This document shows, piece by piece, positions 1-46,893 of a DNA stretch of 46,893 bases. Positions within the stretch are counted from its first letter, which is position 1. Every line of letters begins with the position of its first letter. The notes beneath the pieces were generated by a model. It was not told the DNA's origin. It made no database searches and saw only the letters and a list, made by a program, of their open reading frames with translations. This stretch comes from Synergistota bacterium (lineage in GTDB: Bacteria > Synergistota > GBS-1), in contig JAGHDO010000038.1 of the NCBI GenBank assembly GCA_021159885.1, positions 1 to 46,893 of the forward strand, given 5' to 3'. Both the position numbers and the translations under genes were made by a program.

Positions 1-189
1 TCCTTTATGGGAGAAGCTGGGGTTATGCTTATGGTATTTCTCGGAAACGCTGTGGTGATACTATTTGAGGGATTAATAGTCGGTATTCAGGCTTTGAGAT
101 TGAATCTTTATGAATTCTTTTCAAAGTTTTACATGGGAGAGGGAAGGCTCTTTAAGCCGCTTAGCTATAGAGATGTGGAGTTGGGATAG
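1..189 (+). CDS. ntpI: V-type ATP synthase subunit I (a-subunit), C-terminal end only
   Basis: This is the last 62 codons of a membrane protein whose start lies before the window. Subunit I (the a-subunit of V/A-type rotary ATPases) is the stator half of the ion channel facing the proteolipid ring. What is visible is one hydrophobic helix followed by the family's C-terminal block: a GN-A-VI-FEGLIV run, then IQALRLNLYEFFSKFY and a final F-PL. This is a very recognisable subunit I ending. The gene reads into the proteolipid gene 18 bases downstream, which supports the identity. Nothing can be said about the cytoplasmic arm or promoter. Confidence 0.9.
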   Translation, partial: SFMGEAGVMLMVFLGNAVVILFEGLIVGIQALRLNLYEFFSKFYMGEGRLFKPLSYRDVELG

Positions 190-206
190 GAAAGGAGGGA
201 AACGGT

Positions 207-641
207 TTGCTTTTAATCCCCTTGCTTTTAACTGGTTCAGCTGTTCTGTTTACCCTCTATGCAGGGTTAACGATACGAAGAAGGAAGGATTACAAGGCAT
301 ATGCTAAGAAAGTGCTTCTTTTTTCCTCAGTGGCTATTTTAGCCTCCGTAGTTTTACTTTTTCTTCTCCCCGTATCAGGGGCTTCCGCTGCCCCAGAGGA
401 GTCAGCGATTTCAATACCTCGTAGTATAGATATAGCCGCTGGCTACATTGGTGCTGCGGTTGCAGTAGGGGCTGCTGCCATTGGAGCGGGTATAGCGGTT
501 GCAGCTACAGGTAGCGCCATGATAGGAGTAATGGCTGAAAAGCCTGAGCTAATTGGCAGAGCAATGATCGTTGTGGCTCTTGCCGAGGGAATAGCAATAT
601 ATGGTATGATAATTGCCATAATGATTCTTGCTAAGCTATGA
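207..641 (+). CDS. ntpK: V-type ATP synthase subunit K (proteolipid c-ring)
   Basis: Membrane rotor subunit, 144 aa. The start is TTG at 207, chosen because a strong GGAGG (194-198) sits just upstream. Two hydrophobic segments (about residues 1-21 and 36-62) precede the proteolipid hairpin proper (about 74-144). The hairpin has a Gly/Ala-rich first helix with an IGAGIAVAATG stretch, then a polar loop, then a second helix with the ion-carrying Glu127 in ALAEGIAIYG. The N-terminal pair could be an extra helical hairpin or a degenerate first repeat without a carboxylate. No Gln is visible in the first helix where Na+-type rings usually have one, so proton use is slightly favoured; this is inference. 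Its stop overlaps the next start (ATGA). Confidence 0.9.
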   Translation: MLLIPLLLTGSAVLFTLYAGLTIRRRKDYKAYAKKVLLFSSVAILASVVLLFLLPVSGASAAPEESAISIPRSIDIAAGYIGAAVAVGAAAIGAGIAVAATGSAMIGVMAEKPELIGRAMIVVALAEGIAIYGMIIAIMILAKL

Positions 642-958
642 TTGGCAGAGCTTTCGTTCTCGGTAGTAAGGAGGCAGTCGTTGGTTTCCGATTAGCTGGG
701 ATTCGAGGAGAGGTTGTTGAAGACAGGGAGACCGCTTTAAAGTTGTTTAAGTGCCTCGTTTCCTCGGGGGATTATAGATTGCTTGTGATCACGGAAGGTA
801 TAGCGCGCTTTTTGAGAAATGAGATAGAGGAGATAAAATCGAGGAAGCTTTTTCCTCTTATTGTGGAGATTCCAGATAGGGGTGGTTTCAGGGAAAAGCC
901 TTCCGATTTTCTGGAGAGGATGATAAGGGAAGCTTTAGGGCTTTCCTTAAAGGGGTGA
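638..958 (+). CDS. ntpF: V-type ATP synthase subunit F
   Basis: Central-stalk subunit of the V/A-type ATPase, 106 aa, the usual family length. It begins at ATG 638 inside the stop of the proteolipid gene. It shows the family pattern of a short Rossmann-like fold: an opening beta strand with GSKEAVVGFRLAG, a middle strand (LLVITEGIA) and a later strand with PLIVEIP, then a C-terminal amphipathic helix. The position between K and E differs from the ntpFIKECGABDHJ order of Enterococcus; no subunit C gene lies between K and A, so C is probably upstream of the window. Cytoplasmic, regulatory or coupling role in the rotor. Confidence 0.88.
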   Translation: MIGRAFVLGSKEAVVGFRLAGIRGEVVEDRETALKLFKCLVSSGDYRLLVITEGIARFLRNEIEEIKSRKLFPLIVEIPDRGGFREKPSDFLERMIREALGLSLKG

Positions 959-965
959 TATAGGA

Positions 966-1547
966 TTGGAGGAAAGGGTTAGGCTTCTTAGGGAGGAAAT
1001 ACTGAAGGAAGCTGAGCTTGAGAAAAGGCGACTTTGGGAGGAGTTTGAAAGAAGAAAAGCAGAGGATTGGGAAAGATCAAGAAGCAGGGCGGAGAGAGAG
1101 ACGATGAGAATGATGGAGGAGGTAGAGATGAAAGCGGAGGATATGGTTTCTCGCGAGATAGCTAACGCGATGTTTAATGCTCGAAAGATAATTCTTGAGG
1201 AGAGAGATGCAGTCTTGCGGGAAACCATGGAGAAGGCGAGACAGGAGATATTTAAGATTGTGGAGAGAAAAGACGAGTATAGGGAGAGAATGAGAAAACT
1301 TCTAAGAGAGTGTATAGATTATCTTGGAGGGAGTTTTGAAGTCGCGTCTAATCCGAGGGATGTTGACCTTATTAGAGAGCTTTCTCAGGAAATGAGTGTG
1401 AAGGCGAATATCCATCCCGATCTTGGAATATCGGGTGGGATCAAGGCATGGACGGGAAAAAAGGCGATAGATAATACTCTTAAAGGAAGATGGGAGAGAA
1501 GAAAGAGAGAGATGCAGATGGAGGTGTTAAAAGAGCTCTTTGAGTAG
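966..1547 (+). CDS. ntpE: V-type ATP synthase subunit E (peripheral stalk)
   Basis: Peripheral stalk subunit, 193 aa, TTG start at 966 behind an AAAGGGG-type ribosome site at about 949-954. The first 110 residues are a highly charged continuous helix rich in Glu, Arg and Lys, as in the EG stalk coiled coil. The C-terminal part (about 110-193) is the globular domain that clamps the catalytic head; it contains the typical DLGISGGIKAW segment and ends in a WERRKREMQMEVLKELFE helix. Three bases separate its stop from subunit A. No gene for the partner stalk subunit (G/H) is visible in the window. Confidence 0.88.
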   Translation: MEERVRLLREEILKEAELEKRRLWEEFERRKAEDWERSRSRAERETMRMMEEVEMKAEDMVSREIANAMFNARKIILEERDAVLRETMEKARQEIFKIVERKDEYRERMRKLLRECIDYLGGSFEVASNPRDVDLIRELSQEMSVKANIHPDLGISGGIKAWTGKKAIDNTLKGRWERRKREMQMEVLKELFE

Positions 1548-1550
1548 GAA

Positions 1551-3350
1551 ATGGAAAGGCTTATAGGACATATAAGGTGGATAAGCGGACCTGTGGTTAA
1601 GGTTAAAACGGTAGAGGATGTTAAGATGCTCGAGATGGTTAGAGTTGGAGATATGGGATTGATAGGCGAGGTTATATCTGTTAGCGAGAAAGAGGCGGTA
1701 ATTCAGGTTTATGAGGAAACAGAGGGACTACGCCTTGGGGAAGGAGTTTTTGGAACCGGTGAGCCTCTATCGATGACTCTTGGTCCGGGGCTTTTAGGTG
1801 GTATCTTCGATGGCATAGGAAGGCCACTCACGGCGATAAAGAAGGAGCTCGGGGATTTTATCCTGAGAGGAGCTAATCCTCCTTCGCTTTCCTTCGAAGA
1901 CATGTGGAGGGTAAGGATTGAGGTAAAAAAGGGGGATTTTTTGAAGCCGGGAGATATAGTTGCTCGCATTAGGGAAACGCCTCTTATAGAGCATCGAATC
2001 ATGTGTCCTCTCGGGGTAAGTGGAGTAGTAATTGAGACCAAGGAAAGCGGCGATTATACGATAAATGCGGTTATAGCGAGAGTAAAGGATGAAAAAGGTA
2101 GAATACATGAGATCAAGCTATTTCACCGCTGGCCTGTTCGAAAGCCGCGTCCCATTTTGAGAAGAATATCTCTTGATGAACCTCTTCTTACAGGTCAGAG
2201 GGTTTTGGATTTTCTTTTTCCTCTTGCTAAGGGAGGAACTGCTGCTATTCCAGGAGGGTTTGGAACGGGGAAGACGGTTACCCAGCATCAGCTTGCCAAG
2301 TGGGCCGATGCTGATGTGATAGTTTATATAGGTTGTGGAGAGAGAGGAAACGAGATGACTGAGGTGCTTGAGGATTTTCCAAAGCTTGTGGATCCTCAAA
2401 GTGGTCATTCTCTCATGGAAAGGATAGTTCTCATTGCTAATGTATCAAATATGCCGGTTTCCGCTCGCGAGGCTTCCATCTTTACCGGTATCACGATAGC
2501 CGAATATTTCAGGGATATGGGATACGATGTTGCGGTTATGGCTGACTCTACGTCGAGATGGGCAGAGGCTTTAAGAGAGATAGCGGGAAGGCTTGAGGAG
2601 ATGCCGGCAGAGGAAGGTTTTCCTGCATATTTACCCACTCGCTTAGCGGAGTTTTATGAGAGGGCAGGTAGGGTAATAACCCTCGGTGGTAGGAAAGGTT
2701 CCGTCAGCATAATAGGGGCGGTTTCCCCACCGGGTGGTGACTTTTCTGAACCGGTGACCCAGCACACGCGTAGATTTATAAGATGCTTTTGGGCGCTCGA
2801 TAAGGAGCTTGCCAGTGCGAGGCACTTTCCCTCGGTTAACTGGCTTAACAGCTATAGCGAATATTTTGAGGATCTTAAGGGGTGGTTCAGGCAAAAGGTT
2901 GCCGAGGATTTTCCAATATTAAGAGAGAGGGTTATGAACATTCTTCAGGAGGAGAGTAATCTTCAGAGAATAGCTCAGCTTGTGGGAGTGGGAGTTCTGC
3001 CAGAACCTCAAAAGCTTATTCTGCTCTCAGCTAAAATGCTCAGGGAGGGTTTTTTACGTCAGAATGCTTTTGATCCGGTGGATACCTACTGCTCTCCTCG
3101 AAAGAGCTATCTTTTGCTTAAGCTTATGTTAAAGTATTACGACAGAGCGAGTGAGCTCGTTAAAAAGGGAGTCCTGGTTCAGAGAATAGAGGAGCTTCCT
3201 ATAACCTCGAGGATTTTAAGATTTTCATTTACCGTTTCAGAAGACAAGATGGAAGAGGAATATCTCTCTTTAAGGGATGAACTTGAGAGGGAATTCTCAG
3301 AGCTTGAGAGGGAATATGAAAAGATCCTCTCCTATAGGAGGAGAGCTTGA
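1551..3350 (+). CDS. ntpA: V-type ATP synthase catalytic subunit A
   Basis: Catalytic subunit of the V/A-type rotary ATPase, 599 aa, the expected length including the non-homologous insert typical of A subunits (about residues 115-190). The Walker A motif GGFGTGKT is at 235-242, the catalytic GERGNE block at 263-268, and the arginine-containing [13 protein letters not shown] and [15 protein letters not shown] segments follow. ATP hydrolysis or synthesis occurs at the A/B interface in the cytoplasmic head. The ATG at 1551 lies 3 bases after ntpE. Directionality (ATP synthase versus ion-pumping ATPase) cannot be told from sequence. Confidence 0.97.
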
Positions 3351-4723
3351 TGCTTGAATACATAGGGGTTAAGAAGATAACCGGTCCACTCATATTTATA
3401 GAATCGATGAGAGAGCTCTTTTACGGTGAGGTGATTGAGATATCCTCTCATGATGGAGAGGAAAGAGTGGGGAAGGTTATAGAACTTGGTGATGAGCTTG
3501 CGGTTATACAGGTTTTTGAGGGAACGGAGGGGTTAAGCCCTGCCAAGACGAGAATAAGGTTAGCAGGAGACACCTTTAAAATAGGCGTGTCTCGGGAAGT
3601 TATAGGAAGGGTTTTTGATGGTATGGGTAGACCTATAGATGGAGGACCTGAGATAATGGCTGAGGATTTCATAGATGTAAACGGGAACGCTATAAATCCC
3701 GTTTCGAGAAGTTATCCTCGTGACTTTATCCAAACGGGGATATCTGCTATAGATGTGCCAATGACTATAATAAGGGGTCAGAAACTGCCCATATTTTCGG
3801 GAAGTGGCCTTCCCCATAACGAGATGGCAGTTCAAATAGCTAAGCAGGCAAAGGTCCATGACGCGGAGTTTGCGATAGTCTTCGCGGCTATGGGGGTAAA
3901 GCACGATGTCGCTCGCTTTTTCTTAGAAAGCTTTGAAAGAAGCGGTGCTTTGAGAAGCTCGGTTGTTTTCTTAAACCTTGCGAGCGATCCCGTTATAGAG
4001 AGATTGATTACTCCGAGATGTGCTTTAACGGTTGCGGAATTTTTGGCTTTTGAGCTTGGTATGCATATTTTGGTTATATTAACTGATATGACTAACTACT
4101 GTGAAGCGCTAAGGGAGCTTTCCTCGCGCAGAGGAGAGATCCCCGCAAGAAAGGGATATCCTGGTTATATGTATAGCGATCTTGCTTCCATATATGAAAG
4201 GGCGGGTAGAATAAGGGGAAGAGATGGCTCCATAACTCAGATTCCGATAATATCCATGCCAGAGGATGATATGACCCATCCTATCCCAGATTTAACTGGC
4301 TATATAACTGAGGGACAGATAGTTTTAAGCAGAGAGCTTTACAGGAGGGGGATATACCCTCCCGTTAATATCCTTCCCTCGCTTTCTCGCCTAATGAAGA
4401 GTGGTATAGGTGAGGGAAAAACGAGAAAGGATCATCCTCATCTGTCAGACCAGCTTTACGCTTCTTACTCTCATGCGCGGTGGGTAAGGAGCCTTGCTTC
4501 CATTGTTGGTGAGGATGAGCTTTCTCCTCGAGAGAGATTATATCTAAGATTTGCCGATGAGTTTGAAAGGAGATTTATAAGTCAGGGGTTTGATGAGGAA
4601 AGGAGTATAGAAAGAAGTCTTGATATCGGCTGGGAAGTTCTCTCTTTGTTGCCAGAAGAAGAACTTCATAGGGTTTCTAAGGAGGAGATTGATGAGTTTT
4701 ACGGAAGGCGGGAAGAGGAGTGA
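3350..4723 (+). CDS. ntpB: V-type ATP synthase subunit B
   Basis: Non-catalytic head subunit, about 457 aa. Two starts are possible, TTG 3347 and ATG 3350; ATG 3350 is preferred because AGGAGGAGAG (3336-3345) is better spaced from it. It overlaps the subunit A stop by one base. It has the B-subunit hallmarks: [32 protein letters not shown] replaces a canonical P-loop (no GxxxxGKT), followed by FVAAMGVK-like [20 protein letters not shown] and the [22 protein letters not shown] block (quoted here in parts). Forms the alternating hexamer with subunit A. Confidence 0.96.
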
Positions 4724-5340
4724 ATCTGGAGCTCACCAAAAGCGGCCTTCTTAAGGTTAAGGACATGCTTTCTCTTGCAAGGCAAGGTTATAGGCTTATG
4801 GATCAAAAGAGAAATATTCTCATATCCGAGCTTGTTAAGTATCTCGAGCTTGCCAGAGAGCTTCAAGAAAAGGTCATCAAGGAGTTCGAGAGAGCCTATA
4901 GTACGTTAACCTTTGCGAGCATAACTCTTGGTATGGAAACCGTTGAGGAGATAGCATTTGGCGCTGAGGAGAAGGTGAAAATAGCGGTTGCCGAGAGGAG
5001 CGTGATGGGCGTTCCCATCCCCATTCTTGCTGTGGAAGGAGACAACCTTAAGGAAGGGACTTTCTCGCCATTCTATAGCGTTTACAGAACAAACATGGCT
5101 CTTGATAGGGCAATACTCGAGTTCAGAAAGCTATTTGATACGGTTGTCCTTTTAGCCGAAATAGAGAATGCTATTTATAGGCTTGCGTGGGAAATAAAGG
5201 TTACTCAAAGGAGAGCTAATGCCTTAGAGGAGGTTATAATTCCGGAGCTTGAGAAAGCTAAGAAGAGGATAGAAGAACATCTTGAGGAGAGGGAGAGAGA
5301 AGAATTCTTTAAGTTAAAGAGGATAAAAAGGATTCAGTGA
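4720..5340 (+). CDS. ntpD: V-type ATP synthase subunit D (central rotor shaft)
   Basis: Central shaft subunit, 206 aa, starting at GTG 4720 within the ntpB stop (GTGA overlap). The N-terminal helix has the family pattern of Leu/Lys residues ([27 protein letters not shown]), and the C-terminal helix contains the strongly conserved [15 protein letters not shown] segment (both are longer family signatures, seen at about residues 4-30 and 165-180). The two long helices form the antiparallel coiled coil that rotates inside A3B3. It is the last gene of the ATPase cluster and its 3' end overlaps the convergent pcm gene by 7 bases. Confidence 0.93.
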
Positions 5341-6005
5341 TTCCAGCCTTCTTTGCCCTTTAGCGGTACGAAAACGCATCCCCCAAAGTCCTCTCCGTCA
5401 AGGCTTCCATCTTCCCTTTTTACATATTTATAAAGGCTCTGAATGAATCTTTCTCCTATCGGTATTACGAGCCTTCCTCCTATTTTAAGTTGCTTTATCA
5501 AGGGGGTGGGAACCTTTGGAGCAGCAGCGGTTACTATTATCGCATCATAGGGTGCGTTTTCTTCCCATCCTAAGGTCCCGTCGCCTACCTTAACCCTAAC
5601 GTTTTTATACCCCAGCTTTTCCAGCGTTTCAGCTGCCTTTACGGCGAGAGCGGGGATTCTCTCAACGGAATAGACCTCTTTAGCAAGCTCCGCTAAAATT
5701 GCTGCTTGATAGCCTGAACCCGTTCCTATTTCGAGTACCTTTTCATTTCCCTTTAAATCAAGAAGGCTTGTCATTAAGGCAACTATATATGGCTGGGAGA
5801 TAGTTTGCCCCTCACCTATAGGTAGGGGATGGTCGTCATATGCCCTTTCTCTGTACTCCTCTGGGACGAAAAGATGACGTGGAACACGCATCATTGCGCG
5901 CAGAACGCGCTCATCTTTTATCCCTCTTATTTCTATTTGAGATTCTACCATTCGCTTTCTGAGTTCGTTCCAATCAAGCTCTTTTTTCTTCCAGAAAGGA
6001 ATCAC
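5334..6005 (-). CDS. pcm: Protein-L-isoaspartate O-methyltransferase
   Basis: SAM-dependent methyltransferase that starts repair of isoaspartyl residues in damaged proteins; 223 aa from GTG 6005. The recognisable order is [17 protein letters not shown] (about 19-35), [36 protein letters not shown] in mid N-terminal half (family signature), the SAM-binding motif [16 protein letters not shown] (about 90-105), then [12 protein letters not shown] and GGRLVIPIG. The start is not certain: the ribosome site for GTG 6005 is very close, and an internal ATG at the MVESQ position is the classic family start. It is transcribed towards ntpD; the tRNA-Arg gene lies just upstream on the same strand. Confidence 0.93.
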
Positions 6006-6025
6006 CCTCTTTTAGAATAAAAAAA

Positions 6026-6102
6026 TGGCGCGGTTGGCGGGAGTCGAACCCGCAACCTCCGGCTTAGGAGGCCAGCGCTCTGTCCTATTGAGCTACAACC
6101 GC
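6026..6102 (-). tRNA. tRNA-Arg (anticodon CCU)
   Basis: A full cloverleaf reads on the minus strand over 77 bases including an encoded CCA. The acceptor 5' GCGGTTG pairs with CAACCGC, followed by discriminator G and CCA. The T-arm contains GGTTCGACTCC, and the anticodon loop CTCCTAA presents CCU, flanked by a CTGGC/GCCGG-type stem. CCU-tRNA reads AGG, a codon very common in this window, so it should be an important tRNA here. A promoter-like element lies upstream at 6117-6145. Confidence 0.96.
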
Positions 6103-6116
6103 ACCACTCAAGACTA

Positions 6117-6145
6117 ATCTTACCAAAATTTCACTTAGAATGCAA
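6117..6145 (-). promoter_or_regulatory. Candidate promoter for tRNA-Arg
   Basis: On the minus strand TTGCAT (6140-6145) and TAAGAT (6117-6122) are separated by 17 bases. A start about 7 bases downstream would fall a few bases before the mature tRNA 5' end. Both hexamers are close to the sigma-70 consensus but not perfect. Confidence 0.5.
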
Positions 6146-6154
6146 GCGTCTTGC

Positions 6155-8198
6155 TTAAGCTTCGGCTTCGACGGGAGCTATTTCCTTGGGACCCTTGCTG
6201 TAAAGCTCTCTCGCTCTTCTTAAAAGTTCTATAAGTTCCTCAGATATATTCTTCGTTCTCTTAAGAGCTTTTCTTGCGGCTTCGCTATTTCCAGCCCTTA
6301 TCACTTCTAAAGCGCTCTCGTGTAAAAGCTTGTGCTTTTCTCTCACCGCATCCCAGAGCATCTTTTCTTCTTCGCTTAGATTCTTTCTCATTAGGTTTAG
6401 GAAAACCCCCAAAGAGCATTTTTCAGGATCTGTCTCTCTATTCCATTCTGCTCCCTCGTTTACGCTTTTTTCAAGCAACTGAAGCCACTCTCTGTGAGCC
6501 TTTTCGCTCCTCTCTATCTCCTCTACAAATTCCTTTTCCGTTTCCACGTGAAATTTCATAAGGATATTTACGGTTTCTTCGAATATAGCGGCGGTTTCTT
6601 TCGAAGACTGGGTTACCTTTTCGCTTTCCTCCCTGAGGGAGAAGAGCTTATCCGTTATCGTTTTGATCGTTTCGTTAACGTTTGTTGCCAAATTCGTTAT
6701 AGTTTCAGCAGCTGATGTTAGCTCCTCGGTTGATGCGCTTTAGAGTTTCCGCGCTCTCGTTTACATTTTGGAAGAATCCCTTTACATCATCCATGATTCT
6801 TAATATCTCGGAGATAGCTTCCGCTGCGTTCTTAGCTTGGGAAACCACTTCGAGCATTCTCTCGTTCATCTGGGATATGTCGTGTGTGGTATTTTCTACG
6901 CCTTCCATAGTGCTCTTAAGTTTTCTCCTATTTGAACTGCTGCATTTTTGCTTTCTTCTGCGAGCTTTCTTACCTCTTCTGTAACTACCGCGAAGCCCCT
7001 TCCGGCTTCTCCCGTTCGTGCTGCTTCTATAGCTGCGTTTAGAGCGAGCAAGTTGGTCTGTTCGGTTATGCTTGTTATCGTGTTGACGACATCATTTATA
7101 ACGGATGCCTTTTTGGATAAAATGCGAGCCCTTTCCGTTACTTTCTTTGTATTCATCTGAAGGTTTTCCATGGTCGTTATGGTGTTTCTTAAGGCTTCTC
7201 CTCCCTCGTTTGCTTCATAATCTCTTCGTTTAAATCTTCCGCGAGTTTGCGAGCGTCTGAGTGCTTGAGGTTATTTCCTCGGAGCTCGCATACTGATTCT
7301 GAACGGCATTGGTTATGTTTTCTATAGAACGGGCGCTCTTATCCAACAGCTCTGCTATCTCTTTTGTGTGTTCGTTAGCCTTTATAAGTCTTCTTACGGA
7401 CTTGTAAAGCTCGGCTATTGAAAGTATAGAGGAGTTTTTGATCTTCCATATTAACTCTCTGAGTGAAGCTATAGAGGCGTTAATTGCCCTTCCCAAATTG
7501 CCAACCTCGTCTTCGGTGAGCACGGGAACCCTTCGTGTCAGATCTCCTCCAGATTCTGTAAGCTCATTAGTGAATGAGAGCAATTCTCTTGTGGGCTCAA
7601 TGATGGTCTTTTTGTAGATAAGTAGCGTTATAACCGCTATAGCTATGCCAACGAGGAATAAAATAAGCTGTATTCTTTTCATCCATATGACTTTTTCCTC
7701 TGCAACTTCTTGGAATAGTAATACCCCTTTGTTCATTTCCGAAAGCAGCGGTACATTGTTCTTCAAGACGAAGCTTAGTGCGCTTTTATCTCCCTCTATT
7801 GCTTTTTTCAGGTTTTCGGCGAAGCTTTTCCACATGTTCATTACCTTCTGAAGCTGGGGTTTCACGCTATCGGGAGCCGGTGGAATCTTTACCATCTTGT
7901 TCCAGGCGAGATCGAGAGGAGCTTCTCCTCCATTGGTGAGTGCTTTTAGCGTCATGTCAAAGACCTTTATGCTGTTCTGCATGCTCTTTAAGGCAGATTC
8001 ATCCTTTAAGATAAGATAGTTAAGAAGCTCTTTTGTCATTCTCTGTGTTAACATTCTTTGACGCCCAGCGAGGTTTATAACTACTGCATCAGATTTTTGT
8101 TTATCCGTTATAAAAAGCGTTGAGGCGTATATTACAACAAGCAGGATTATAAATACCATCAGAGGAACGGATAAATTGAAATAAAGGCTTCTTTTCAT
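6155..8198 (-). pseudogene. Methyl-accepting chemotaxis protein (PilJ-type N-terminus, HAMP, MCP, CZB), broken by four frameshifts
   Basis: Four minus-strand reading-frame pieces (8198-7230, 7171-6896, 6908-6705, 6691-6155) form one chemoreceptor of about 680 residues when joined. The first piece has an N-terminal transmembrane helix, a PilJ-like sensor motif (INLAGRQRMLTQRM), a second transmembrane helix at about residues 180-200 and a HAMP region. The middle pieces carry the signalling hairpin core ([17 protein letters not shown] then [15 protein letters not shown]). The last piece resembles a zinc-binding CZB domain, with HREW, CSLGVF and HKLLH. Apparent one-base losses lie near 7240-7246, 7198-7208 and 6908-6922, and a one-base gain near 6725-6731. 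Neighbouring genes are intact. Either a decaying gene or assembly error. The start ATG 8198 follows a GGAGGGG site. Confidence 0.85.
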
Positions 8199-8239
8199 CG
8201 GTTACCCCTCCTTTCTCCTCAACGGTTTCAGGAGGAAAA

Positions 8240-8743
8240 TTACTCGAGCAAAAACCCTCTTTCCCTCAGGAGCTTTTTGACTTTTTCAATCCTTTCTCTT
8301 TTATTACATCTTATCGTATGTAAGTGAACGCCGTCGGACAAGGCCAAAAGAGGCTTAGCTCCAAAGCTTCTCATTTTCGTCATAAATCTCGTTAGATCAG
8401 CCTTGGTTCTTATATCAAGATTTCCCTTAATCTCCCCATAAACGGGATGTTCCACTATTACGTTTAGGAGAACGCATCCCTCACCTATTATAATAGAGAT
8501 TTCCTCTTCTATTTCATCTTCATTATGCCTTACCGCTATGACTTCCTCAAATTTTTCTCCCTTATCGAGGACGTATCCTTTTGGAGTAGCTGTTATTTTC
8601 TTTCCCCGGGATCTTAAAATGGCTATTATCTTAACGATAGATTGCCTGCTTACGTTAAGCTTCTCGGCAAGCGCTCCTCCCTTTACCGGCTCTGGATAGG
8701 TTTCCTCCAGTATCTCAAGAATTCTCTTCTCTAAGTGTTCCAT
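8240..8743 (-). CDS. niaR: NiaR-type transcriptional repressor (HTH plus 3H domain)
   Basis: A 167-aa regulator, with ATG 8743 chosen over an upstream in-frame ATG at 8824 because the family begins with a short run before the helix-turn-helix. Residues about 5-60 form a winged HTH (GGALAEKLNVSRQSIVKII). The rest is a 3H domain with the expected histidines at His73, His99, His140 and His142. NiaR proteins bind niacin and repress NAD precursor salvage and transport genes. Here the gene overlaps the end of the SSS symporter gene by 13 bases, so the two are co-transcribed; this suggests the symporter carries a NiaR-controlled substrate such as nicotinate. The regulon link is inference. Confidence 0.85.
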   Translation of the reverse strand: MEHLEKRILEILEETYPEPVKGGALAEKLNVSRQSIVKIIAILRSRGKKITATPKGYVLDKGEKFEEVIAVRHNEDEIEEEISIIIGEGCVLLNVIVEHPVYGEIKGNLDIRTKADLTRFMTKMRSFGAKPLLALSDGVHLHTIRCNKRERIEKVKKLLRERGFLLE

Positions 8744-10164
8744 ATCTTGAGATTCTCTCTCCTTCCTGAAGGAAATACAATACTTAAAATAGTAAAAACT
8801 CCTGATGATATTATAATACTCCAAATACCGAGCATCAAGCCCAAAGGTTTTGCTCCTTTAAGGAATAAAATCCCCGTTATGAGGGCTCCGAGAGCTATGC
8901 TCCAGAAGGCTCCGCTTTCACTCGATTTTTCCCAATAAAATGCTCCTACTATCGATGGCACGACTGTGAGTAAACCCGCTGAGGAGGAAACCGATAGGAG
9001 AACTATCATGCTTGGCTTAAAATAAGCGAAGATGAGCGCTACGATTGCTAATATAAACATGGATGTCTTTCCGGCAAAGATCTGTTTTTCTCTTGGGAGA
9101 TGACCGAAGAGATCTTTACTAACCATTGACGAAAGTGTGAGCAAAATGGAGTCTATCGTTGATATCGCTGCGGAGAGAATGCCTATCATTACAAGGATAG
9201 AAACTGGTGCCGGAATGATGGGGAGAGAGAGAAGGTAGGGAGTCGCCATATCTGCTTTTTTCAATGAGGGGATAAGAGCCCTTGCTGAGAGACCCCACAG
9301 CACCACGATAATGGTATATGTGAAGCCGAAAATGAGAAAACCTCGAAGCATGTTTCTTAAGGTTCTTAGGCTTCTCGGGACAAAAAGCCTTTGGCTGACC
9401 TGGGGGTTAGAGATGGAGAAGAAAAACCATGGAATTATGAGTCCTATGAACGTGTTCAACTTAAAAAAGCCAGGACCAGGTACGGATAGATACTCTGGAT
9501 AGTGAGTCTCAAGTTTCAGAAACAGGTTTGTGAAGCCTCCGAAACCTCTGTAAACGATGAATAGAAGGGCTATTAGCGAGGAGATGAGCATTATGCCGGC
9601 TTGAAGGCTATCTGTCCAGGCTACTGAGCGCATGCCTCCTGTGAGTGACCAGGCAATAGCCACTGCCGTTGCTAAGGTTATCCCGATTTCAAAGCTTATG
9701 GCTCCCTTTGTCATAGCTTCGAGAGAATAACCTATGCCCATTATCTGAACTGCAGAATATGGGATTAAAAATACAAGGGAAACGATTGCAAAAGCCGTTG
9801 CCACTCTTTTGCTACCGTATCTTTTACCGAGCATCTCTGCTGGAGAGATGATTCCAAGCTTCTTTCCCACTTTCCAGAACTTGGGACCGAACCAGACTAT
9901 AAGAACCAGACCAGCTAAATAGGTAAGCTCGAACCCGAGGCTTCCTATCCCTCCCTTGTAAGTTAGCCCTACGAGTCCTATCATCATAAATGCGCTGTAA
10001 GTTGTGGCGCTGTATGTGAGCGCGGAAATAATCCCTCCCAACCTTCTTTTGGCAAGAAAGTATTCCTCAGGATCTCTCATCTCGCGTCCTCTTCTTGAGA
10101 GGAGAGCGAGGAGCGTTCCAATTGTAAGATATGCGAAGATCGCTACTATTACCCAAGTCTTCAT
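8731..10164 (-). CDS. Sodium:solute symporter (SSS family)
   Basis: Integral membrane transporter of 477 aa with about 12-13 hydrophobic segments. Family marks include the N-terminal DPEEYFLAKRRLGG segment, the TYSATTYSAF helix, the Na+ site region AWTDSLQAGIM and the SAAISTIDSILLTLSSMVSKDL block. It overlaps a small upstream membrane protein (ATGA) and the downstream NiaR gene. Pantothenate and proline symporters belong to this family; the nicotinate-responsive regulator next to it makes niacin or another vitamin a reasonable substrate guess, but the sequence does not identify it. Confidence 0.88.
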   Translation of the reverse strand: MKTWVIVAIFAYLTIGTLLALLSRRGREMRDPEEYFLAKRRLGGIISALTYSATTYSAFMMIGLVGLTYKGGIGSLGFELTYLAGLVLIVWFGPKFWKVGKKLGIISPAEMLGKRYGSKRVATAFAIVSLVFLIPYSAVQIMGIGYSLEAMTKGAISFEIGITLATAVAIAWSLTGGMRSVAWTDSLQAGIMLISSLIALLFIVYRGFGGFTNLFLKLETHYPEYLSVPGPGFFKLNTFIGLIIPWFFFSISNPQVSQRLFVPRSLRTLRNMLRGFLIFGFTYTIIVVLWGLSARALIPSLKKADMATPYLLSLPIIPAPVSILVMIGILSAAISTIDSILLTLSSMVSKDLFGHLPREKQIFAGKTSMFILAIVALIFAYFKPSMIVLLSVSSSAGLLTVVPSIVGAFYWEKSSESGAFWSIALGALITGILFLKGAKPLGLMLGIWSIIISSGVFTILSIVFPSGRRENLKIWNT

Positions 10165-10337
10165 TTCTCCTCACCTTCCCATCCCTGTGTCATCGCGAAG
10201 ATGGAAAGTACTGCTACTCCTCCCCATATCATCCAGAATGTAAAAGCCCCTGTAATTTTGTTATATCCTGAGAGAGGGCCATATGGGATCGCGAGATCGA
10301 GGACAAGGAGAAAGATAAACCATAGCAATCCCTTCAA
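10161..10337 (-). CDS. Small membrane protein upstream of the SSS symporter
   Basis: A 58-aa reading frame starting at TTG 10337, with AAAGGAGG about 10 bases upstream, ending in an ATGA overlap with the symporter start. It has two hydrophobic helices (about 3-18 and 31-49) joined by a short polar loop (IPYGPLSGYNKITG), and ends GWEGEEK. Several SSS transporters have a small two-helix partner encoded just upstream (for example YhdT before PanF, and DUF3311 proteins), so it is probably a small subunit or stability factor. I cannot assign it to one of those families with certainty. The ribosome site, the overlap and the consensus promoter upstream all argue that it is real. Confidence 0.72.
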   Translation of the reverse strand: MKGLLWFIFLLVLDLAIPYGPLSGYNKITGAFTFWMIWGGVAVLSIFAMTQGWEGEEK

Positions 10338-10369
10338 AGCCTTCTCGCCTCCTTTACAATTTTGGCTTA

Positions 10370-10398
10370 ATTTTACATTGCATACTGATAGCTGTCAA
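10370..10398 (-). promoter_or_regulatory. Promoter for the symporter-niaR operon
   Basis: On the minus strand TTGACA (10393-10398), a 17-base spacer and TAAAAT (10370-10375). This is a near-consensus sigma-70 promoter whose start would lie about 25 bases before the TTG of the small membrane protein. It faces away from the promoter at 10418-10446. Confidence 0.72.
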
Positions 10399-10417
10399 TA
10401 ATGGTTGATAAACAAAC

Positions 10418-10446
10418 TTGACTGTCCTTTCTTTGTATTGTAAGCT
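10418..10446 (+). promoter_or_regulatory. Candidate promoter for the HExxH protein gene
   Basis: TTGACT (10418-10423), 17-base spacer, TAAGCT (10441-10446), about 20 bases before the coding start. The -35 is strong and the -10 weaker. It is divergent from the symporter promoter with only 19 bases between the two -35 boxes, so a single bound repressor could affect both. Confidence 0.5.
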
Positions 10447-10471
10447 TTAAGCGAAGGAGGGGTAAGCCTTG

Positions 10472-11014
10472 ATGGGTGTAAGCGGAGTGAGGCTAAGCGA
10501 GGCTGAGAAGAGGATACTATTCGGGTTTGAGCTTGCCCGTGAGAGGAGGCGCCTCGAACGAGAGGGATTTAAAGTCGTTACCCAAAGGGTTATTCCTGTG
10601 GAGAGATATGATCCTCTCACGGGGGAGTACAAAATCGTTGATGCCAGAATTGTTTCCGTTACGGCGGATGACAAGGGAGGAGTGAGGTTGCTCTCTCAAG
10701 GAGAGAGAGTGCCTCATACTTCGCCTCACGGTAAGAGGAAGGAAAAGCTTAGAAAGTATAGATGCTCCAACGGTGAAACATCTGATGGTTCCGTGACGGA
10801 AATGACAACCGTTGAGAGCTTCCTTCACGTGCTTCATCATGAAGGGGAGCATCTCTTTATAGATAGAGTCAAAGCTATGATAGAAGGTAAGAAAGTGATA
10901 GCTCAATATGTTATGCTTTATACCAAAATAGATCCTGAAACGGGAGAGATATATGTTGCAGGAGGGAGGGCTATAACTATAACTAAGGGTAAGGAAGTAG
11001 ATCTACTTGCGTGA
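10472..11014 (+). CDS. Small HExxH-motif protein, putative metalloprotease
   Basis: A 180-aa protein; ATG 10472 is preferred over the adjacent TTG 10469, with AAGGAGGGG upstream. The N-terminal half is basic and probably partly disordered. The C-terminal half contains a helix LHVLHHEGEHLF, which fits the zinc-protease signature HExxH (about residues 123-127), followed after about 20 residues by QYVMLYTKIDPETGEIYVAGGRAI. That arrangement resembles the SprA-related putative metalloprotease family, in which HExxH is followed by a YxxGPDG-x-YAVGGEV block. There is no signal peptide. It is a single gene that converges on and overlaps the dipeptidase gene by 12 bases. Activity is inferred from the motif only. 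Confidence 0.6.
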   Translation: MGVSGVRLSEAEKRILFGFELARERRRLEREGFKVVTQRVIPVERYDPLTGEYKIVDARIVSVTADDKGGVRLLSQGERVPHTSPHGKRKEKLRKYRCSNGETSDGSVTEMTTVESFLHVLHHEGEHLFIDRVKAMIEGKKVIAQYVMLYTKIDPETGEIYVAGGRAITITKGKEVDLLA

Positions 11015-11989
11015 AGAAAGGCTTTTTAGGATAATTCTCTCCCAATTCAGGTGAGCGATTTTCTCTATTTCCTCCTGCGAGAACCCTTCCTTACTAAGAG
11101 CGTGAAGTATGTTTGCGGATTCCTCAAGGCACTCGAGTCCCTCAACTGGGGGGAACTCTATGGTAAGTATATTTTGAGGAAGGAAACATTCGTAATCCAG
11201 ACCAAGAGCAACGTGCTCCACTCCTACGAGATCTGAGATATATTTGATGTGGCTTATAAAGTCGCTTAAAGTTGCTTTTTTATCAACGCTTATAAATGGA
11301 GATATCGCTGCTATGCCTATTAGCCCTCCTCTTTCAGCTATAGCTTTGATCATGTCATCCGTTAAATTTCTTGGGTGCTCGCATAGTGATCTTACTGCTG
11401 TATGGCTTACAACTACTAAGTCTTCATCATAGACGCTTAGAGCTTTCCAGAAAGCGTCATCGCATGCATGTGCTAAATCCAGTATCAAACTTAGCTCTTT
11501 TATTATCTCTATGGCTTGCTTTCCCAGCTCCGTTAGTGAGAAGCTTCCCTCACCATAGGTTCCTCGCGCAAATGCATTGCTGTTGTTCCAGGTTAAACCT
11601 ATCATTCTTACTCCGAGTTCATCTAAAACATATATTAGCTCGGGTTTATCGCCTATACCGTCTAATCCCTCCATTGAGAGCAAAAAGAATAATCGGTCGG
11701 TTTCAAGAGCCTTTTTAAAGTCTTCCGTCGTTTTTACGAAGACCATTGCTTTACTACTTTCTTTAAATTCTCTTATAGCGGTTGAAATTAGCGCTAAGTT
11801 TCTTTCCTGAGCTTGCAAAGGATCTTTCCTGTACTCTTCCTCTATCCAGATGGACAGAAAAGCGCCCTTAATTCTGCCCCTTAGTAGTGGCGAGGAAAAC
11901 TCTCTTTCTATAACCCTTCTCTTTCCCTTCTTTCTCTCAACGATGATCCTGTTTAAGAGATCCATATGACCGTCAAAAATGTAGCTCAA
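11003..11989 (-). CDS. Membrane-type dipeptidase (renal dipeptidase, peptidase M19)
   Basis: Zinc dipeptidase of 328 aa that cleaves dipeptides, including D-residue-containing ones in some homologues. The start is TTG 11989, set by AGGAGG at 11998-12003; the longer frame up to 12100 would run into dctM. The metal ligands are visible: the N-terminal HxD pair (His8 and Asp10, DGHMD), LILDLAHA, then VVSHTAVRSL followed by HPRNLTDDMIKAIAERGG, the M19 signature, and an LGLDYE segment in place of GSDFDG. No signal peptide, so cytoplasmic. It follows the TRAP transporter genes by 17 bases, which suggests that the transporter may bring in a peptide or that its substrate is a dipeptide; this link is inference. 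Confidence 0.88.
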   Translation of the reverse strand: MSYIFDGHMDLLNRIIVERKKGKRRVIEREFSSPLLRGRIKGAFLSIWIEEEYRKDPLQAQERNLALISTAIREFKESSKAMVFVKTTEDFKKALETDRLFFLLSMEGLDGIGDKPELIYVLDELGVRMIGLTWNNSNAFARGTYGEGSFSLTELGKQAIEIIKELSLILDLAHACDDAFWKALSVYDEDLVVVSHTAVRSLCEHPRNLTDDMIKAIAERGGLIGIAAISPFISVDKKATLSDFISHIKYISDLVGVEHVALGLDYECFLPQNILTIEFPPVEGLECLEESANILHALSKEGFSQEEIEKIAHLNWERIILKSLSSRK

Positions 11990-12006
11990 TATCTTTGCCT
12001 CCTTTC

Positions 12007-13296
12007 TCAGAGCCCGACGAGCTTGGGCAGGGTAGTGGTGAGTGATGGGAAAAGAATTATTATAAGGAGAACTGCCATGGCGATGGCTATGAAGGGCCAT
12101 ATACCCTTAAATAGCTTTCCGAGTTCGACTCTTCCCACGGCTGAGACTATGTATATGCAGGCACCCATGGGAGGGGTTATGAGTGCTATGGTTACATTTA
12201 GCGTCATTACGATGCCGAAGTGTAGTGGATCGATACCCGCCATCTTGGCCAAGGGTACGAAAATTGGCGTCAGGAGGGAAAGCGTGGCAACCTCCTCCAT
12301 AAACATGCCAACTATGAAAGTTATTCCGCTTAAAACGAGCATTAGAAGAACGGGATTTTGTGCCACCCCTATCGAAGTCAGAAACTCAGCAAATCGTTGG
12401 GGAACCCTATCCCACTTGAGAAGCCATCCCACAACCGCTGCTGCTCCCATTATCAGGAATATTACGCTTGTTAACCGAGCCGTTTCGAATATCGCGGTCA
12501 TAAAGCTCCTTAAGTTTAGCTCTCTTGTTATAAAGAAGCCGGCAAACGCTACGTAGGCGATTGCTAAAGCTCCTGACTCTGTTGGCGTTACTATTCCGGA
12601 CACTATACCTCCTATAATTATGACGGGAGCTATAAGAGCAGAAAACGAGTGAAGTAGGGTCTTTAATCTCGTTCTTTCTGTTCTTCTTACGGGTGGAGGG
12701 AAAGAATGTTTTCTGCAGTACAAATAGTTCATCACGAAGAAAGCTCCGCCAAGTATGAGACCTGGGATTATACCTGCCACGAATAATCCTCCTATTGAGG
12801 TATTCGTCATCGTTGCGTAGAGTATCATAAAAATACTGGGCGGTATTATAGGCCCCACCAGTGAGCTTCCTGCGGTTATACCTGCGGAGTAGACCGGGTC
12901 AAACCCTTCCTTTTTCATTGCGGGAATTAATATGGAGCCTAAGGCTGAGGCGTCTGCTGCAGCAGAACCGTTTACACCTGCGAAAAGGATGCTCGCCAGC
13001 ACATTAACGTAGCCCAATCCTCCCTTTACTTTTCCCACAAGCATATGACTGAACTCAAGCAATCTATCGGTAAGCCCAGATGAGTTCATCAAGGTTCCAG
13101 CTAAAATGAAAAAGGGTATTGCCATGAGGGAGAAAACATCCATGCCGGAGAAAAACTGTTGAACCATGAATCTGAGCATTGATAAATCTCCGAGATATGC
13201 AAAGCCAACGAAAGCGGCTGCAAGAAGTGAGACAAATAGAGGGATGCCACCTATCATCATTATGAAAAAGGAAAGAAGCATGACGATGGCCATCAT
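12007..13296 (-). CDS. dctM: TRAP transporter large permease (DctM)
   Basis: Integral membrane protein of 429 aa with about 12 hydrophobic segments, the large subunit of a tripartite ATP-independent periplasmic transporter. Typical family segments are the early LMAIPFFILAGTLMNSSGLTDRL helix, GSAAADASALGSILIPAMKKEG, and the late PPMGACIYIVSAVG stretch. It uses a sodium or proton gradient with DctQ to take in solute delivered by DctP. Its start ATG 13296 overlaps the dctQ stop by 4 bases and it is followed directly by the M19 dipeptidase gene. Confidence 0.94.
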   Translation of the reverse strand: MMAIVMLLSFFIMMIGGIPLFVSLLAAAFVGFAYLGDLSMLRFMVQQFFSGMDVFSLMAIPFFILAGTLMNSSGLTDRLLEFSHMLVGKVKGGLGYVNVLASILFAGVNGSAAADASALGSILIPAMKKEGFDPVYSAGITAGSSLVGPIIPPSIFMILYATMTNTSIGGLFVAGIIPGLILGGAFFVMNYLYCRKHSFPPPVRRTERTRLKTLLHSFSALIAPVIIIGGIVSGIVTPTESGALAIAYVAFAGFFITRELNLRSFMTAIFETARLTSVIFLIMGAAAVVGWLLKWDRVPQRFAEFLTSIGVAQNPVLLMLVLSGITFIVGMFMEEVATLSLLTPIFVPLAKMAGIDPLHFGIVMTLNVTIALITPPMGACIYIVSAVGRVELGKLFKGIWPFIAIAMAVLLIIILFPSLTTTLPKLVGL

Positions 13297-13772
13297 TTTG
13301 CGCTCACATCCCTACGAATTTCCAGTAATATGTATTCTATGAGCGTTAAAGTCATCCCTACTGGTATTGCTGATACCGGTATGGCTTTTGATATATTCAT
13401 TGCCATAGTTATAAACATTTTAACTTCAATGGTGTATTTAATTCCATGATATATCATTATTGCAAGGATTCCGCCTATTACAACTCGCTTAAACCATATG
13501 AGAGGAATTTGCATGGAGGAAGGGAGTCTCTTTACGATGAAATCGATGTACATGTGATCCCCATAGTACAAGGCGGGGGGTGCAGCAAGAGTTACTACCC
13601 AGATGAGTGAATATCTCGAGAACTCCTCGGTCCATATAAACGATGTCTTTAGAAGATATCTCATGAAGATGCTGACGGCTATATTCGCGACGTTTATAAT
13701 TAAAAGCACCCCAGCTGCCCAGAGGCATATGTCGCTGAGCAGCTGGGGTGCACTCTTTGAGCTTTTTCTCAT
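13293..13772 (-). CDS. dctQ: TRAP transporter small permease (DctQ)
   Basis: Small membrane subunit of 159 aa with four hydrophobic helices. ATG 13772 is chosen because it forms an ATGA overlap with the dctP stop; the frame extends upstream to 13805 only by running inside dctP. The TSFIWTEEFSRYSLIW segment after the first helix and the DHMYIDFIVKRLP segment are the usual DctQ marks. It works with DctM as the membrane domain. Confidence 0.92.
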   Translation of the reverse strand: MRKSSKSAPQLLSDICLWAAGVLLIINVANIAVSIFMRYLLKTSFIWTEEFSRYSLIWVVTLAAPPALYYGDHMYIDFIVKRLPSSMQIPLIWFKRVVIGGILAIMIYHGIKYTIEVKMFITMAMNISKAIPVSAIPVGMTLTLIEYILLEIRRDVSAK

Positions 13773-14791
13773 TTGGCGGCTTTCTCGTTGGCGATCTTGG
13801 CGCACTTAAGCGCGAGATCCAGCCAGTATTCTCCTATTTTCTTCTTTAGCCAGTTTACATATGCGGGTTGAACGGTTTTTCTAAACTGCTCCATTTCTTC
13901 CTTGGTAGGATAGTATACCTTCATACCTTTATCTTTCAGGAACTGAACGCGCTTATCAACCATGCTTTCTACTTCTTTTCTGTTTATAATGTTGGCTTTC
14001 TTGGCTGCCTCTAAGATTACCTTTTTATCCTCGGGGCTTAAGCTATCAAACCATTTGGCATTCGCTACCAGGAACTGATCTGAATATTGGACGTTCGCCA
14101 TGGTCATATATTTCTGAACTTCATATAGACTGCCTATGATGATATACATGGGCGGATTCATCTGCCCATCCACAACTCCCGTTTTCAAGGCCATGTAAAG
14201 CTCTGTCCAAGGGATCGGCACTCCTGAGGCTCCCATTGCTTTATAGATTATCACCTGTCCCTCATCCATTGCACGGAACTTCAATCCCTTAAAGTCCTTT
14301 GGGGAGTGGATTTCTCTCTTGGAATTAGTAAAGGCTAAGAAGCCTCCTTCCTCTATTGCTTCCAATAGGACAACGCCAGTTCTCTTCTTAAAGGTTTCTT
14401 GAGCCTTCTTCCAGTATTCGCTTTCATCGAAGAATATATGTGCTGCTTTATAGCTATCAAACATGAAGGGAATTGATGCTGCGTAGAGCTCAGGGAATAA
14501 CGGTGCCATTCCTGCATATGAGGCTATATTCATTATCGGTAAATTTCTGGTCATATCCATTCGTTCTTCCTCTTTGCCGAGCTGGCTGTTGGGGAAAAGC
14601 ACGAGTTTTATTCTTCCATTAGTTCCTTCCTCGATGAGTTTCTTCAGTCTAACCGCGTAGGCGTGAACCGCGTTGGTTTTAGGATCAGGTGGTCCGTTAT
14701 AAGAGATCTTTACCTCCATTGCTGTGGCTACTCCTATAAAGCACAGGAGGAATAAAACCATTCCTATAATGAGATATCCCTTTCTCCTCAC
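13769..14791 (-). CDS. dctP: TRAP transporter solute-binding protein (DctP)
   Basis: Periplasmic binding protein of 340 aa with a clear signal peptide (about residues 1-24, basic start then a hydrophobic core ending ATAM). Family features are the VKISYNGPPDPKTNAVHAYA strand-helix, FPNSQLGKEEE, GGFLAFTNSKREI and the GLKFRAMDEGQ block, whose Arg usually holds the ligand carboxylate; so an organic or amino acid anion is expected. The start is GTG 14791 with GGAGGG upstream. It is first in the operon and driven by a consensus promoter at 14836-14864. The exact ligand is not readable from sequence. Confidence 0.93.
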   Translation of the reverse strand: MRRKGYLIIGMVLFLLCFIGVATAMEVKISYNGPPDPKTNAVHAYAVRLKKLIEEGTNGRIKLVLFPNSQLGKEEERMDMTRNLPIMNIASYAGMAPLFPELYAASIPFMFDSYKAAHIFFDESEYWKKAQETFKKRTGVVLLEAIEEGGFLAFTNSKREIHSPKDFKGLKFRAMDEGQVIIYKAMGASGVPIPWTELYMALKTGVVDGQMNPPMYIIIGSLYEVQKYMTMANVQYSDQFLVANAKWFDSLSPEDKKVILEAAKKANIINRKEVESMVDKRVQFLKDKGMKVYYPTKEEMEQFRKTVQPAYVNWLKKKIGEYWLDLALKCAKIANEKAAK

Positions 14792-14835
14792 GATTTTCCC
14801 ACCCTCCTTCTTTTTGTTTGTAAAGGTTTGATTAT

Positions 14836-14864
14836 ATTATAAATTTGCTAATGAAATATGTCAA
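14836..14864 (-). promoter_or_regulatory. Consensus promoter for dctPQM-dipeptidase
   Basis: On the minus strand TTGACA (14859-14864), 17 bases, TATAAT (14836-14841): a perfect sigma-70 consensus. The start would be about 14829, roughly 38 bases before the dctP GTG. It is divergent from the promoter at 14896-14924. Confidence 0.85.
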
Positions 14865-14895
14865 GAGAAGACCGAAAAGATCGAAGTTTTCTTCC

Positions 14896-14924
14896 TTGAC
14901 AAATCCCTCCTTTCGGAGTATGAT
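14896..14924 (+). promoter_or_regulatory. Consensus promoter for the cobalt/nickel uptake operon
   Basis: TTGACA (14896-14901), 17-base spacer, TATGAT (14919-14924). Start expected at about 14931, giving a leader of about 35 bases. That is too short for a cobalamin or NiCo riboswitch, so any metal control must be through a repressor. No obvious operator palindrome was recognised. Confidence 0.82.
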
Positions 14925-14966
14925 AACACTGAGTGAATAAAAAGTAGCACGAAAGGAGGAGAAGTG

Positions 14967-15800
14967 ATGATGAAAAGAAGATGGCTTTGTCTTGTAATCA
15001 TTCTGGGAATCATGATGATAGCTTTCCCCGCTTTTGCCCACTTTCAGCTTATCATTCCATCGAGGCTTTTCATCGAAGGATCACCGCAAAAGGTAAAGCT
15101 TTTTATGCCTTTTACGCATCCAATGGAGGGGGGACCTACTATGGATATGGCCAAGCCAATACAGTGTGGTGTTATGGTAAGAGGTAAAAAGTTTGATCTA
15201 ACTGATAAGCTCAGACCAATCAAGCTTGATGTTTTCCCGCGCTGGAACTCGAACTATAAGGAATATAAGGGCAAAAAGGCAACGGCTTATGTGGCGGAAT
15301 ATTTAATCAAAATGCCGGGAGATTATCAGTTTTTCATAGTTCCTAAGCCTTATTTTGAACCTGCTGAGGAGAAGTTTATATGGCAGATAGCTAAGGTGGT
15401 TGTTAGCGCCTTTGGAGCTGAGGAAGGTTGGGATCAGCCCGTGGGATTAAAGGCTGAGATTATTCCCCTTGTTAAGCCTTACGCTATATGGGCTGGCAAC
15501 CTCTTTAAGGGAAGGGTTCTTATAAACGGTAAACCTGCTGCTGGTATAGATGTTGAGGTTGAATATTATAACCAAGACGGAGCTGTAGAAGATCTTCCCT
15601 CGGATGCTTTTATAACGCAGGTAGTTAAAACGGATGAAAACGGCGTTTTTTCGTATGCCATACCTTGGCCCGGCTGGTGGGGATTCTCAGCGCTTGGCGA
15701 TGGGAGCAAGATGGAGTATAAGGGAAAGGAGTATCCCGTGGAGCTGGATGCGGTTATCTGGGTCAAGGCTTTTGCGCTTCCGAAAGGAGCTAAGCAATAG
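14967..15800 (+). CDS. DUF4198 exported protein, Co/Ni uptake accessory
   Basis: A 277-aa exported protein with a signal peptide (about 1-25, ending in AFA). The mature protein begins with His (HFQLIIPS), a pattern common in DUF4198 proteins linked to nickel/cobalt transporters. A C-terminal part (about 180-270) looks like a carboxypeptidase-regulatory beta-sandwich repeat (INGKPAAGIDVEVEYYN then TDENGVFSYAIPWPGWWGF). GTG 14964, ATG 14967 and ATG 14970 are all possible; 14967 is best spaced from AAAGGAGGA. It leads an operon with cbiM/nikM. It probably binds metal outside the inner membrane and hands it to the transporter; this is family-level inference. Confidence 0.8.
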   Translation: MMKRRWLCLVIILGIMMIAFPAFAHFQLIIPSRLFIEGSPQKVKLFMPFTHPMEGGPTMDMAKPIQCGVMVRGKKFDLTDKLRPIKLDVFPRWNSNYKEYKGKKATAYVAEYLIKMPGDYQFFIVPKPYFEPAEEKFIWQIAKVVVSAFGAEEGWDQPVGLKAEIIPLVKPYAIWAGNLFKGRVLINGKPAAGIDVEVEYYNQDGAVEDLPSDAFITQVVKTDENGVFSYAIPWPGWWGFSALGDGSKMEYKGKEYPVELDAVIWVKAFALPKGAKQ

Positions 15801-16409
15801 ATGCATATATCTGAAGGGGTTCTTTCCGCGCCCGTTCTCGCGACGGGCGCCCTTTTAACGGCTTCGGGAACCTATTTAGGATTGAAGAGACTAAAAGAGA
15901 AGGATATTCCTACGGTAGGTGTGCTTTCATCTGCTTTTTTCGTTGCTTCTCTCATACACGTTCCTCTGGGACCAACGAGCGTTCACCTGATATTAAACGG
16001 GTTAAACGGGATAATCTTGAGGTGGGCTGCTTTTCCGTCCCTCCTTGTAGCTCTTTTTCTCCAAGCGGTTTTGCTTCAATTCGGGGGTTTAACCACGCTT
16101 GGCGTTAATACCTTTAACATGGCTTTTCCCGCCGTCCTGGTGGGATTATCGTTTGGCAGGTTTGTTTCCTCCGGAAGGAAGGCTTTGGTTATCATTGGGG
16201 GCGCCCTTGCGGGGGCGCTTGCGGTAGGTTTGTCAGGTATATGCGTGGCAATCTCCCTCGCTTTTACGGGGCAGGGCTTTCTTGCGGTTGCTAAGCTTGT
16301 CCTTATCGCTCACATACCGATAATGATGATAGAAGCTATTATAACGCCTGTGATTCTTCTCTTTATCGCGAAGGTTAATCCGTCGATTTTAAGGGGGGAC
16401 GAGAGATGA
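15801..16409 (+). CDS. cbiM: Cobalt/nickel ECF transporter S-component CbiM/NikM
   Basis: Membrane substrate-binding subunit of 202 aa. It begins MHISEGVLSAP, the conserved N-terminus whose free amine and His2 bind the metal in this family, so the ATG at 15801, directly after the previous stop, must be the true start. There are about six hydrophobic helices, with IHVPLGPTSVHLILNG and QFGGLTTLGVNTFNMAFPA as further signatures. Whether the ion is Co2+ or Ni2+ cannot be decided; a cobalamin-dependent type protein elsewhere in the window (38416-39450) makes cobalt attractive. Confidence 0.93.
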   Translation: MHISEGVLSAPVLATGALLTASGTYLGLKRLKEKDIPTVGVLSSAFFVASLIHVPLGPTSVHLILNGLNGIILRWAAFPSLLVALFLQAVLLQFGGLTTLGVNTFNMAFPAVLVGLSFGRFVSSGRKALVIIGGALAGALAVGLSGICVAISLAFTGQGFLAVAKLVLIAHIPIMMIEAIITPVILLFIAKVNPSILRGDER

Positions 16410-16975
16410 AAAAGGAAGTTATTTCTTTTATCATCTTGGTTTTGCTTTTAACCTTCTTCGGTGGAGTTTGCTTTGCCCATAAGATAACGACGTTTGCATA
16501 CGTTGATGAAAATGGCGTGATTAATACTGAGACCTATTTTAGTGGAGGGGCTAAGGCGAAAGGCGCAAAGGTTATGGTTTATGATGATTCTACTGGTAAG
16601 CTTCTGCTTCAGGGAAAAACTGATGATAAGGGAATGTTTAACTTTAAGCCTCCCGCTTTAACCGATCTTAAAGTGGTGGTTGAAGCTGAGCTTGGGCACA
16701 GGGCAGTGGCCTTTGTTAAAAAGAAAGATTTTGAGAGGTTCTTTAATCGAAAAGAGGAGACGAAGGTTAAACCTGCTTCGGCTTCTTCCATTGGCATCAG
16801 CGAAAAAGAGCTTTCGCAAATTCTGGATAAAAAAATTAAGCCTCTTTACGATATGATGTTAAAGATGGAGGAAAGGCTTTCGAAGCCTTCTATAACTGAG
16901 ATAATCGGCGGGATAGGATATATTTTCGGTGTTTTCGGAGTAGTTGCTATGATAGCTGCGAGGAGGAAAGATTGA
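16406..16975 (+). CDS. NikL/CbiN-like accessory protein of the Co/Ni transporter
   Basis: A 189-aa protein that starts at an ATGA overlap with cbiM. It has an N-terminal signal segment (about 1-24), a mature N-terminus opening with His-Lys, a small beta-sandwich domain (about 25-110, with DDKGMFNFKPP), a charged linker and helix (about 115-160) and one C-terminal transmembrane helix (about 163-184) ending RRKD. That order fits NikL-type proteins that replace CbiN in nickel/cobalt ECF systems. Its place between M and Q components supports this. The precise metal role is inferred. Confidence 0.75.
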   Translation: MKKEVISFIILVLLLTFFGGVCFAHKITTFAYVDENGVINTETYFSGGAKAKGAKVMVYDDSTGKLLLQGKTDDKGMFNFKPPALTDLKVVVEAELGHRAVAFVKKKDFERFFNRKEETKVKPASASSIGISEKELSQILDKKIKPLYDMMLKMEERLSKPSITEIIGGIGYIFGVFGVVAMIAARRKD

Positions 16976-16976
16976 A

Positions 16977-17702
16977 ATGAAGTCTCTTCTATTGAGATTG
17001 GATATCAGGGTAAGAATGGTATTTTTCTTCGCTTTCGCGCTTATAATGGCTACAGCTAAGAGCTGGGTTTCTATGGCTGTTGGACTATTCTTCGTCGTTT
17101 TTCTGTCTCTTATAAGCGGTATTTCCTTTCGGAAGCTGATAAAGAATCTCCTTTTGTTTGAGGGGCTCCTCGTTTTTCTGCTCCTTTTTCTTCCGTTTAC
17201 CTATCCGGGTGAGGTTATCTTCAGGCTCGGTCTCCTTGGAATAACGAGAGAAGGAGTGGAGGAAGCTCTTCTCATATTTTCAAGATCTTCAGTAATTCTC
17301 TTTGGAAGTATCGTCTTTGTTTCCTCCACGGATCTGTTTACGTTGATTCATGCTCTTTATAGACTTCGATTTCCCTCCAAGCTTGTTGAGATAGCCTTCT
17401 TCACCATCAGGTATATAAGCGTTGTGGAAAGAGAGTATAAGGCTTTGAGGAAGGCGATGAAGGCAAGGGCTTTTAAGCCGGGAACGAATTTTCACACTTA
17501 TAAGAGCTATGCCTATCTTCTCGGCATGCTTATGGTCAGAAGTTATGATAGGGCTCAGAGGGTTTATAAGGCGATGTTGGCGAGGGGATACAGGGGGAAT
17601 TTCCCGGTATATAGGTCTTTCAAGCTCGGTAGAATTGATATATACTTTATACCATCAGCAACGGCTTTCTTAGCGATTCTATCCATTCTCGCGTGGAGGT
17701 AA
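16977..17702 (+). CDS. cbiQ: ECF transporter transmembrane component CbiQ/NikQ
   Basis: Integral membrane coupling subunit of 241 aa. It has 4-5 hydrophobic segments and the two cytoplasmic coupling motifs of the family: a charged segment with EREYKALRKAMKARAFKPG (Ala-Arg-Gly type) and later RVYKAMLARGYRG, which contact the ATPase. The ATG at 16977 follows the previous stop by one base. It joins the CbiM S-component to the ATPase encoded next. Confidence 0.92.
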   Translation: MKSLLLRLDIRVRMVFFFAFALIMATAKSWVSMAVGLFFVVFLSLISGISFRKLIKNLLLFEGLLVFLLLFLPFTYPGEVIFRLGLLGITREGVEEALLIFSRSSVILFGSIVFVSSTDLFTLIHALYRLRFPSKLVEIAFFTIRYISVVEREYKALRKAMKARAFKPGTNFHTYKSYAYLLGMLMVRSYDRAQRVYKAMLARGYRGNFPVYRSFKLGRIDIYFIPSATAFLAILSILAWR

Positions 17703-17711
17703 GATAAGCTA

Positions 17712-18371
17712 TTGGAAAAGACGCTTTTGAAGTTGAAAAATATCTTCTTTTCATATGGCGATAAGCCCTTGCTTGAGGGGTTGAACTTTGAGCTTCGATA
17801 TGGAGAGCGCGTGGGTATCACGGGGTATAACGGTGCAGGAAAGACCACAATGGTGGAGATAGCTATGGGCTTTCTTAAGCCCCAAAAGGGAAGCATTCTT
17901 TTTAACGGCAGACCTTTAGAAGATGAGAACGACTTTTATGAGCTCAGAAAAAGCGTAGGCTACGTTTTTCAAGATCCCGATGATCAGCTTTTCTGCCCTA
18001 CCGTTTTTGAAGATGTAGCCTTTGGACCGCTTAATCTTGGCTTAAGGGGGAAGGAGGTTGAGGAAAGAGTAAATGAAGTTCTGAGAAAACTCGGGATTTT
18101 GCATCTTAAGGATAAGATAACCTACAAGCTTTCTGGAGGAGAAAAACGGCTCGTCTCTATAGCTGCGGTTCTCGCTATGGAACCGGAAGGATTGATACTT
18201 GATGAGCCTATAAATGGCTTAGATGAGGAGGCGCGAGCGAGAGTGGAACATATACTTGTTTCTTTATCTAAATCCATCGTTGTTATCTCTCACGATGTCT
18301 CCTTCCTCAAGCGCGTGTGTGGGAGGGTACTCCGCCTTGAATCTGGAAAATTGGTTGAGCTTCATTTATAA
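17712..18371 (+). CDS. cbiO: ECF transporter ATPase CbiO/NikO
   Basis: ABC ATPase of 219 aa, TTG start at 17712 with GGAGG at 17695-17699. Walker A GYNGAGKT is at 38-45, Q-loop Gln87 (VFQDPDDQLF), signature LSGGE at 140-144, Walker B LILDEP at 161-166 and H-loop His194. The VFQDPDDQLFCPTV segment is typical of the ECF/CbiO group. It is shorter than many CbiO proteins (about 270 aa) because the C-terminal tail after the H-loop is only 25 residues; all catalytic parts are present. Energises metal uptake with CbiM and CbiQ. Confidence 0.94.
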   Translation: MEKTLLKLKNIFFSYGDKPLLEGLNFELRYGERVGITGYNGAGKTTMVEIAMGFLKPQKGSILFNGRPLEDENDFYELRKSVGYVFQDPDDQLFCPTVFEDVAFGPLNLGLRGKEVEERVNEVLRKLGILHLKDKITYKLSGGEKRLVSIAAVLAMEPEGLILDEPINGLDEEARARVEHILVSLSKSIVVISHDVSFLKRVCGRVLRLESGKLVELHL

Positions 18372-18372
18372 G

Positions 18373-19284
18373 GTGCCAGAAGATAAGGGTATTAAGTTTT
18401 CCTTCAAGCTCCTTCAGAAGGATGAGAATGTTATCGTTGAAAGGGTAACCTTCAGAAGCCTTTATGAGAGCCCCTATGAGGTTAACAACTTCGTTTATGT
18501 TGATCTTTTTACCCCTATAAAGGAAAGGGCTTCCGCTTTCCTCCTTTTTATTCACGGGCTTGGTCTTGGCAGAAAGAAGAAGCGTTTGTATGCTCTTCTT
18601 CCGGAAAGAATAGCTCGCTTTGGCGTGACAAGCGCCTTTTTGGCTCTTCCCTATCATCTTGAGCGAACGCCCCCCGGCAAGACGAGCTCCAAATGGTTTT
18701 CTGACTTTAATGATGTGGAAACAGCCGCCTTTTATCATCAGGCCGTTGTTGATATAATTGCGTCTGTTTCCGCTCTCTCGAGAGGCAGGATTCCATTTAT
18801 AGCCGGCGTTAGCCTCGGAGCTATGATTTCGGTTATAGCTCTTGCCGTTGATGAGCGATTAAGAGGAGGGTTTCTCATTCTCGGCGGAGGGAATTATGAG
18901 AGGATAATATGGAAAAGCCTTACCAGATTTATGGTAAATGAGACCGGGTGTAGCAGAAAGATATGTCATCGGGTTTATAAAAGGTTTTCTGACTATCTTG
19001 AGATGGTGAAAAAAGCGGGCTCATGGAGGAAAGTTCTACCCCCTAAGATATGCTTTCTCTTTGAGCCTCTCACCTTCGCTCCTTTTGCAAAGAGGAAGGA
19101 AGTGGTTATGATAAACGCTCTTTTTGATATGGTAATTCCGCGAGCTTCCGCTTTAGAGTTATGGAACGCTCTTGGAAGACCGGAAATTCACTGGCTTCCT
19201 TCAACGCACGGTGGCGCCGTTTTCTGGGGGAGAAAGATATCCAAGATAATCTTAAGGAAACTTAAGAAAGCCGATAGATTCTAA
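18373..19284 (+). CDS. Alpha/beta hydrolase family protein
   Basis: About 303 aa from GTG 18373, one base after the cbiO stop; the frame remains open upstream inside cbiO, so TTG 18355 is an alternative. The alpha/beta hydrolase features are an oxyanion-hole segment LLFIHGLGLGR (about 57-67), the nucleophile elbow GVSLGAM with Ser147, and a late STHGGA (catalytic His). No signal peptide or transmembrane segment. Substrate unknown. Its position at the end of the metal-uptake operon has no obvious meaning. The last 33 bases overlap the 3' end of the convergent aminopeptidase gene. Confidence 0.75.
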   Translation: MPEDKGIKFSFKLLQKDENVIVERVTFRSLYESPYEVNNFVYVDLFTPIKERASAFLLFIHGLGLGRKKKRLYALLPERIARFGVTSAFLALPYHLERTPPGKTSSKWFSDFNDVETAAFYHQAVVDIIASVSALSRGRIPFIAGVSLGAMISVIALAVDERLRGGFLILGGGNYERIIWKSLTRFMVNETGCSRKICHRVYKRFSDYLEMVKKAGSWRKVLPPKICFLFEPLTFAPFAKRKEVVMINALFDMVIPRASALELWNALGRPEIHWLPSTHGGAVFWGRKISKIILRKLKKADRF

Positions 19285-20889
19285 ACTTTCGATTAGCTCT
19301 AAGAGTTTTTTAGAGTTTATCCTTCCGTATTCTTCCTCAAGTGCCTTCACGCTAAGCTTTCGGGGAAAAATCTCTCCCAACATTAAAAGCTCGTGAAGCT
19401 GGGATGCTCCCTCTTTTTCTTTAAAGATATCCTCGAGCATTTCTCCTGTTTCTCTGTCTACTTCTTTTATCTCCTTGGGTAAGAGAACCCCCTTTTTCGT
19501 CCACTTAATCCACGGTTCTCTCTTAAGCTCTCGCCCGATCTTTATTCCGAGAAAGCGGGAATCCCGCGCTAATCCATTATATATAAGCTTTCTTGAAACC
19601 TTGGCGTCTTTATCCAGACTCATTTCTCCTATGAGCTTCATGGTATATCCTCTTGCAAATCTTTCAAGCTTCTTTTTCTTTGCCTTGCTTAAGAAAAGCG
19701 CGGTTGATAGCGTTGCTCTTCCGATTCTCCTTAACGAATCTTTGCTAAGCTTTTCTATCGAATCCTCACTCGAGTGATAGAATTTATCGGGAAGCGTAAT
19801 GGCTATTGTTGAGGGAATCTCAAAAAAATTAAAAATGTCATGATCGCTTCCCATCATATAGGGCATGCCCTTTATGCCAAGATAGTATTCCATAATTCCC
19901 TCTATCATGGAGAACCTCGATAGAGGAGTTCTTCTGAGCGTTATCTTGGATTCGGATCTATCGGGACTTCCCCCTACCATATCGAGATTCAATACACAGT
20001 AGTATTCGTCTAACTTAGCGAATTTCTCTATAAAGAGGCTTGTTCCAAAATATTCCGGGACCCATAAAAGGAGAAAGCCGAATCTGAAGCTTGGATCGTA
20101 GGCTTTCCTTAGAACTCTTGCTATTTCAAGGTTCATGGAAGCTCCGCTTGCGTTGTCATTAGCGCCTGGTTTTGGATGGCATATATGTGCTGTAAAGACG
20201 ATATATGGTGGATTTCCTATCTTGGCTAAAAGAACGGGAAGCGTTTCCCTATTGTAAAATCTGGTTCTAATCTTCGCTTTTATTCTTACCCTTCTTCTTT
20301 CGTGTTTTATCCTTTCTAAAATCTTTTTGGCTTTGCTTTCGCTTAAAGCTATTGCAAGAATAGCACCTTGCTTTAGCTCGCTTTTCGTGAGGAAAAGCCC
20401 TATATATGGGAAAGCATCTCCCGTCCCTTCTCGATAAGCAATGAAGAGGGAAGCTTTGTTTTTTAAGGCTTTTTCGTATCCCTCTCTCCTTTTTGTTTTT
20501 GCGAGAACTATCCTTCCTTTGGCTTTTTTCCAGTCTTTTTCGCTCTCTATTGCAAGTATTTCGCCCTCTGTCCCCCCAGGTGGCGATCCGGGAAGAACGA
20601 GGAGGGGAGTTCCAGATGTGCTTAAGCTTTCTCCATCGATCGCTACCTCCCCGCTTATTAGCTCCCATGGCGTGGGAGACTTGAGCGTGAGGAAAGAGCT
20701 TTTCCCGTCATAGGTTCCCTCTATAAGTTCGTTTTTCACTCCCGCGGAATCGAGCTCTTCTTTAAGGTACCCAACCGCTTTTAAAAGCTCTTCCGATCCC
20801 TGTATTCTATGGTATCTCGAGATTTCGTGCACTCCTTCGATTATCCTTTCCACGTTGAGAGGCGCGCTTTCCTTAAAGTAGGTTTTCAT
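19252..20889 (-). CDS. M28-like zinc aminopeptidase (DUF4910-type)
   Basis: A 545-aa protein without signal peptide, ATG 20889 with GGAGGT upstream. The zinc peptidase core shows HICHPKPGANDNASG (His235 or His238 and Asp245), VPEYFGT (catalytic Glu279), NLDMVGG (Asp303) and KFYHSSEDS (His372), in the order of co-catalytic M28 enzymes. A PA-like insert (about 75-200) sits between the N-terminal helix and the core, and a C-terminal region (about 470-545) looks like a winged-helix domain. This layout matches DUF4910 aminopeptidase-like proteins. A cytosolic peptidase role is likely; specificity is unknown. Confidence 0.82.
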   Translation of the reverse strand: MKTYFKESAPLNVERIIEGVHEISRYHRIQGSEELLKAVGYLKEELDSAGVKNELIEGTYDGKSSFLTLKSPTPWELISGEVAIDGESLSTSGTPLLVLPGSPPGGTEGEILAIESEKDWKKAKGRIVLAKTKRREGYEKALKNKASLFIAYREGTGDAFPYIGLFLTKSELKQGAILAIALSESKAKKILERIKHERRRVRIKAKIRTRFYNRETLPVLLAKIGNPPYIVFTAHICHPKPGANDNASGASMNLEIARVLRKAYDPSFRFGFLLLWVPEYFGTSLFIEKFAKLDEYYCVLNLDMVGGSPDRSESKITLRRTPLSRFSMIEGIMEYYLGIKGMPYMMGSDHDIFNFFEIPSTIAITLPDKFYHSSEDSIEKLSKDSLRRIGRATLSTALFLSKAKKKKLERFARGYTMKLIGEMSLDKDAKVSRKLIYNGLARDSRFLGIKIGRELKREPWIKWTKKGVLLPKEIKEVDRETGEMLEDIFKEKEGASQLHELLMLGEIFPRKLSVKALEEEYGRINSKKLLELIESLESIGFLKFP

Positions 20890-20916
20890 TTCTCGATTAC
20901 CTCCTTTTTGAGAGAA

Positions 20917-20944
20917 ATGATATCACAATTCTTGTTATTTCCAA
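20917..20944 (-). promoter_or_regulatory. Candidate promoter for the M28-like peptidase
   Basis: Minus strand TTGGAA (20939-20944), 16 bases, TATCAT (20917-20922). It overlaps the opposite-facing element at 20932-20960. Moderate match only. Confidence 0.4.
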
Positions 20945-20960
20945 ATGGCTATGTTAAACT
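20932..20960 (+). promoter_or_regulatory. Candidate promoter for the coiled-coil protein
   Basis: TTGTTA (20932-20937), 17 bases, TAAACT (20955-20960), about 25 bases before the ATG at 20986 and upstream of its GGGGGTG ribosome site. Moderate match. Confidence 0.4.
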
Positions 20961-20985
20961 TTTTCCCGTAGGGGGTGCGAAATGA

Positions 20986-22113
20986 ATGTTTCCACTAAAG
21001 GTTGATCTTATAAGAAAGCTTGATAAACTGCCCGTTGATATCAAGGAAGTCATGCTTAGCCTTATGGAGTATTTTGAGGTTCTTTCTAAGGATATGGTCA
21101 GAAAGGAGGATTTTAGCAGGCTTGAGGCTATAGTTGGGAAGCTTGCGGAAGCTCAGCTTAATAGTGGAGAGCGTCTGAGCAAACTTGGGGAAGCTGTCAA
21201 TGGTTTGATCGAATCTCATAAGAAAGCAGAAGCTCGTTTGACTCATCTTGAGGAAGCTATAGATAGGCTAACTGAGGCGCAGCGTGAGAGTGAGGTTCGT
21301 TTAAGCAAGCTTGAGGAGACGGTTGGTGCATTGATTGAAGCGCAGCGTAGAAGCGAGGCTCGTCTGGATAGGCTTGAGGAAGCAATAGGCAGGCTAACTG
21401 AGGCTCAGCGTGAGACTGAGCGGAGGTTGAGTGAGTTAGCGGAGGCGCAGGCTAAGGCGGAGGAGCGTTTGAGCAGGCTTGAGGAGGCTATAGGTAAGCT
21501 GACTGAAGCCCAACGCAAGAGCGAGGCACGTTTGAGCAAGCTTGAGGAGACGGTTAGCGCGTTGATTGAAGCGCAGCGTAAAAGTGAGGCTCGCTTGGAC
21601 AAACTTGAGGAGGCAATAGGTAGGCTAACTGAGGCTCAGCGTGAAAGCGAGCAAAAGATCAGTGAGTTGGCGGAAGCGCAAAGGAAAACAGAGCAAGAGA
21701 TAGAGAAGCTCTCTCGCGGTCTTAGGAACCTTAGAGAAGAGGTTGGCGGTCTCGCGAGGAGCTTTTCATATGCTCTTGAAAACGAAGCTTATAGAAGGCT
21801 CCCTGACTATCTGAGGGAGAAATATGGCATAGAGGTTTTGGATAGAATAATACGATTTGATCTTAACGGAGATGAGATAAATCTTTTCACCCGAGCTAAG
21901 GTGAATGGTGAGGAGGTCTTGCTTGTTGGTGAGTCGGTTGTTAAATTTGCGCATGCGCGGGAAATCAAGCTTTTAGAGAGAAAAATGGAGAAGATAAGAA
22001 AGGCATATGGGAAAAAGGTCATTGGAATAATAGTGACTCACTTTGCCAAGACAGGACTTAAGGAGAAGGCGGAGGACCAAGGGCTTATAGTGGTTCAAAG
22101 CTTTGAGTGGTGA
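20986..22113 (+). CDS. Long coiled-coil protein with DUF3782/PD-(D/E)XK nuclease-like C-terminus
   Basis: A 375-aa soluble protein. Residues about 40-245 are a heptad coiled coil made of 21-residue units of the type RLxxLEEAIGRLTEAQRxSEA; two copies of a 77-residue block start at about residues 105 and 182. Residues about 250-375 are globular, with YALENEAYRRLPDYL, DEINLFTRAKVNGEEVLLVGES and KKVIGIIVTHFAKTG. The strand order resembles the DUF3782 / restriction-like nuclease fold, but the usual (D/E)xK is here GES followed by Lys320, so catalysis is doubtful. Such proteins are frequent in archaea and thermophiles and their function is not known. Confidence 0.72.
   Translation: MFPLKVDLIRKLDKLPVDIKEVMLSLMEYFEVLSKDMVRKEDFSRLEAIVGKLAEAQLNSGERLSKLGEAVNGLIESHKKAEARLTHLEEAIDRLTEAQRESEVRLSKLEETVGALIEAQRRSEARLDRLEEAIGRLTEAQRETERRLSELAEAQAKAEERLSRLEEAIGKLTEAQRKSEARLSKLEETVSALIEAQRKSEARLDKLEEAIGRLTEAQRESEQKISELAEAQRKTEQEIEKLSRGLRNLREEVGGLARSFSYALENEAYRRLPDYLREKYGIEVLDRIIRFDLNGDEINLFTRAKVNGEEVLLVGESVVKFAHAREIKLLERKMEKIRKAYGKKVIGIIVTHFAKTGLKEKAEDQGLIVVQSFEW
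21298..21681 (+). repeat. Tandem 231-bp intragenic duplication encoding 77-residue coiled-coil blocks
   Basis: Inside the coiled-coil gene, the block beginning RLSKLEETVGALIEAQ (from 21298) recurs 231 bases later as RLSKLEETVSALIEAQ (from 21529), each followed by an RLDxLEEAIGRLTEAQ unit and a SELAEAQ unit. Unit spacing is 21, 21, 21 then 14 residues in each block, exactly 11 heptads. The nucleotide sequences also stay similar, suggesting fairly recent duplication. Copy 2 runs out near 21681. Confidence 0.75.
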
Positions 22114-22119
22114 TGTGGA

Positions 22120-22695
22120 ATGAGGAGATGGGTATCGTTTTTAACTCTTTTGCTTGTTTTAAGCGGGATAGCGTTTGCGGGTGGGATAAGTAAGGTTTTA
22201 CTAGTGGTGGCGGATAAGTATAGGAATGAAGAGCTTGCTGCCTCACTTGAGGCCGTTCGAGAGGCGGGCTTAAAACCCGTTATAGCTTCAAGCTATGTGG
22301 GAACTCTTCATGGTATGCTGGGGGGAGAAATCAGGTCGGATATAACGCTGGGCGATGTCAATCCACGAGAATATGCTGCGGTGATATTTGTCGGTGGAGT
22401 TGGAGCTCGCGTTTTCTGGGATGATCCTTTAGCTCATAAAATAGCGAGAAGCTTCCATGAGAAAGGAAAGCTTGTTTGCGCTATTTGTATAGCTCCGATT
22501 ACCTTGGCTAAAGCTGGTTTGCTTAAGGGGGTTAGGGCAACCTGCTGGAAAGGGGTGGCCCCACTGCTTGAAAGTCTTGGGGCCGTCTATGAGGATGCTC
22601 TGGTGGTAGAAAGCAATGATATAATAACCGCGAGCGGTCCTCGGGCAGCGGAAGCTTTTAAAGAGGCAATAGCGAGAAAGCTGAGGAAAAGATAG
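22120..22695 (+). CDS. Exported DJ-1/PfpI family protein
   Basis: A 191-aa protein with an N-terminal signal-like segment (about 1-20, ending AFAGG) followed by a DJ-1/PfpI fold: KVLLVVADKYRNEEL with the conserved acidic residue (Glu37 or Glu38), VIFVGGVGA, and the nucleophile elbow AICIAP with Cys123. The residue after Cys123 is Ile instead of the His usual in PfpI-type peptidases, so glyoxalase, chaperone or redox roles are as likely as proteolysis. Export of a DJ-1 protein is less common than cytosolic location. It follows the coiled-coil gene by 6 bases and ends in a hairpin that can terminate transcription. Confidence 0.8.
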   Translation: MRRWVSFLTLLLVLSGIAFAGGISKVLLVVADKYRNEELAASLEAVREAGLKPVIASSYVGTLHGMLGGEIRSDITLGDVNPREYAAVIFVGGVGARVFWDDPLAHKIARSFHEKGKLVCAICIAPITLAKAGLLKGVRATCWKGVAPLLESLGAVYEDALVVESNDIITASGPRAAEAFKEAIARKLRKR

Positions 22696-22724
22696 GGGCG
22701 GGGAGGTTCAAACCCACCCCTATC
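22691..22724. terminator. Bidirectional terminator hairpin between convergent genes
   Basis: GATAGGGGCGGG (22691-22702) and CCCACCCCTATC (22713-22724) form a 12-bp stem with one mismatch and a 10-base loop. It includes the stop codon of the DJ-1 gene. On the minus strand it is followed by TTTT; on the plus strand the following bases are only moderately T-rich. It would serve both convergent operons. Confidence 0.6.
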
Positions 22725-22732
22725 TCGTTACT

Positions 22733-24346
22733 TTACTTTATTATCTTTATCCTTCCGTCGGTCTTCGGGGAGATTTTCCCTCCGAGATGCTTTATATAAT
22801 CCCTCATTATGTCAGGTAGAGTAACCGTGGTGTTATATCCTTTGTATTTCTTAAATATAAAGTACTTATCTCCGCCTTGAGCAAGCCAGCTATTGGTAAT
22901 AACTTTGTATGTAGCTTCGGGGTCTAATGGCATCCATTTTCCATTCTTTAATACCTCGATGCTTTTCACTCTGCTTCCCCATTTGCTTATCCTTCTCCCG
23001 GTGAAAATGGTAGGGGGTTTACTAAGGTCATAAACCACTCTTATCCCGGAAATCTGAAGGAATCCACCAGTAGGTGTCCTTTTCGCAGGATCGTAGTTTT
23101 TGTCGACCAAAGCTGAAGCAGATATTTCAAGGAGTTTCAAAATGTCCTTTCCCTTCATCCTGAATATCACTGCGGTGTTTCCAAAGGGATGAATGGATAT
23201 CAGGGTTTTATAGGATATGGGACCTGCGGGGTAGATCCTGTCTCCCCTTATGCCACCGCCATTTGTTATAGCTATATCTCCATTGAACCTCCATCTCATT
23301 GCATCTGCCAGAAAATCACCAAGGTTGCTCTCCCTACTCCTCACCGTTGATTTTCTAGCGTCTAAGTCCACAGTGCTCACACCGATCTTCTCTGAAAGCC
23401 TTTTTTCCAAGCCCTTAACATAAGGTGCCAAGAAAGCGTTGAGTTCCTTGTCTTCTCCTACGGTTTTATCGAGCAATATGACTTCCCATTTGATTTTTTC
23501 TATTATAGCTTCGCCATCCTTAACCGGCATGTATAACCTTCCGGCATATTTAAGTCTGGCTCCTGCCTGAATTATCACCGTTTTCCAACCGCCTGGTCCA
23601 TTCACTATGTAAGGTTTCTTCGTGAGATCGTGGCTATGGCCCCCGCAGATAAGGGTTATTCCTCTTACTCTCTTGGCAAGCTTTATATCTTCGCTTAAGC
23701 CTATGTGGGTCAAGGCTATTATGACATCAGCTCCCGCTTTTTTGAGAGTGGATACGGCGTTTCTGGCCACCTCAACTAAGTTCTTATTTACCTTTATGGC
23801 ATCTCCTGCGTTTGATATATAAGGTAGATCTGGCGTTATAAGTCCAAAGAAGCCTACTTTCAATCCTCCGAAATTCTTGATTAAATATTTTCTTATTTTA
23901 CCGAGGAGGAAAGGGTCATTTATCTCTATGTTGGTGCAAACTACTGGAAACTTTGCATATTTTAAAGCTTTAGCGTAAATATTGGGGCCTAAGTCAAACT
24001 CGTGGTTTCCTGGAACTGCGGCGTCATAACCAGCTAAGCTCATGCCGAGGTATTCAGGCTTTCCATGATAGTAATAATATAGTGGTCCCATAAGGTCATC
24101 TCCGCCAGAGACGACTATCACGCTGTTGCCGTATAGAGCTCTCGTCGCCTTTATCGCAGTTGCGACTCTACTTAAACCACCTACCATTAGCTTATGTCCG
24201 CCAATTCTCGCCTTAAATGGGGTTATCGCACTCTGCATATCATTTGTCTCTATGACGACCAGGGTTCCTGATTTAGCTATTGCTATACCTGTCAAAGCAG
24301 ATAGGACTATGCTTAATCCCAGAATTACCGCCAGCAGCTTTCTCAT
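22733..24346 (-). CDS. Exported 5'-nucleotidase / metallophosphoesterase (UshA-like)
   Basis: A 537-aa protein with a signal peptide (about 1-24). The N-terminal metallophosphoesterase domain shows SGGDDLMG, GNHEFD (113-118), LTHIG and GGHSHD; the C-terminal nucleotide-binding domain shows ESNLGDFLADAMRW, NGGGIR and SIHPFGN. These are the UshA/5'-nucleotidase family marks, so it probably removes phosphate from nucleotides or related esters outside the inner membrane. Odd point: the first metal motif, normally D-x-H, reads D36-M-Q38. It is the last gene of a six-gene operon and overlaps the acidic protein gene by ATGA. Confidence 0.88.
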   Translation of the reverse strand: MRKLLAVILGLSIVLSALTGIAIAKSGTLVVIETNDMQSAITPFKARIGGHKLMVGGLSRVATAIKATRALYGNSVIVVSGGDDLMGPLYYYYHGKPEYLGMSLAGYDAAVPGNHEFDLGPNIYAKALKYAKFPVVCTNIEINDPFLLGKIRKYLIKNFGGLKVGFFGLITPDLPYISNAGDAIKVNKNLVEVARNAVSTLKKAGADVIIALTHIGLSEDIKLAKRVRGITLICGGHSHDLTKKPYIVNGPGGWKTVIIQAGARLKYAGRLYMPVKDGEAIIEKIKWEVILLDKTVGEDKELNAFLAPYVKGLEKRLSEKIGVSTVDLDARKSTVRSRESNLGDFLADAMRWRFNGDIAITNGGGIRGDRIYPAGPISYKTLISIHPFGNTAVIFRMKGKDILKLLEISASALVDKNYDPAKRTPTGGFLQISGIRVVYDLSKPPTIFTGRRISKWGSRVKSIEVLKNGKWMPLDPEATYKVITNSWLAQGGDKYFIFKKYKGYNTTVTLPDIMRDYIKHLGGKISPKTDGRIKIIK

Positions 24347-24540
24347 GAATCATCACCTCCATCTTCCTCGTCTTCCTCTTCGTCGAGCTCCTCCCCGAGC
24401 TCCCTTAGCTTTGAGAGGAGATCCAACGATGTTATAAACGATGATAGCAGTTCTCTCCTTACAATATCGTTATCTATCTCTATGCTGTCTTCATCTTTAC
24501 CTCTGTATAAGGTTAATATATAGCTTGATGGTTTTATCAT
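24343..24540 (-). CDS. Small acidic-tailed protein of unknown function
   Basis: A 65-aa protein with a beta-like N-terminus (SYILTLYRGKDEDS), an amphipathic middle helix (REllSSFITSLDLLSKLRE region, about 28-48) and a C-terminal tail in which about 12 of the last 16 residues are Asp or Glu. No known family recognised. It is tied on both sides by 4-base ATGA overlaps to the AAA+ ATPase gene before and the 5'-nucleotidase gene after it, which strongly suggests a real product and coupled translation. It might be an adaptor, inhibitor or substrate of the ATPase; this is a guess. Confidence 0.7.
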   Translation of the reverse strand: MIKPSSYILTLYRGKDEDSIEIDNDIVRRELLSSFITSLDLLSKLRELGEELDEEEDEEDGGDDS

Positions 24541-25946
24541 CTCGCTTCACCCCCAAGCTCCCTTATTATCACTGAGCTCATTCCCTTTATCGCCTTTGGT
24601 GTTATCTTTTTAAGCTTCTTTGATAGAAGTATCAGGATGAGTCTCTCCATAGAGTTTTCTAACCCATTTAGGGTATATCCTCCTTCCACCATTTGCTTTT
24701 TCCTAACTGCATCCACTATAAACTCGACGATTTCCTTGTCCTTAAGCGGTTCGAGCATCTTCCTATAGCCAGGCTTCATTCTCGAGATTACCTTGGGAAG
24801 TACGTATTCTGATAGTATGATAACAAGATCGTTCAGCTCAAACGGTGGGACCTCGTATATATCAGCCATCTTTGAGAATGCAGGATGATCCAAACGCTTA
24901 TTTAGCTTATTACCCAGAAGGAACACGGGAGCTTTGCCGAGAAGAAGCCTCGTTCCTGTGTATCTGTCTCTCATCTCTTGTCTGAGATAAGGATCTACTA
25001 TGTGGAAGAGGAATTTTTCTGCTTTATGATTAGCGGTTTCTATATCATCAAACAGCATGCATGGATTTATAACACCGCAGGAAACAACACCCTTTAGCAT
25101 CAGGCCAGCATCTTCTTGGGTTCCAAAAAGGTCCTCTAATACTGCTGGCGATAGGGAGATGGAAAAGAAAGGCCAATCAAGTGCCGTTAGAAGCGAGCTT
25201 ATAAGGGTGCTTTTTCCAGTGCCTGTGGGTCCCACAAGAACGATAGCTTTGCTAATTTCCTCAAAGGCGTTGAGTCTGAAGAATATAAACTTAGCGATCT
25301 TCTCCCTTTGAGGCGTGAGCAAAATCCTCTTTCTCATAAGAGCGAGAACGCTGTCTATATCTCTCTCCGGCAGAAATTCTGTGAGATATGGATAAGATAG
25401 AATATATCTATTTCGAGGATGCTTAAGCTCGAAATCCGTTTCTTCGAAGAAAAGATTGTCCAGCGGAGATGCTCTTTTTATCACCTCGACCGCTTCTGGA
25501 TCTGCCAGCGTTAGAAATTCCAGGAGCCTTACCATTTCTCCGGCTGGCAGTCTTAGGAAGGGATCAAGTTTAATTTCGCGGGAAATTAGCCTCTTTAAGA
25601 TTATGCTTCTGTATGGATGATATCTCAGGATTAAGTAAAGCAGAAATATTTTTTCTCCCTCTACCATGTGTACTATTGCATCGTCCTCTTCATCGAGGAT
25701 CTCATCCAGTTCTTCCTCCGAAAAAACATAGCTTATAAGCGGAAAGACATCCGATGGGGAGATTTCTCCTCCAAGTTCTTCTTTAAGCTCTTCAATATAT
25801 CTCGTTATTCTCTTGTAGGAACCCTCGTTGAGGAAGGGAATCTCTTTAAGCTCTTCCTTCACTTTCTCCAGTGGCTCTCTGGCGTCTGGATAGACACTAT
25901 ATATGTATTTCTCCGTTTCTATACCAGCTTTTATGAAATCAAGCAC
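24537..25946 (-). CDS. AAA+ ATPase with Lon-like module, no protease domain
   Basis: A 469-aa cytoplasmic protein starting at GTG 25946 with GGAGG upstream. An N-terminal all-helical acidic region (about 1-210) has no family I recognise; it includes EEELDEILDEEDD. The AAA+ core follows: Walker A GPTGTGKS (239-246), Walker B CMLFDDIE (296-303), then RYTGTRLL and the sensor-1 strand VFLLGNKLNK (Asn346). The spacing and the GVVSCGVINP-x-x-LFDD stretch recall the Lon AAA module, but the chain ends about 120 residues after sensor 1, with no Ser-Lys protease domain. Substrate unknown. It sits between a class II aldolase gene and a small acidic protein gene. Confidence 0.75.
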   Translation of the reverse strand: MLDFIKAGIETEKYIYSVYPDAREPLEKVKEELKEIPFLNEGSYKRITRYIEELKEELGGEISPSDVFPLISYVFSEEELDEILDEEDDAIVHMVEGEKIFLLYLILRYHPYRSIILKRLISREIKLDPFLRLPAGEMVRLLEFLTLADPEAVEVIKRASPLDNLFFEETDFELKHPRNRYILSYPYLTEFLPERDIDSVLALMRKRILLTPQREKIAKFIFFRLNAFEEISKAIVLVGPTGTGKSTLISSLLTALDWPFFSISLSPAVLEDLFGTQEDAGLMLKGVVSCGVINPCMLFDDIETANHKAEKFLFHIVDPYLRQEMRDRYTGTRLLLGKAPVFLLGNKLNKRLDHPAFSKMADIYEVPPFELNDLVIILSEYVLPKVISRMKPGYRKMLEPLKDKEIVEFIVDAVRKKQMVEGGYTLNGLENSMERLILILLSKKLKKITPKAIKGMSSVIIRELGGEAR

Positions 25947-25964
25947 TCCATTTTCGCCTCCCTT

Positions 25965-26573
25965 TTACCATGTTTTAAGCGTCTTTGGTAGAAATTTTTC
26001 GAGACTTTCGCCCGCTTGCAGCAGGTATAGTGCTATCTTTGCTGAATTCTCAAGCGAGCTACAATAGAAAAATGCTTCTTCTAAGGTTTCCGCTGCGGAA
26101 AAGGCGCCGTGCCCCCTTACCATGATTATCGGATAATCCTTGAGGTACTTAGGTATTTCTTTTGCCATTTCGGTCGACCCAGAGCCAAACTCGAAGGAAA
26201 GAACGGGAACCTTCTTAACATGATAAGCTCCTTCGACATCAACCGGTATTATCTCATCGAGGAGCATTGATAGCGCAGTTGCAGCTACGAGATGAGCGTG
26301 GACTATTGCTAATGCATCTGTGACTCTATAGATCTCTCTGTGAACATGTGATTCCGTAGAAGCTATCGCTATCATTCCGTCATCTTCGGTTAAATTGAGC
26401 TCCACGAGGTCATCTTCTTCGAGAAAGCCCAGCATTGATCCTCTTCTCGTTATTATCATTCTGTTTCCGACGCGCACGCTCATATTTCCGCTGTGGGAGT
26501 TCTGTAAACCAGCTACATACATTGCCCACCCTATTTTCTTAAATTCCGCTAAGCTTTTCTTGTCTATAGCCAC
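25965..26573 (-). CDS. Class II aldolase/adducin family protein (fuculose-phosphate aldolase type)
   Basis: A 202-aa zinc aldolase, GTG start at 26573. The catalytic Glu74 (ASTESHVH) and zinc ligands His92, His94 (VHAHL) and His155 (RGHGAFS) are all present, with SGNMSVR (27-33) for phosphate binding. Such enzymes split ketose-1-phosphates into DHAP and an aldehyde; L-fuculose-1-P, 5-deoxyribulose-1-P and methylthioribulose-1-P aldolases belong here, and the substrate cannot be chosen by eye. The gene overlaps the end of the AOR gene by 10 bases, so an aldolase releasing an aldehyde is translated together with an aldehyde-oxidising enzyme. Confidence 0.87.
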   Translation of the reverse strand: MAIDKKSLAEFKKIGWAMYVAGLQNSHSGNMSVRVGNRMIITRRGSMLGFLEEDDLVELNLTEDDGMIAIASTESHVHREIYRVTDALAIVHAHLVAATALSMLLDEIIPVDVEGAYHVKKVPVLSFEFGSGSTEMAKEIPKYLKDYPIIMVRGHGAFSAAETLEEAFFYCSSLENSAKIALYLLQAGESLEKFLPKTLKTW

Positions 26574-28324
26574 TTAGGCTCACCTTCTTTAAATAACTCT
26601 GCGATCTTTTCTTTTGCTGGTATGCCCTTTCGATCCCAACCCCTGTATTCATAATATTCCTGAAGCATTTCTTCAAGAGGAATACCCTTTTTTATTCTGT
26701 CTGGGAGAGTATCATCTTCGTGTGAAAAGCCAAGGCGCAAATTTATAAGCCTTTCAAGGTTGAAAATCCTTTCTCCTATCTTTTGAAGGTCAGAGGAAGT
26801 ATACTCAACTTCCTCTATAACACTTAGAGCTCTTGCCCAGTGGTGCAATGAGGTTGAAAGGAAAGCAAATCTACAGATTATGAGAGAGTCAGCTATAGCT
26901 CCAATGTCTTGTGCTCTTGCAACGTGTGCTCCCTTGCCAAGAGCCTGAAATCTGTTTATTCTTCTCGGCACACCGTATATCTCGAACGAGACGGAAAACC
27001 CCCCGCGTAGATGACACGCTCCTCTGTTCGAAGTCGCGTAGCCCAGTCCCATTCCCAAAGCTCCTCTGGGGTCATAAGCGGGGAGCTCCAGTCCCTTAAC
27101 ATGCATGGCGAATTCCCTTCCACCGGTAATTTCTGAGGCTTTCTTGACGCCGAGCGAAAGAATCTCACCGCGTTCCTTTCTGAACGCTATATCCTCAACG
27201 AGGCTTAATATTCCATTCGTATTGCCAAACTCAACCCCCAAATCGGCTATGCCTCTTTCCTTAAGCTCCATTGCAAATCCTATCACCGAGCCTAAGGATA
27301 TCGTGTCCACGCCGAGGAGGTTTGCCATTTCGTTTAGGGTTATGATAAACGGAAGATCATCTATCTCAAGGTTTGCTCCAAGCGCCCACAGAGTTTCAAA
27401 TTCAGGACCGCTGACTTTTCTTCCATTGAGTTCACATACTCTCTCGCACAGTACTGGACAGCCGAAGCAACCACTTCTGCTTTTTAGAAAGCCTTTCTTT
27501 AGTTTCTCTCCACCGATGGCTTCTGCATTTTTGAAAAATCCTTTCTGGAAGTTTCTCGTTCCCAAAGTCTTAAACGAGTTTATTACTCTCATGGTTCCTG
27601 CGGTTCCGAGAGATGGTAGTAGTTTTGATGTCAGAGGGTGTGTGGTTATAAGACGCATGATTTCATACCTGTAATCGCTAAGTTTCTCGGACCTTTGAGT
27701 TCTTTTCGTCTTTCTTCCGTGCACCGCTATCGCTTTAAGGTTTTTACTTCCGAAAACAGCACCGGCTCCTCCTCTTCCAAATGCTCTTTTACCATTTTCC
27801 ATAACGCAGGCAAATCTAACGGTGTTTTCTCCAGCGGGACCTATCGAAATCACGGAGAGACCCTTTCCGTGTTCTTCTTTGAGCTTTTCGCTTGTTTTAA
27901 GCGTGTCGCTTCCCCAAAGATTGCGAGCACTTCTTACCTCAATACTGCTTTCATCTATCAAAATATACACGGGTTCATGAGCTTTGCCTTCTATTATCAT
28001 AGCGTCATACCCTGCCCTTTTAAGTAAAGTTCCGAAAGTTCCTCCCACGTTTGAATCGAGTATTGTTCCCGTAAGAGGAGAGCGGGTTGTTAGGCTAACC
28101 CTGCCTGTCATAGGTAAGGGGGAGTCGGTCAATGGTCCCGTTGCGATAATTACCGGATTTTCCTCGCTTAGTGGATCGGGAGAATCATTTCCTATCCTTT
28201 CTGAGAAAAGATATGTTCCCAACCCTCTTCCGCCTATAAATCTTTCGCGGACATCCTTCTTTATCGGTATCTCTTCTATCTTCCCGCTTGACAGATTTAT
28301 GTATACAATTTTTCCTTCTTTCAT
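26564..28324 (-). CDS. aor: Tungsten-type aldehyde:ferredoxin oxidoreductase (AOR) 1
   Basis: A 586-aa oxidoreductase; ATG 28324 is chosen because GGAGGGACC stands directly before it (an in-frame ATG lies at 28345). Domain order is typical: N-terminal GGRGLGTYL, the tungstopterin-binding GRGGAGAVFGSKNLKAIAV (183-201), the [4Fe-4S] cysteines Cys286, Cys289 and Cys293 (CFGCPVLC), DPRGALGMGLGYATSNRGACH (about 418-437) and the final cluster ligand Cys484. It oxidises aldehydes to carboxylates with ferredoxin as acceptor, or the reverse. It is cytoplasmic and the second gene of a six-gene operon, overlapping an aldolase gene. Confidence 0.95.
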   Translation of the reverse strand: MKEGKIVYINLSSGKIEEIPIKKDVRERFIGGRGLGTYLFSERIGNDSPDPLSEENPVIIATGPLTDSPLPMTGRVSLTTRSPLTGTILDSNVGGTFGTLLKRAGYDAMIIEGKAHEPVYILIDESSIEVRSARNLWGSDTLKTSEKLKEEHGKGLSVISIGPAGENTVRFACVMENGKRAFGRGGAGAVFGSKNLKAIAVHGRKTKRTQRSEKLSDYRYEIMRLITTHPLTSKLLPSLGTAGTMRVINSFKTLGTRNFQKGFFKNAEAIGGEKLKKGFLKSRSGCFGCPVLCERVCELNGRKVSGPEFETLWALGANLEIDDLPFIITLNEMANLLGVDTISLGSVIGFAMELKERGIADLGVEFGNTNGILSLVEDIAFRKERGEILSLGVKKASEITGGREFAMHVKGLELPAYDPRGALGMGLGYATSNRGACHLRGGFSVSFEIYGVPRRINRFQALGKGAHVARAQDIGAIADSLIICRFAFLSTSLHHWARALSVIEEVEYTSSDLQKIGERIFNLERLINLRLGFSHEDDTLPDRIKKGIPLEEMLQEYYEYRGWDRKGIPAKEKIAELFKEGEPKWL

Positions 28325-28341
28325 GGTCCCTCCTTCCAATC

Positions 28342-29802
28342 TCATCTATATAAGATTTGAAAACGTGCGTGTGCGGGATCCTTTGTGGTAAAGAGTATCC
28401 CGCGCCACGGCGGGATGAGAAAAGAGAGCTTTCTGATATTATTTATGGTTTCTTTATCGGAGTTGAAGTTTTTTGCCAGGATAACGAATTTCGGAATAAG
28501 CTCTTTTAGCTCTTTCAGGCTTAGGTAGGCCCATGGAGAAGCTGGCTCTCCGATTTCTTCACATATATCCGGTGGAAGAACCATTCGGAAGTCCAGATCG
28601 CTTGGGGGTATTAAACCGAGAATTAGCTCCTTTCCTCTCACTCCAAGTGTGAGATCTACTGGCATCACCGCGCTGTAAAAAAGATCCCAGCCCACCTTTC
28701 TTTCTTCTTTAAAAAATCCACCGTTTTTAGCTCTCTTCATAACGGAACCCATCGCTCGCTTCAAGAAAGCTTTAAGTTCGTTCTGGTTCATTTCGCTTAG
28801 ATAATAGGCGTATATTCCGGTGAAGTTGGTCCCTAATATATTGGCATTTCCTCCCACCACGAGATAAAGCTTTCCGGTTAGGAACTTACTGAGTTCATTC
28901 TCGTTTGTGGATAAAGCTTTGTAAAGTTTGTCTATTTCTCCCTTTTTCCTCTTGGGGAGGGTGTTTTTGATTGTTGATATTATCTTATCGCCAGAGACTG
29001 GTACGGCTCCCATAAGAATAATTTTCCCCTTTCCAGGGGGAGAGATGGGGGGTAGCTTACCCTCGCAGACCAGATTTTTAAGTCCCTCACGGGGTTCTAT
29101 TGCACGCAGGTCAAAAATGAATCTTGTCTTTTCATCTCTTCCTTTTCCTTCCAAGATCGAGATCTTTCTCGGTGTTAGCTTGTTCCTCATCCTTAAGTAG
29201 AGGTATACCTGGGGCTTTTTATGAGCTGGAATGAGCCCCTTAAGTCCTCTTGGAGCTTTTGTTTTCCATATGAAGCGTAGTCCGAGCCTAAGTGGATCCA
29301 CTATATTATAAAGAGCTTTTTCATTGTTGCTCAGCATAACATAATCGTTGCCGAAATATGCGTATATCTTTTTATCCTCCATGTCGATGCGATATATCCT
29401 TTTGACTTTTTGAAGCTTCACCCCGGATGCTTTAATTATCTGTAAGGCATTACCGTGTGTTTTTATAATGATAAAAAAGTCTGGCTTGGGGTTTATTTTC
29501 TTTCGAAAGTAGATTGCGCAGGACGCCTCTTTTACGTTTCTGTTTATCATCATCGCTGCGGTTTTAACGTTTTTGAGCTCCTTTTGGGAGAGGTTTCCTA
29601 CGTTAATGGCAAGGTTTTTAAACCAGTTGCCATTTAATATGTTAGTGATTATAGAAACATCGTTTATCTCGAAATATAGTAAGTTCTTTTCGTTTGTTGA
29701 AATAGGAAGAGCGCTTAAGGGGTCTACTTCAAAAGCCCATGAGATATTAATAACCATTAAGATGATAACTCCCGCTACCAAAATTGGTAAGGATCTTTTC
29801 AT
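28342..29802 (-). CDS. Exported protein of unknown function (DUF3352-like)
   Basis: A 486-aa protein with a signal peptide (about 1-23, ending SWA) and no other membrane segment. The rest alternates beta strands and helices, with LLYFEINDVSIITNIL near the N-terminus and a second similar half (KGKIILMGAVPVSG, then LSKFLTGKLYLVVGG). That pattern resembles DUF3352-type two-lobe secreted proteins, but I would not insist on the family. It is the first gene of the AOR/aldolase/AAA+/nucleotidase operon, with a GGAGGT ribosome site and a promoter at 29828-29836. Function unknown. Confidence 0.7.
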   Translation of the reverse strand: MKRSLPILVAGVIILMVINISWAFEVDPLSALPISTNEKNLLYFEINDVSIITNILNGNWFKNLAINVGNLSQKELKNVKTAAMMINRNVKEASCAIYFRKKINPKPDFFIIIKTHGNALQIIKASGVKLQKVKRIYRIDMEDKKIYAYFGNDYVMLSNNEKALYNIVDPLRLGLRFIWKTKAPRGLKGLIPAHKKPQVYLYLRMRNKLTPRKISILEGKGRDEKTRFIFDLRAIEPREGLKNLVCEGKLPPISPPGKGKIILMGAVPVSGDKIISTIKNTLPKRKKGEIDKLYKALSTNENELSKFLTGKLYLVVGGNANILGTNFTGIYAYYLSEMNQNELKAFLKRAMGSVMKRAKNGGFFKEERKVGWDLFYSAVMPVDLTLGVRGKELILGLIPPSDLDFRMVLPPDICEEIGEPASPWAYLSLKELKELIPKFVILAKNFNSDKETINNIRKLSFLIPPWRGILFTTKDPAHARFQILYR

Positions 29803-29827
29803 GCTCTTTCTACCTCCTTTCAGCGGT

Positions 29828-29836
29828 ATTATAACA
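29828..29836 (-). promoter_or_regulatory. Extended -10 promoter of the six-gene operon
   Basis: Minus strand TGTTATAAT, that is a perfect TATAAT (29828-29833) with a TG one base upstream. No good -35 is visible at 16-18 bases. It would start transcription about 20 bases before the exported protein gene. No other promoter was seen before the internal genes down to 22733. Confidence 0.6.
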
Positions 29837-29854
29837 CACGTCAGCGTTCCTGTT

Positions 29855-29883
29855 TTGACTTTTTCTGACCTTCGTGATATAAT
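29855..29883 (+). promoter_or_regulatory. Consensus promoter of smpB-ssrA
   Basis: TTGACT (29855-29860), 17 bases, TATAAT (29878-29883). The predicted transcription start (about 29889-29891) falls 3-5 bases before, or at, the smpB ATG, and no Shine-Dalgarno sequence is present, so the smpB message looks leaderless or nearly so. Confidence 0.82.
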
Positions 29884-29893
29884 TTAACTCGCT

Positions 29894-30340
29894 ATGAGGA
29901 TTATAGCTCAAAATAGAAAGGCACGTCATGATTATGACATTCTGGAAACATATGAGGCTGGAATAGCGCTTAAGGGAAGCGAGATAAAATCTGTGAGAGA
30001 TGGGAGAGTCAATTTGAAAGATAGCTATGCTAAGGTGAAAGACGGTGAGCTCTGGTTATATGATATGCATATCTCTCCTTATGATAAAGCTTCCTATTTT
30101 AATCACGATCCTTTAAGGCCGAGGAAGCTTCTTTTACACAGGAAAGAAATAAATCGCCTTATGGGAAAGGTTCAGGAGAGGGGCTTGACATTAATACCAT
30201 TAAAAATATATATAAATGACAGAGGCTGGGCAAAGGTTGAGCTTGCGCTGGCACGGGGGCGTAAACTTCACGACAAAAGAAAGAAGATTATAGAAAGGGA
30301 GATAAGAAGGGAGCTTGAAAGAGCTTTAAGAAGGAGATAA
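29894..30340 (+). CDS. smpB: SsrA-binding protein SmpB
   Basis: A 148-aa tmRNA partner in ribosome rescue. It has the family order: [12 protein letters not shown] at the N-terminus, [39 protein letters not shown], the KLLLHRKEI region, [32 protein letters not shown] and the basic C-terminal tail that enters the mRNA channel. It lies 4 bases before the tmRNA gene. The start has no ribosome site (see the promoter entry). Confidence 0.97.
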
Positions 30341-30344
30341 GAGT

Positions 30345-30699
30345 GGGGGCGAATGGTTTCGACGGCACATGGGCGTGCGCGGAGAGCGAGCCGAGGTCCC
30401 GTAACCTCGTAAAACAACGGGGCGAAAGAATAAATGCCGATTACGGTTATGCAATGGCTGCTTAATTAAAGCGGCCCATCCTCTCAGCCTGACGCCGCTA
30501 AGGCTGGGAGGGTGAAAGGGGAAGCGGCTTTTCTCCAGAGGGTTGCCCCGCCTTCTGGAGAGAAAACAATTGGGGCTTTTCGGTAAGGGATCCTGCCCCT
30601 GGGAGACCTTGCCGAGAAAGTAAAAACAGGGGCTACGCTCGTAGGCGCTCCGGCATTATCATGTGTCGGACGCGGGTTCGAATCCCGCCGCCTCCACCA
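30345..30699 (+). ncRNA. ssrA: Transfer-messenger RNA (tmRNA, ssrA)
   Basis: One-piece tmRNA of 355 bases. The 5' GGGGGCG (30345-30351) pairs with CGCCTCC near the 3' end (7 bp with one wobble), followed by ACCA (30696-30699, encoded). The tRNA-like half contains GGTTCGAATCC. The tag frame reads NADYGYAMAA and stops at TAA 30463-30465; the resume codon is probably AAT 30433, but an upstream codon is possible. The CCTCGTAAAA segment before the tag matches other tmRNAs. A T-run (30700-30705) follows the gene. Works with SmpB encoded just upstream to free stalled ribosomes and tag the nascent protein for degradation. Confidence 0.96.
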
Positions 30700-30718
30700 T
30701 TTTTTCTTCTGTGCTGAC

Positions 30719-31201
30719 ATGATTTCTCAAGCTTATCTTAGGGTTCTCTATAAGCTATATGGGAGGCTAAACAATAGTGATGTGAACTGGGTTATTACGG
30801 GGAGCTTTGGTTTTGCTCTTCAGGGCGTTCCCATTAATCCTCGTGATATTGACATTCAAACTGATAAAGAGGGGGCTTATAAAATCGAACGTCTCTTTTC
30901 TGAGTTTGTAGCTAGTCCTGTTCGGTTTTCCTCGGCGGAGAACATTCGCTCCTATTTCGGAGTCCTTGTGATTGACGGGATTAAGGTTGAGATAATGGGG
31001 GATATTCAGAAGAGGGTTGATGATAGATGGGAACCTCCAGTAGACATAAGCAAATATAAGCGTCTTGTAGATGTTGAGGGTATGAAAATCCCAGTTTTAG
31101 ATCTGGAGTACGAGTATCAAGCTTATCTTAAGCTGGGGAGGGTTGAAAGGGCGAGAATGGTGAGGAATTTTTTGGATGGGAAAGGGGAAGAGAGGATTTA
31201 A
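30719..31201 (+). CDS. Nucleotidyltransferase-fold protein
   Basis: A 160-aa protein with minimal polymerase-beta-type nucleotidyltransferase motifs: WVITGSFGFALQG (helix-loop with GS), RDIDIQ (the DxD metal pair) and VEIMGD (third acidic residue). It resembles antitoxin/AbiEii-like or lincosamide-type transferases, but no HEPN partner gene is next to it; instead it abuts the second AOR gene with no gap. No Shine-Dalgarno is seen before ATG 30719 and no own promoter was found, so it may depend on read-through from ssrA. Substrate unknown. Confidence 0.7.
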   Translation: MISQAYLRVLYKLYGRLNNSDVNWVITGSFGFALQGVPINPRDIDIQTDKEGAYKIERLFSEFVASPVRFSSAENIRSYFGVLVIDGIKVEIMGDIQKRVDDRWEPPVDISKYKRLVDVEGMKIPVLDLEYEYQAYLKLGRVERARMVRNFLDGKGEERI

Positions 31202-33031
31202 ATGCATGGCTACGGGGGTAAAATTTTATTCATTGATCTAAGCCGCCGGAAGCTTCAGGAAGAGCCAACGAGCTCTTATCTTGGAACTCTGGGTGGTAGG
31301 GGACTGGGACAGAGGCTTCTTTTTGATCTTTCCTCTCCCTCTATTGATCCCCTCGATGAGGAAAGCGTCATAATCTTGAGTGCGGGAGCGCTTTCCGGTA
31401 CTTCTATGCCCGCGGTTTCGAGACTCTCCGTTGATTTTAAGAACGCGTTAAACTGTGGGGTTGGTTCAGCTAACGTTGGTGGGAGCTTTTCCTCTATGAT
31501 GAAATATGCTGGATACGATGCTATAGTTATAACTGGCAAGGCGGGTTCTCCCATTTATATCTATGTAGATGAGAACGGTGCTTACATTAGGGATGCTTCT
31601 TCTATTTGGGGAATGGATACATGGAACGCTGATTTAACCATAAGAAGGCTTGAAAGCAATGATTCTTTGAGTACGGCGCTTATAGGACCTGCGGGGGAGA
31701 ATCTCGTTAAATTTTCATGTTTGATTGTGGATAGAGGGCGGGCTGCCGGTTATGGTGGAGCTGGGGCGGTCTTTGGCAGCAAGAATTTAAAGGGGATCGC
31801 GGTTAGCGGTTCGAAGCCAATATCGGTTTATGATCCCTCGATATTGAGGAGCGTGGTTAAGCGTCTCTATACCGCCTTTAGAAATAGCGAGGTAGCCAGG
31901 ATTCACTCTGAAGGGGGAACTTTTAAGGCTTATCTTTTGCCTGGGGAAAAAAGACCCCATGGTGTTAGGAATATGTCGGATGAGTTTTATCCAAATGAAA
32001 AGCTTTCTCGTATAAAAAGAGAGCGGTTTGATAAAGAGTTTCTCGTTAAGAGGCTCTCTTGCTTCTCCTGTCCGGTTCGCTGTAGCGCTCTTTACAGGAT
32101 AGATGGTAAGTACTGCGAGGGAATACAGGCTAATATGGTGAGAGCTTTTGGAACGAATCTTGATATCCTTGATCCTCCAACGATCCTGAGGGCTAACCTT
32201 ATGGTTAACTCCTATGGACTTGACTGCGACCAAACTTCCTCTATCATAGCTTGGGCGATAGAGTGCTTTGAGCATGGAATCATAGATGTTGGCGATACCG
32301 GTGGGCTTGAGCTTAGATGGGGAAGAGGAGATGCTATTTTAAAGCTCATAGACATGATAACTCATAAAGAAGGTTTTGGAGCTGTCCTCGCTGATGGACT
32401 TTACGAAGCTGTTAAGAAAATTGGCAGAGGCTCTGAAAGATATGCCATGCTCGTTAAAAAGGTGGGATTGATGGAAGCGGGGATGAGATCTCACAAAGGT
32501 TGGGCTCTTGGAATAATAACCAGCACCAAGGGGTGCGGGCACACGAGAGGAGCTCCTGCCCTTGAGTTCAGAAGGATTTCTCCCGATATCTCGAGAAAGG
32601 TTTTGGGAATAGGAGACATAAGCGATCCCACTTCCTATGACAACAAGCCGGAACTCGTCGTCTGGCAGGAAAGATACAAAGCCATCATAGATTCGATGGG
32701 AATATGTAGCTTAATGAGTATGTGGCAAGATGTGAATCTATATCGCTTGGAGGATATATCTGAGGCCTATCGTGCATTAACAGGAATAAGTTTTTCTCCG
32801 GATGAGCTTATGGATTTTGGTGAAAGCTTGCAGACCCTTGAGAGAAAATTCAATGGCATTCATGCACATTTCGACAGAAAAGATGATTATCCACCTTTAA
32901 AGCTCGTTGATATTCCAGTGAGCGAAGGCGTATATAAGGGAGAGAGGCTTAACCTTGTCGAATGGGATAAGATGCTGAATAGATATTATGAGCTTCATCG
33001 CTGGAATTGCGAGGATGGATTGCCTTCTTAA
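31202..33031 (+). CDS. Tungsten-type aldehyde:ferredoxin oxidoreductase (AOR) 2
   Basis: A 609-aa AOR-family enzyme starting at ATG 31202 directly after the previous stop. GGRGLGQRLL is at 31-40, the pterin motif YGGAGAVFGSKNLKGIAV at 184-201, and Cys287, Cys290 and Cys294 (CFSCPVRC) bind the [4Fe-4S] cluster, with a late GICSLM Cys as fourth ligand. It is clearly diverged from AOR 1 (different substrate channel segments, for example MEAGMRSHKGWALGIITSTKG in place of the DPRGALGMGLGYATSNRG block). Neither AOR has a companion ferredoxin or AorA-type iron-sulfur gene beside it. Substrate is not known. Confidence 0.93.
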   Translation: MHGYGGKILFIDLSRRKLQEEPTSSYLGTLGGRGLGQRLLFDLSSPSIDPLDEESVIILSAGALSGTSMPAVSRLSVDFKNALNCGVGSANVGGSFSSMMKYAGYDAIVITGKAGSPIYIYVDENGAYIRDASSIWGMDTWNADLTIRRLESNDSLSTALIGPAGENLVKFSCLIVDRGRAAGYGGAGAVFGSKNLKGIAVSGSKPISVYDPSILRSVVKRLYTAFRNSEVARIHSEGGTFKAYLLPGEKRPHGVRNMSDEFYPNEKLSRIKRERFDKEFLVKRLSCFSCPVRCSALYRIDGKYCEGIQANMVRAFGTNLDILDPPTILRANLMVNSYGLDCDQTSSIIAWAIECFEHGIIDVGDTGGLELRWGRGDAILKLIDMITHKEGFGAVLADGLYEAVKKIGRGSERYAMLVKKVGLMEAGMRSHKGWALGIITSTKGCGHTRGAPALEFRRISPDISRKVLGIGDISDPTSYDNKPELVVWQERYKAIIDSMGICSLMSMWQDVNLYRLEDISEAYRALTGISFSPDELMDFGESLQTLERKFNGIHAHFDRKDDYPPLKLVDIPVSEGVYKGERLNLVEWDKMLNRYYELHRWNCEDGLPS

Positions 33032-33033
33032 GC

Positions 33034-33621
33034 TCAGGCTAAGCCTCTGCTTCCCGGTTTTCTTATCGGTATTCCCTTCTCACAGAGAGGGCACCTTTCT
33101 GGTCTAAATATGGGTAAGCTCATTTTGATCAGGGATACGGGATCATTTGAAAGGCAATGTTGGCCATCGCTTCGGTCTATTATACATGCGGTTTGAACCC
33201 ATATTCCTCCTCGCTTCTTGATTAGCGTACCCACTTCAAGCGCAGAGAATCCCGTGGTTATCACGTCTTCGACAACTGCGAATCTCTTGCCCTCGGGATA
33301 AGGAAATCTTCTGAGGCGTAAAGCGCCACCATCTCTCTCACAGAATATAAAAGGAATGTCGAGGTATCTCGCTACCTCATGTCCTACTATTATCGCTCCG
33401 AGAGCTGGTGAGACTATTACCTCCGGCTTCCATCTTTTTAAAAGCTTTCCAAGTTCTTCTCCCACGAAAGCGGCGTACTTTGGATGCATAAGCAGAAGAG
33501 CGCACTGTAGATAATGGCTGCTGTGTAGCCCGGACGAGAGTAAGAAATGTCCCTCAAGTAGGGCACCAGTTTCTCTCAGTAGTTTCAGGAGTCTCTCCTC
33601 AATCTCTCCATTTGTCGCCAC
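33034..33621 (-). CDS. pyrE: Orotate phosphoribosyltransferase
   Basis: Fifth step of UMP synthesis, 195 aa, GTG start 33621 with AAGGAGGG upstream, overlapping the end of pyrF by 37 bases. The PRPP-binding motif FAVVEDVITTGFSA (about 96-109) and the VSPALGAIIVGHEVARYL segment identify it. The C-terminus carries a CPLC pair, seen in a subset of PyrE proteins. Last gene of the pyr operon; its stop lies 2 bases from the stop of AOR 2 on the other strand. Confidence 0.94.
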   Translation of the reverse strand: MATNGEIEERLLKLLRETGALLEGHFLLSSGLHSSHYLQCALLLMHPKYAAFVGEELGKLLKRWKPEVIVSPALGAIIVGHEVARYLDIPFIFCERDGGALRLRRFPYPEGKRFAVVEDVITTGFSALEVGTLIKKRGGIWVQTACIIDRSDGQHCLSNDPVSLIKMSLPIFRPERCPLCEKGIPIRKPGSRGLA

Positions 33622-34319
33622 CTTATTCCCTCCTTTATGCTTCTTTCGACCTTATTTATGGCTTCTACTGGATCGCTTGATGCGGTTATACTTCTTCCAA
33701 CCACTATGAAGTCTGCTCCATTGGCTAAAGCCCTATCTGGGGTTGAGATCCTTGCTTGATCTTTTCCATTATTTCCGAGCCGAATTCCAGGAACAAAGCG
33801 TTTCAGATTTACAGATATTTTACCATAAAGCAGATTCAGGTCTACTGCTGAGCACACCAGTCCATCAAGCCCCACCTCTTGGCAGAGCTTCGCTCGAGAT
33901 ACCAGGGCTTCGTTGAAGGATGATCCCGGTGCGATTTCTTCCCATTCGTCTTTACTTAAGCTTGTTAATATCGTTACACCTAAGAGCATTAGATTACTGC
34001 CTATTTTATCTCTCTCCTTTTTTGCTTCGAGGAGCATCTTTCGCCCTCCGGATGTATGTAGCGTAAGAGCCCATACTCCTTCTTCAGCGAATGTTCTCAC
34101 TGCAAGGGAGATCACGCTTGGTATATCGTGAAGCTTGAGATCGAGAAAAACCCTCCATTTCTTAACAAGCGTTCTTAATAGCCTTAACCCTCCAAGAGCG
34201 AAAAGTCTATGGCCGATTTTTATTTGCCTTATCCTGTCTCCCACCTTCTCAAGGATTTTCCACATTTCTTTCTCCGTTTCGGTATCTAAGGCTAATATTA
34301 GAGGGGAACCTTCCGTCAT
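33585..34319 (-). CDS. pyrF: Orotidine 5'-phosphate decarboxylase
   Basis: Converts OMP to UMP, 244 aa. The catalytic tetrad segment VFLDLKLHDIPSV (D-x-K-x-x-D) is present at about residues 57-69, with LILALDTET near the N-terminus and FVPGIR followed by DFIVVGRSIT near the end. ATG 34319 overlaps the pyrD stop (ATGA). Confidence 0.95.
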   Translation of the reverse strand: MTEGSPLILALDTETEKEMWKILEKVGDRIRQIKIGHRLFALGGLRLLRTLVKKWRVFLDLKLHDIPSVISLAVRTFAEEGVWALTLHTSGGRKMLLEAKKERDKIGSNLMLLGVTILTSLSKDEWEEIAPGSSFNEALVSRAKLCQEVGLDGLVCSAVDLNLLYGKISVNLKRFVPGIRLGNNGKDQARISTPDRALANGADFIVVGRSITASSDPVEAINKVERSIKEGIRWRQMERLRRDS

Positions 34320-35239
34320 TTTCTCTTCACCTCCACTTTTGCTCTTCCCACGATTTCCTGATAGTGGGAGAGTTTCTTTTCCCTAATATATTCGAAGATG
34401 CCTTGAGCTATTCTGAGATGGAGATCCTTAGTCATGAAGGTGGCGCTTCCAATTTCAACCGCATAGGCTCCAGCAAGTAGCATTGAGATGGCTTGCTCCG
34501 GGCTTGATATCCCACCGCATCCTATAACAGGTATCGAAACTACATTGGAGATTTCCCAAACCAATCTCAACGTCAGAGGAAATATCGCGGGACCTGAAAG
34601 CCCCGCGAATATCCTCTTGAACACCGGTTTTTGCTTTTCATTATCTATGGCTAACCCTAACCATGAGTTGGCTACTACTACGGCATCTGCTCCCTCTTCT
34701 TCAGCCGTTTTCGCTTCTCTGATAGGATCAGAAAGCTGAGGTGATATCTTAATCCAGAGGGCTTTCTTCCACAAGCTTCTTGCTTTATGGATAATGGCTT
34801 TTGATTCATTGAGTTTCACTTCTCTAACGTTTGGGCAGGATATGTTAAGCTCTACCGCATCTATGAGTTTTTCAAAATGTGAAAGTCTCTCAAAAATGAT
34901 CGAGGCTTCTTTTTCGCTCTCGGCCCATATGTTTACTATGAGGGAAACGTTTCTTTCCTTAAGCGCAGGCAAATCGTTTTCGAGGAAGCTCTCGATCCCG
35001 GGATTTTCGAGCCCTATACTGTTTAAAAGCCCGCAGGGCGTTTCCCACAGTCTAATTCCTGGATTACCTTTTCTCGGAGCAAGGGTTAGTCCCTTGGTGC
35101 AGATTGCACCCGCACCATCAGCATGTGGAGATTTCCAGAAGCTTGGATCGTGTGGCCATACGCCTGAGGATATTATCACAGGAGTTCTTAGAAAAACGCC
35201 TCCCACGCTTGAGCCTAATGCTCTTTCCCAGCTCAACAT
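34316..35239 (-). CDS. pyrD: Dihydroorotate dehydrogenase, class 1B catalytic subunit
   Basis: FMN enzyme of 307 aa oxidising dihydroorotate. Class 1B features are the catalytic Cys in ELNISCPN, the NPG-x-RLWETPCGLLNSIGLENPG region near the N-terminus, and IPVIGCGGISS for FMN phosphate. It is directly preceded by pyrK, the FAD/[2Fe-2S] partner that passes electrons to NAD+, which fixes the class. ATG 35239 follows the pyrK stop without gap. Confidence 0.95.
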   Translation of the reverse strand: MLSWERALGSSVGGVFLRTPVIISSGVWPHDPSFWKSPHADGAGAICTKGLTLAPRKGNPGIRLWETPCGLLNSIGLENPGIESFLENDLPALKERNVSLIVNIWAESEKEASIIFERLSHFEKLIDAVELNISCPNVREVKLNESKAIIHKARSLWKKALWIKISPQLSDPIREAKTAEEEGADAVVVANSWLGLAIDNEKQKPVFKRIFAGLSGPAIFPLTLRLVWEISNVVSIPVIGCGGISSPEQAISMLLAGAYAVEIGSATFMTKDLHLRIAQGIFEYIREKKLSHYQEIVGRAKVEVKRK

Positions 35240-35986
35240 CTATATCATGACCTCCTCAAGCTCAAAAACAGGGCCATCTATGCACACCTTTCGTCGGCCC
35301 CTTTGTGTTTCTATACTGCATCCATAGCAACCTCCTATCCCGCAGGCCATCCTCGCCTCTAAGCTCACGAGGATCCTACTCACTTTTCCTCCGATTCTTT
35401 TTTTAAGGTAGGATATCATTTCTTCAGGTCCACATGCCCATATCTCGCTTTCCTTGTTAAAAAGCTTTTCTGCGCCATCAATGCAATTTCCCTTGCTTCC
35501 TATACTGCCGTCTTCGGAAAAAACGGCCAAGTTCTCTCCAATTCTGGCTTTGATCCATTCGTAGAAATCTTTCCAGTTTCTATCTTTGATTCCCAATATC
35601 GTCCTTGAGGGATAAAACTGATAGGCGAAAAGAAGGGGAGCTATACCGATGCCGCCCCCGATAAAAATTAACGGCTTTCCTTTTGGTTTCGGAAAGCCGC
35701 TTCCAAGAGGGCCTCTTACAGATATTTTTGCTTTGGGCTCCATTTTCGATAGTAGCGAGGTTCCCCTTCCAGTAACCGAAAATAGGATCTCTATTTGATC
35801 CCTTGCTCTTCCAGCTATGGATAAAGGGCGTCTTAGAAAAGGATCAAACGATTCTGAGACCCTTATCATTACGAATTGTCCCGGAGTAGCTTTATGCGCT
35901 ATAGCTTCTGCTTCTATAGACATGTAAAAGATATTACTTCCCAGAGGAAGCTTTTCCCTTATCCTACAGATTTCCTCATATATCAA
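35240..35986 (-). CDS. pyrK: Dihydroorotate dehydrogenase electron transfer subunit
   Basis: FAD and [2Fe-2S] subunit of 248 aa. FAD binding: FLRRPLSI (about 50-57). NAD binding: FIGGGIGIAPLLFA. The cluster cysteines are in CGIGGCYGC plus a later Cys near the C-terminus. TTG start 35986 with GGGGAGG upstream, overlapping pyrC by 11 bases. Makes a PyrD2K2 complex that uses NAD+. Confidence 0.93.
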   Translation of the reverse strand: MIYEEICRIREKLPLGSNIFYMSIEAEAIAHKATPGQFVMIRVSESFDPFLRRPLSIAGRARDQIEILFSVTGRGTSLLSKMEPKAKISVRGPLGSGFPKPKGKPLIFIGGGIGIAPLLFAYQFYPSRTILGIKDRNWKDFYEWIKARIGENLAVFSEDGSIGSKGNCIDGAEKLFNKESEIWACGPEEMISYLKKRIGGKVSRILVSLEARMACGIGGCYGCSIETQRGRRKVCIDGPVFELEEVMI

Positions 35987-37277
35987 TCTGAAATACCTCC
36001 CCTTCTACTATGGTTAAAATGGGCCATCCCTTGAGGGTGATGCCATCCCATGGGGTTAATCTACACTTGCTTACCCATGATGAAGCGTTAACTTTCTTAA
36101 TTTTCTCAAGATCAAGAACGGTTATATTTGCTATCCCTCCCTCTTTGAGCTTTCCGAGTTCTCTGTATCTCTCGGGCAATATTCGCGAAGGACCGGATGT
36201 AAAGAGCCTAAGGATCCTCTCTATGCTTATTTTCTGTTTTCTATTATGCCATTCATTAAGCACCACCGCTACCGCGCACTCTAAGGAAGCTATGCCAAAG
36301 GGTGCTTCCTCGAAGGGTAGATCCTTTTCATCGGGATGGTATGGTGCGTGATCTGTTGCTATAGCATCTATAATGCCATCGGAGATTGCTTCCCATAGAG
36401 CTTCTATATCTTCGAGAGTTCTTAAAGGGGGTTTCACCTTGTAAACGGGGTTAAAATCGCTTTTTATTATTTCACTTTCCTCGAGAGATAGATGGTGAGG
36501 CGTCGTATCGCATGTTATAGGAATTCCCCTCTCTTTCGCGCTTCTTATTGCTGAGATTGATTCTTTCGTTGAGACATGTGTTATATGGATGGGAGACCGA
36601 AGCTCTTCAGCTAAGGCGATACATCTCTCTACGCCTATTAGCTCGGAGGATCGCGGTATACCCTTTAAACCTGAAAGCGCAGAGATTTTACCTTCATTGA
36701 TTTGCCCTCCGTTTGATAGATAGGGGTCCTCTGGGTGTTCCATGATTTTGAGGTTGAGATCTTTTGTGTATAGTAAGGCGTTTCTTAAAAGCTCGGTGTT
36801 TGATGTAGGGGAACCATCTTCCGTGAATAGGACGGCTCCCTCTTTCGCCATTCCGAAAAGCTCAGCAAGCTCCTTTCCTTCACGGTTTTTGCTTATGGCA
36901 CCGGAGGGGAGAACCTTTGCTCCCCTGACTTCTCTCCCTTTCCTTGCGATATGTCTTATGAGCTCCGGGCGGTCTAAGGGGGGAGAGGTATTTGGCATAG
37001 CAACTATCGTCGTGAACCCGCCACGCGCTCCCGCTAAGGAACCGCTCTCTATGTCTTCTCTCCATTCTTCTCCGGGTTCTCGCAGGTGAGCATGTATATC
37101 TATGAAGCCGGGGCAGGCTAAAGTTCCCTTAAGCTCTATCGATCTGGCGCCTTTTATATCGATTTTATTCCCTTCAGGAACTATTGCTTTTATCTTACTT
37201 TTCTCTATTAATATGTCGAAGGTTCCCTCAAGCAATTGATCCCCATCGAATAGCGATACGCTTTTTAAAATAAGCAA
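35976..37277 (-). CDS. pyrC: Dihydroorotase (class I)
   Basis: Zinc amidohydrolase of 433 aa closing carbamoyl-aspartate to dihydroorotate. The metal motif GFIDIHAHLREPG (HxHxR) is at about residues 56-68, followed by a HITHVST segment and ATDHAPYHPDEK near the C-terminal third. TTG start 37277 with GGGAGGG upstream, after pyrB. Confidence 0.95.
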   Translation of the reverse strand: MLILKSVSLFDGDQLLEGTFDILIEKSKIKAIVPEGNKIDIKGARSIELKGTLACPGFIDIHAHLREPGEEWREDIESGSLAGARGGFTTIVAMPNTSPPLDRPELIRHIARKGREVRGAKVLPSGAISKNREGKELAELFGMAKEGAVLFTEDGSPTSNTELLRNALLYTKDLNLKIMEHPEDPYLSNGGQINEGKISALSGLKGIPRSSELIGVERCIALAEELRSPIHITHVSTKESISAIRSAKERGIPITCDTTPHHLSLEESEIIKSDFNPVYKVKPPLRTLEDIEALWEAISDGIIDAIATDHAPYHPDEKDLPFEEAPFGIASLECAVAVVLNEWHNRKQKISIERILRLFTSGPSRILPERYRELGKLKEGGIANITVLDLEKIKKVNASSWVSKCRLTPWDGITLKGWPILTIVEGEVFQIDI

Positions 37278-37280
37278 GTT

Positions 37281-38210
37281 TCATCCCTCCCTTGCTTTAA
37301 GAAGGAGATATAGAATGGCCATTCGGATCGATATTCCGCTTTTAACTTGTTCTAATATAATGCTTCTTGAGCTATCTGAAACCTCTGAGTCTATTTCAAC
37401 TCCGCGGTTTATGGGACCCGGATGCATAACGACGGTTTTTGAAGAGGCTTCCGTAAGAAGCTCTCTCGCGCATCCAAATCTAAGGTTGTATTCACGAAGC
37501 GAGGGAATAAGACTGGATTTTATCCTCTCTCTCTGAATTCTAAGGACGTAAATGATATCTGCGCTTTTTACCGCTTTAAGTGGGTCTGGTTCATACTGGA
37601 CTCCCAGGGGGCTTAGATCCAGTGGGAGAAGAGTTTTCGGCGCTGAAACGATTATCTTAGCTCCCATTTTCTTAAAGCCTATTATATTGCTCCTCGCTAC
37701 TCTGCTGTGAAGGATATCACCAAGTATAAGAACCTTCTTTCCAGCTAAGCTTCCAAGTCTTTTCCAGAGCGTATAGATGTCAAGGAGCGTCTGAGTGGGG
37801 TGGGCATGGGCTCCATCGCCTGCGTTTATAACGCTCGCTCGTTTTAGCTTCTTCGCCAAGTATGCTGCTGTTCCAATTGTTCTGCTTCTTATCACGATGG
37901 CGTCCACTCCCATGGCTTCGAGTGTCCAGACGGTATCCTTCAGACTCTCTCCCTTTACCATGCTTGAGGAGGAATTCGACCAGTTTATGACTGTAGCGCC
38001 CATCATCTTGCCAGCGAGTTCGAAGGAGACCCGCGTTCTCGTGGATGGTTCAAGGAATAAGTTTACTATGATGGCTTTCCTTAAGCAGGATGCTTTTTCT
38101 CTTTCATGATTTAGCTTCTTCTCAAACTCCTTTGCAAGATGGAGCACGCTTTCTATGTCTTCTCTTGACCAGTTCCTTAAATCAAGCAGGTGGCGATGCT
38201 TTACCCTCAT
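37281..38210 (-). CDS. pyrB: Aspartate carbamoyltransferase catalytic chain
   Basis: First committed step of pyrimidine synthesis, 309 aa. ATG 38210 has GGGAGG about 7 bases upstream; the frame is open to 38372 but that would place the start inside the promoter. The family motifs are FLEPSTRTRVSFE (carbamoyl phosphate binding, about 53-65), GDGAHAHPTQTLLDIYT and a late MHPGPINRGVEI. There is no pyrI regulatory chain and no carAB in the window. First gene of pyrBCKDFE; control probably lies in the leader terminator. Confidence 0.96.
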   Translation of the reverse strand: MRVKHRHLLDLRNWSREDIESVLHLAKEFEKKLNHEREKASCLRKAIIVNLFLEPSTRTRVSFELAGKMMGATVINWSNSSSSMVKGESLKDTVWTLEAMGVDAIVIRSRTIGTAAYLAKKLKRASVINAGDGAHAHPTQTLLDIYTLWKRLGSLAGKKVLILGDILHSRVARSNIIGFKKMGAKIIVSAPKTLLPLDLSPLGVQYEPDPLKAVKSADIIYVLRIQRERIKSSLIPSLREYNLRFGCARELLTEASSKTVVMHPGPINRGVEIDSEVSDSSRSIILEQVKSGISIRMAILYLLLKAREG

Positions 38211-38233
38211 TCGGTTTCCTCCCTTCGCTTGGG

Positions 38234-38279
38234 TATAAAAAATAGGGGCTTGCCCTTCCGAAGAGGGCAAGCCCCTATT
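38234..38279 (-). terminator. Intrinsic terminator in the pyr leader (attenuator)
   Basis: A 17-bp nearly perfect stem (38241-38257 with 38263-38279) and a 5-base loop, followed on the minus strand by six T residues (about 38235-38240). It lies between the pyr promoter and pyrB, so it must be bypassed for operon expression. This is the arrangement of a pyrimidine-responsive attenuator. A consensus PyrR-binding loop was not found in the 60 bases before it. Confidence 0.88.
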
Positions 38280-38295
38280 CTGAATTCCTGCTTCC

Positions 38296-38340
38296 TTAGA
38301 AATCACCTTTATAAGCCATTTTCCGGACCTCATCAAGCAT
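38296..38340 (-). CDS. Possible pyr leader peptide (14 codons)
   Basis: A short frame, MLDEVRKMAYKGDF then stop, begins at ATG 38340 right at the expected transcription start and ends 16 bases before the terminator stem. It has no ribosome site, so it would need leaderless initiation. If translated, a ribosome reaching the stop could interfere with the terminator, as in enterobacterial pyrBI. It may equally be chance. Confidence 0.3.
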   Translation of the reverse strand: MLDEVRKMAYKGDF

Positions 38341-38343
38341 AGT

Positions 38344-38372
38344 ATTATATTCATAAGCGTGGGTATAGTCAA
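38344..38372 (-). promoter_or_regulatory. Consensus promoter of the pyr operon
   Basis: Minus strand TTGACT (38367-38372), 17 bases, TATAAT (38344-38349). Start at about 38337-38340, giving a leader of about 127 bases that contains the attenuator. Confidence 0.85.
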
Positions 38373-38379
38373 GCCCTTA

Positions 38380-38389
38380 ATGCTATAAT
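38380..38389 (+). promoter_or_regulatory. Extended -10 promoter for the reductive-dehalogenase-like gene
   Basis: TGCTATAAT (from 38381): TATAAT at 38384-38389 with TG one base upstream and no clear -35. Start at about 38396. Its upstream region covers the -35 box of the divergent pyr promoter (38367-38372), so the two promoters probably interfere. Confidence 0.55.
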
Positions 38390-38415
38390 TGATCTCTTGA
38401 AGGGGGGGATTTATC

Positions 38416-39450
38416 TTGGATTTTATGCATCCTCTTACCCGGATGAGGGTGGAGAGGGTTGATGAACCGCCCTATGTGATCGATGAGAGGGTTTTTAGGA
38501 AATTTGATCAACGCTGGAATGCTTTCGGGAGGATACTTTATGATAGGGAAGCGCCATTTTATCGACGTGGCATGTACGATAAAATTCCTGACATAGTTAT
38601 TTCAGGGAAGGAAGGATATTCTCGCATAGACTTTGCTAAGACGATGGGTGCTTGGACGGTTCATGACTTTTTTCACGGAGCGTTTTCGTGGGAACCTTTG
38701 AAGGATCCAAATGCGGTGATGCCGAGACCTATCCTTGATAAATATGTAGTTGAGGATCCTGAATGGATGAGTGAGCGGGTAAAGGAGGTAGCTAAGCTTT
38801 ACGGTGCCTCTCTCGTGGGTATATGCGAGCTTAATAGAAGATGGCTTTACTCCAGAGATATTAATGGCGATGAGATTATGATACCAGAAGAGTTCAGGTA
38901 TGCCATAGTAATGGCAGTTAGAATGAATCCTGAGGCCATAAAGAAAACCCCGTCTTTCGATGCTTGTACGGAAACTGCCCTTGGTTACTCTCGGATGGCT
39001 TTTGTTGTCTCGTGTCTTGCTGAGTTTATAAGGAGCTTAGGCTATAAAGCCATACCTATGGGAAATGACACGGCGTTGAGCATTCCCTTGGCAATAGACG
39101 CAGGCTTAGGGGAGCTTGGCAGAAATGGACTGCTTATAACGCCTGAGTATGGCCCCTGTGTTAGGATTTGTAAGCTTTTTACAGATCTCCCCTTGAAACC
39201 CGATAAGCCTATAAGGTTTGGAGTTTCGGAATTTTGCAGAGGCTGTAAGCTTTGTGCGCAGATGTGTGAGGCGGGGGCTATAATGGATAGAGATGATCCC
39301 TCATTTGAAATTTTTTCTCCTTGCAATAACAGGGGAATATTAAGATGGGCAGTAAATCACGATAAGTGCTATTCCTTCTGGGTGGAGAACGGAGGTGACT
39401 GCTCAACTTGTATAGCGGTTTGTCCTTTTACCAGCGTTTTTCTGATATAA
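38416..39450 (+). CDS. Reductive-dehalogenase-like corrinoid/iron-sulfur protein, cytoplasmic
   Basis: A 344-aa protein, TTG 38416 with AGGGGGGG upstream (ATG 38425 possible). The C-terminal half follows the RdhA pattern: GELGRNGLLITPEYGP-x-VRICKLFTDLPLKPDKPI region (about 232-265), then two iron-sulfur motifs, Cys274/277/280/284 and Cys318/329/332/336 (CSTCIAVCPF). The N-terminal half would form the cobalamin domain. Unlike respiratory RdhA it has no twin-arginine signal and no RdhB anchor gene, which is seen in catabolic or uncharacterised cytoplasmic homologues. Substrate unknown; QueG-like activity is a less likely alternative. Confidence 0.8.
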   Translation: MDFMHPLTRMRVERVDEPPYVIDERVFRKFDQRWNAFGRILYDREAPFYRRGMYDKIPDIVISGKEGYSRIDFAKTMGAWTVHDFFHGAFSWEPLKDPNAVMPRPILDKYVVEDPEWMSERVKEVAKLYGASLVGICELNRRWLYSRDINGDEIMIPEEFRYAIVMAVRMNPEAIKKTPSFDACTETALGYSRMAFVVSCLAEFIRSLGYKAIPMGNDTALSIPLAIDAGLGELGRNGLLITPEYGPCVRICKLFTDLPLKPDKPIRFGVSEFCRGCKLCAQMCEAGAIMDRDDPSFEIFSPCNNRGILRWAVNHDKCYSFWVENGGDCSTCIAVCPFTSVFLI

Positions 39451-39492
39451 TTTTTATTTGGAAAAGTCTTCATCTGAAGGAGGAGAGGGAAG

Positions 39493-40764
39493 ATGGTTGT
39501 TTATACCTCGGCTTTAAGACCTCCCACGAGAAAGCGACTTGAGGAAATTGAAAGTGCTGATATACTGGTAGGTATACCGTGCTACAATAATGAGAAAACC
39601 ATAGCGGGAGTTGTCGAAACGGTAAGCGAAGGCTTGTATAAATATTATCGCAACTTAAGAAGCGTTATATTTGTGGCAGATGGTGGATCTACTGACGACT
39701 CGAGAGAGATGGCGGAAAGCGCGAATTTGAAACCTTGGCAGGAGAAGATAGTGTCTATATATCGTGGCCCAAGCGGTAAAGGGAGCGCCTTCAGGCTGAT
39801 ATTTGAGGCTGCTTCCCTATTGGATGTTAAGGTTTGTGTGACCGTAGATGCAGACCTTCGCAGTATCACATCTGACTGGCTTAAGAACCTCATAGATCCC
39901 ATACTTGAAAAGGGATATCAGTTTGTTGCTCCTATTTATATAAGACACAAGCATGATGGAACCATAACGAATAACATAGTTTATAACGTTACGAGAGCCC
40001 TTTACGGTAAGCGTGTTAGGCAGCCCATAGGAGGAGATTTTGCCTACTCGCGGGATCTCGTTAGCTTTTATATCAAGCAGCCCGTTTGGGATACCGATGT
40101 TGCACGATTTGGAGTCGATATATGGGTTACGACTGAGGCTATAGTCAACGATTTTAGGATATGTCAGGCGAATCTCGGCGTTAAGGTTCACGATGTTAAG
40201 GACCCTGCCATGCATCTGGGTCCCATGTTCAGGCAGGTTGTCTGGACCATGTTTTACCTTATGAAGGAAAACGAGATCTTCTGGAAGAGCGTAAGCGGAA
40301 GCATGCCGGTTGAGATTTATGGTGAGGCTAAGGCGGTGGAGCCAGAGCCGGTTAAGGTTAATCTTGATAATCTGCTTTATGAGTTTAAAATGGGTTTTAA
40401 GCAATTTGCTCCTTTATGGCAGAATATCCTCTCTGAGGAATCGTTCTCCTATATAAGCAGAGCTTATGAATTGTCAACCAAGGAGTTCAGAATTCCCACG
40501 GAGATTTGGGCTAACATAATATATGAGTGGGCAGCTACGTATAACGTCTGGCCCGTTAACACGAGGAAACTCGTTACCTTCATGATGCCGCTTTACTTTG
40601 GCAGGGTTGCTTCCTTTATCCTTGAAACCATGGATATGACTTCTGAGGAAGCCGAAAGGTACGTTGAGGAACAAGCGGTTGTTTTTGAGGAACGTAAGCC
40701 TTACCTTATAAAGGTGTGGGATGAAAAGAAGAAAGAGGCAGAAGAGGGTATGGTTGGTTTTTAG
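39493..40764 (+). CDS. GT-A glycosyltransferase, probable (mannosyl)glucosyl-3-phosphoglycerate synthase
   Basis: A 423-aa cytoplasmic glycosyltransferase. GT-A features: ILVGIPCYNNEKTIAGVV (nucleotide-binding strand), FVADGGSTDDS, GPSGKGSA, and the metal-binding VTVDADLRS; later PIGGDFAYSRDL and DIWVTTEA. The chain then has a helical C-terminal region (about 280-423). Neighbours are a mannosyl-3-phosphoglycerate-phosphatase-like HAD protein (overlapping by 44 bases) and a second glycosyltransferase of the glucosyl-3-phosphoglycerate synthase type. That trio matches the glucosylglycerate or mannosylglucosylglycerate pathways described for Persephonella and Petrotoga, so it may be MggA-like. 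Donor sugar is inferred, not seen. Good ribosome site (GGAGGAGAGGG). Confidence 0.72.
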   Translation: MVVYTSALRPPTRKRLEEIESADILVGIPCYNNEKTIAGVVETVSEGLYKYYRNLRSVIFVADGGSTDDSREMAESANLKPWQEKIVSIYRGPSGKGSAFRLIFEAASLLDVKVCVTVDADLRSITSDWLKNLIDPILEKGYQFVAPIYIRHKHDGTITNNIVYNVTRALYGKRVRQPIGGDFAYSRDLVSFYIKQPVWDTDVARFGVDIWVTTEAIVNDFRICQANLGVKVHDVKDPAMHLGPMFRQVVWTMFYLMKENEIFWKSVSGSMPVEIYGEAKAVEPEPVKVNLDNLLYEFKMGFKQFAPLWQNILSEESFSYISRAYELSTKEFRIPTEIWANIIYEWAATYNVWPVNTRKLVTFMMPLYFGRVASFILETMDMTSEEAERYVEEQAVVFEERKPYLIKVWDEKKKEAEEGMVGF

Positions 40765-41524
40765 TGATCTTGACGGTACTCTTCTTGATGAGGATACCTA
40801 TTCTTTTGAGGAAGCGAAGGAAGCGCTTTCCTTCCTTAAAAAGAAAGATATTCCCATTATACTTTGTTCAAGCAAGACCCGAGCGGAGATAGAAATCTAC
40901 AGGAAAAGGATGCGTCTTAGCGAATATCCATTTATATCTGAGAATGGAGGAGCTATATTTATACCCGAAGGGGAAGGTTATAGGATAATTGAACTTGGTA
41001 AACCACATAGCCTTATACTCGAGGTGCTTAATCAGGCGAGAGGATCTCTTGGCATTTCCATCAGGGGATTTAGTGATATGACCCCGCGTGAGATATCTGA
41101 GATTTCTGGTTTACCTGAGGAAGAAGCTATTCTTGCCAAGAAGAGGGAATATTCAGAGCCGATACTGCTCTTTGAATCTGATGTTGAGCCTTTGGAGCTA
41201 TTTTTAAGGGAGCGGGGATTCAGTTTGACCAAGGGAGGAAGGTTTTTCACGGTTATTGGGGGAAACGACAAGGGAAAAGCTGTTAAGAGGCTTCTTGAGC
41301 TTTATCGTTTGAGGTTCCCGGATGCCGAAATTCTTTCGCTTGGGCTTGGGGATGGTAAAAACGATCTTCCTATGCTTGCAGAGGTTGATTTCCCCGTTAT
41401 AGTGAGGAAGAAAACGGGGAAGTTTCTTAGAGGTAGCTTTAATAATACTTATATTACACGGTATCCAGGACCTCGCGGATGGGCTGAAGCCGTATTTAAG
41501 ATCCTGGAGGTGGATCGAGGTTGA
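40721..41524 (+). CDS. HAD phosphatase, mannosyl/glucosyl-3-phosphoglycerate phosphatase type
   Basis: A 267-aa HAD-IIB phosphatase. Motif I VFSDLDGTLLDE, motif II ILCSSKTRAEIE, ISENGGAIF (typical of the MpgP/YedP group), a cap region, then GGNDKGKAVKRLL and motif IV LGLGDGKNDLPML. It would remove phosphate from a glycosyl-3-phosphoglycerate to give the compatible solute. ATG 40721 lies inside the preceding gene (44-base overlap); a TTG nearer motif I is an alternative start. The next gene starts in a TTGA overlap. Confidence 0.87.
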   Translation: MKRRKRQKRVWLVFSDLDGTLLDEDTYSFEEAKEALSFLKKKDIPIILCSSKTRAEIEIYRKRMRLSEYPFISENGGAIFIPEGEGYRIIELGKPHSLILEVLNQARGSLGISIRGFSDMTPREISEISGLPEEEAILAKKREYSEPILLFESDVEPLELFLRERGFSLTKGGRFFTVIGGNDKGKAVKRLLELYRLRFPDAEILSLGLGDGKNDLPMLAEVDFPVIVRKKTGKFLRGSFNNTYITRYPGPRGWAEAVFKILEVDRG

Positions 41525-42729
41525 GCGATTTCTTTCAAAATGGGGTTATAACGACCCTGCACAGGTTAAAAAGGGATAATGAGGATATGCTGATTAAGGA
41601 ACTCCTAAAATACAGGGAATATAACCCAATAGCTCTCGTTCTTCCTTCTCTTTTTTCTGAATTTGAGGGACCTGCGCTTCCGAACATAATAGAGGAGCTG
41701 TCAACGGCTTCCTATATCGATCTTGTGGTTCTATCGCTGGATCGCGCTGATAAAGAGCAATTCCGTTATGTAAAAAGATTCCTCGCTAAGCTTCCTCAGG
41801 AAGTCGTAGTGATTTGGAATGATGGTCCCAGAGTGCAGGAGCTTTTCAAAAAGCTTTGGGATGAGTTCGGAAGATGGGATAGAGGTAAGGGAATGACCGT
41901 ATGGATCGGATATGGCTATGTTCTCGCGTCCAAGAAGTGCCATGTTATCGTATCTCACGACTGTGATATCTTAACTTATAAAAGGGAACTTTTAACGAGG
42001 CTTTGCTATCCCATAGCGAATCTGAGATTGAATTTTGAGTTCTGTAAGGGGTATTATGCTCGCGTGACCAATAAGCTTCATGGCAGAGTTGCTCGTCTCT
42101 TCGTAACTCCGCTTATAAGGGCTTTAATGGAAATGCTTGGGAGGATCGATTTTCTGGTATTCCTCGATAGCTTCCGCTATCCGCTCTCTGGGGAGTTTGC
42201 AATGACCGCTGAGCTTGCGAGGAGGATAAGAATCCCATCCGATTGGGGGCTCGAAATTGGAGTTCTCGGTGATGTATACAGGCTCTGCACCTTAAGAACC
42301 ATATGCCAGGTTGATATATCCGATAATTATGATCACAAGCACCAAATTCTTGACCCCAATGATCCCAAGAGAGGTCTCCTTAAGATGGCTATAGATATAG
42401 CCAAGATGCTTTTCAAAAGCCTGGCCTGTAGGGGAATAGTCTTTTCTGATGGATTTTTTAAAACGCTTAAGGCGACCTATCTAATGGAGGCACTCGCTGC
42501 TATAAGAAAGTATCAGAACGATGCTCTTATAAACTCGCTTGAATTTGATGTGCACTCGGAGTCGATCGCCGTTGAGAGCTTCTCAAAAGCGATTGATATA
42601 GCCGGTGAGGAGATCTTAAGGGACCCGATGTCCTCCCTGATGATACCCAGCTGGAGCAGGGTTTTATCCGCTATGCCCGATTTCTTCGATAGGCTTCTTG
42701 AGGCGGTTGAGGAGGATAAGAAGATATAG
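41521..42729 (+). CDS. gpgS: Glucosyl-3-phosphoglycerate synthase-like glycosyltransferase (GT81 type)
   Basis: A 402-aa glycosyltransferase, TTG start in a 4-base overlap with the phosphatase gene. Characteristic segments: VVVIWNDGPRVQEL, KGMTVWIGYGYVLAS, SHDCDILTYKREL (the D-x-D metal site), FCKGYYARVTNKLHGRVARL, DSFRYPLSGEFAM and IPSDWGLEIGVL followed by YDHKHQ. These are marks of the bacterial GpgS family that transfers glucose from a nucleotide sugar to 3-phosphoglycerate. Together with the HAD phosphatase this gives glucosylglycerate. Confidence 0.82.
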   Translation: MSDFFQNGVITTLHRLKRDNEDMLIKELLKYREYNPIALVLPSLFSEFEGPALPNIIEELSTASYIDLVVLSLDRADKEQFRYVKRFLAKLPQEVVVIWNDGPRVQELFKKLWDEFGRWDRGKGMTVWIGYGYVLASKKCHVIVSHDCDILTYKRELLTRLCYPIANLRLNFEFCKGYYARVTNKLHGRVARLFVTPLIRALMEMLGRIDFLVFLDSFRYPLSGEFAMTAELARRIRIPSDWGLEIGVLGDVYRLCTLRTICQVDISDNYDHKHQILDPNDPKRGLLKMAIDIAKMLFKSLACRGIVFSDGFFKTLKATYLMEALAAIRKYQNDALINSLEFDVHSESIAVESFSKAIDIAGEEILRDPMSSLMIPSWSRVLSAMPDFFDRLLEAVEEDKKI

Positions 42730-43700
42730 TGAGCGATAAAGAACTTCTTGAGGAGGCTAAGAGGGTATTAGAACTTGAGGCTAAGGAGATACTGCGCTTG
42801 AGAAATAGGCTCGGTGAGGAAGTGGTTAGGGCGGCAAAACTTATCCTTTCCTCAACGGGACGTGTAGTGGTTATGGGCATGGGAAAATCGGGCTTAATAG
42901 GCAGGAAGATATCTGCTACCTTATCATCGTTAGGAACGCCCTCTTTCTTTCTTCACCCTGCTGAGGCATTGCACGGCGATCTTGGTATGGTTAGGAAAGA
43001 AGACGTAGGACTGATCCTATCAAACAGTGGTGAAACGAGGGAAGTTCTTGCTGTTATTCCCTATCTCAGACGCATTGGGTCCCGGATAATAGCTTTCACT
43101 GGTAGGAGAAACTCCACGCTTGCTAAGGAGGCAGACATCGTTTTAAACACGTTCGTTGAGAGGGAAGCTTGTCCCTTGGGATTAGCTCCAACATCAAGCA
43201 CTGCAGTTATGCTGGCTCTCGGGGATGCTTTGGCAGTTCTGCTTGCTAAGATGAGGGGATTAAGGGAGGAGGATTTTGCTCTCGTTCATCCCGATGGGAG
43301 CTTGGGAAGAAAACTTCTTTTAAGGGTTGAAGATCTTATGCATACTGGAAGGGAGATACCTATGGTTAGTGAGAAAACTCTCCTTAAGGATGCGCTCTTT
43401 GAAATGACTTCAAAGGGTTTTGGAACCATTCTTGTGGAGAGAGAAGGTAGACTTGTGGGAATTCTAACGGATGGCGATTTAAGAAGACTTCTTGAGAGAT
43501 TTGGATATGCTCTCTTGGACAAAAGCGTGGGAGAGGTTATGATTCATAATCCTAAGAGGATAGCTCCTGAAAAGCTTGCCGCTCAAGCCCTTGCTCTGAT
43601 GGAAAAGCATGAAATTTCGGTGCTTCCTGTGGTAGATAGGGATAATAAGATAGCGGGGATAATTCATATACACGATCTTTTGAAAGCGGGGATAGCTTAG
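42729..43700 (+). CDS. kdsD: D-arabinose 5-phosphate isomerase (SIS plus two CBS)
   Basis: A 323-aa isomerase making arabinose-5-P for Kdo. The SIS domain (about 30-185) has VVVMGMGKSGLIGRKISATL, HPAEALHGDLGMV and LSNSGET; APTSSTAVMLALGDALAV follows. Two CBS domains (about 205-323) have FGTILVEREGRLVGILTDGDLRR and a second copy ending GIIHIHDLL. GTG start 42729 overlaps the previous stop by one base. Presence of kdsD and waaA implies an outer membrane with Kdo. Confidence 0.94.
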   Translation: MSDKELLEEAKRVLELEAKEILRLRNRLGEEVVRAAKLILSSTGRVVVMGMGKSGLIGRKISATLSSLGTPSFFLHPAEALHGDLGMVRKEDVGLILSNSGETREVLAVIPYLRRIGSRIIAFTGRRNSTLAKEADIVLNTFVEREACPLGLAPTSSTAVMLALGDALAVLLAKMRGLREEDFALVHPDGSLGRKLLLRVEDLMHTGREIPMVSEKTLLKDALFEMTSKGFGTILVEREGRLVGILTDGDLRRLLERFGYALLDKSVGEVMIHNPKRIAPEKLAAQALALMEKHEISVLPVVDRDNKIAGIIHIHDLLKAGIA

Positions 43701-43702
43701 GC

Positions 43703-44929
43703 ATGTTTTTCTATTCCCTTGTCACAAGCTTTCTCTTTCTTTTACTCTATCCTTATTTGAGGAGGAGATACTCTCTCGGCTTTCGGGAGAGAATGGGGGA
43801 GGTGTCTCTTCCTCCCTCCAGTGGAAAGAGGGTTTGGATTCATGCGGTTTCTGTAGGTGAGGTGAAAGCGGCTTTGCCTCTTTTAAGAAGATTAAGCGAC
43901 GCCTGTTTGTCTGTAACTACTCCTACCGGTTATAAGATTGCTTCCCAAAGCGGGATCGAGAATCTCTTTTTCTATCCATGGGATCTCCCTTGGGTGGTTC
44001 CAAGGGCTATCGAGGCTATAAATCCATCTTTATATATCCTGATGGAAACTGAGCTATGGCCTTTAATGATAACTCGTCTTAAGAAGAGAGGGGTAAAGCT
44101 CATTTTAGCGAATGGTAGGATATCCGATAGATCGTATGGGGGATATAAAAAGCTCTCTTATATTATGGGAGGAGTTTTATCCTGCTTTGACTTTATTGGA
44201 GCTATCAGCGAGAAAGATAGAGAGAGGTTTGTAAGACTGGGAGCGCCAGCAGAAAGAGTTTTCGTCATGGGAAATCTTAAATACGATAGCGTGTTGGAAG
44301 CGGTGGATCCTTCCATCGAGCGGAAAATGCGTAGGCTCTTGAATTTGAGAGATGAACCGCTGTGGGTCTGTGGGAGTACTCATGAGGGAGAAGAAAGGAT
44401 TGCTGTAAAGGTGTATCTTAAGCTTCTTAAAGACTTTCCAGATTTGCGCTTAGCATTAGTTCCAAGGCATCCGGAAAGGGCGCGTTCGATAGCTGACACT
44501 CTCCTTAGCCTTGGTGTGAGATTTTCGCTGCGCAGTGAGAACCCTCAGGATAAGGTGGTTTTGTGGGATCTTATGGGAGAGCTTTTTGGGTTGTACTCGG
44601 TTGCGACAGTTGTCTTCTGTGGAGGAAGTCTCGTGCCCCTTGGCGGTCATAACGTAATTGAACCCGCATCATGGGGTAAACCTGTTATATACGGTCCCTA
44701 TATGGATGATTTCCTCGAGGAAACCAGATTTCTCGAAGAGGCGGGAGCGGGTTTTTCTGTAGCTGATGAGAATGAGCTTTACGAGGTTGTTCGTAGGCTG
44801 CTTCTTGACGGGAAGGCGAGAGAACGAATACAACTCTCGCTTAAAGAGTATCTCTCACGTTCTAAGGGAGTCTTGGAGAGGTATTTAAGCGTGATAGACG
44901 ATCTTCTTGGAGGGGGTGTTTCTAATTAA
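43703..44929 (+). CDS. waaA: 3-deoxy-D-manno-octulosonic acid (Kdo) transferase
   Basis: A 408-aa membrane-associated GT-B enzyme that adds Kdo to lipid A precursor. It has an N-terminal hydrophobic helix, then the acceptor-side GERMGE-like FRERMGEVSLPPS, IWIHAVSVGEVKAALPLL-type segment (VWIHAVSVGEVKAA), ETELWPLMI, and in the C-terminal lobe CGSTHEGEE, RHPERA, and GGSLVPLGGHNVIEPASWGKPVIYGP (split family signature). Starts 2 bases after kdsD. Confidence 0.93.
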   Translation: MFFYSLVTSFLFLLLYPYLRRRYSLGFRERMGEVSLPPSSGKRVWIHAVSVGEVKAALPLLRRLSDACLSVTTPTGYKIASQSGIENLFFYPWDLPWVVPRAIEAINPSLYILMETELWPLMITRLKKRGVKLILANGRISDRSYGGYKKLSYIMGGVLSCFDFIGAISEKDRERFVRLGAPAERVFVMGNLKYDSVLEAVDPSIERKMRRLLNLRDEPLWVCGSTHEGEERIAVKVYLKLLKDFPDLRLALVPRHPERARSIADTLLSLGVRFSLRSENPQDKVVLWDLMGELFGLYSVATVVFCGGSLVPLGGHNVIEPASWGKPVIYGPYMDDFLEETRFLEEAGAGFSVADENELYEVVRRLLLDGKARERIQLSLKEYLSRSKGVLERYLSVIDDLLGGGVSN

Positions 44930-46094
44930 AGGGTTTTTCTTTAAGACCGCGGGTAAGATAATCTTCGGAAGGGGAAGCTTAAGAAAGCTTTCTGAGGAAG
45001 TTAAGGCTTTTCGTGAGGGCAAGGCTCTCGTGGTAAGTGATGAAAACCTTTCTAAAGGTGAAATCGTTGAAAAGGTTATTGAGCTTCTTAGGGAAGCAGG
45101 TAGAGAAGTGGTAGTCTACGGAGACGTTTCCCCTGAGCCGAGGGTAGAGCATGCGGATAGAGCCGGGGAGCTTGCCAAGGATTGTGCATTCGTCGTTGGA
45201 ATTGGCGGAGGAAGCTCGATGGACGTCGCTAAGGGAGCAAGCGTTCTTTCTGCGAATCCCGGTAAGGCGCGCGATTATATAGGCGTTGGAAAGGTTCTCC
45301 GTAAAGGAATACCAATAGTTGCTATACCGACCACTGCTGGTACGGGGAGCGAGGTTACTCCCACTGCGGTTTTCATATTTGATGAGAAGAAAAAGGGGGG
45401 TATAAATACTCCTTTTATAGTTCCTGATCTCGCCATTCTCGATCCTGAGCTTACCGTCAGTCTTCCGCCCTCTTTAACTGCCTCAACCGGCATGGATGCG
45501 CTAACTCATGCTCTCGAATCCTATGTGGCAAAGGCATCGAATCCCATGAGTGAGATATTTTCAGTGGAAGCTTTAAAACTCATATCGGCGAATCTGCGGC
45601 GCGCTTATGCTGATCCGGAAAATCTCGATGCTCGCGAAGGAATGATGCTTGGAAGCCTTCTTGCGGGCATCGCGCTCGCTCACGCCGGAGTTGGAGCGTG
45701 CCACTCTATATCTTATCCCTTAAGCTCATTTTATGGAATAGGGCATGGGCTTGCCAATGCCGTTTTGATCCCTCATGTTTCCTTTTATAATGCCATAGCG
45801 GTTCCGGAAAAGTACGCTCTTGTTGCTTCTATTCTGGGGGAGGATGTAGATGGGATGTCGCTCAGAGAGTCATCGTTTGCGGTTTATGATGCCCTTCTTA
45901 AGCTTCTTTACGATCTTAACCTTCCTGTTAATTTATACTCGCTTGGCATTCCGGAGGAGGATCTTCCTCGTATAGCTGCTTCTGCGCTTGAGGTGGATCG
46001 CCCTCTGGCAAATAATCCGAGAAAGATAGGGTACGATGAGATATACAACATTTTGCTTGAGACCTACAATTTTGGTAGAGAGGAGGGATTCTAA
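44907..46094 (+). CDS. Iron-containing alcohol dehydrogenase
   Basis: About 395 aa, NAD(P)-dependent family. GGGSSMDVAKG (dinucleotide binding), PTTAGTGSEVTPTAVF, DALTHALESYVAKASNP, and metal ligands in HAGVGACHSISYPL and YGIGHGLANAVLIPH. The start is uncertain: TTG 44907 overlaps waaA by 23 bases, GTG 44916 is too near the GGAGGGG site, and that site is best spaced from a non-canonical ATT at 44925. In this cluster it may act on an aldehyde or alcohol of a sugar or glycerol type; the substrate is unknown. Confidence 0.9.
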   Translation: MEGVFLIKGFFFKTAGKIIFGRGSLRKLSEEVKAFREGKALVVSDENLSKGEIVEKVIELLREAGREVVVYGDVSPEPRVEHADRAGELAKDCAFVVGIGGGSSMDVAKGASVLSANPGKARDYIGVGKVLRKGIPIVAIPTTAGTGSEVTPTAVFIFDEKKKGGINTPFIVPDLAILDPELTVSLPPSLTASTGMDALTHALESYVAKASNPMSEIFSVEALKLISANLRRAYADPENLDAREGMMLGSLLAGIALAHAGVGACHSISYPLSSFYGIGHGLANAVLIPHVSFYNAIAVPEKYALVASILGEDVDGMSLRESSFAVYDALLKLLYDLNLPVNLYSLGIPEEDLPRIAASALEVDRPLANNPRKIGYDEIYNILLETYNFGREEGF

Positions 46095-46096
46095 CC

Positions 46097-46893
46097 ATGT
46101 CGGGAAGCGAGCTTTTCGGTAAGGAAGAGATAGTCGAGGTTATAAAGGTTCTTGATAGAGGGATTCTTCATAGATATGCCTCGGAGCAATCGCTTGGGGT
46201 ATCCGCGGTTAAGGAGTTTGAGAGGATGTTTGCCGAATATATGGGCGCAAAGCACGCCCTTGCGGTTATGTCCGGTACCGCTGCCTTAAAGGTGGTCTTA
46301 GCCGCTCTGGGTATAGGCCCTGGAGATGAGGTGATAACCACGTGCTATACCTTTGTCGCCACGCCTGAAGCCATTCTTGATGCTGGTGCGATACCGGTTC
46401 TGGTTAACATAAATTCTACTTTGAACATAGATCCTGAGGAGGTAGAAAGAAACATAACGGAGAGGACGAGAGCCATAATAGTGGTTCACATGACTGGCGT
46501 GCAGGCGAGGATAGATCTGCTTAAGGAGATAGCGGATAAGCATGGGCTTTACCTTATAGAAGATAACGCTCAAGCCTGTGGTGCAAGCTTCAAGGGGAAG
46601 AAGCTCGGAACCTTTGGGCACTTTGGGACTTTCAGTTTTGACTTTTATAAGCCTATAACTACCGGCGAGGGAGGCATGATACTGACCGATGATGATGAGC
46701 TCTTCTTCAAGGCAGACTGCTATCATGATCACGGTCATGTTCATGATATGAGCATACCTCGTGCCTTAGAAAAATGCTATTGCCTTGGCTTTAACTACAG
46801 GATGAACGAGATTCAGGGGGCTCTCGGTCTGGCACAGATAGCCAAGATGGATGAGGTTATAAGAAGGCAGAGGGAAAACAAGGCTTATATAAA
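46097..46893 (+). CDS. DegT/DnrJ/EryC1/StrS aminotransferase, N-terminal part (cut by window end)
   Basis: An open frame from ATG 46097 (AGGAGG upstream at 46080-46085) running past the window end, 265 codons visible. Features: VMSGTAALKVVLAAL (PLP phosphate site), GDEVITTCYTFVATPEAIL, VVHMTGVQARID, LIEDNAQACGASFKGKKLGTFG and FYKPITTGEGGM with the PLP-binding Lys. These are sugar aminotransferase marks, used in making amino sugars of surface glycans. It lies 2 bases after the alcohol dehydrogenase stop. The 3' end and true partner genes are outside the window. Confidence 0.93.
   Translation, partial: MSGSELFGKEEIVEVIKVLDRGILHRYASEQSLGVSAVKEFERMFAEYMGAKHALAVMSGTAALKVVLAALGIGPGDEVITTCYTFVATPEAILDAGAIPVLVNINSTLNIDPEEVERNITERTRAIIVVHMTGVQARIDLLKEIADKHGLYLIEDNAQACGASFKGKKLGTFGHFGTFSFDFYKPITTGEGGMILTDDDELFFKADCYHDHGHVHDMSIPRALEKCYCLGFNYRMNEIQGALGLAQIAKMDEVIRRQRENKAYI

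Follow-up and report, generated by a model that had tools for sequence, protein, structure and literature searches.

The fate of the aldehyde after disposal of 5′-deoxyadenosine and MTA is little known in anaerobes. The window analysed here, a stretch of 46,893 nucleotides corresponding to contig C38 of a 1.77-Mb, 97% complete genome of a Synergistota bacterium, carries an aldolase gene that overlaps the gene of a ferredoxin-linked aldehyde:ferredoxin oxidoreductase (AOR), an arrangement that suggests a route saving electrons as reduced ferredoxin. Do the genes around this pair form a unit, what might the aldolase cleave, and which part could be played by the other members? The features considered are the following:

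22120..22695, plus strand: exported DJ-1/PfpI gene, convergent, downstream boundary (PF01965; 61-65% identity in loci L041, L042 and L043)
22733..24346, minus strand: gene 6, exported UshA-like 5′-nucleotidase/metallophosphatase (PF02872, 5_nucleotid_C; PF00149, Metallophos)
24343..24540, minus strand: gene 5, 65-aa acidic protein, pI ~4.05 (ORF call; orthologues in place)
24537..25946, minus strand: gene 4, AAA+ ATPase, Lon-ATPase-related, with a helical N-terminal region (GTG start; PF00004 1.2e-6, Lon 6e-8)
25965..26573, minus strand: gene 3, class II (FucA-type) sugar-phosphate aldolase (GTG start; PF00596)
26564..28324, minus strand: gene 2, tungsten-type AOR (AFOR_N/AFOR_C, Pfam)
28342..29802, minus strand: gene 1, exported 486-aa protein with a signal-peptide-like N-terminus
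29828..29836, minus strand: operon promoter, extended -10 TGTTATAAT, read from the sequence

A conserved five-gene operon

ORF calls confirmed the six minus-strand genes between 22733 and 29802, at the coordinates given by a first-pass annotation which had joined them into one coupled operon. The overlaps and short gaps that it described are present, and five junctions, not four, are tight (overlap or gap of at most 18 bases). As it had reported, the AOR and aldolase genes overlap by 10 bases, the GTG start of the aldolase lying over the AOR stop, and ATGA overlaps join the acidic gene to the AAA+ gene on one side and to the nucleotidase gene on the other. The gap between the aldolase and AAA+ genes is 18 bases. 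The junction between gene 1 and the AOR gene is a 17-base gap if the AOR starts at 28324 and a 4-base overlap if it starts at 28345; the former was preferred because GGAGGG precedes it.

The promoter element TGTTATAAT proposed at 29828-29836 was likewise found. It is repeated, together with a strong RBS, before the orthologous gene 1 in two relatives (G002 and G003), despite a different upstream neighbour: the divergent gene is smpB in the window genome and, in both relatives, what we take from its sequence to be pdxS. No good -35 was found for TGTTATAAT, and a consensus promoter scan did not return this element. Inside the operon, promoter-like matches occur at about the chance rate (18 observed, 12.8 +/- 3.9 in shuffled sequence). 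No minus-strand terminator-like site was detected at any gene junction of the operon.

The class, a small one whose members are uncultured, is represented by four genomes in the collection: the window genome (G000), G001, G002 (locus L041) and G003 (locus L042). The order exported 486-aa protein-AOR-aldolase-AAA+-acidic protein is kept in G000, G002 and G003, which belong to three genera; on the broken contig of G001 the downstream end of the unit is seen, with the last part of the AAA+ gene followed by the acidic gene. Scattering of the genes in relatives, which the first-pass annotation had named as evidence against its grouping, was therefore not observed for the AOR, aldolase, AAA+ and acidic genes: in related genera they remain adjacent, and their overlaps are conserved. 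The AOR/aldolase overlap measures 10 bases in all three genera where it is seen, and the AAA+/acidic overlap 4, 4, 4 and 7 bases across the four genomes. Identity of the G002 and G003 proteins to those of the window is 73-75% for the aldolase, 66-69% for AOR and 53-54% for the AAA+ protein; it is 45-50% over 42-52 residues for the acidic protein and 30-31% for the exported protein. Since the class generally keeps its gene order well, as in the mutS/alaS/mtnA region, synteny alone proves less, and the conserved overlaps weigh more than the order. The locus is a conserved, lineage-specific five-gene operon.

The fast-evolving gene 1 opens the operon in each of the three genomes that show this end. 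Its product matched no Pfam or NCBIfam family, and its structural model (pLDDT 53, pTM 0.41) gave no PDB fold match at E <= 0.001. This conserved exported protein had no place in the earlier scheme.

At the other end, the DJ-1 gene is the downstream limit of the unit in 4/4 genomes, and in the relatives it directly follows the acidic gene. The nucleotidase found no match in G001, G002 or G003, which places it outside the conserved unit, as a local addition in G000 (or else a gene lost in the relatives). Its membership as a sixth module component was therefore not borne out, and the proposal that all six genes, nucleotidase included, make up one nucleotide-scavenging system appears very improbable to us. 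The ATGA overlap does tie this gene to the acidic gene, but the three relatives keep other genes of the set without it, and exported 5′-nucleotidases yield extracellular nucleosides, not 5′-deoxynucleosides.

Active-site residues of the AOR and the aldolase

The operon AOR aligned over its full length with AORs of known structure (PDB 9mqx, E = 1.8e-131; 1aor, E = 1.6e-128). C286, C289, C293 and C484 stand opposite the 9mqx cysteines at the [4Fe-4S] ligand positions, a role that we assume by transfer from Pyrococcus AOR, and the motifs GPExE and NRGACH are kept. With both AFOR domains, the four cysteines and the pterin motifs, gene 2 has the features of an AOR, and its product is predicted to bind a W-bis-pterin cofactor and to oxidise aldehydes. 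It forms a group of its own: scores reach ~1,197 bits inside the class and at most 510 for the other AORs in 188 genomes of the phylum.

In the aldolase, E74, H92, H94 and H155 are invariant in an alignment with its orthologues and with Thermus and E. coli-type FucA, and most residues of the FucA phosphate site are retained; the roles of these residues are presumed to be those of E. coli FucA. The protein scores 198.8 bits against the PRK08660 model, whose cut-off is 203. The three near-complete genomes each carry a single Aldolase_II gene, the one encoding this protein, and within the phylum orthologues of a comparable level were found in this class only.

A candidate route from 5′-deoxyadenosine to reduced ferredoxin

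The enzymes that could supply such an aldolase are present. Each of the three near-complete genomes encodes one MTA phosphorylase (310 bits, TIGR01694 cut-off 275) and one MtnA-type isomerase (465 bits, TIGR00512 cut-off 279). The phosphorylase gene of the window genome (G000:C54) has orthologues 81-83% identical in G002 and G003. In G000, a 5′-dAdo/MTA-deaminase-like gene, of which the relatives have no close copy, overlaps mtnA, and the aldolase, mtnA and MTAP genes are on different contigs; in G003, the aldolase gene is on C2, and mtnA and the MTAP gene are ~22 kb apart on C1. Given how common MtnA and MTAP both are, finding them together carries little weight.

Phosphorylase, isomerase and class II aldolase together lead to DHAP and acetaldehyde in an established route (PMC6079011), which is the phosphorylase form of 5-deoxyribose disposal, or DHAP shunt (PMC6079011, PMC10986504). 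In E. coli the acetaldehyde is converted to ethanol, or via AdhE to acetate, its fate being condition-dependent (PMC10986504).

From what was computed directly, namely operon conservation, gene identities, active-site residues, upstream genes and the uniqueness of the aldolase, we infer the substrate of the aldolase, the coupling of both reactions and the role of the AAA+ protein as follows. MTA phosphorylase and MtnA, encoded elsewhere, would convert 5′-deoxyadenosine and MTA to 5-deoxyribulose-1-phosphate and methylthioribulose-1-phosphate. These would be the likeliest substrates of the FucA-type aldolase, which is expected to split a 1-phospho-ketose into DHAP and an aldehyde. The dedicated, translationally coupled AOR would then turn this aldehyde into the acid, passing the electrons to ferredoxin. 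The whole would constitute a phosphorylase-type DHAP shunt in which AOR, in place of an alcohol dehydrogenase or AdhE, is the aldehyde sink. The AAA+ protein and the co-made acidic protein probably act as an ATP-driven accessory pair, which would either load the cofactor into AOR or activate it, or keep AOR bound to the aldolase. We put at about an even chance the reading that the five-gene operon combines a DHAP-shunt aldolase and a coupled AOR with such a pair; disposal of deoxy-sugar waste from radical-SAM and polyamine chemistry is its plausible role. The first-pass annotation had guessed at scavenging with the aldehyde drained into ferredoxin; on paper this part stands, given the upstream enzymes and the lone class II aldolase, and the UshA-type nucleotidase drops out of it.

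A counterpoint is that PRK08660, the nearest model of the aldolase, is uncharacterised and does not represent a proven 5-deoxyribulose-1-phosphate aldolase. Models scoring on the protein include FucA-like ones, and scores of methanogen FucA models, as well as an alignment with the Thermus fuculose-1-phosphate aldolase 2fk5 (E = 1.1e-29), would also suit an enzyme acting on fuculose-1-phosphate or rhamnulose-1-phosphate, with AOR turning lactaldehyde into lactate in 6-deoxyhexose catabolism or in cofactor lactaldehyde supply. Release of DHAP and lactaldehyde would be chemically parallel (PMC10986504), but neither the window nor the relatives' loci showed a recognisable isomerase or kinase for fucose or rhamnose beside the aldolase gene, and we consider this reading unlikely. 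Still less probable, in our estimate, is that gene 3 encodes a decarboxylase or dehydratase of the class II aldolase superfamily, AOR then working on a different aldehyde or acid. The 3-oxo-tetronate-4-phosphate decarboxylase and MtnB models do score (68.9 and about 50 bits), but aldolase models match better, and the protein retains the metal histidines as well as the glutamate that lines up with the catalytic position in FucA.

The AAA+ ATPase and the acidic protein

Residues ~210-390 of the AAA+ protein align with the AAA+ module of Lon (E about 1e-8). The protein stops after its AAA+ small domain and has neither the LAN N-domain nor the C-terminal Ser/Lys protease of Lon. Aligned with the Lon encoded in the same genome (20% identity), it retains Walker A and has DD or ED at Walker B. 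In this alignment, at ~20% identity, the six residues holding the aromatic pore loop 1 of Lon seem to be missing, and neither the arginine finger nor the sensor-2 arginine was seen. Because these elements appear missing at that level of identity, a threading unfoldase is unlikely judging from the sequence, and the remodelling role suggested at first pass becomes doubtful; a role as an ATP-dependent clamp, loader or scaffold is more probable. The AlphaFold model (pLDDT 43) was too low for the fold search and was left out of it. Assignment to the MoxR class was rejected, the best models being PF00004 and Lon, with AAA_5 at 21.5 bits for a cut-off of 22 and no VWA partner. PADLOC returned no defence system.

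The family was found in this class only, in searches of contigs, of the phylum, of viral and plasmid sequences and of 392 relatives; the scan of contigs relied on a pair of exact peptide patterns and may miss distant relatives. In the rest of the phylum the other matches were Lon or weak AAA proteins; the viral contigs and plasmids searched did not contain the protein, nor did the 392 relatives, which include other phyla. The acidic protein, which has no Pfam match, is found at the same position as a 52-57 aa orthologue in G001, G002 and G003. Its conserved N-terminal (M/V)(I/L)KPxxYI motif and acidic tail are features that might fit an adaptor peptide.

The single tie between the AAA+ protein and AOR is operon membership. 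The nearest functional precedent is CoxD, a MoxR-type AAA+ ATPase which CO dehydrogenase needs for its Mo/Cu site and which is encoded in the same gene cluster as that enzyme (PMC3471820). By analogy with CoxD, an ATP-driven accessory to AOR or to the aldolase is the likeliest role of the AAA+ protein. The more specific idea is that a new Lon-related, protease-less AAA+ family, with its co-translated acidic adaptor, loads or activates the tungsten AOR, or docks it to the aldolase so that reactive (methylthio)acetaldehyde is handed over without being set free, ending an anaerobic DHAP shunt; this we regard as tentative and on the improbable side. Much the same standing is given to the view that the AAA+ and acidic proteins form a module of their own, for instance a stress or regulatory NTPase, which shares a transcript with AOR and aldolase and has no functional tie to them. 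The family has no AOR link outside the class, its Lon-type functional residues look degenerate, and in G000 the operon already took in an apparent passenger, the nucleotidase; against this, adjacency and spacing are constant wherever the region is intact. In the open-access literature searched, we found no AOR associated with a class II aldolase, MoxR/AAA+ or AAA ATPase, and no ATPase dedicated to AOR; the conserved AAA+/peptide pair is thus a concrete candidate for AOR maturation.

Comparison with known systems

The operon AOR shares with the tungsten AOR family (Pyrococcus AOR 1aor, 9mqx) a full-length match, the four cluster cysteines and the pterin-site motifs. Its second pterin motif differs, reading DSLI(I/V)C where the family has DxLGxC. 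The CoxD/MoxR systems are alike in that a Mo/W-type enzyme and an AAA+ ATPase share an operon; gene 4, however, is Lon-like and not MoxR, and none of the operon proteins gave a CoxE/VWA-type match.

Archaea of the genus Methanocaldococcus recycle deoxyadenosine and possess FucA-like aldolases. The phosphorylase and MtnA-type steps are the same there, G000 carries a deaminase-like gene, and the operon aldolase scores with archaeal models; the host here, however, is a bacterium. Work cited in PMC6079011 proposed another end product for Methanocaldococcus, namely 6-deoxy-5-ketofructose 1-phosphate.

The DHAP shunt (drdK/MTAP-drdI/MtnA-drdA/Ald2) was recognised in known cases by the clustering of its three genes, whereas here they are unclustered, which the chemistry does not require. 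The operon aldolase is also closer to PRK08660, and its gene is coupled to those of AOR, an AAA+ ATPase, an acidic peptide and an exported protein. The enzyme set is nevertheless the same, with MTAP, MtnA and a FucA-superfamily aldolase occurring once each in three genomes, and the expected products, DHAP and an aldehyde, are common to both.

Genes flanking the operon

Downstream of the operon, the flanking genes are:

14964-18371, DUF4198 and CbiM/NikM-type ECF metal transporter genes, then an abhydrolase gene
within 19252-22113, minus strand, M28 peptidase gene
20986-22113, plus strand, coiled-coil repeat protein gene

Locus comparison showed that the relatives keep the DUF4198, ECF transporter and abhydrolase set next to the operon. 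The M28 peptidase and coiled-coil repeat genes separate the abhydrolase from the convergent DJ-1 gene in the window. Since abhydrolase and DJ-1 are direct neighbours in the other three genomes of the class (G001, G002 and G003), both intervening genes are apparent insertions in G000, as with the operon's nucleotidase.

On the upstream side, smpB, tmRNA, a nucleotidyltransferase-like gene and a second AOR gene follow consecutively (29894-33031, plus strand):

30345-30699, plus strand, tmRNA
30719-31201, plus strand, nucleotidyltransferase-like gene (PF10706)
31202-33031, plus strand, second AOR

The nucleotidyltransferase-like stop (31201) directly abuts the AOR start (31202).

The mtnA locus and the AOR family

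Outside the window, mtnA overlaps a 5′-deoxyadenosine/MTA-deaminase-like gene by 14 bases (locus L090, 6399-8679), in G000 only; in G003, alaS comes straight after mtnA.

G000 carries six AOR-family genes. In the operon AOR (26564-28324), residues 479-484 form the second pterin-site motif, which is DSLI(I/V)C rather than DxLGxC in 3/3 orthologues.

Follow-up and report, generated by a model that had tools for sequence, protein, structure and literature searches.

A Lon-type AAA+ protein without a protease domain and with degenerate motor residues, encoded together with an overlapping small gene in one bacterial family

In a 46,893-nucleotide stretch of DNA from a Synergistota bacterium (contig JAGHDO010000038.1, positions 1 to 46,893; hereafter the window) we identified a gene for an AAA+ protein which profile and alignment comparisons show to be descended from, or sister to, the AAA module of Lon. 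The same alignment shows that the motor residues of this protein are degenerate, the pore-loop 1 aromatic, the Walker B Glu, the sensor-1 Asn and the Arg finger all being lost. The explanation we favour, tentatively, is that it may act as a Lon-derived, nucleotide-binding, non-translocating scaffold or assembly factor for its gene cluster, with the product of the next gene, a small protein, as its partner. We infer this role with far less certainty than the degeneration, which is read from the aligned columns. The two genes and the parts of the AAA+ protein (AAA protein below) are as follows.

24537 to 25946, minus strand: gene, with a GTG start, for the protease-less Lon-type AAA+ protein of 469 residues (open reading frame, family and profile matches, alignment)
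25401 to 25946, minus strand: its N-terminal region, residues 1–182, matching no family, with helices predicted at low confidence
24540 to 25400, minus strand: its Lon-homologous AAA module, residues 183–469 (183–390 by profile, the remainder by multiple alignment)
24343 to 24540, minus strand: gene for a 65-residue protein, with residues 1–40 conserved and a variable acidic tail, in ATGA overlap with the AAA gene

The coordinates of both reading frames and their ATGA coupling, four bases at 24537–24540, agree with the original prediction, as does the assignment to a Lon-like AAA+ protein without a Ser-Lys protease. By sequence, Lon is the top family: NCBIfam model TIGR00763 matches at 6e-08 (31.6 bits, against a whole-protein cut-off of 608 bits) and the next family at 0.005. 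A profile search of the PDB recovered Lon chains at 1.1e-08, and hhalign against Lon proteins of the phylum gave 97.7% over residues 183–390. The likeness to LonA protease (endopeptidase La) is thus best over these residues; the multiple alignment extends the match through the whole of the AAA lid, with the elements in the same order throughout. Beyond the last AAA glycine only 4–5 residues follow, compared with 192–208 in 30 Lon proteins, leaving no protease domain. Nor was the Lon N-terminal domain detected, residues 1–205 and 1–180 each scoring 0.1% probability against the Lon alignment (hhalign); residues 1–179 matched no Pfam family. The AAA protein therefore differs from LonA in lacking the protease domain, a detectable Lon N-terminal domain, the pore loop and most catalytic residues. 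A Lon-sized match, a 792-residue frame, is also present in the home genome (1.77 Mb, 93 contigs).

Structure prediction from the four available sequences returned a mean pLDDT of 42.6 and a fold that weakly resembles those of Lon, HslU and ClpX (with Foldseek, E 1.1e-04 at best and TM 0.34 and 0.29; with VIA-align, HslU at Z 9.3 and rmsd 5.0, Lon at Z 9.2 and rmsd 5.5). Beyond this weak resemblance we give the predicted folds no evidential weight; residues 1–177 were barely probed by them, and folds other than those listed are possible.

The state of the motor was scored on 30 distinct Lon frames of the phylum and four orthologues (the window protein and three relatives described below), without selection on Walker motifs. 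The Lon frames represent 30 of 33 loci, L006, L007 and L029 being excluded as duplicates or for lack of a match. The contig of one orthologue starts past Walker A, so that Walker A is counted on three. We take the names of the motor positions in Lon (pore-loop 1, sensors, Arg finger) as commonly used, the columns themselves coming from the alignment. In the window these positions are:

25209 to 25232, minus strand: Walker A, GPTGTGKS, residues 239–246 (alignment)
25107 to 25112, minus strand: site, beside residues 279–280, of a missing six-residue stretch that bears the pore-loop 1 Tyr in Lon (alignment)
25038 to 25061, minus strand: Walker B-like CMLFDDIE, residues 296–303 (alignment)
24906 to 24908, minus strand: Lys347, at the Lon sensor-1 Asn position (alignment)
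24867 to 24869, minus strand: Met360, at the Lon Arg-finger position (alignment; Asn, Asn and Ser in the other three)
24654 to 24656, minus strand: Asn431, at the Lon sensor-2 Arg position (alignment; Arg, Arg and Lys in the other three)

Walker A was found where it had been predicted, and its Lys is kept in 30/30 Lon frames and in all three orthologues covering the site. The pore-loop 1 Tyr, also present in 30/30 Lon frames, falls in a six-residue deletion in each of the four orthologues. Both acidic Walker B residues are invariant in Lon (30/30); in the orthologues the Asp column reads D/E/E/E and the Glu is replaced by Asp (4/4), giving DD in the window and ED in the other three against DE in every Lon. 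The Walker B originally predicted was thus correctly placed, its form not being the canonical one. Sensor 1 had been assigned to Asn346, which does not hold up: the column of the Lon Asn (30/30) corresponds to Lys347 and holds Lys in every orthologue; residue 346 varies (N/T/S/T). The Arg finger, again 30/30 in Lon, is lost in all four (M/N/N/S), with a Lys one or two residues before it, and the sensor-2 Arg (30/30) reads N/R/R/K. Since the alignment of the AAA protein with Lon is only about 20–25% identical, the sensor 1 and sensor 2 columns may be off by one. Among the orthologues the AAA core is strongly conserved, with invariant stretches of its own that include SCGVINP and DIET.

The small gene follows the AAA gene in the same manner wherever the latter occurs. 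In each of the four genomes it overlaps the end of the AAA gene (by ATGA, GTGA, a 7-base overlap and ATGA), and a profile built from the four small proteins, run against 185 genomes of the phylum, recovered the same four genomes, always adjoining the AAA gene. Neither gene was found without the other, so that the co-occurrence of the pair (4/185 genomes, never apart) and the conservation of the 65-residue frame in relatives (4/4 family genomes) both bear out the pairing originally proposed. The small proteins are 65, 54, 52 and 57 residues long and share sixteen invariant columns, fifteen of them within residues 1–40. The acidic tail noted originally does exist in the window, where it takes up 12 of the final 16 residues, and is weaker in the relatives (6, 4 and 9 of 16); it is the least conserved part of the protein. 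The predicted fold of the small protein has a mean pLDDT of 69.4 and a pTM of 0.36. Neither protein is named by any of the family libraries searched (Pfam, NCBIfam and defence-system models, the last giving weak P-loop matches only), in keeping with the earlier view that the pair matches no recognised system. Our literature search found no title on the AAA protein, which does not prove its absence from print.

Orthologues of the AAA protein were found, among 61 genomes searched, in only three other genomes, all of the same family, with 54%, 54% and 59% identity, the last being a fragment at a contig end. All other matches in these genomes were weak, confined to the AAA part and mostly within frames of about 770–930 residues. 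A profile search of the 185 phylum genomes at E up to 1e-10 gave 11 genomes, namely the four family members and seven weak matches (1.1e-12 to 9.7e-11) in frames of 779–834 residues, the size of Lon. The relatives include bacterium GBS-1 (LEKQ01000002.1; G001) and bacterium 42_11 (LGFB01000088.1; G003). NCBI places GBS-1 among unclassified Bacteria; we take it to belong to Synergistota in GTDB. In wider genome contigs a single-protein search returned no relatives outside the family and an alignment search returned two loci, both within it. Viral contigs yielded no relatives of the AAA protein, and plasmids and phages yielded two and one partial matches, none reaching 80% coverage; these contig scans rely on exact short patterns and may miss distant relatives in other phyla. 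As far as the searches reach, the pair is restricted to one small bacterial family.

Within this family both genes evolve as coding sequences under purifying selection. Their frames are open in 4/4 genomes from three genera (locus L005 covers only the last 211 residues of the AAA protein). Synonymous differences per site amount to 0.70–0.82 in the AAA gene and 0.65–0.91 in the small gene, compared with non-synonymous values of 0.13–0.30 and 0.09–0.36, ratios that are only rough because synonymous sites are near saturation. In the small gene, loci L003 and L005 differ at 8, 4 and 19 first, second and third codon positions, a coding pattern.

In the window the pair stands at the end of a run of five genes on one strand, separated by overlaps or short gaps. 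Upstream of it lie:

28342 to 29802, minus strand: first gene of the conserved cluster, for a 486-residue protein of no family with a signal-like N-terminus (by eye)
26564 to 28345, minus strand: aldehyde ferredoxin oxidoreductase (AOR; family match)
25965 to 26573, minus strand: class II aldolase/adducin-fold protein (family match)

The order of the five genes is the same in all three genomes whose contig reaches that far (the window, G002 and GBS-1), with the pair at the cluster end in each; the 42_11 contig begins within the AAA gene, leaving its upstream part unseen. Identities of the G002 and GBS-1 proteins to those of the window are 66–69% for the AOR, 73–75% for the aldolase, 53–54% for the AAA protein, 45–46% for the small protein and 30–31% for the 486-residue protein. 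At about 30% identity, the first gene of the cluster thus changes far more quickly than the genes for the AOR and the aldolase (66–75%). At E up to 1e-20 the cluster aldolase occurs in 3 of the 185 phylum genomes, again the window, G002 and GBS-1. The cluster AOR, searched in the 61 genomes, is 69% identical in G002 and 68% in GBS-1 and elsewhere at most 44–47%. Since class II aldolases can liberate an aldehyde and AORs are able to oxidise aldehydes, the five-gene cluster may plausibly handle such a compound. The home genome holds seven AOR matches, the cluster AOR and six more, one of which is a short fragment.

Several neighbouring features were recorded alongside. Downstream, a 5'-nucleotidase gene (22733–24346, minus strand) overlaps the small gene by ATGA in the window; we considered it as part of the unit and dropped it, as the other three genomes have a DJ-1/PfpI gene at that place. 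A second AOR (31202–33031, plus strand) directly follows a gene with a match to the aminoglycoside-2''-adenylyltransferase (nucleotidyltransferase) family (30719–31201, plus strand). An open reading frame at 30484–30720 (minus strand), reading RRRDSNPRPTHDNAGAPTS, overlaps a tmRNA (30345–30699) on the opposite strand and is presumably of the well-known kind of spurious frame seen on tmRNA genes. The presence of the tmRNA marks the stretch as bacterial. At 20986–22113 (plus strand) lies a gene for a 375-residue protein of repeated coiled-coil units, one stretch of which weakly matches DUF3782 (E 0.023).

What such a protein might do can be judged against the losses described above. Were it an active AAA+ unfoldase or remodeller, it would have to work with an Asp in place of the Walker B Glu and with the neighbouring Lys as its finger, the small protein serving as a substrate adaptor. 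AAA+ adaptors are often small, Walker A is kept, sensor 2 is Arg or Lys in three of four orthologues and the core is strongly conserved; yet deletion of the pore-loop 1 Tyr and replacement of the Walker B Glu, sensor-1 Asn and Arg finger, each in 4/4, make this unlikely. The absence of the pore-loop 1 aromatic and of most catalytic residues makes an active translocating pore in particular unlikely, and with it goes the original suggestion that the acidic tail of the small protein could feed or plug an AAA+ pore. The pair is conserved and overlapping in 4/4 genomes, and some acidic residues do end all four small proteins, but with 4 to 12 acidic residues among the last 16, in the least conserved part of the protein, and the pore loop missing, we regard that suggestion as very improbable.

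Loss of motor features with retention of the P-loop, in a pair at the end of a conserved cluster, would also suit a nucleotide-sensing switch that controls how strongly the aldehyde cluster is expressed or how active it is, with the small protein as a co-regulator. Initiator- or STAND-like AAA+ proteins are switches of this kind. No recognised DNA-binding or sensor domain is seen in residues 1–182, however, and we consider such a regulator rather improbable. Finally, the lost motifs and the confinement to one family might be read as a Lon duplicate in functionless decay. The open frames in four genomes of three genera, the invariant stretches of its own, the conserved overlap with the next gene and non-synonymous change far below synonymous all speak against this; the last indicates a selected protein and not a dying gene, and the substitution pattern largely refutes decay, which we hold to be extremely unlikely.

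Our favoured reading, a non-motor scaffold or assembly factor, accommodates the Walker A Lys kept in 3/3, the four motor positions lost in 4/4 and a chain that stops at the AAA boundary. The purifying selection on the pair and the strongly conserved AAA core also fit it. Given the loss of the protease, the pore aromatic, the Walker B Glu, the sensor-1 Asn and the Arg finger, the protein would most likely bind ATP or ADP yet lack efficient hydrolysis, as LonC does, and would not be expected to thread polypeptides. A role in the cluster is suggested by the pair being always together in 4/185 genomes and by the five-gene order in 3/3. The protein would then probably serve the operon products, above all the AOR, as a scaffold or assembly chaperone that responds to nucleotide, with its helical N-terminal region as a putative docking part; conserved gene order and overlap point to the coupled 52–65-residue protein as a candidate obligate partner. 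Against a non-motor scaffold stands the sensor-2 Arg or Lys retained in 3/4. Moreover, slow hydrolysis could be possible with the Asp that replaces the Walker B Glu, and the Lys near the lost Arg finger might stand in for it. Against help to the AOR stands the presence of six other AOR matches in this genome, for which no need of such a helper is known. The most specific form of the proposal, in which a Lon-derived AAA+ ring without protease and motor would be a nucleotide-gated maturation chaperone for a tungsten-type AOR, with an undescribed 52–65-residue partner, we regard as doubtful.

Two known systems offer parallels. MoxR-type chaperones such as CoxD and NorQ form another AAA+ clade than Lon. 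Both are reported to be AAA+ proteins serving assembly of an enzyme's metal cluster, CoxD hydrolysing ATP (PMC3471820) and NorQ working with a VWA protein (PMC9976466), and their likeness to the present case lies in a AAA+ gene beside genes for redox metalloenzymes. The analogy with CoxD is loose because CoxD hydrolyses ATP. MoxR is absent by name among the 23 Pfam families and 25 of 44 NCBIfam families listed for the searches, the nine proteins scanned with Pfam gave no VWA match, and NorQ appears weakly in the Foldseek search of the predicted AAA fold. The other parallel is LonC. MtaLonC is reported to lack ATPase activity, although each hexamer binds six nucleotides, and its AAA-like region, like the AAA protein, lacks the Walker B Glu, the sensor residues and the Arg finger (PMC3391209). 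LonC is an active protease with only a Walker A-like motif, whereas the AAA protein has an intact Walker A and no protease (PMC3391209). The two are roughly mirror images, likened by description and not by sequence; none of the 24 PDB matches to the AAA profile was recognisable by name as LonC.

Confinement to one small bacterial family, as far as the searches reach, limits the wider reach of the finding. LonC has dropped the motor and kept the protease; the AAA protein would be the reverse, having dropped the protease and almost the whole motor, its nucleotide site staying under selection. If the AAA protein serves the neighbouring AOR, it would add a new class to the helpers of such metalloenzymes and would show a path from AAA+ machine to scaffold.
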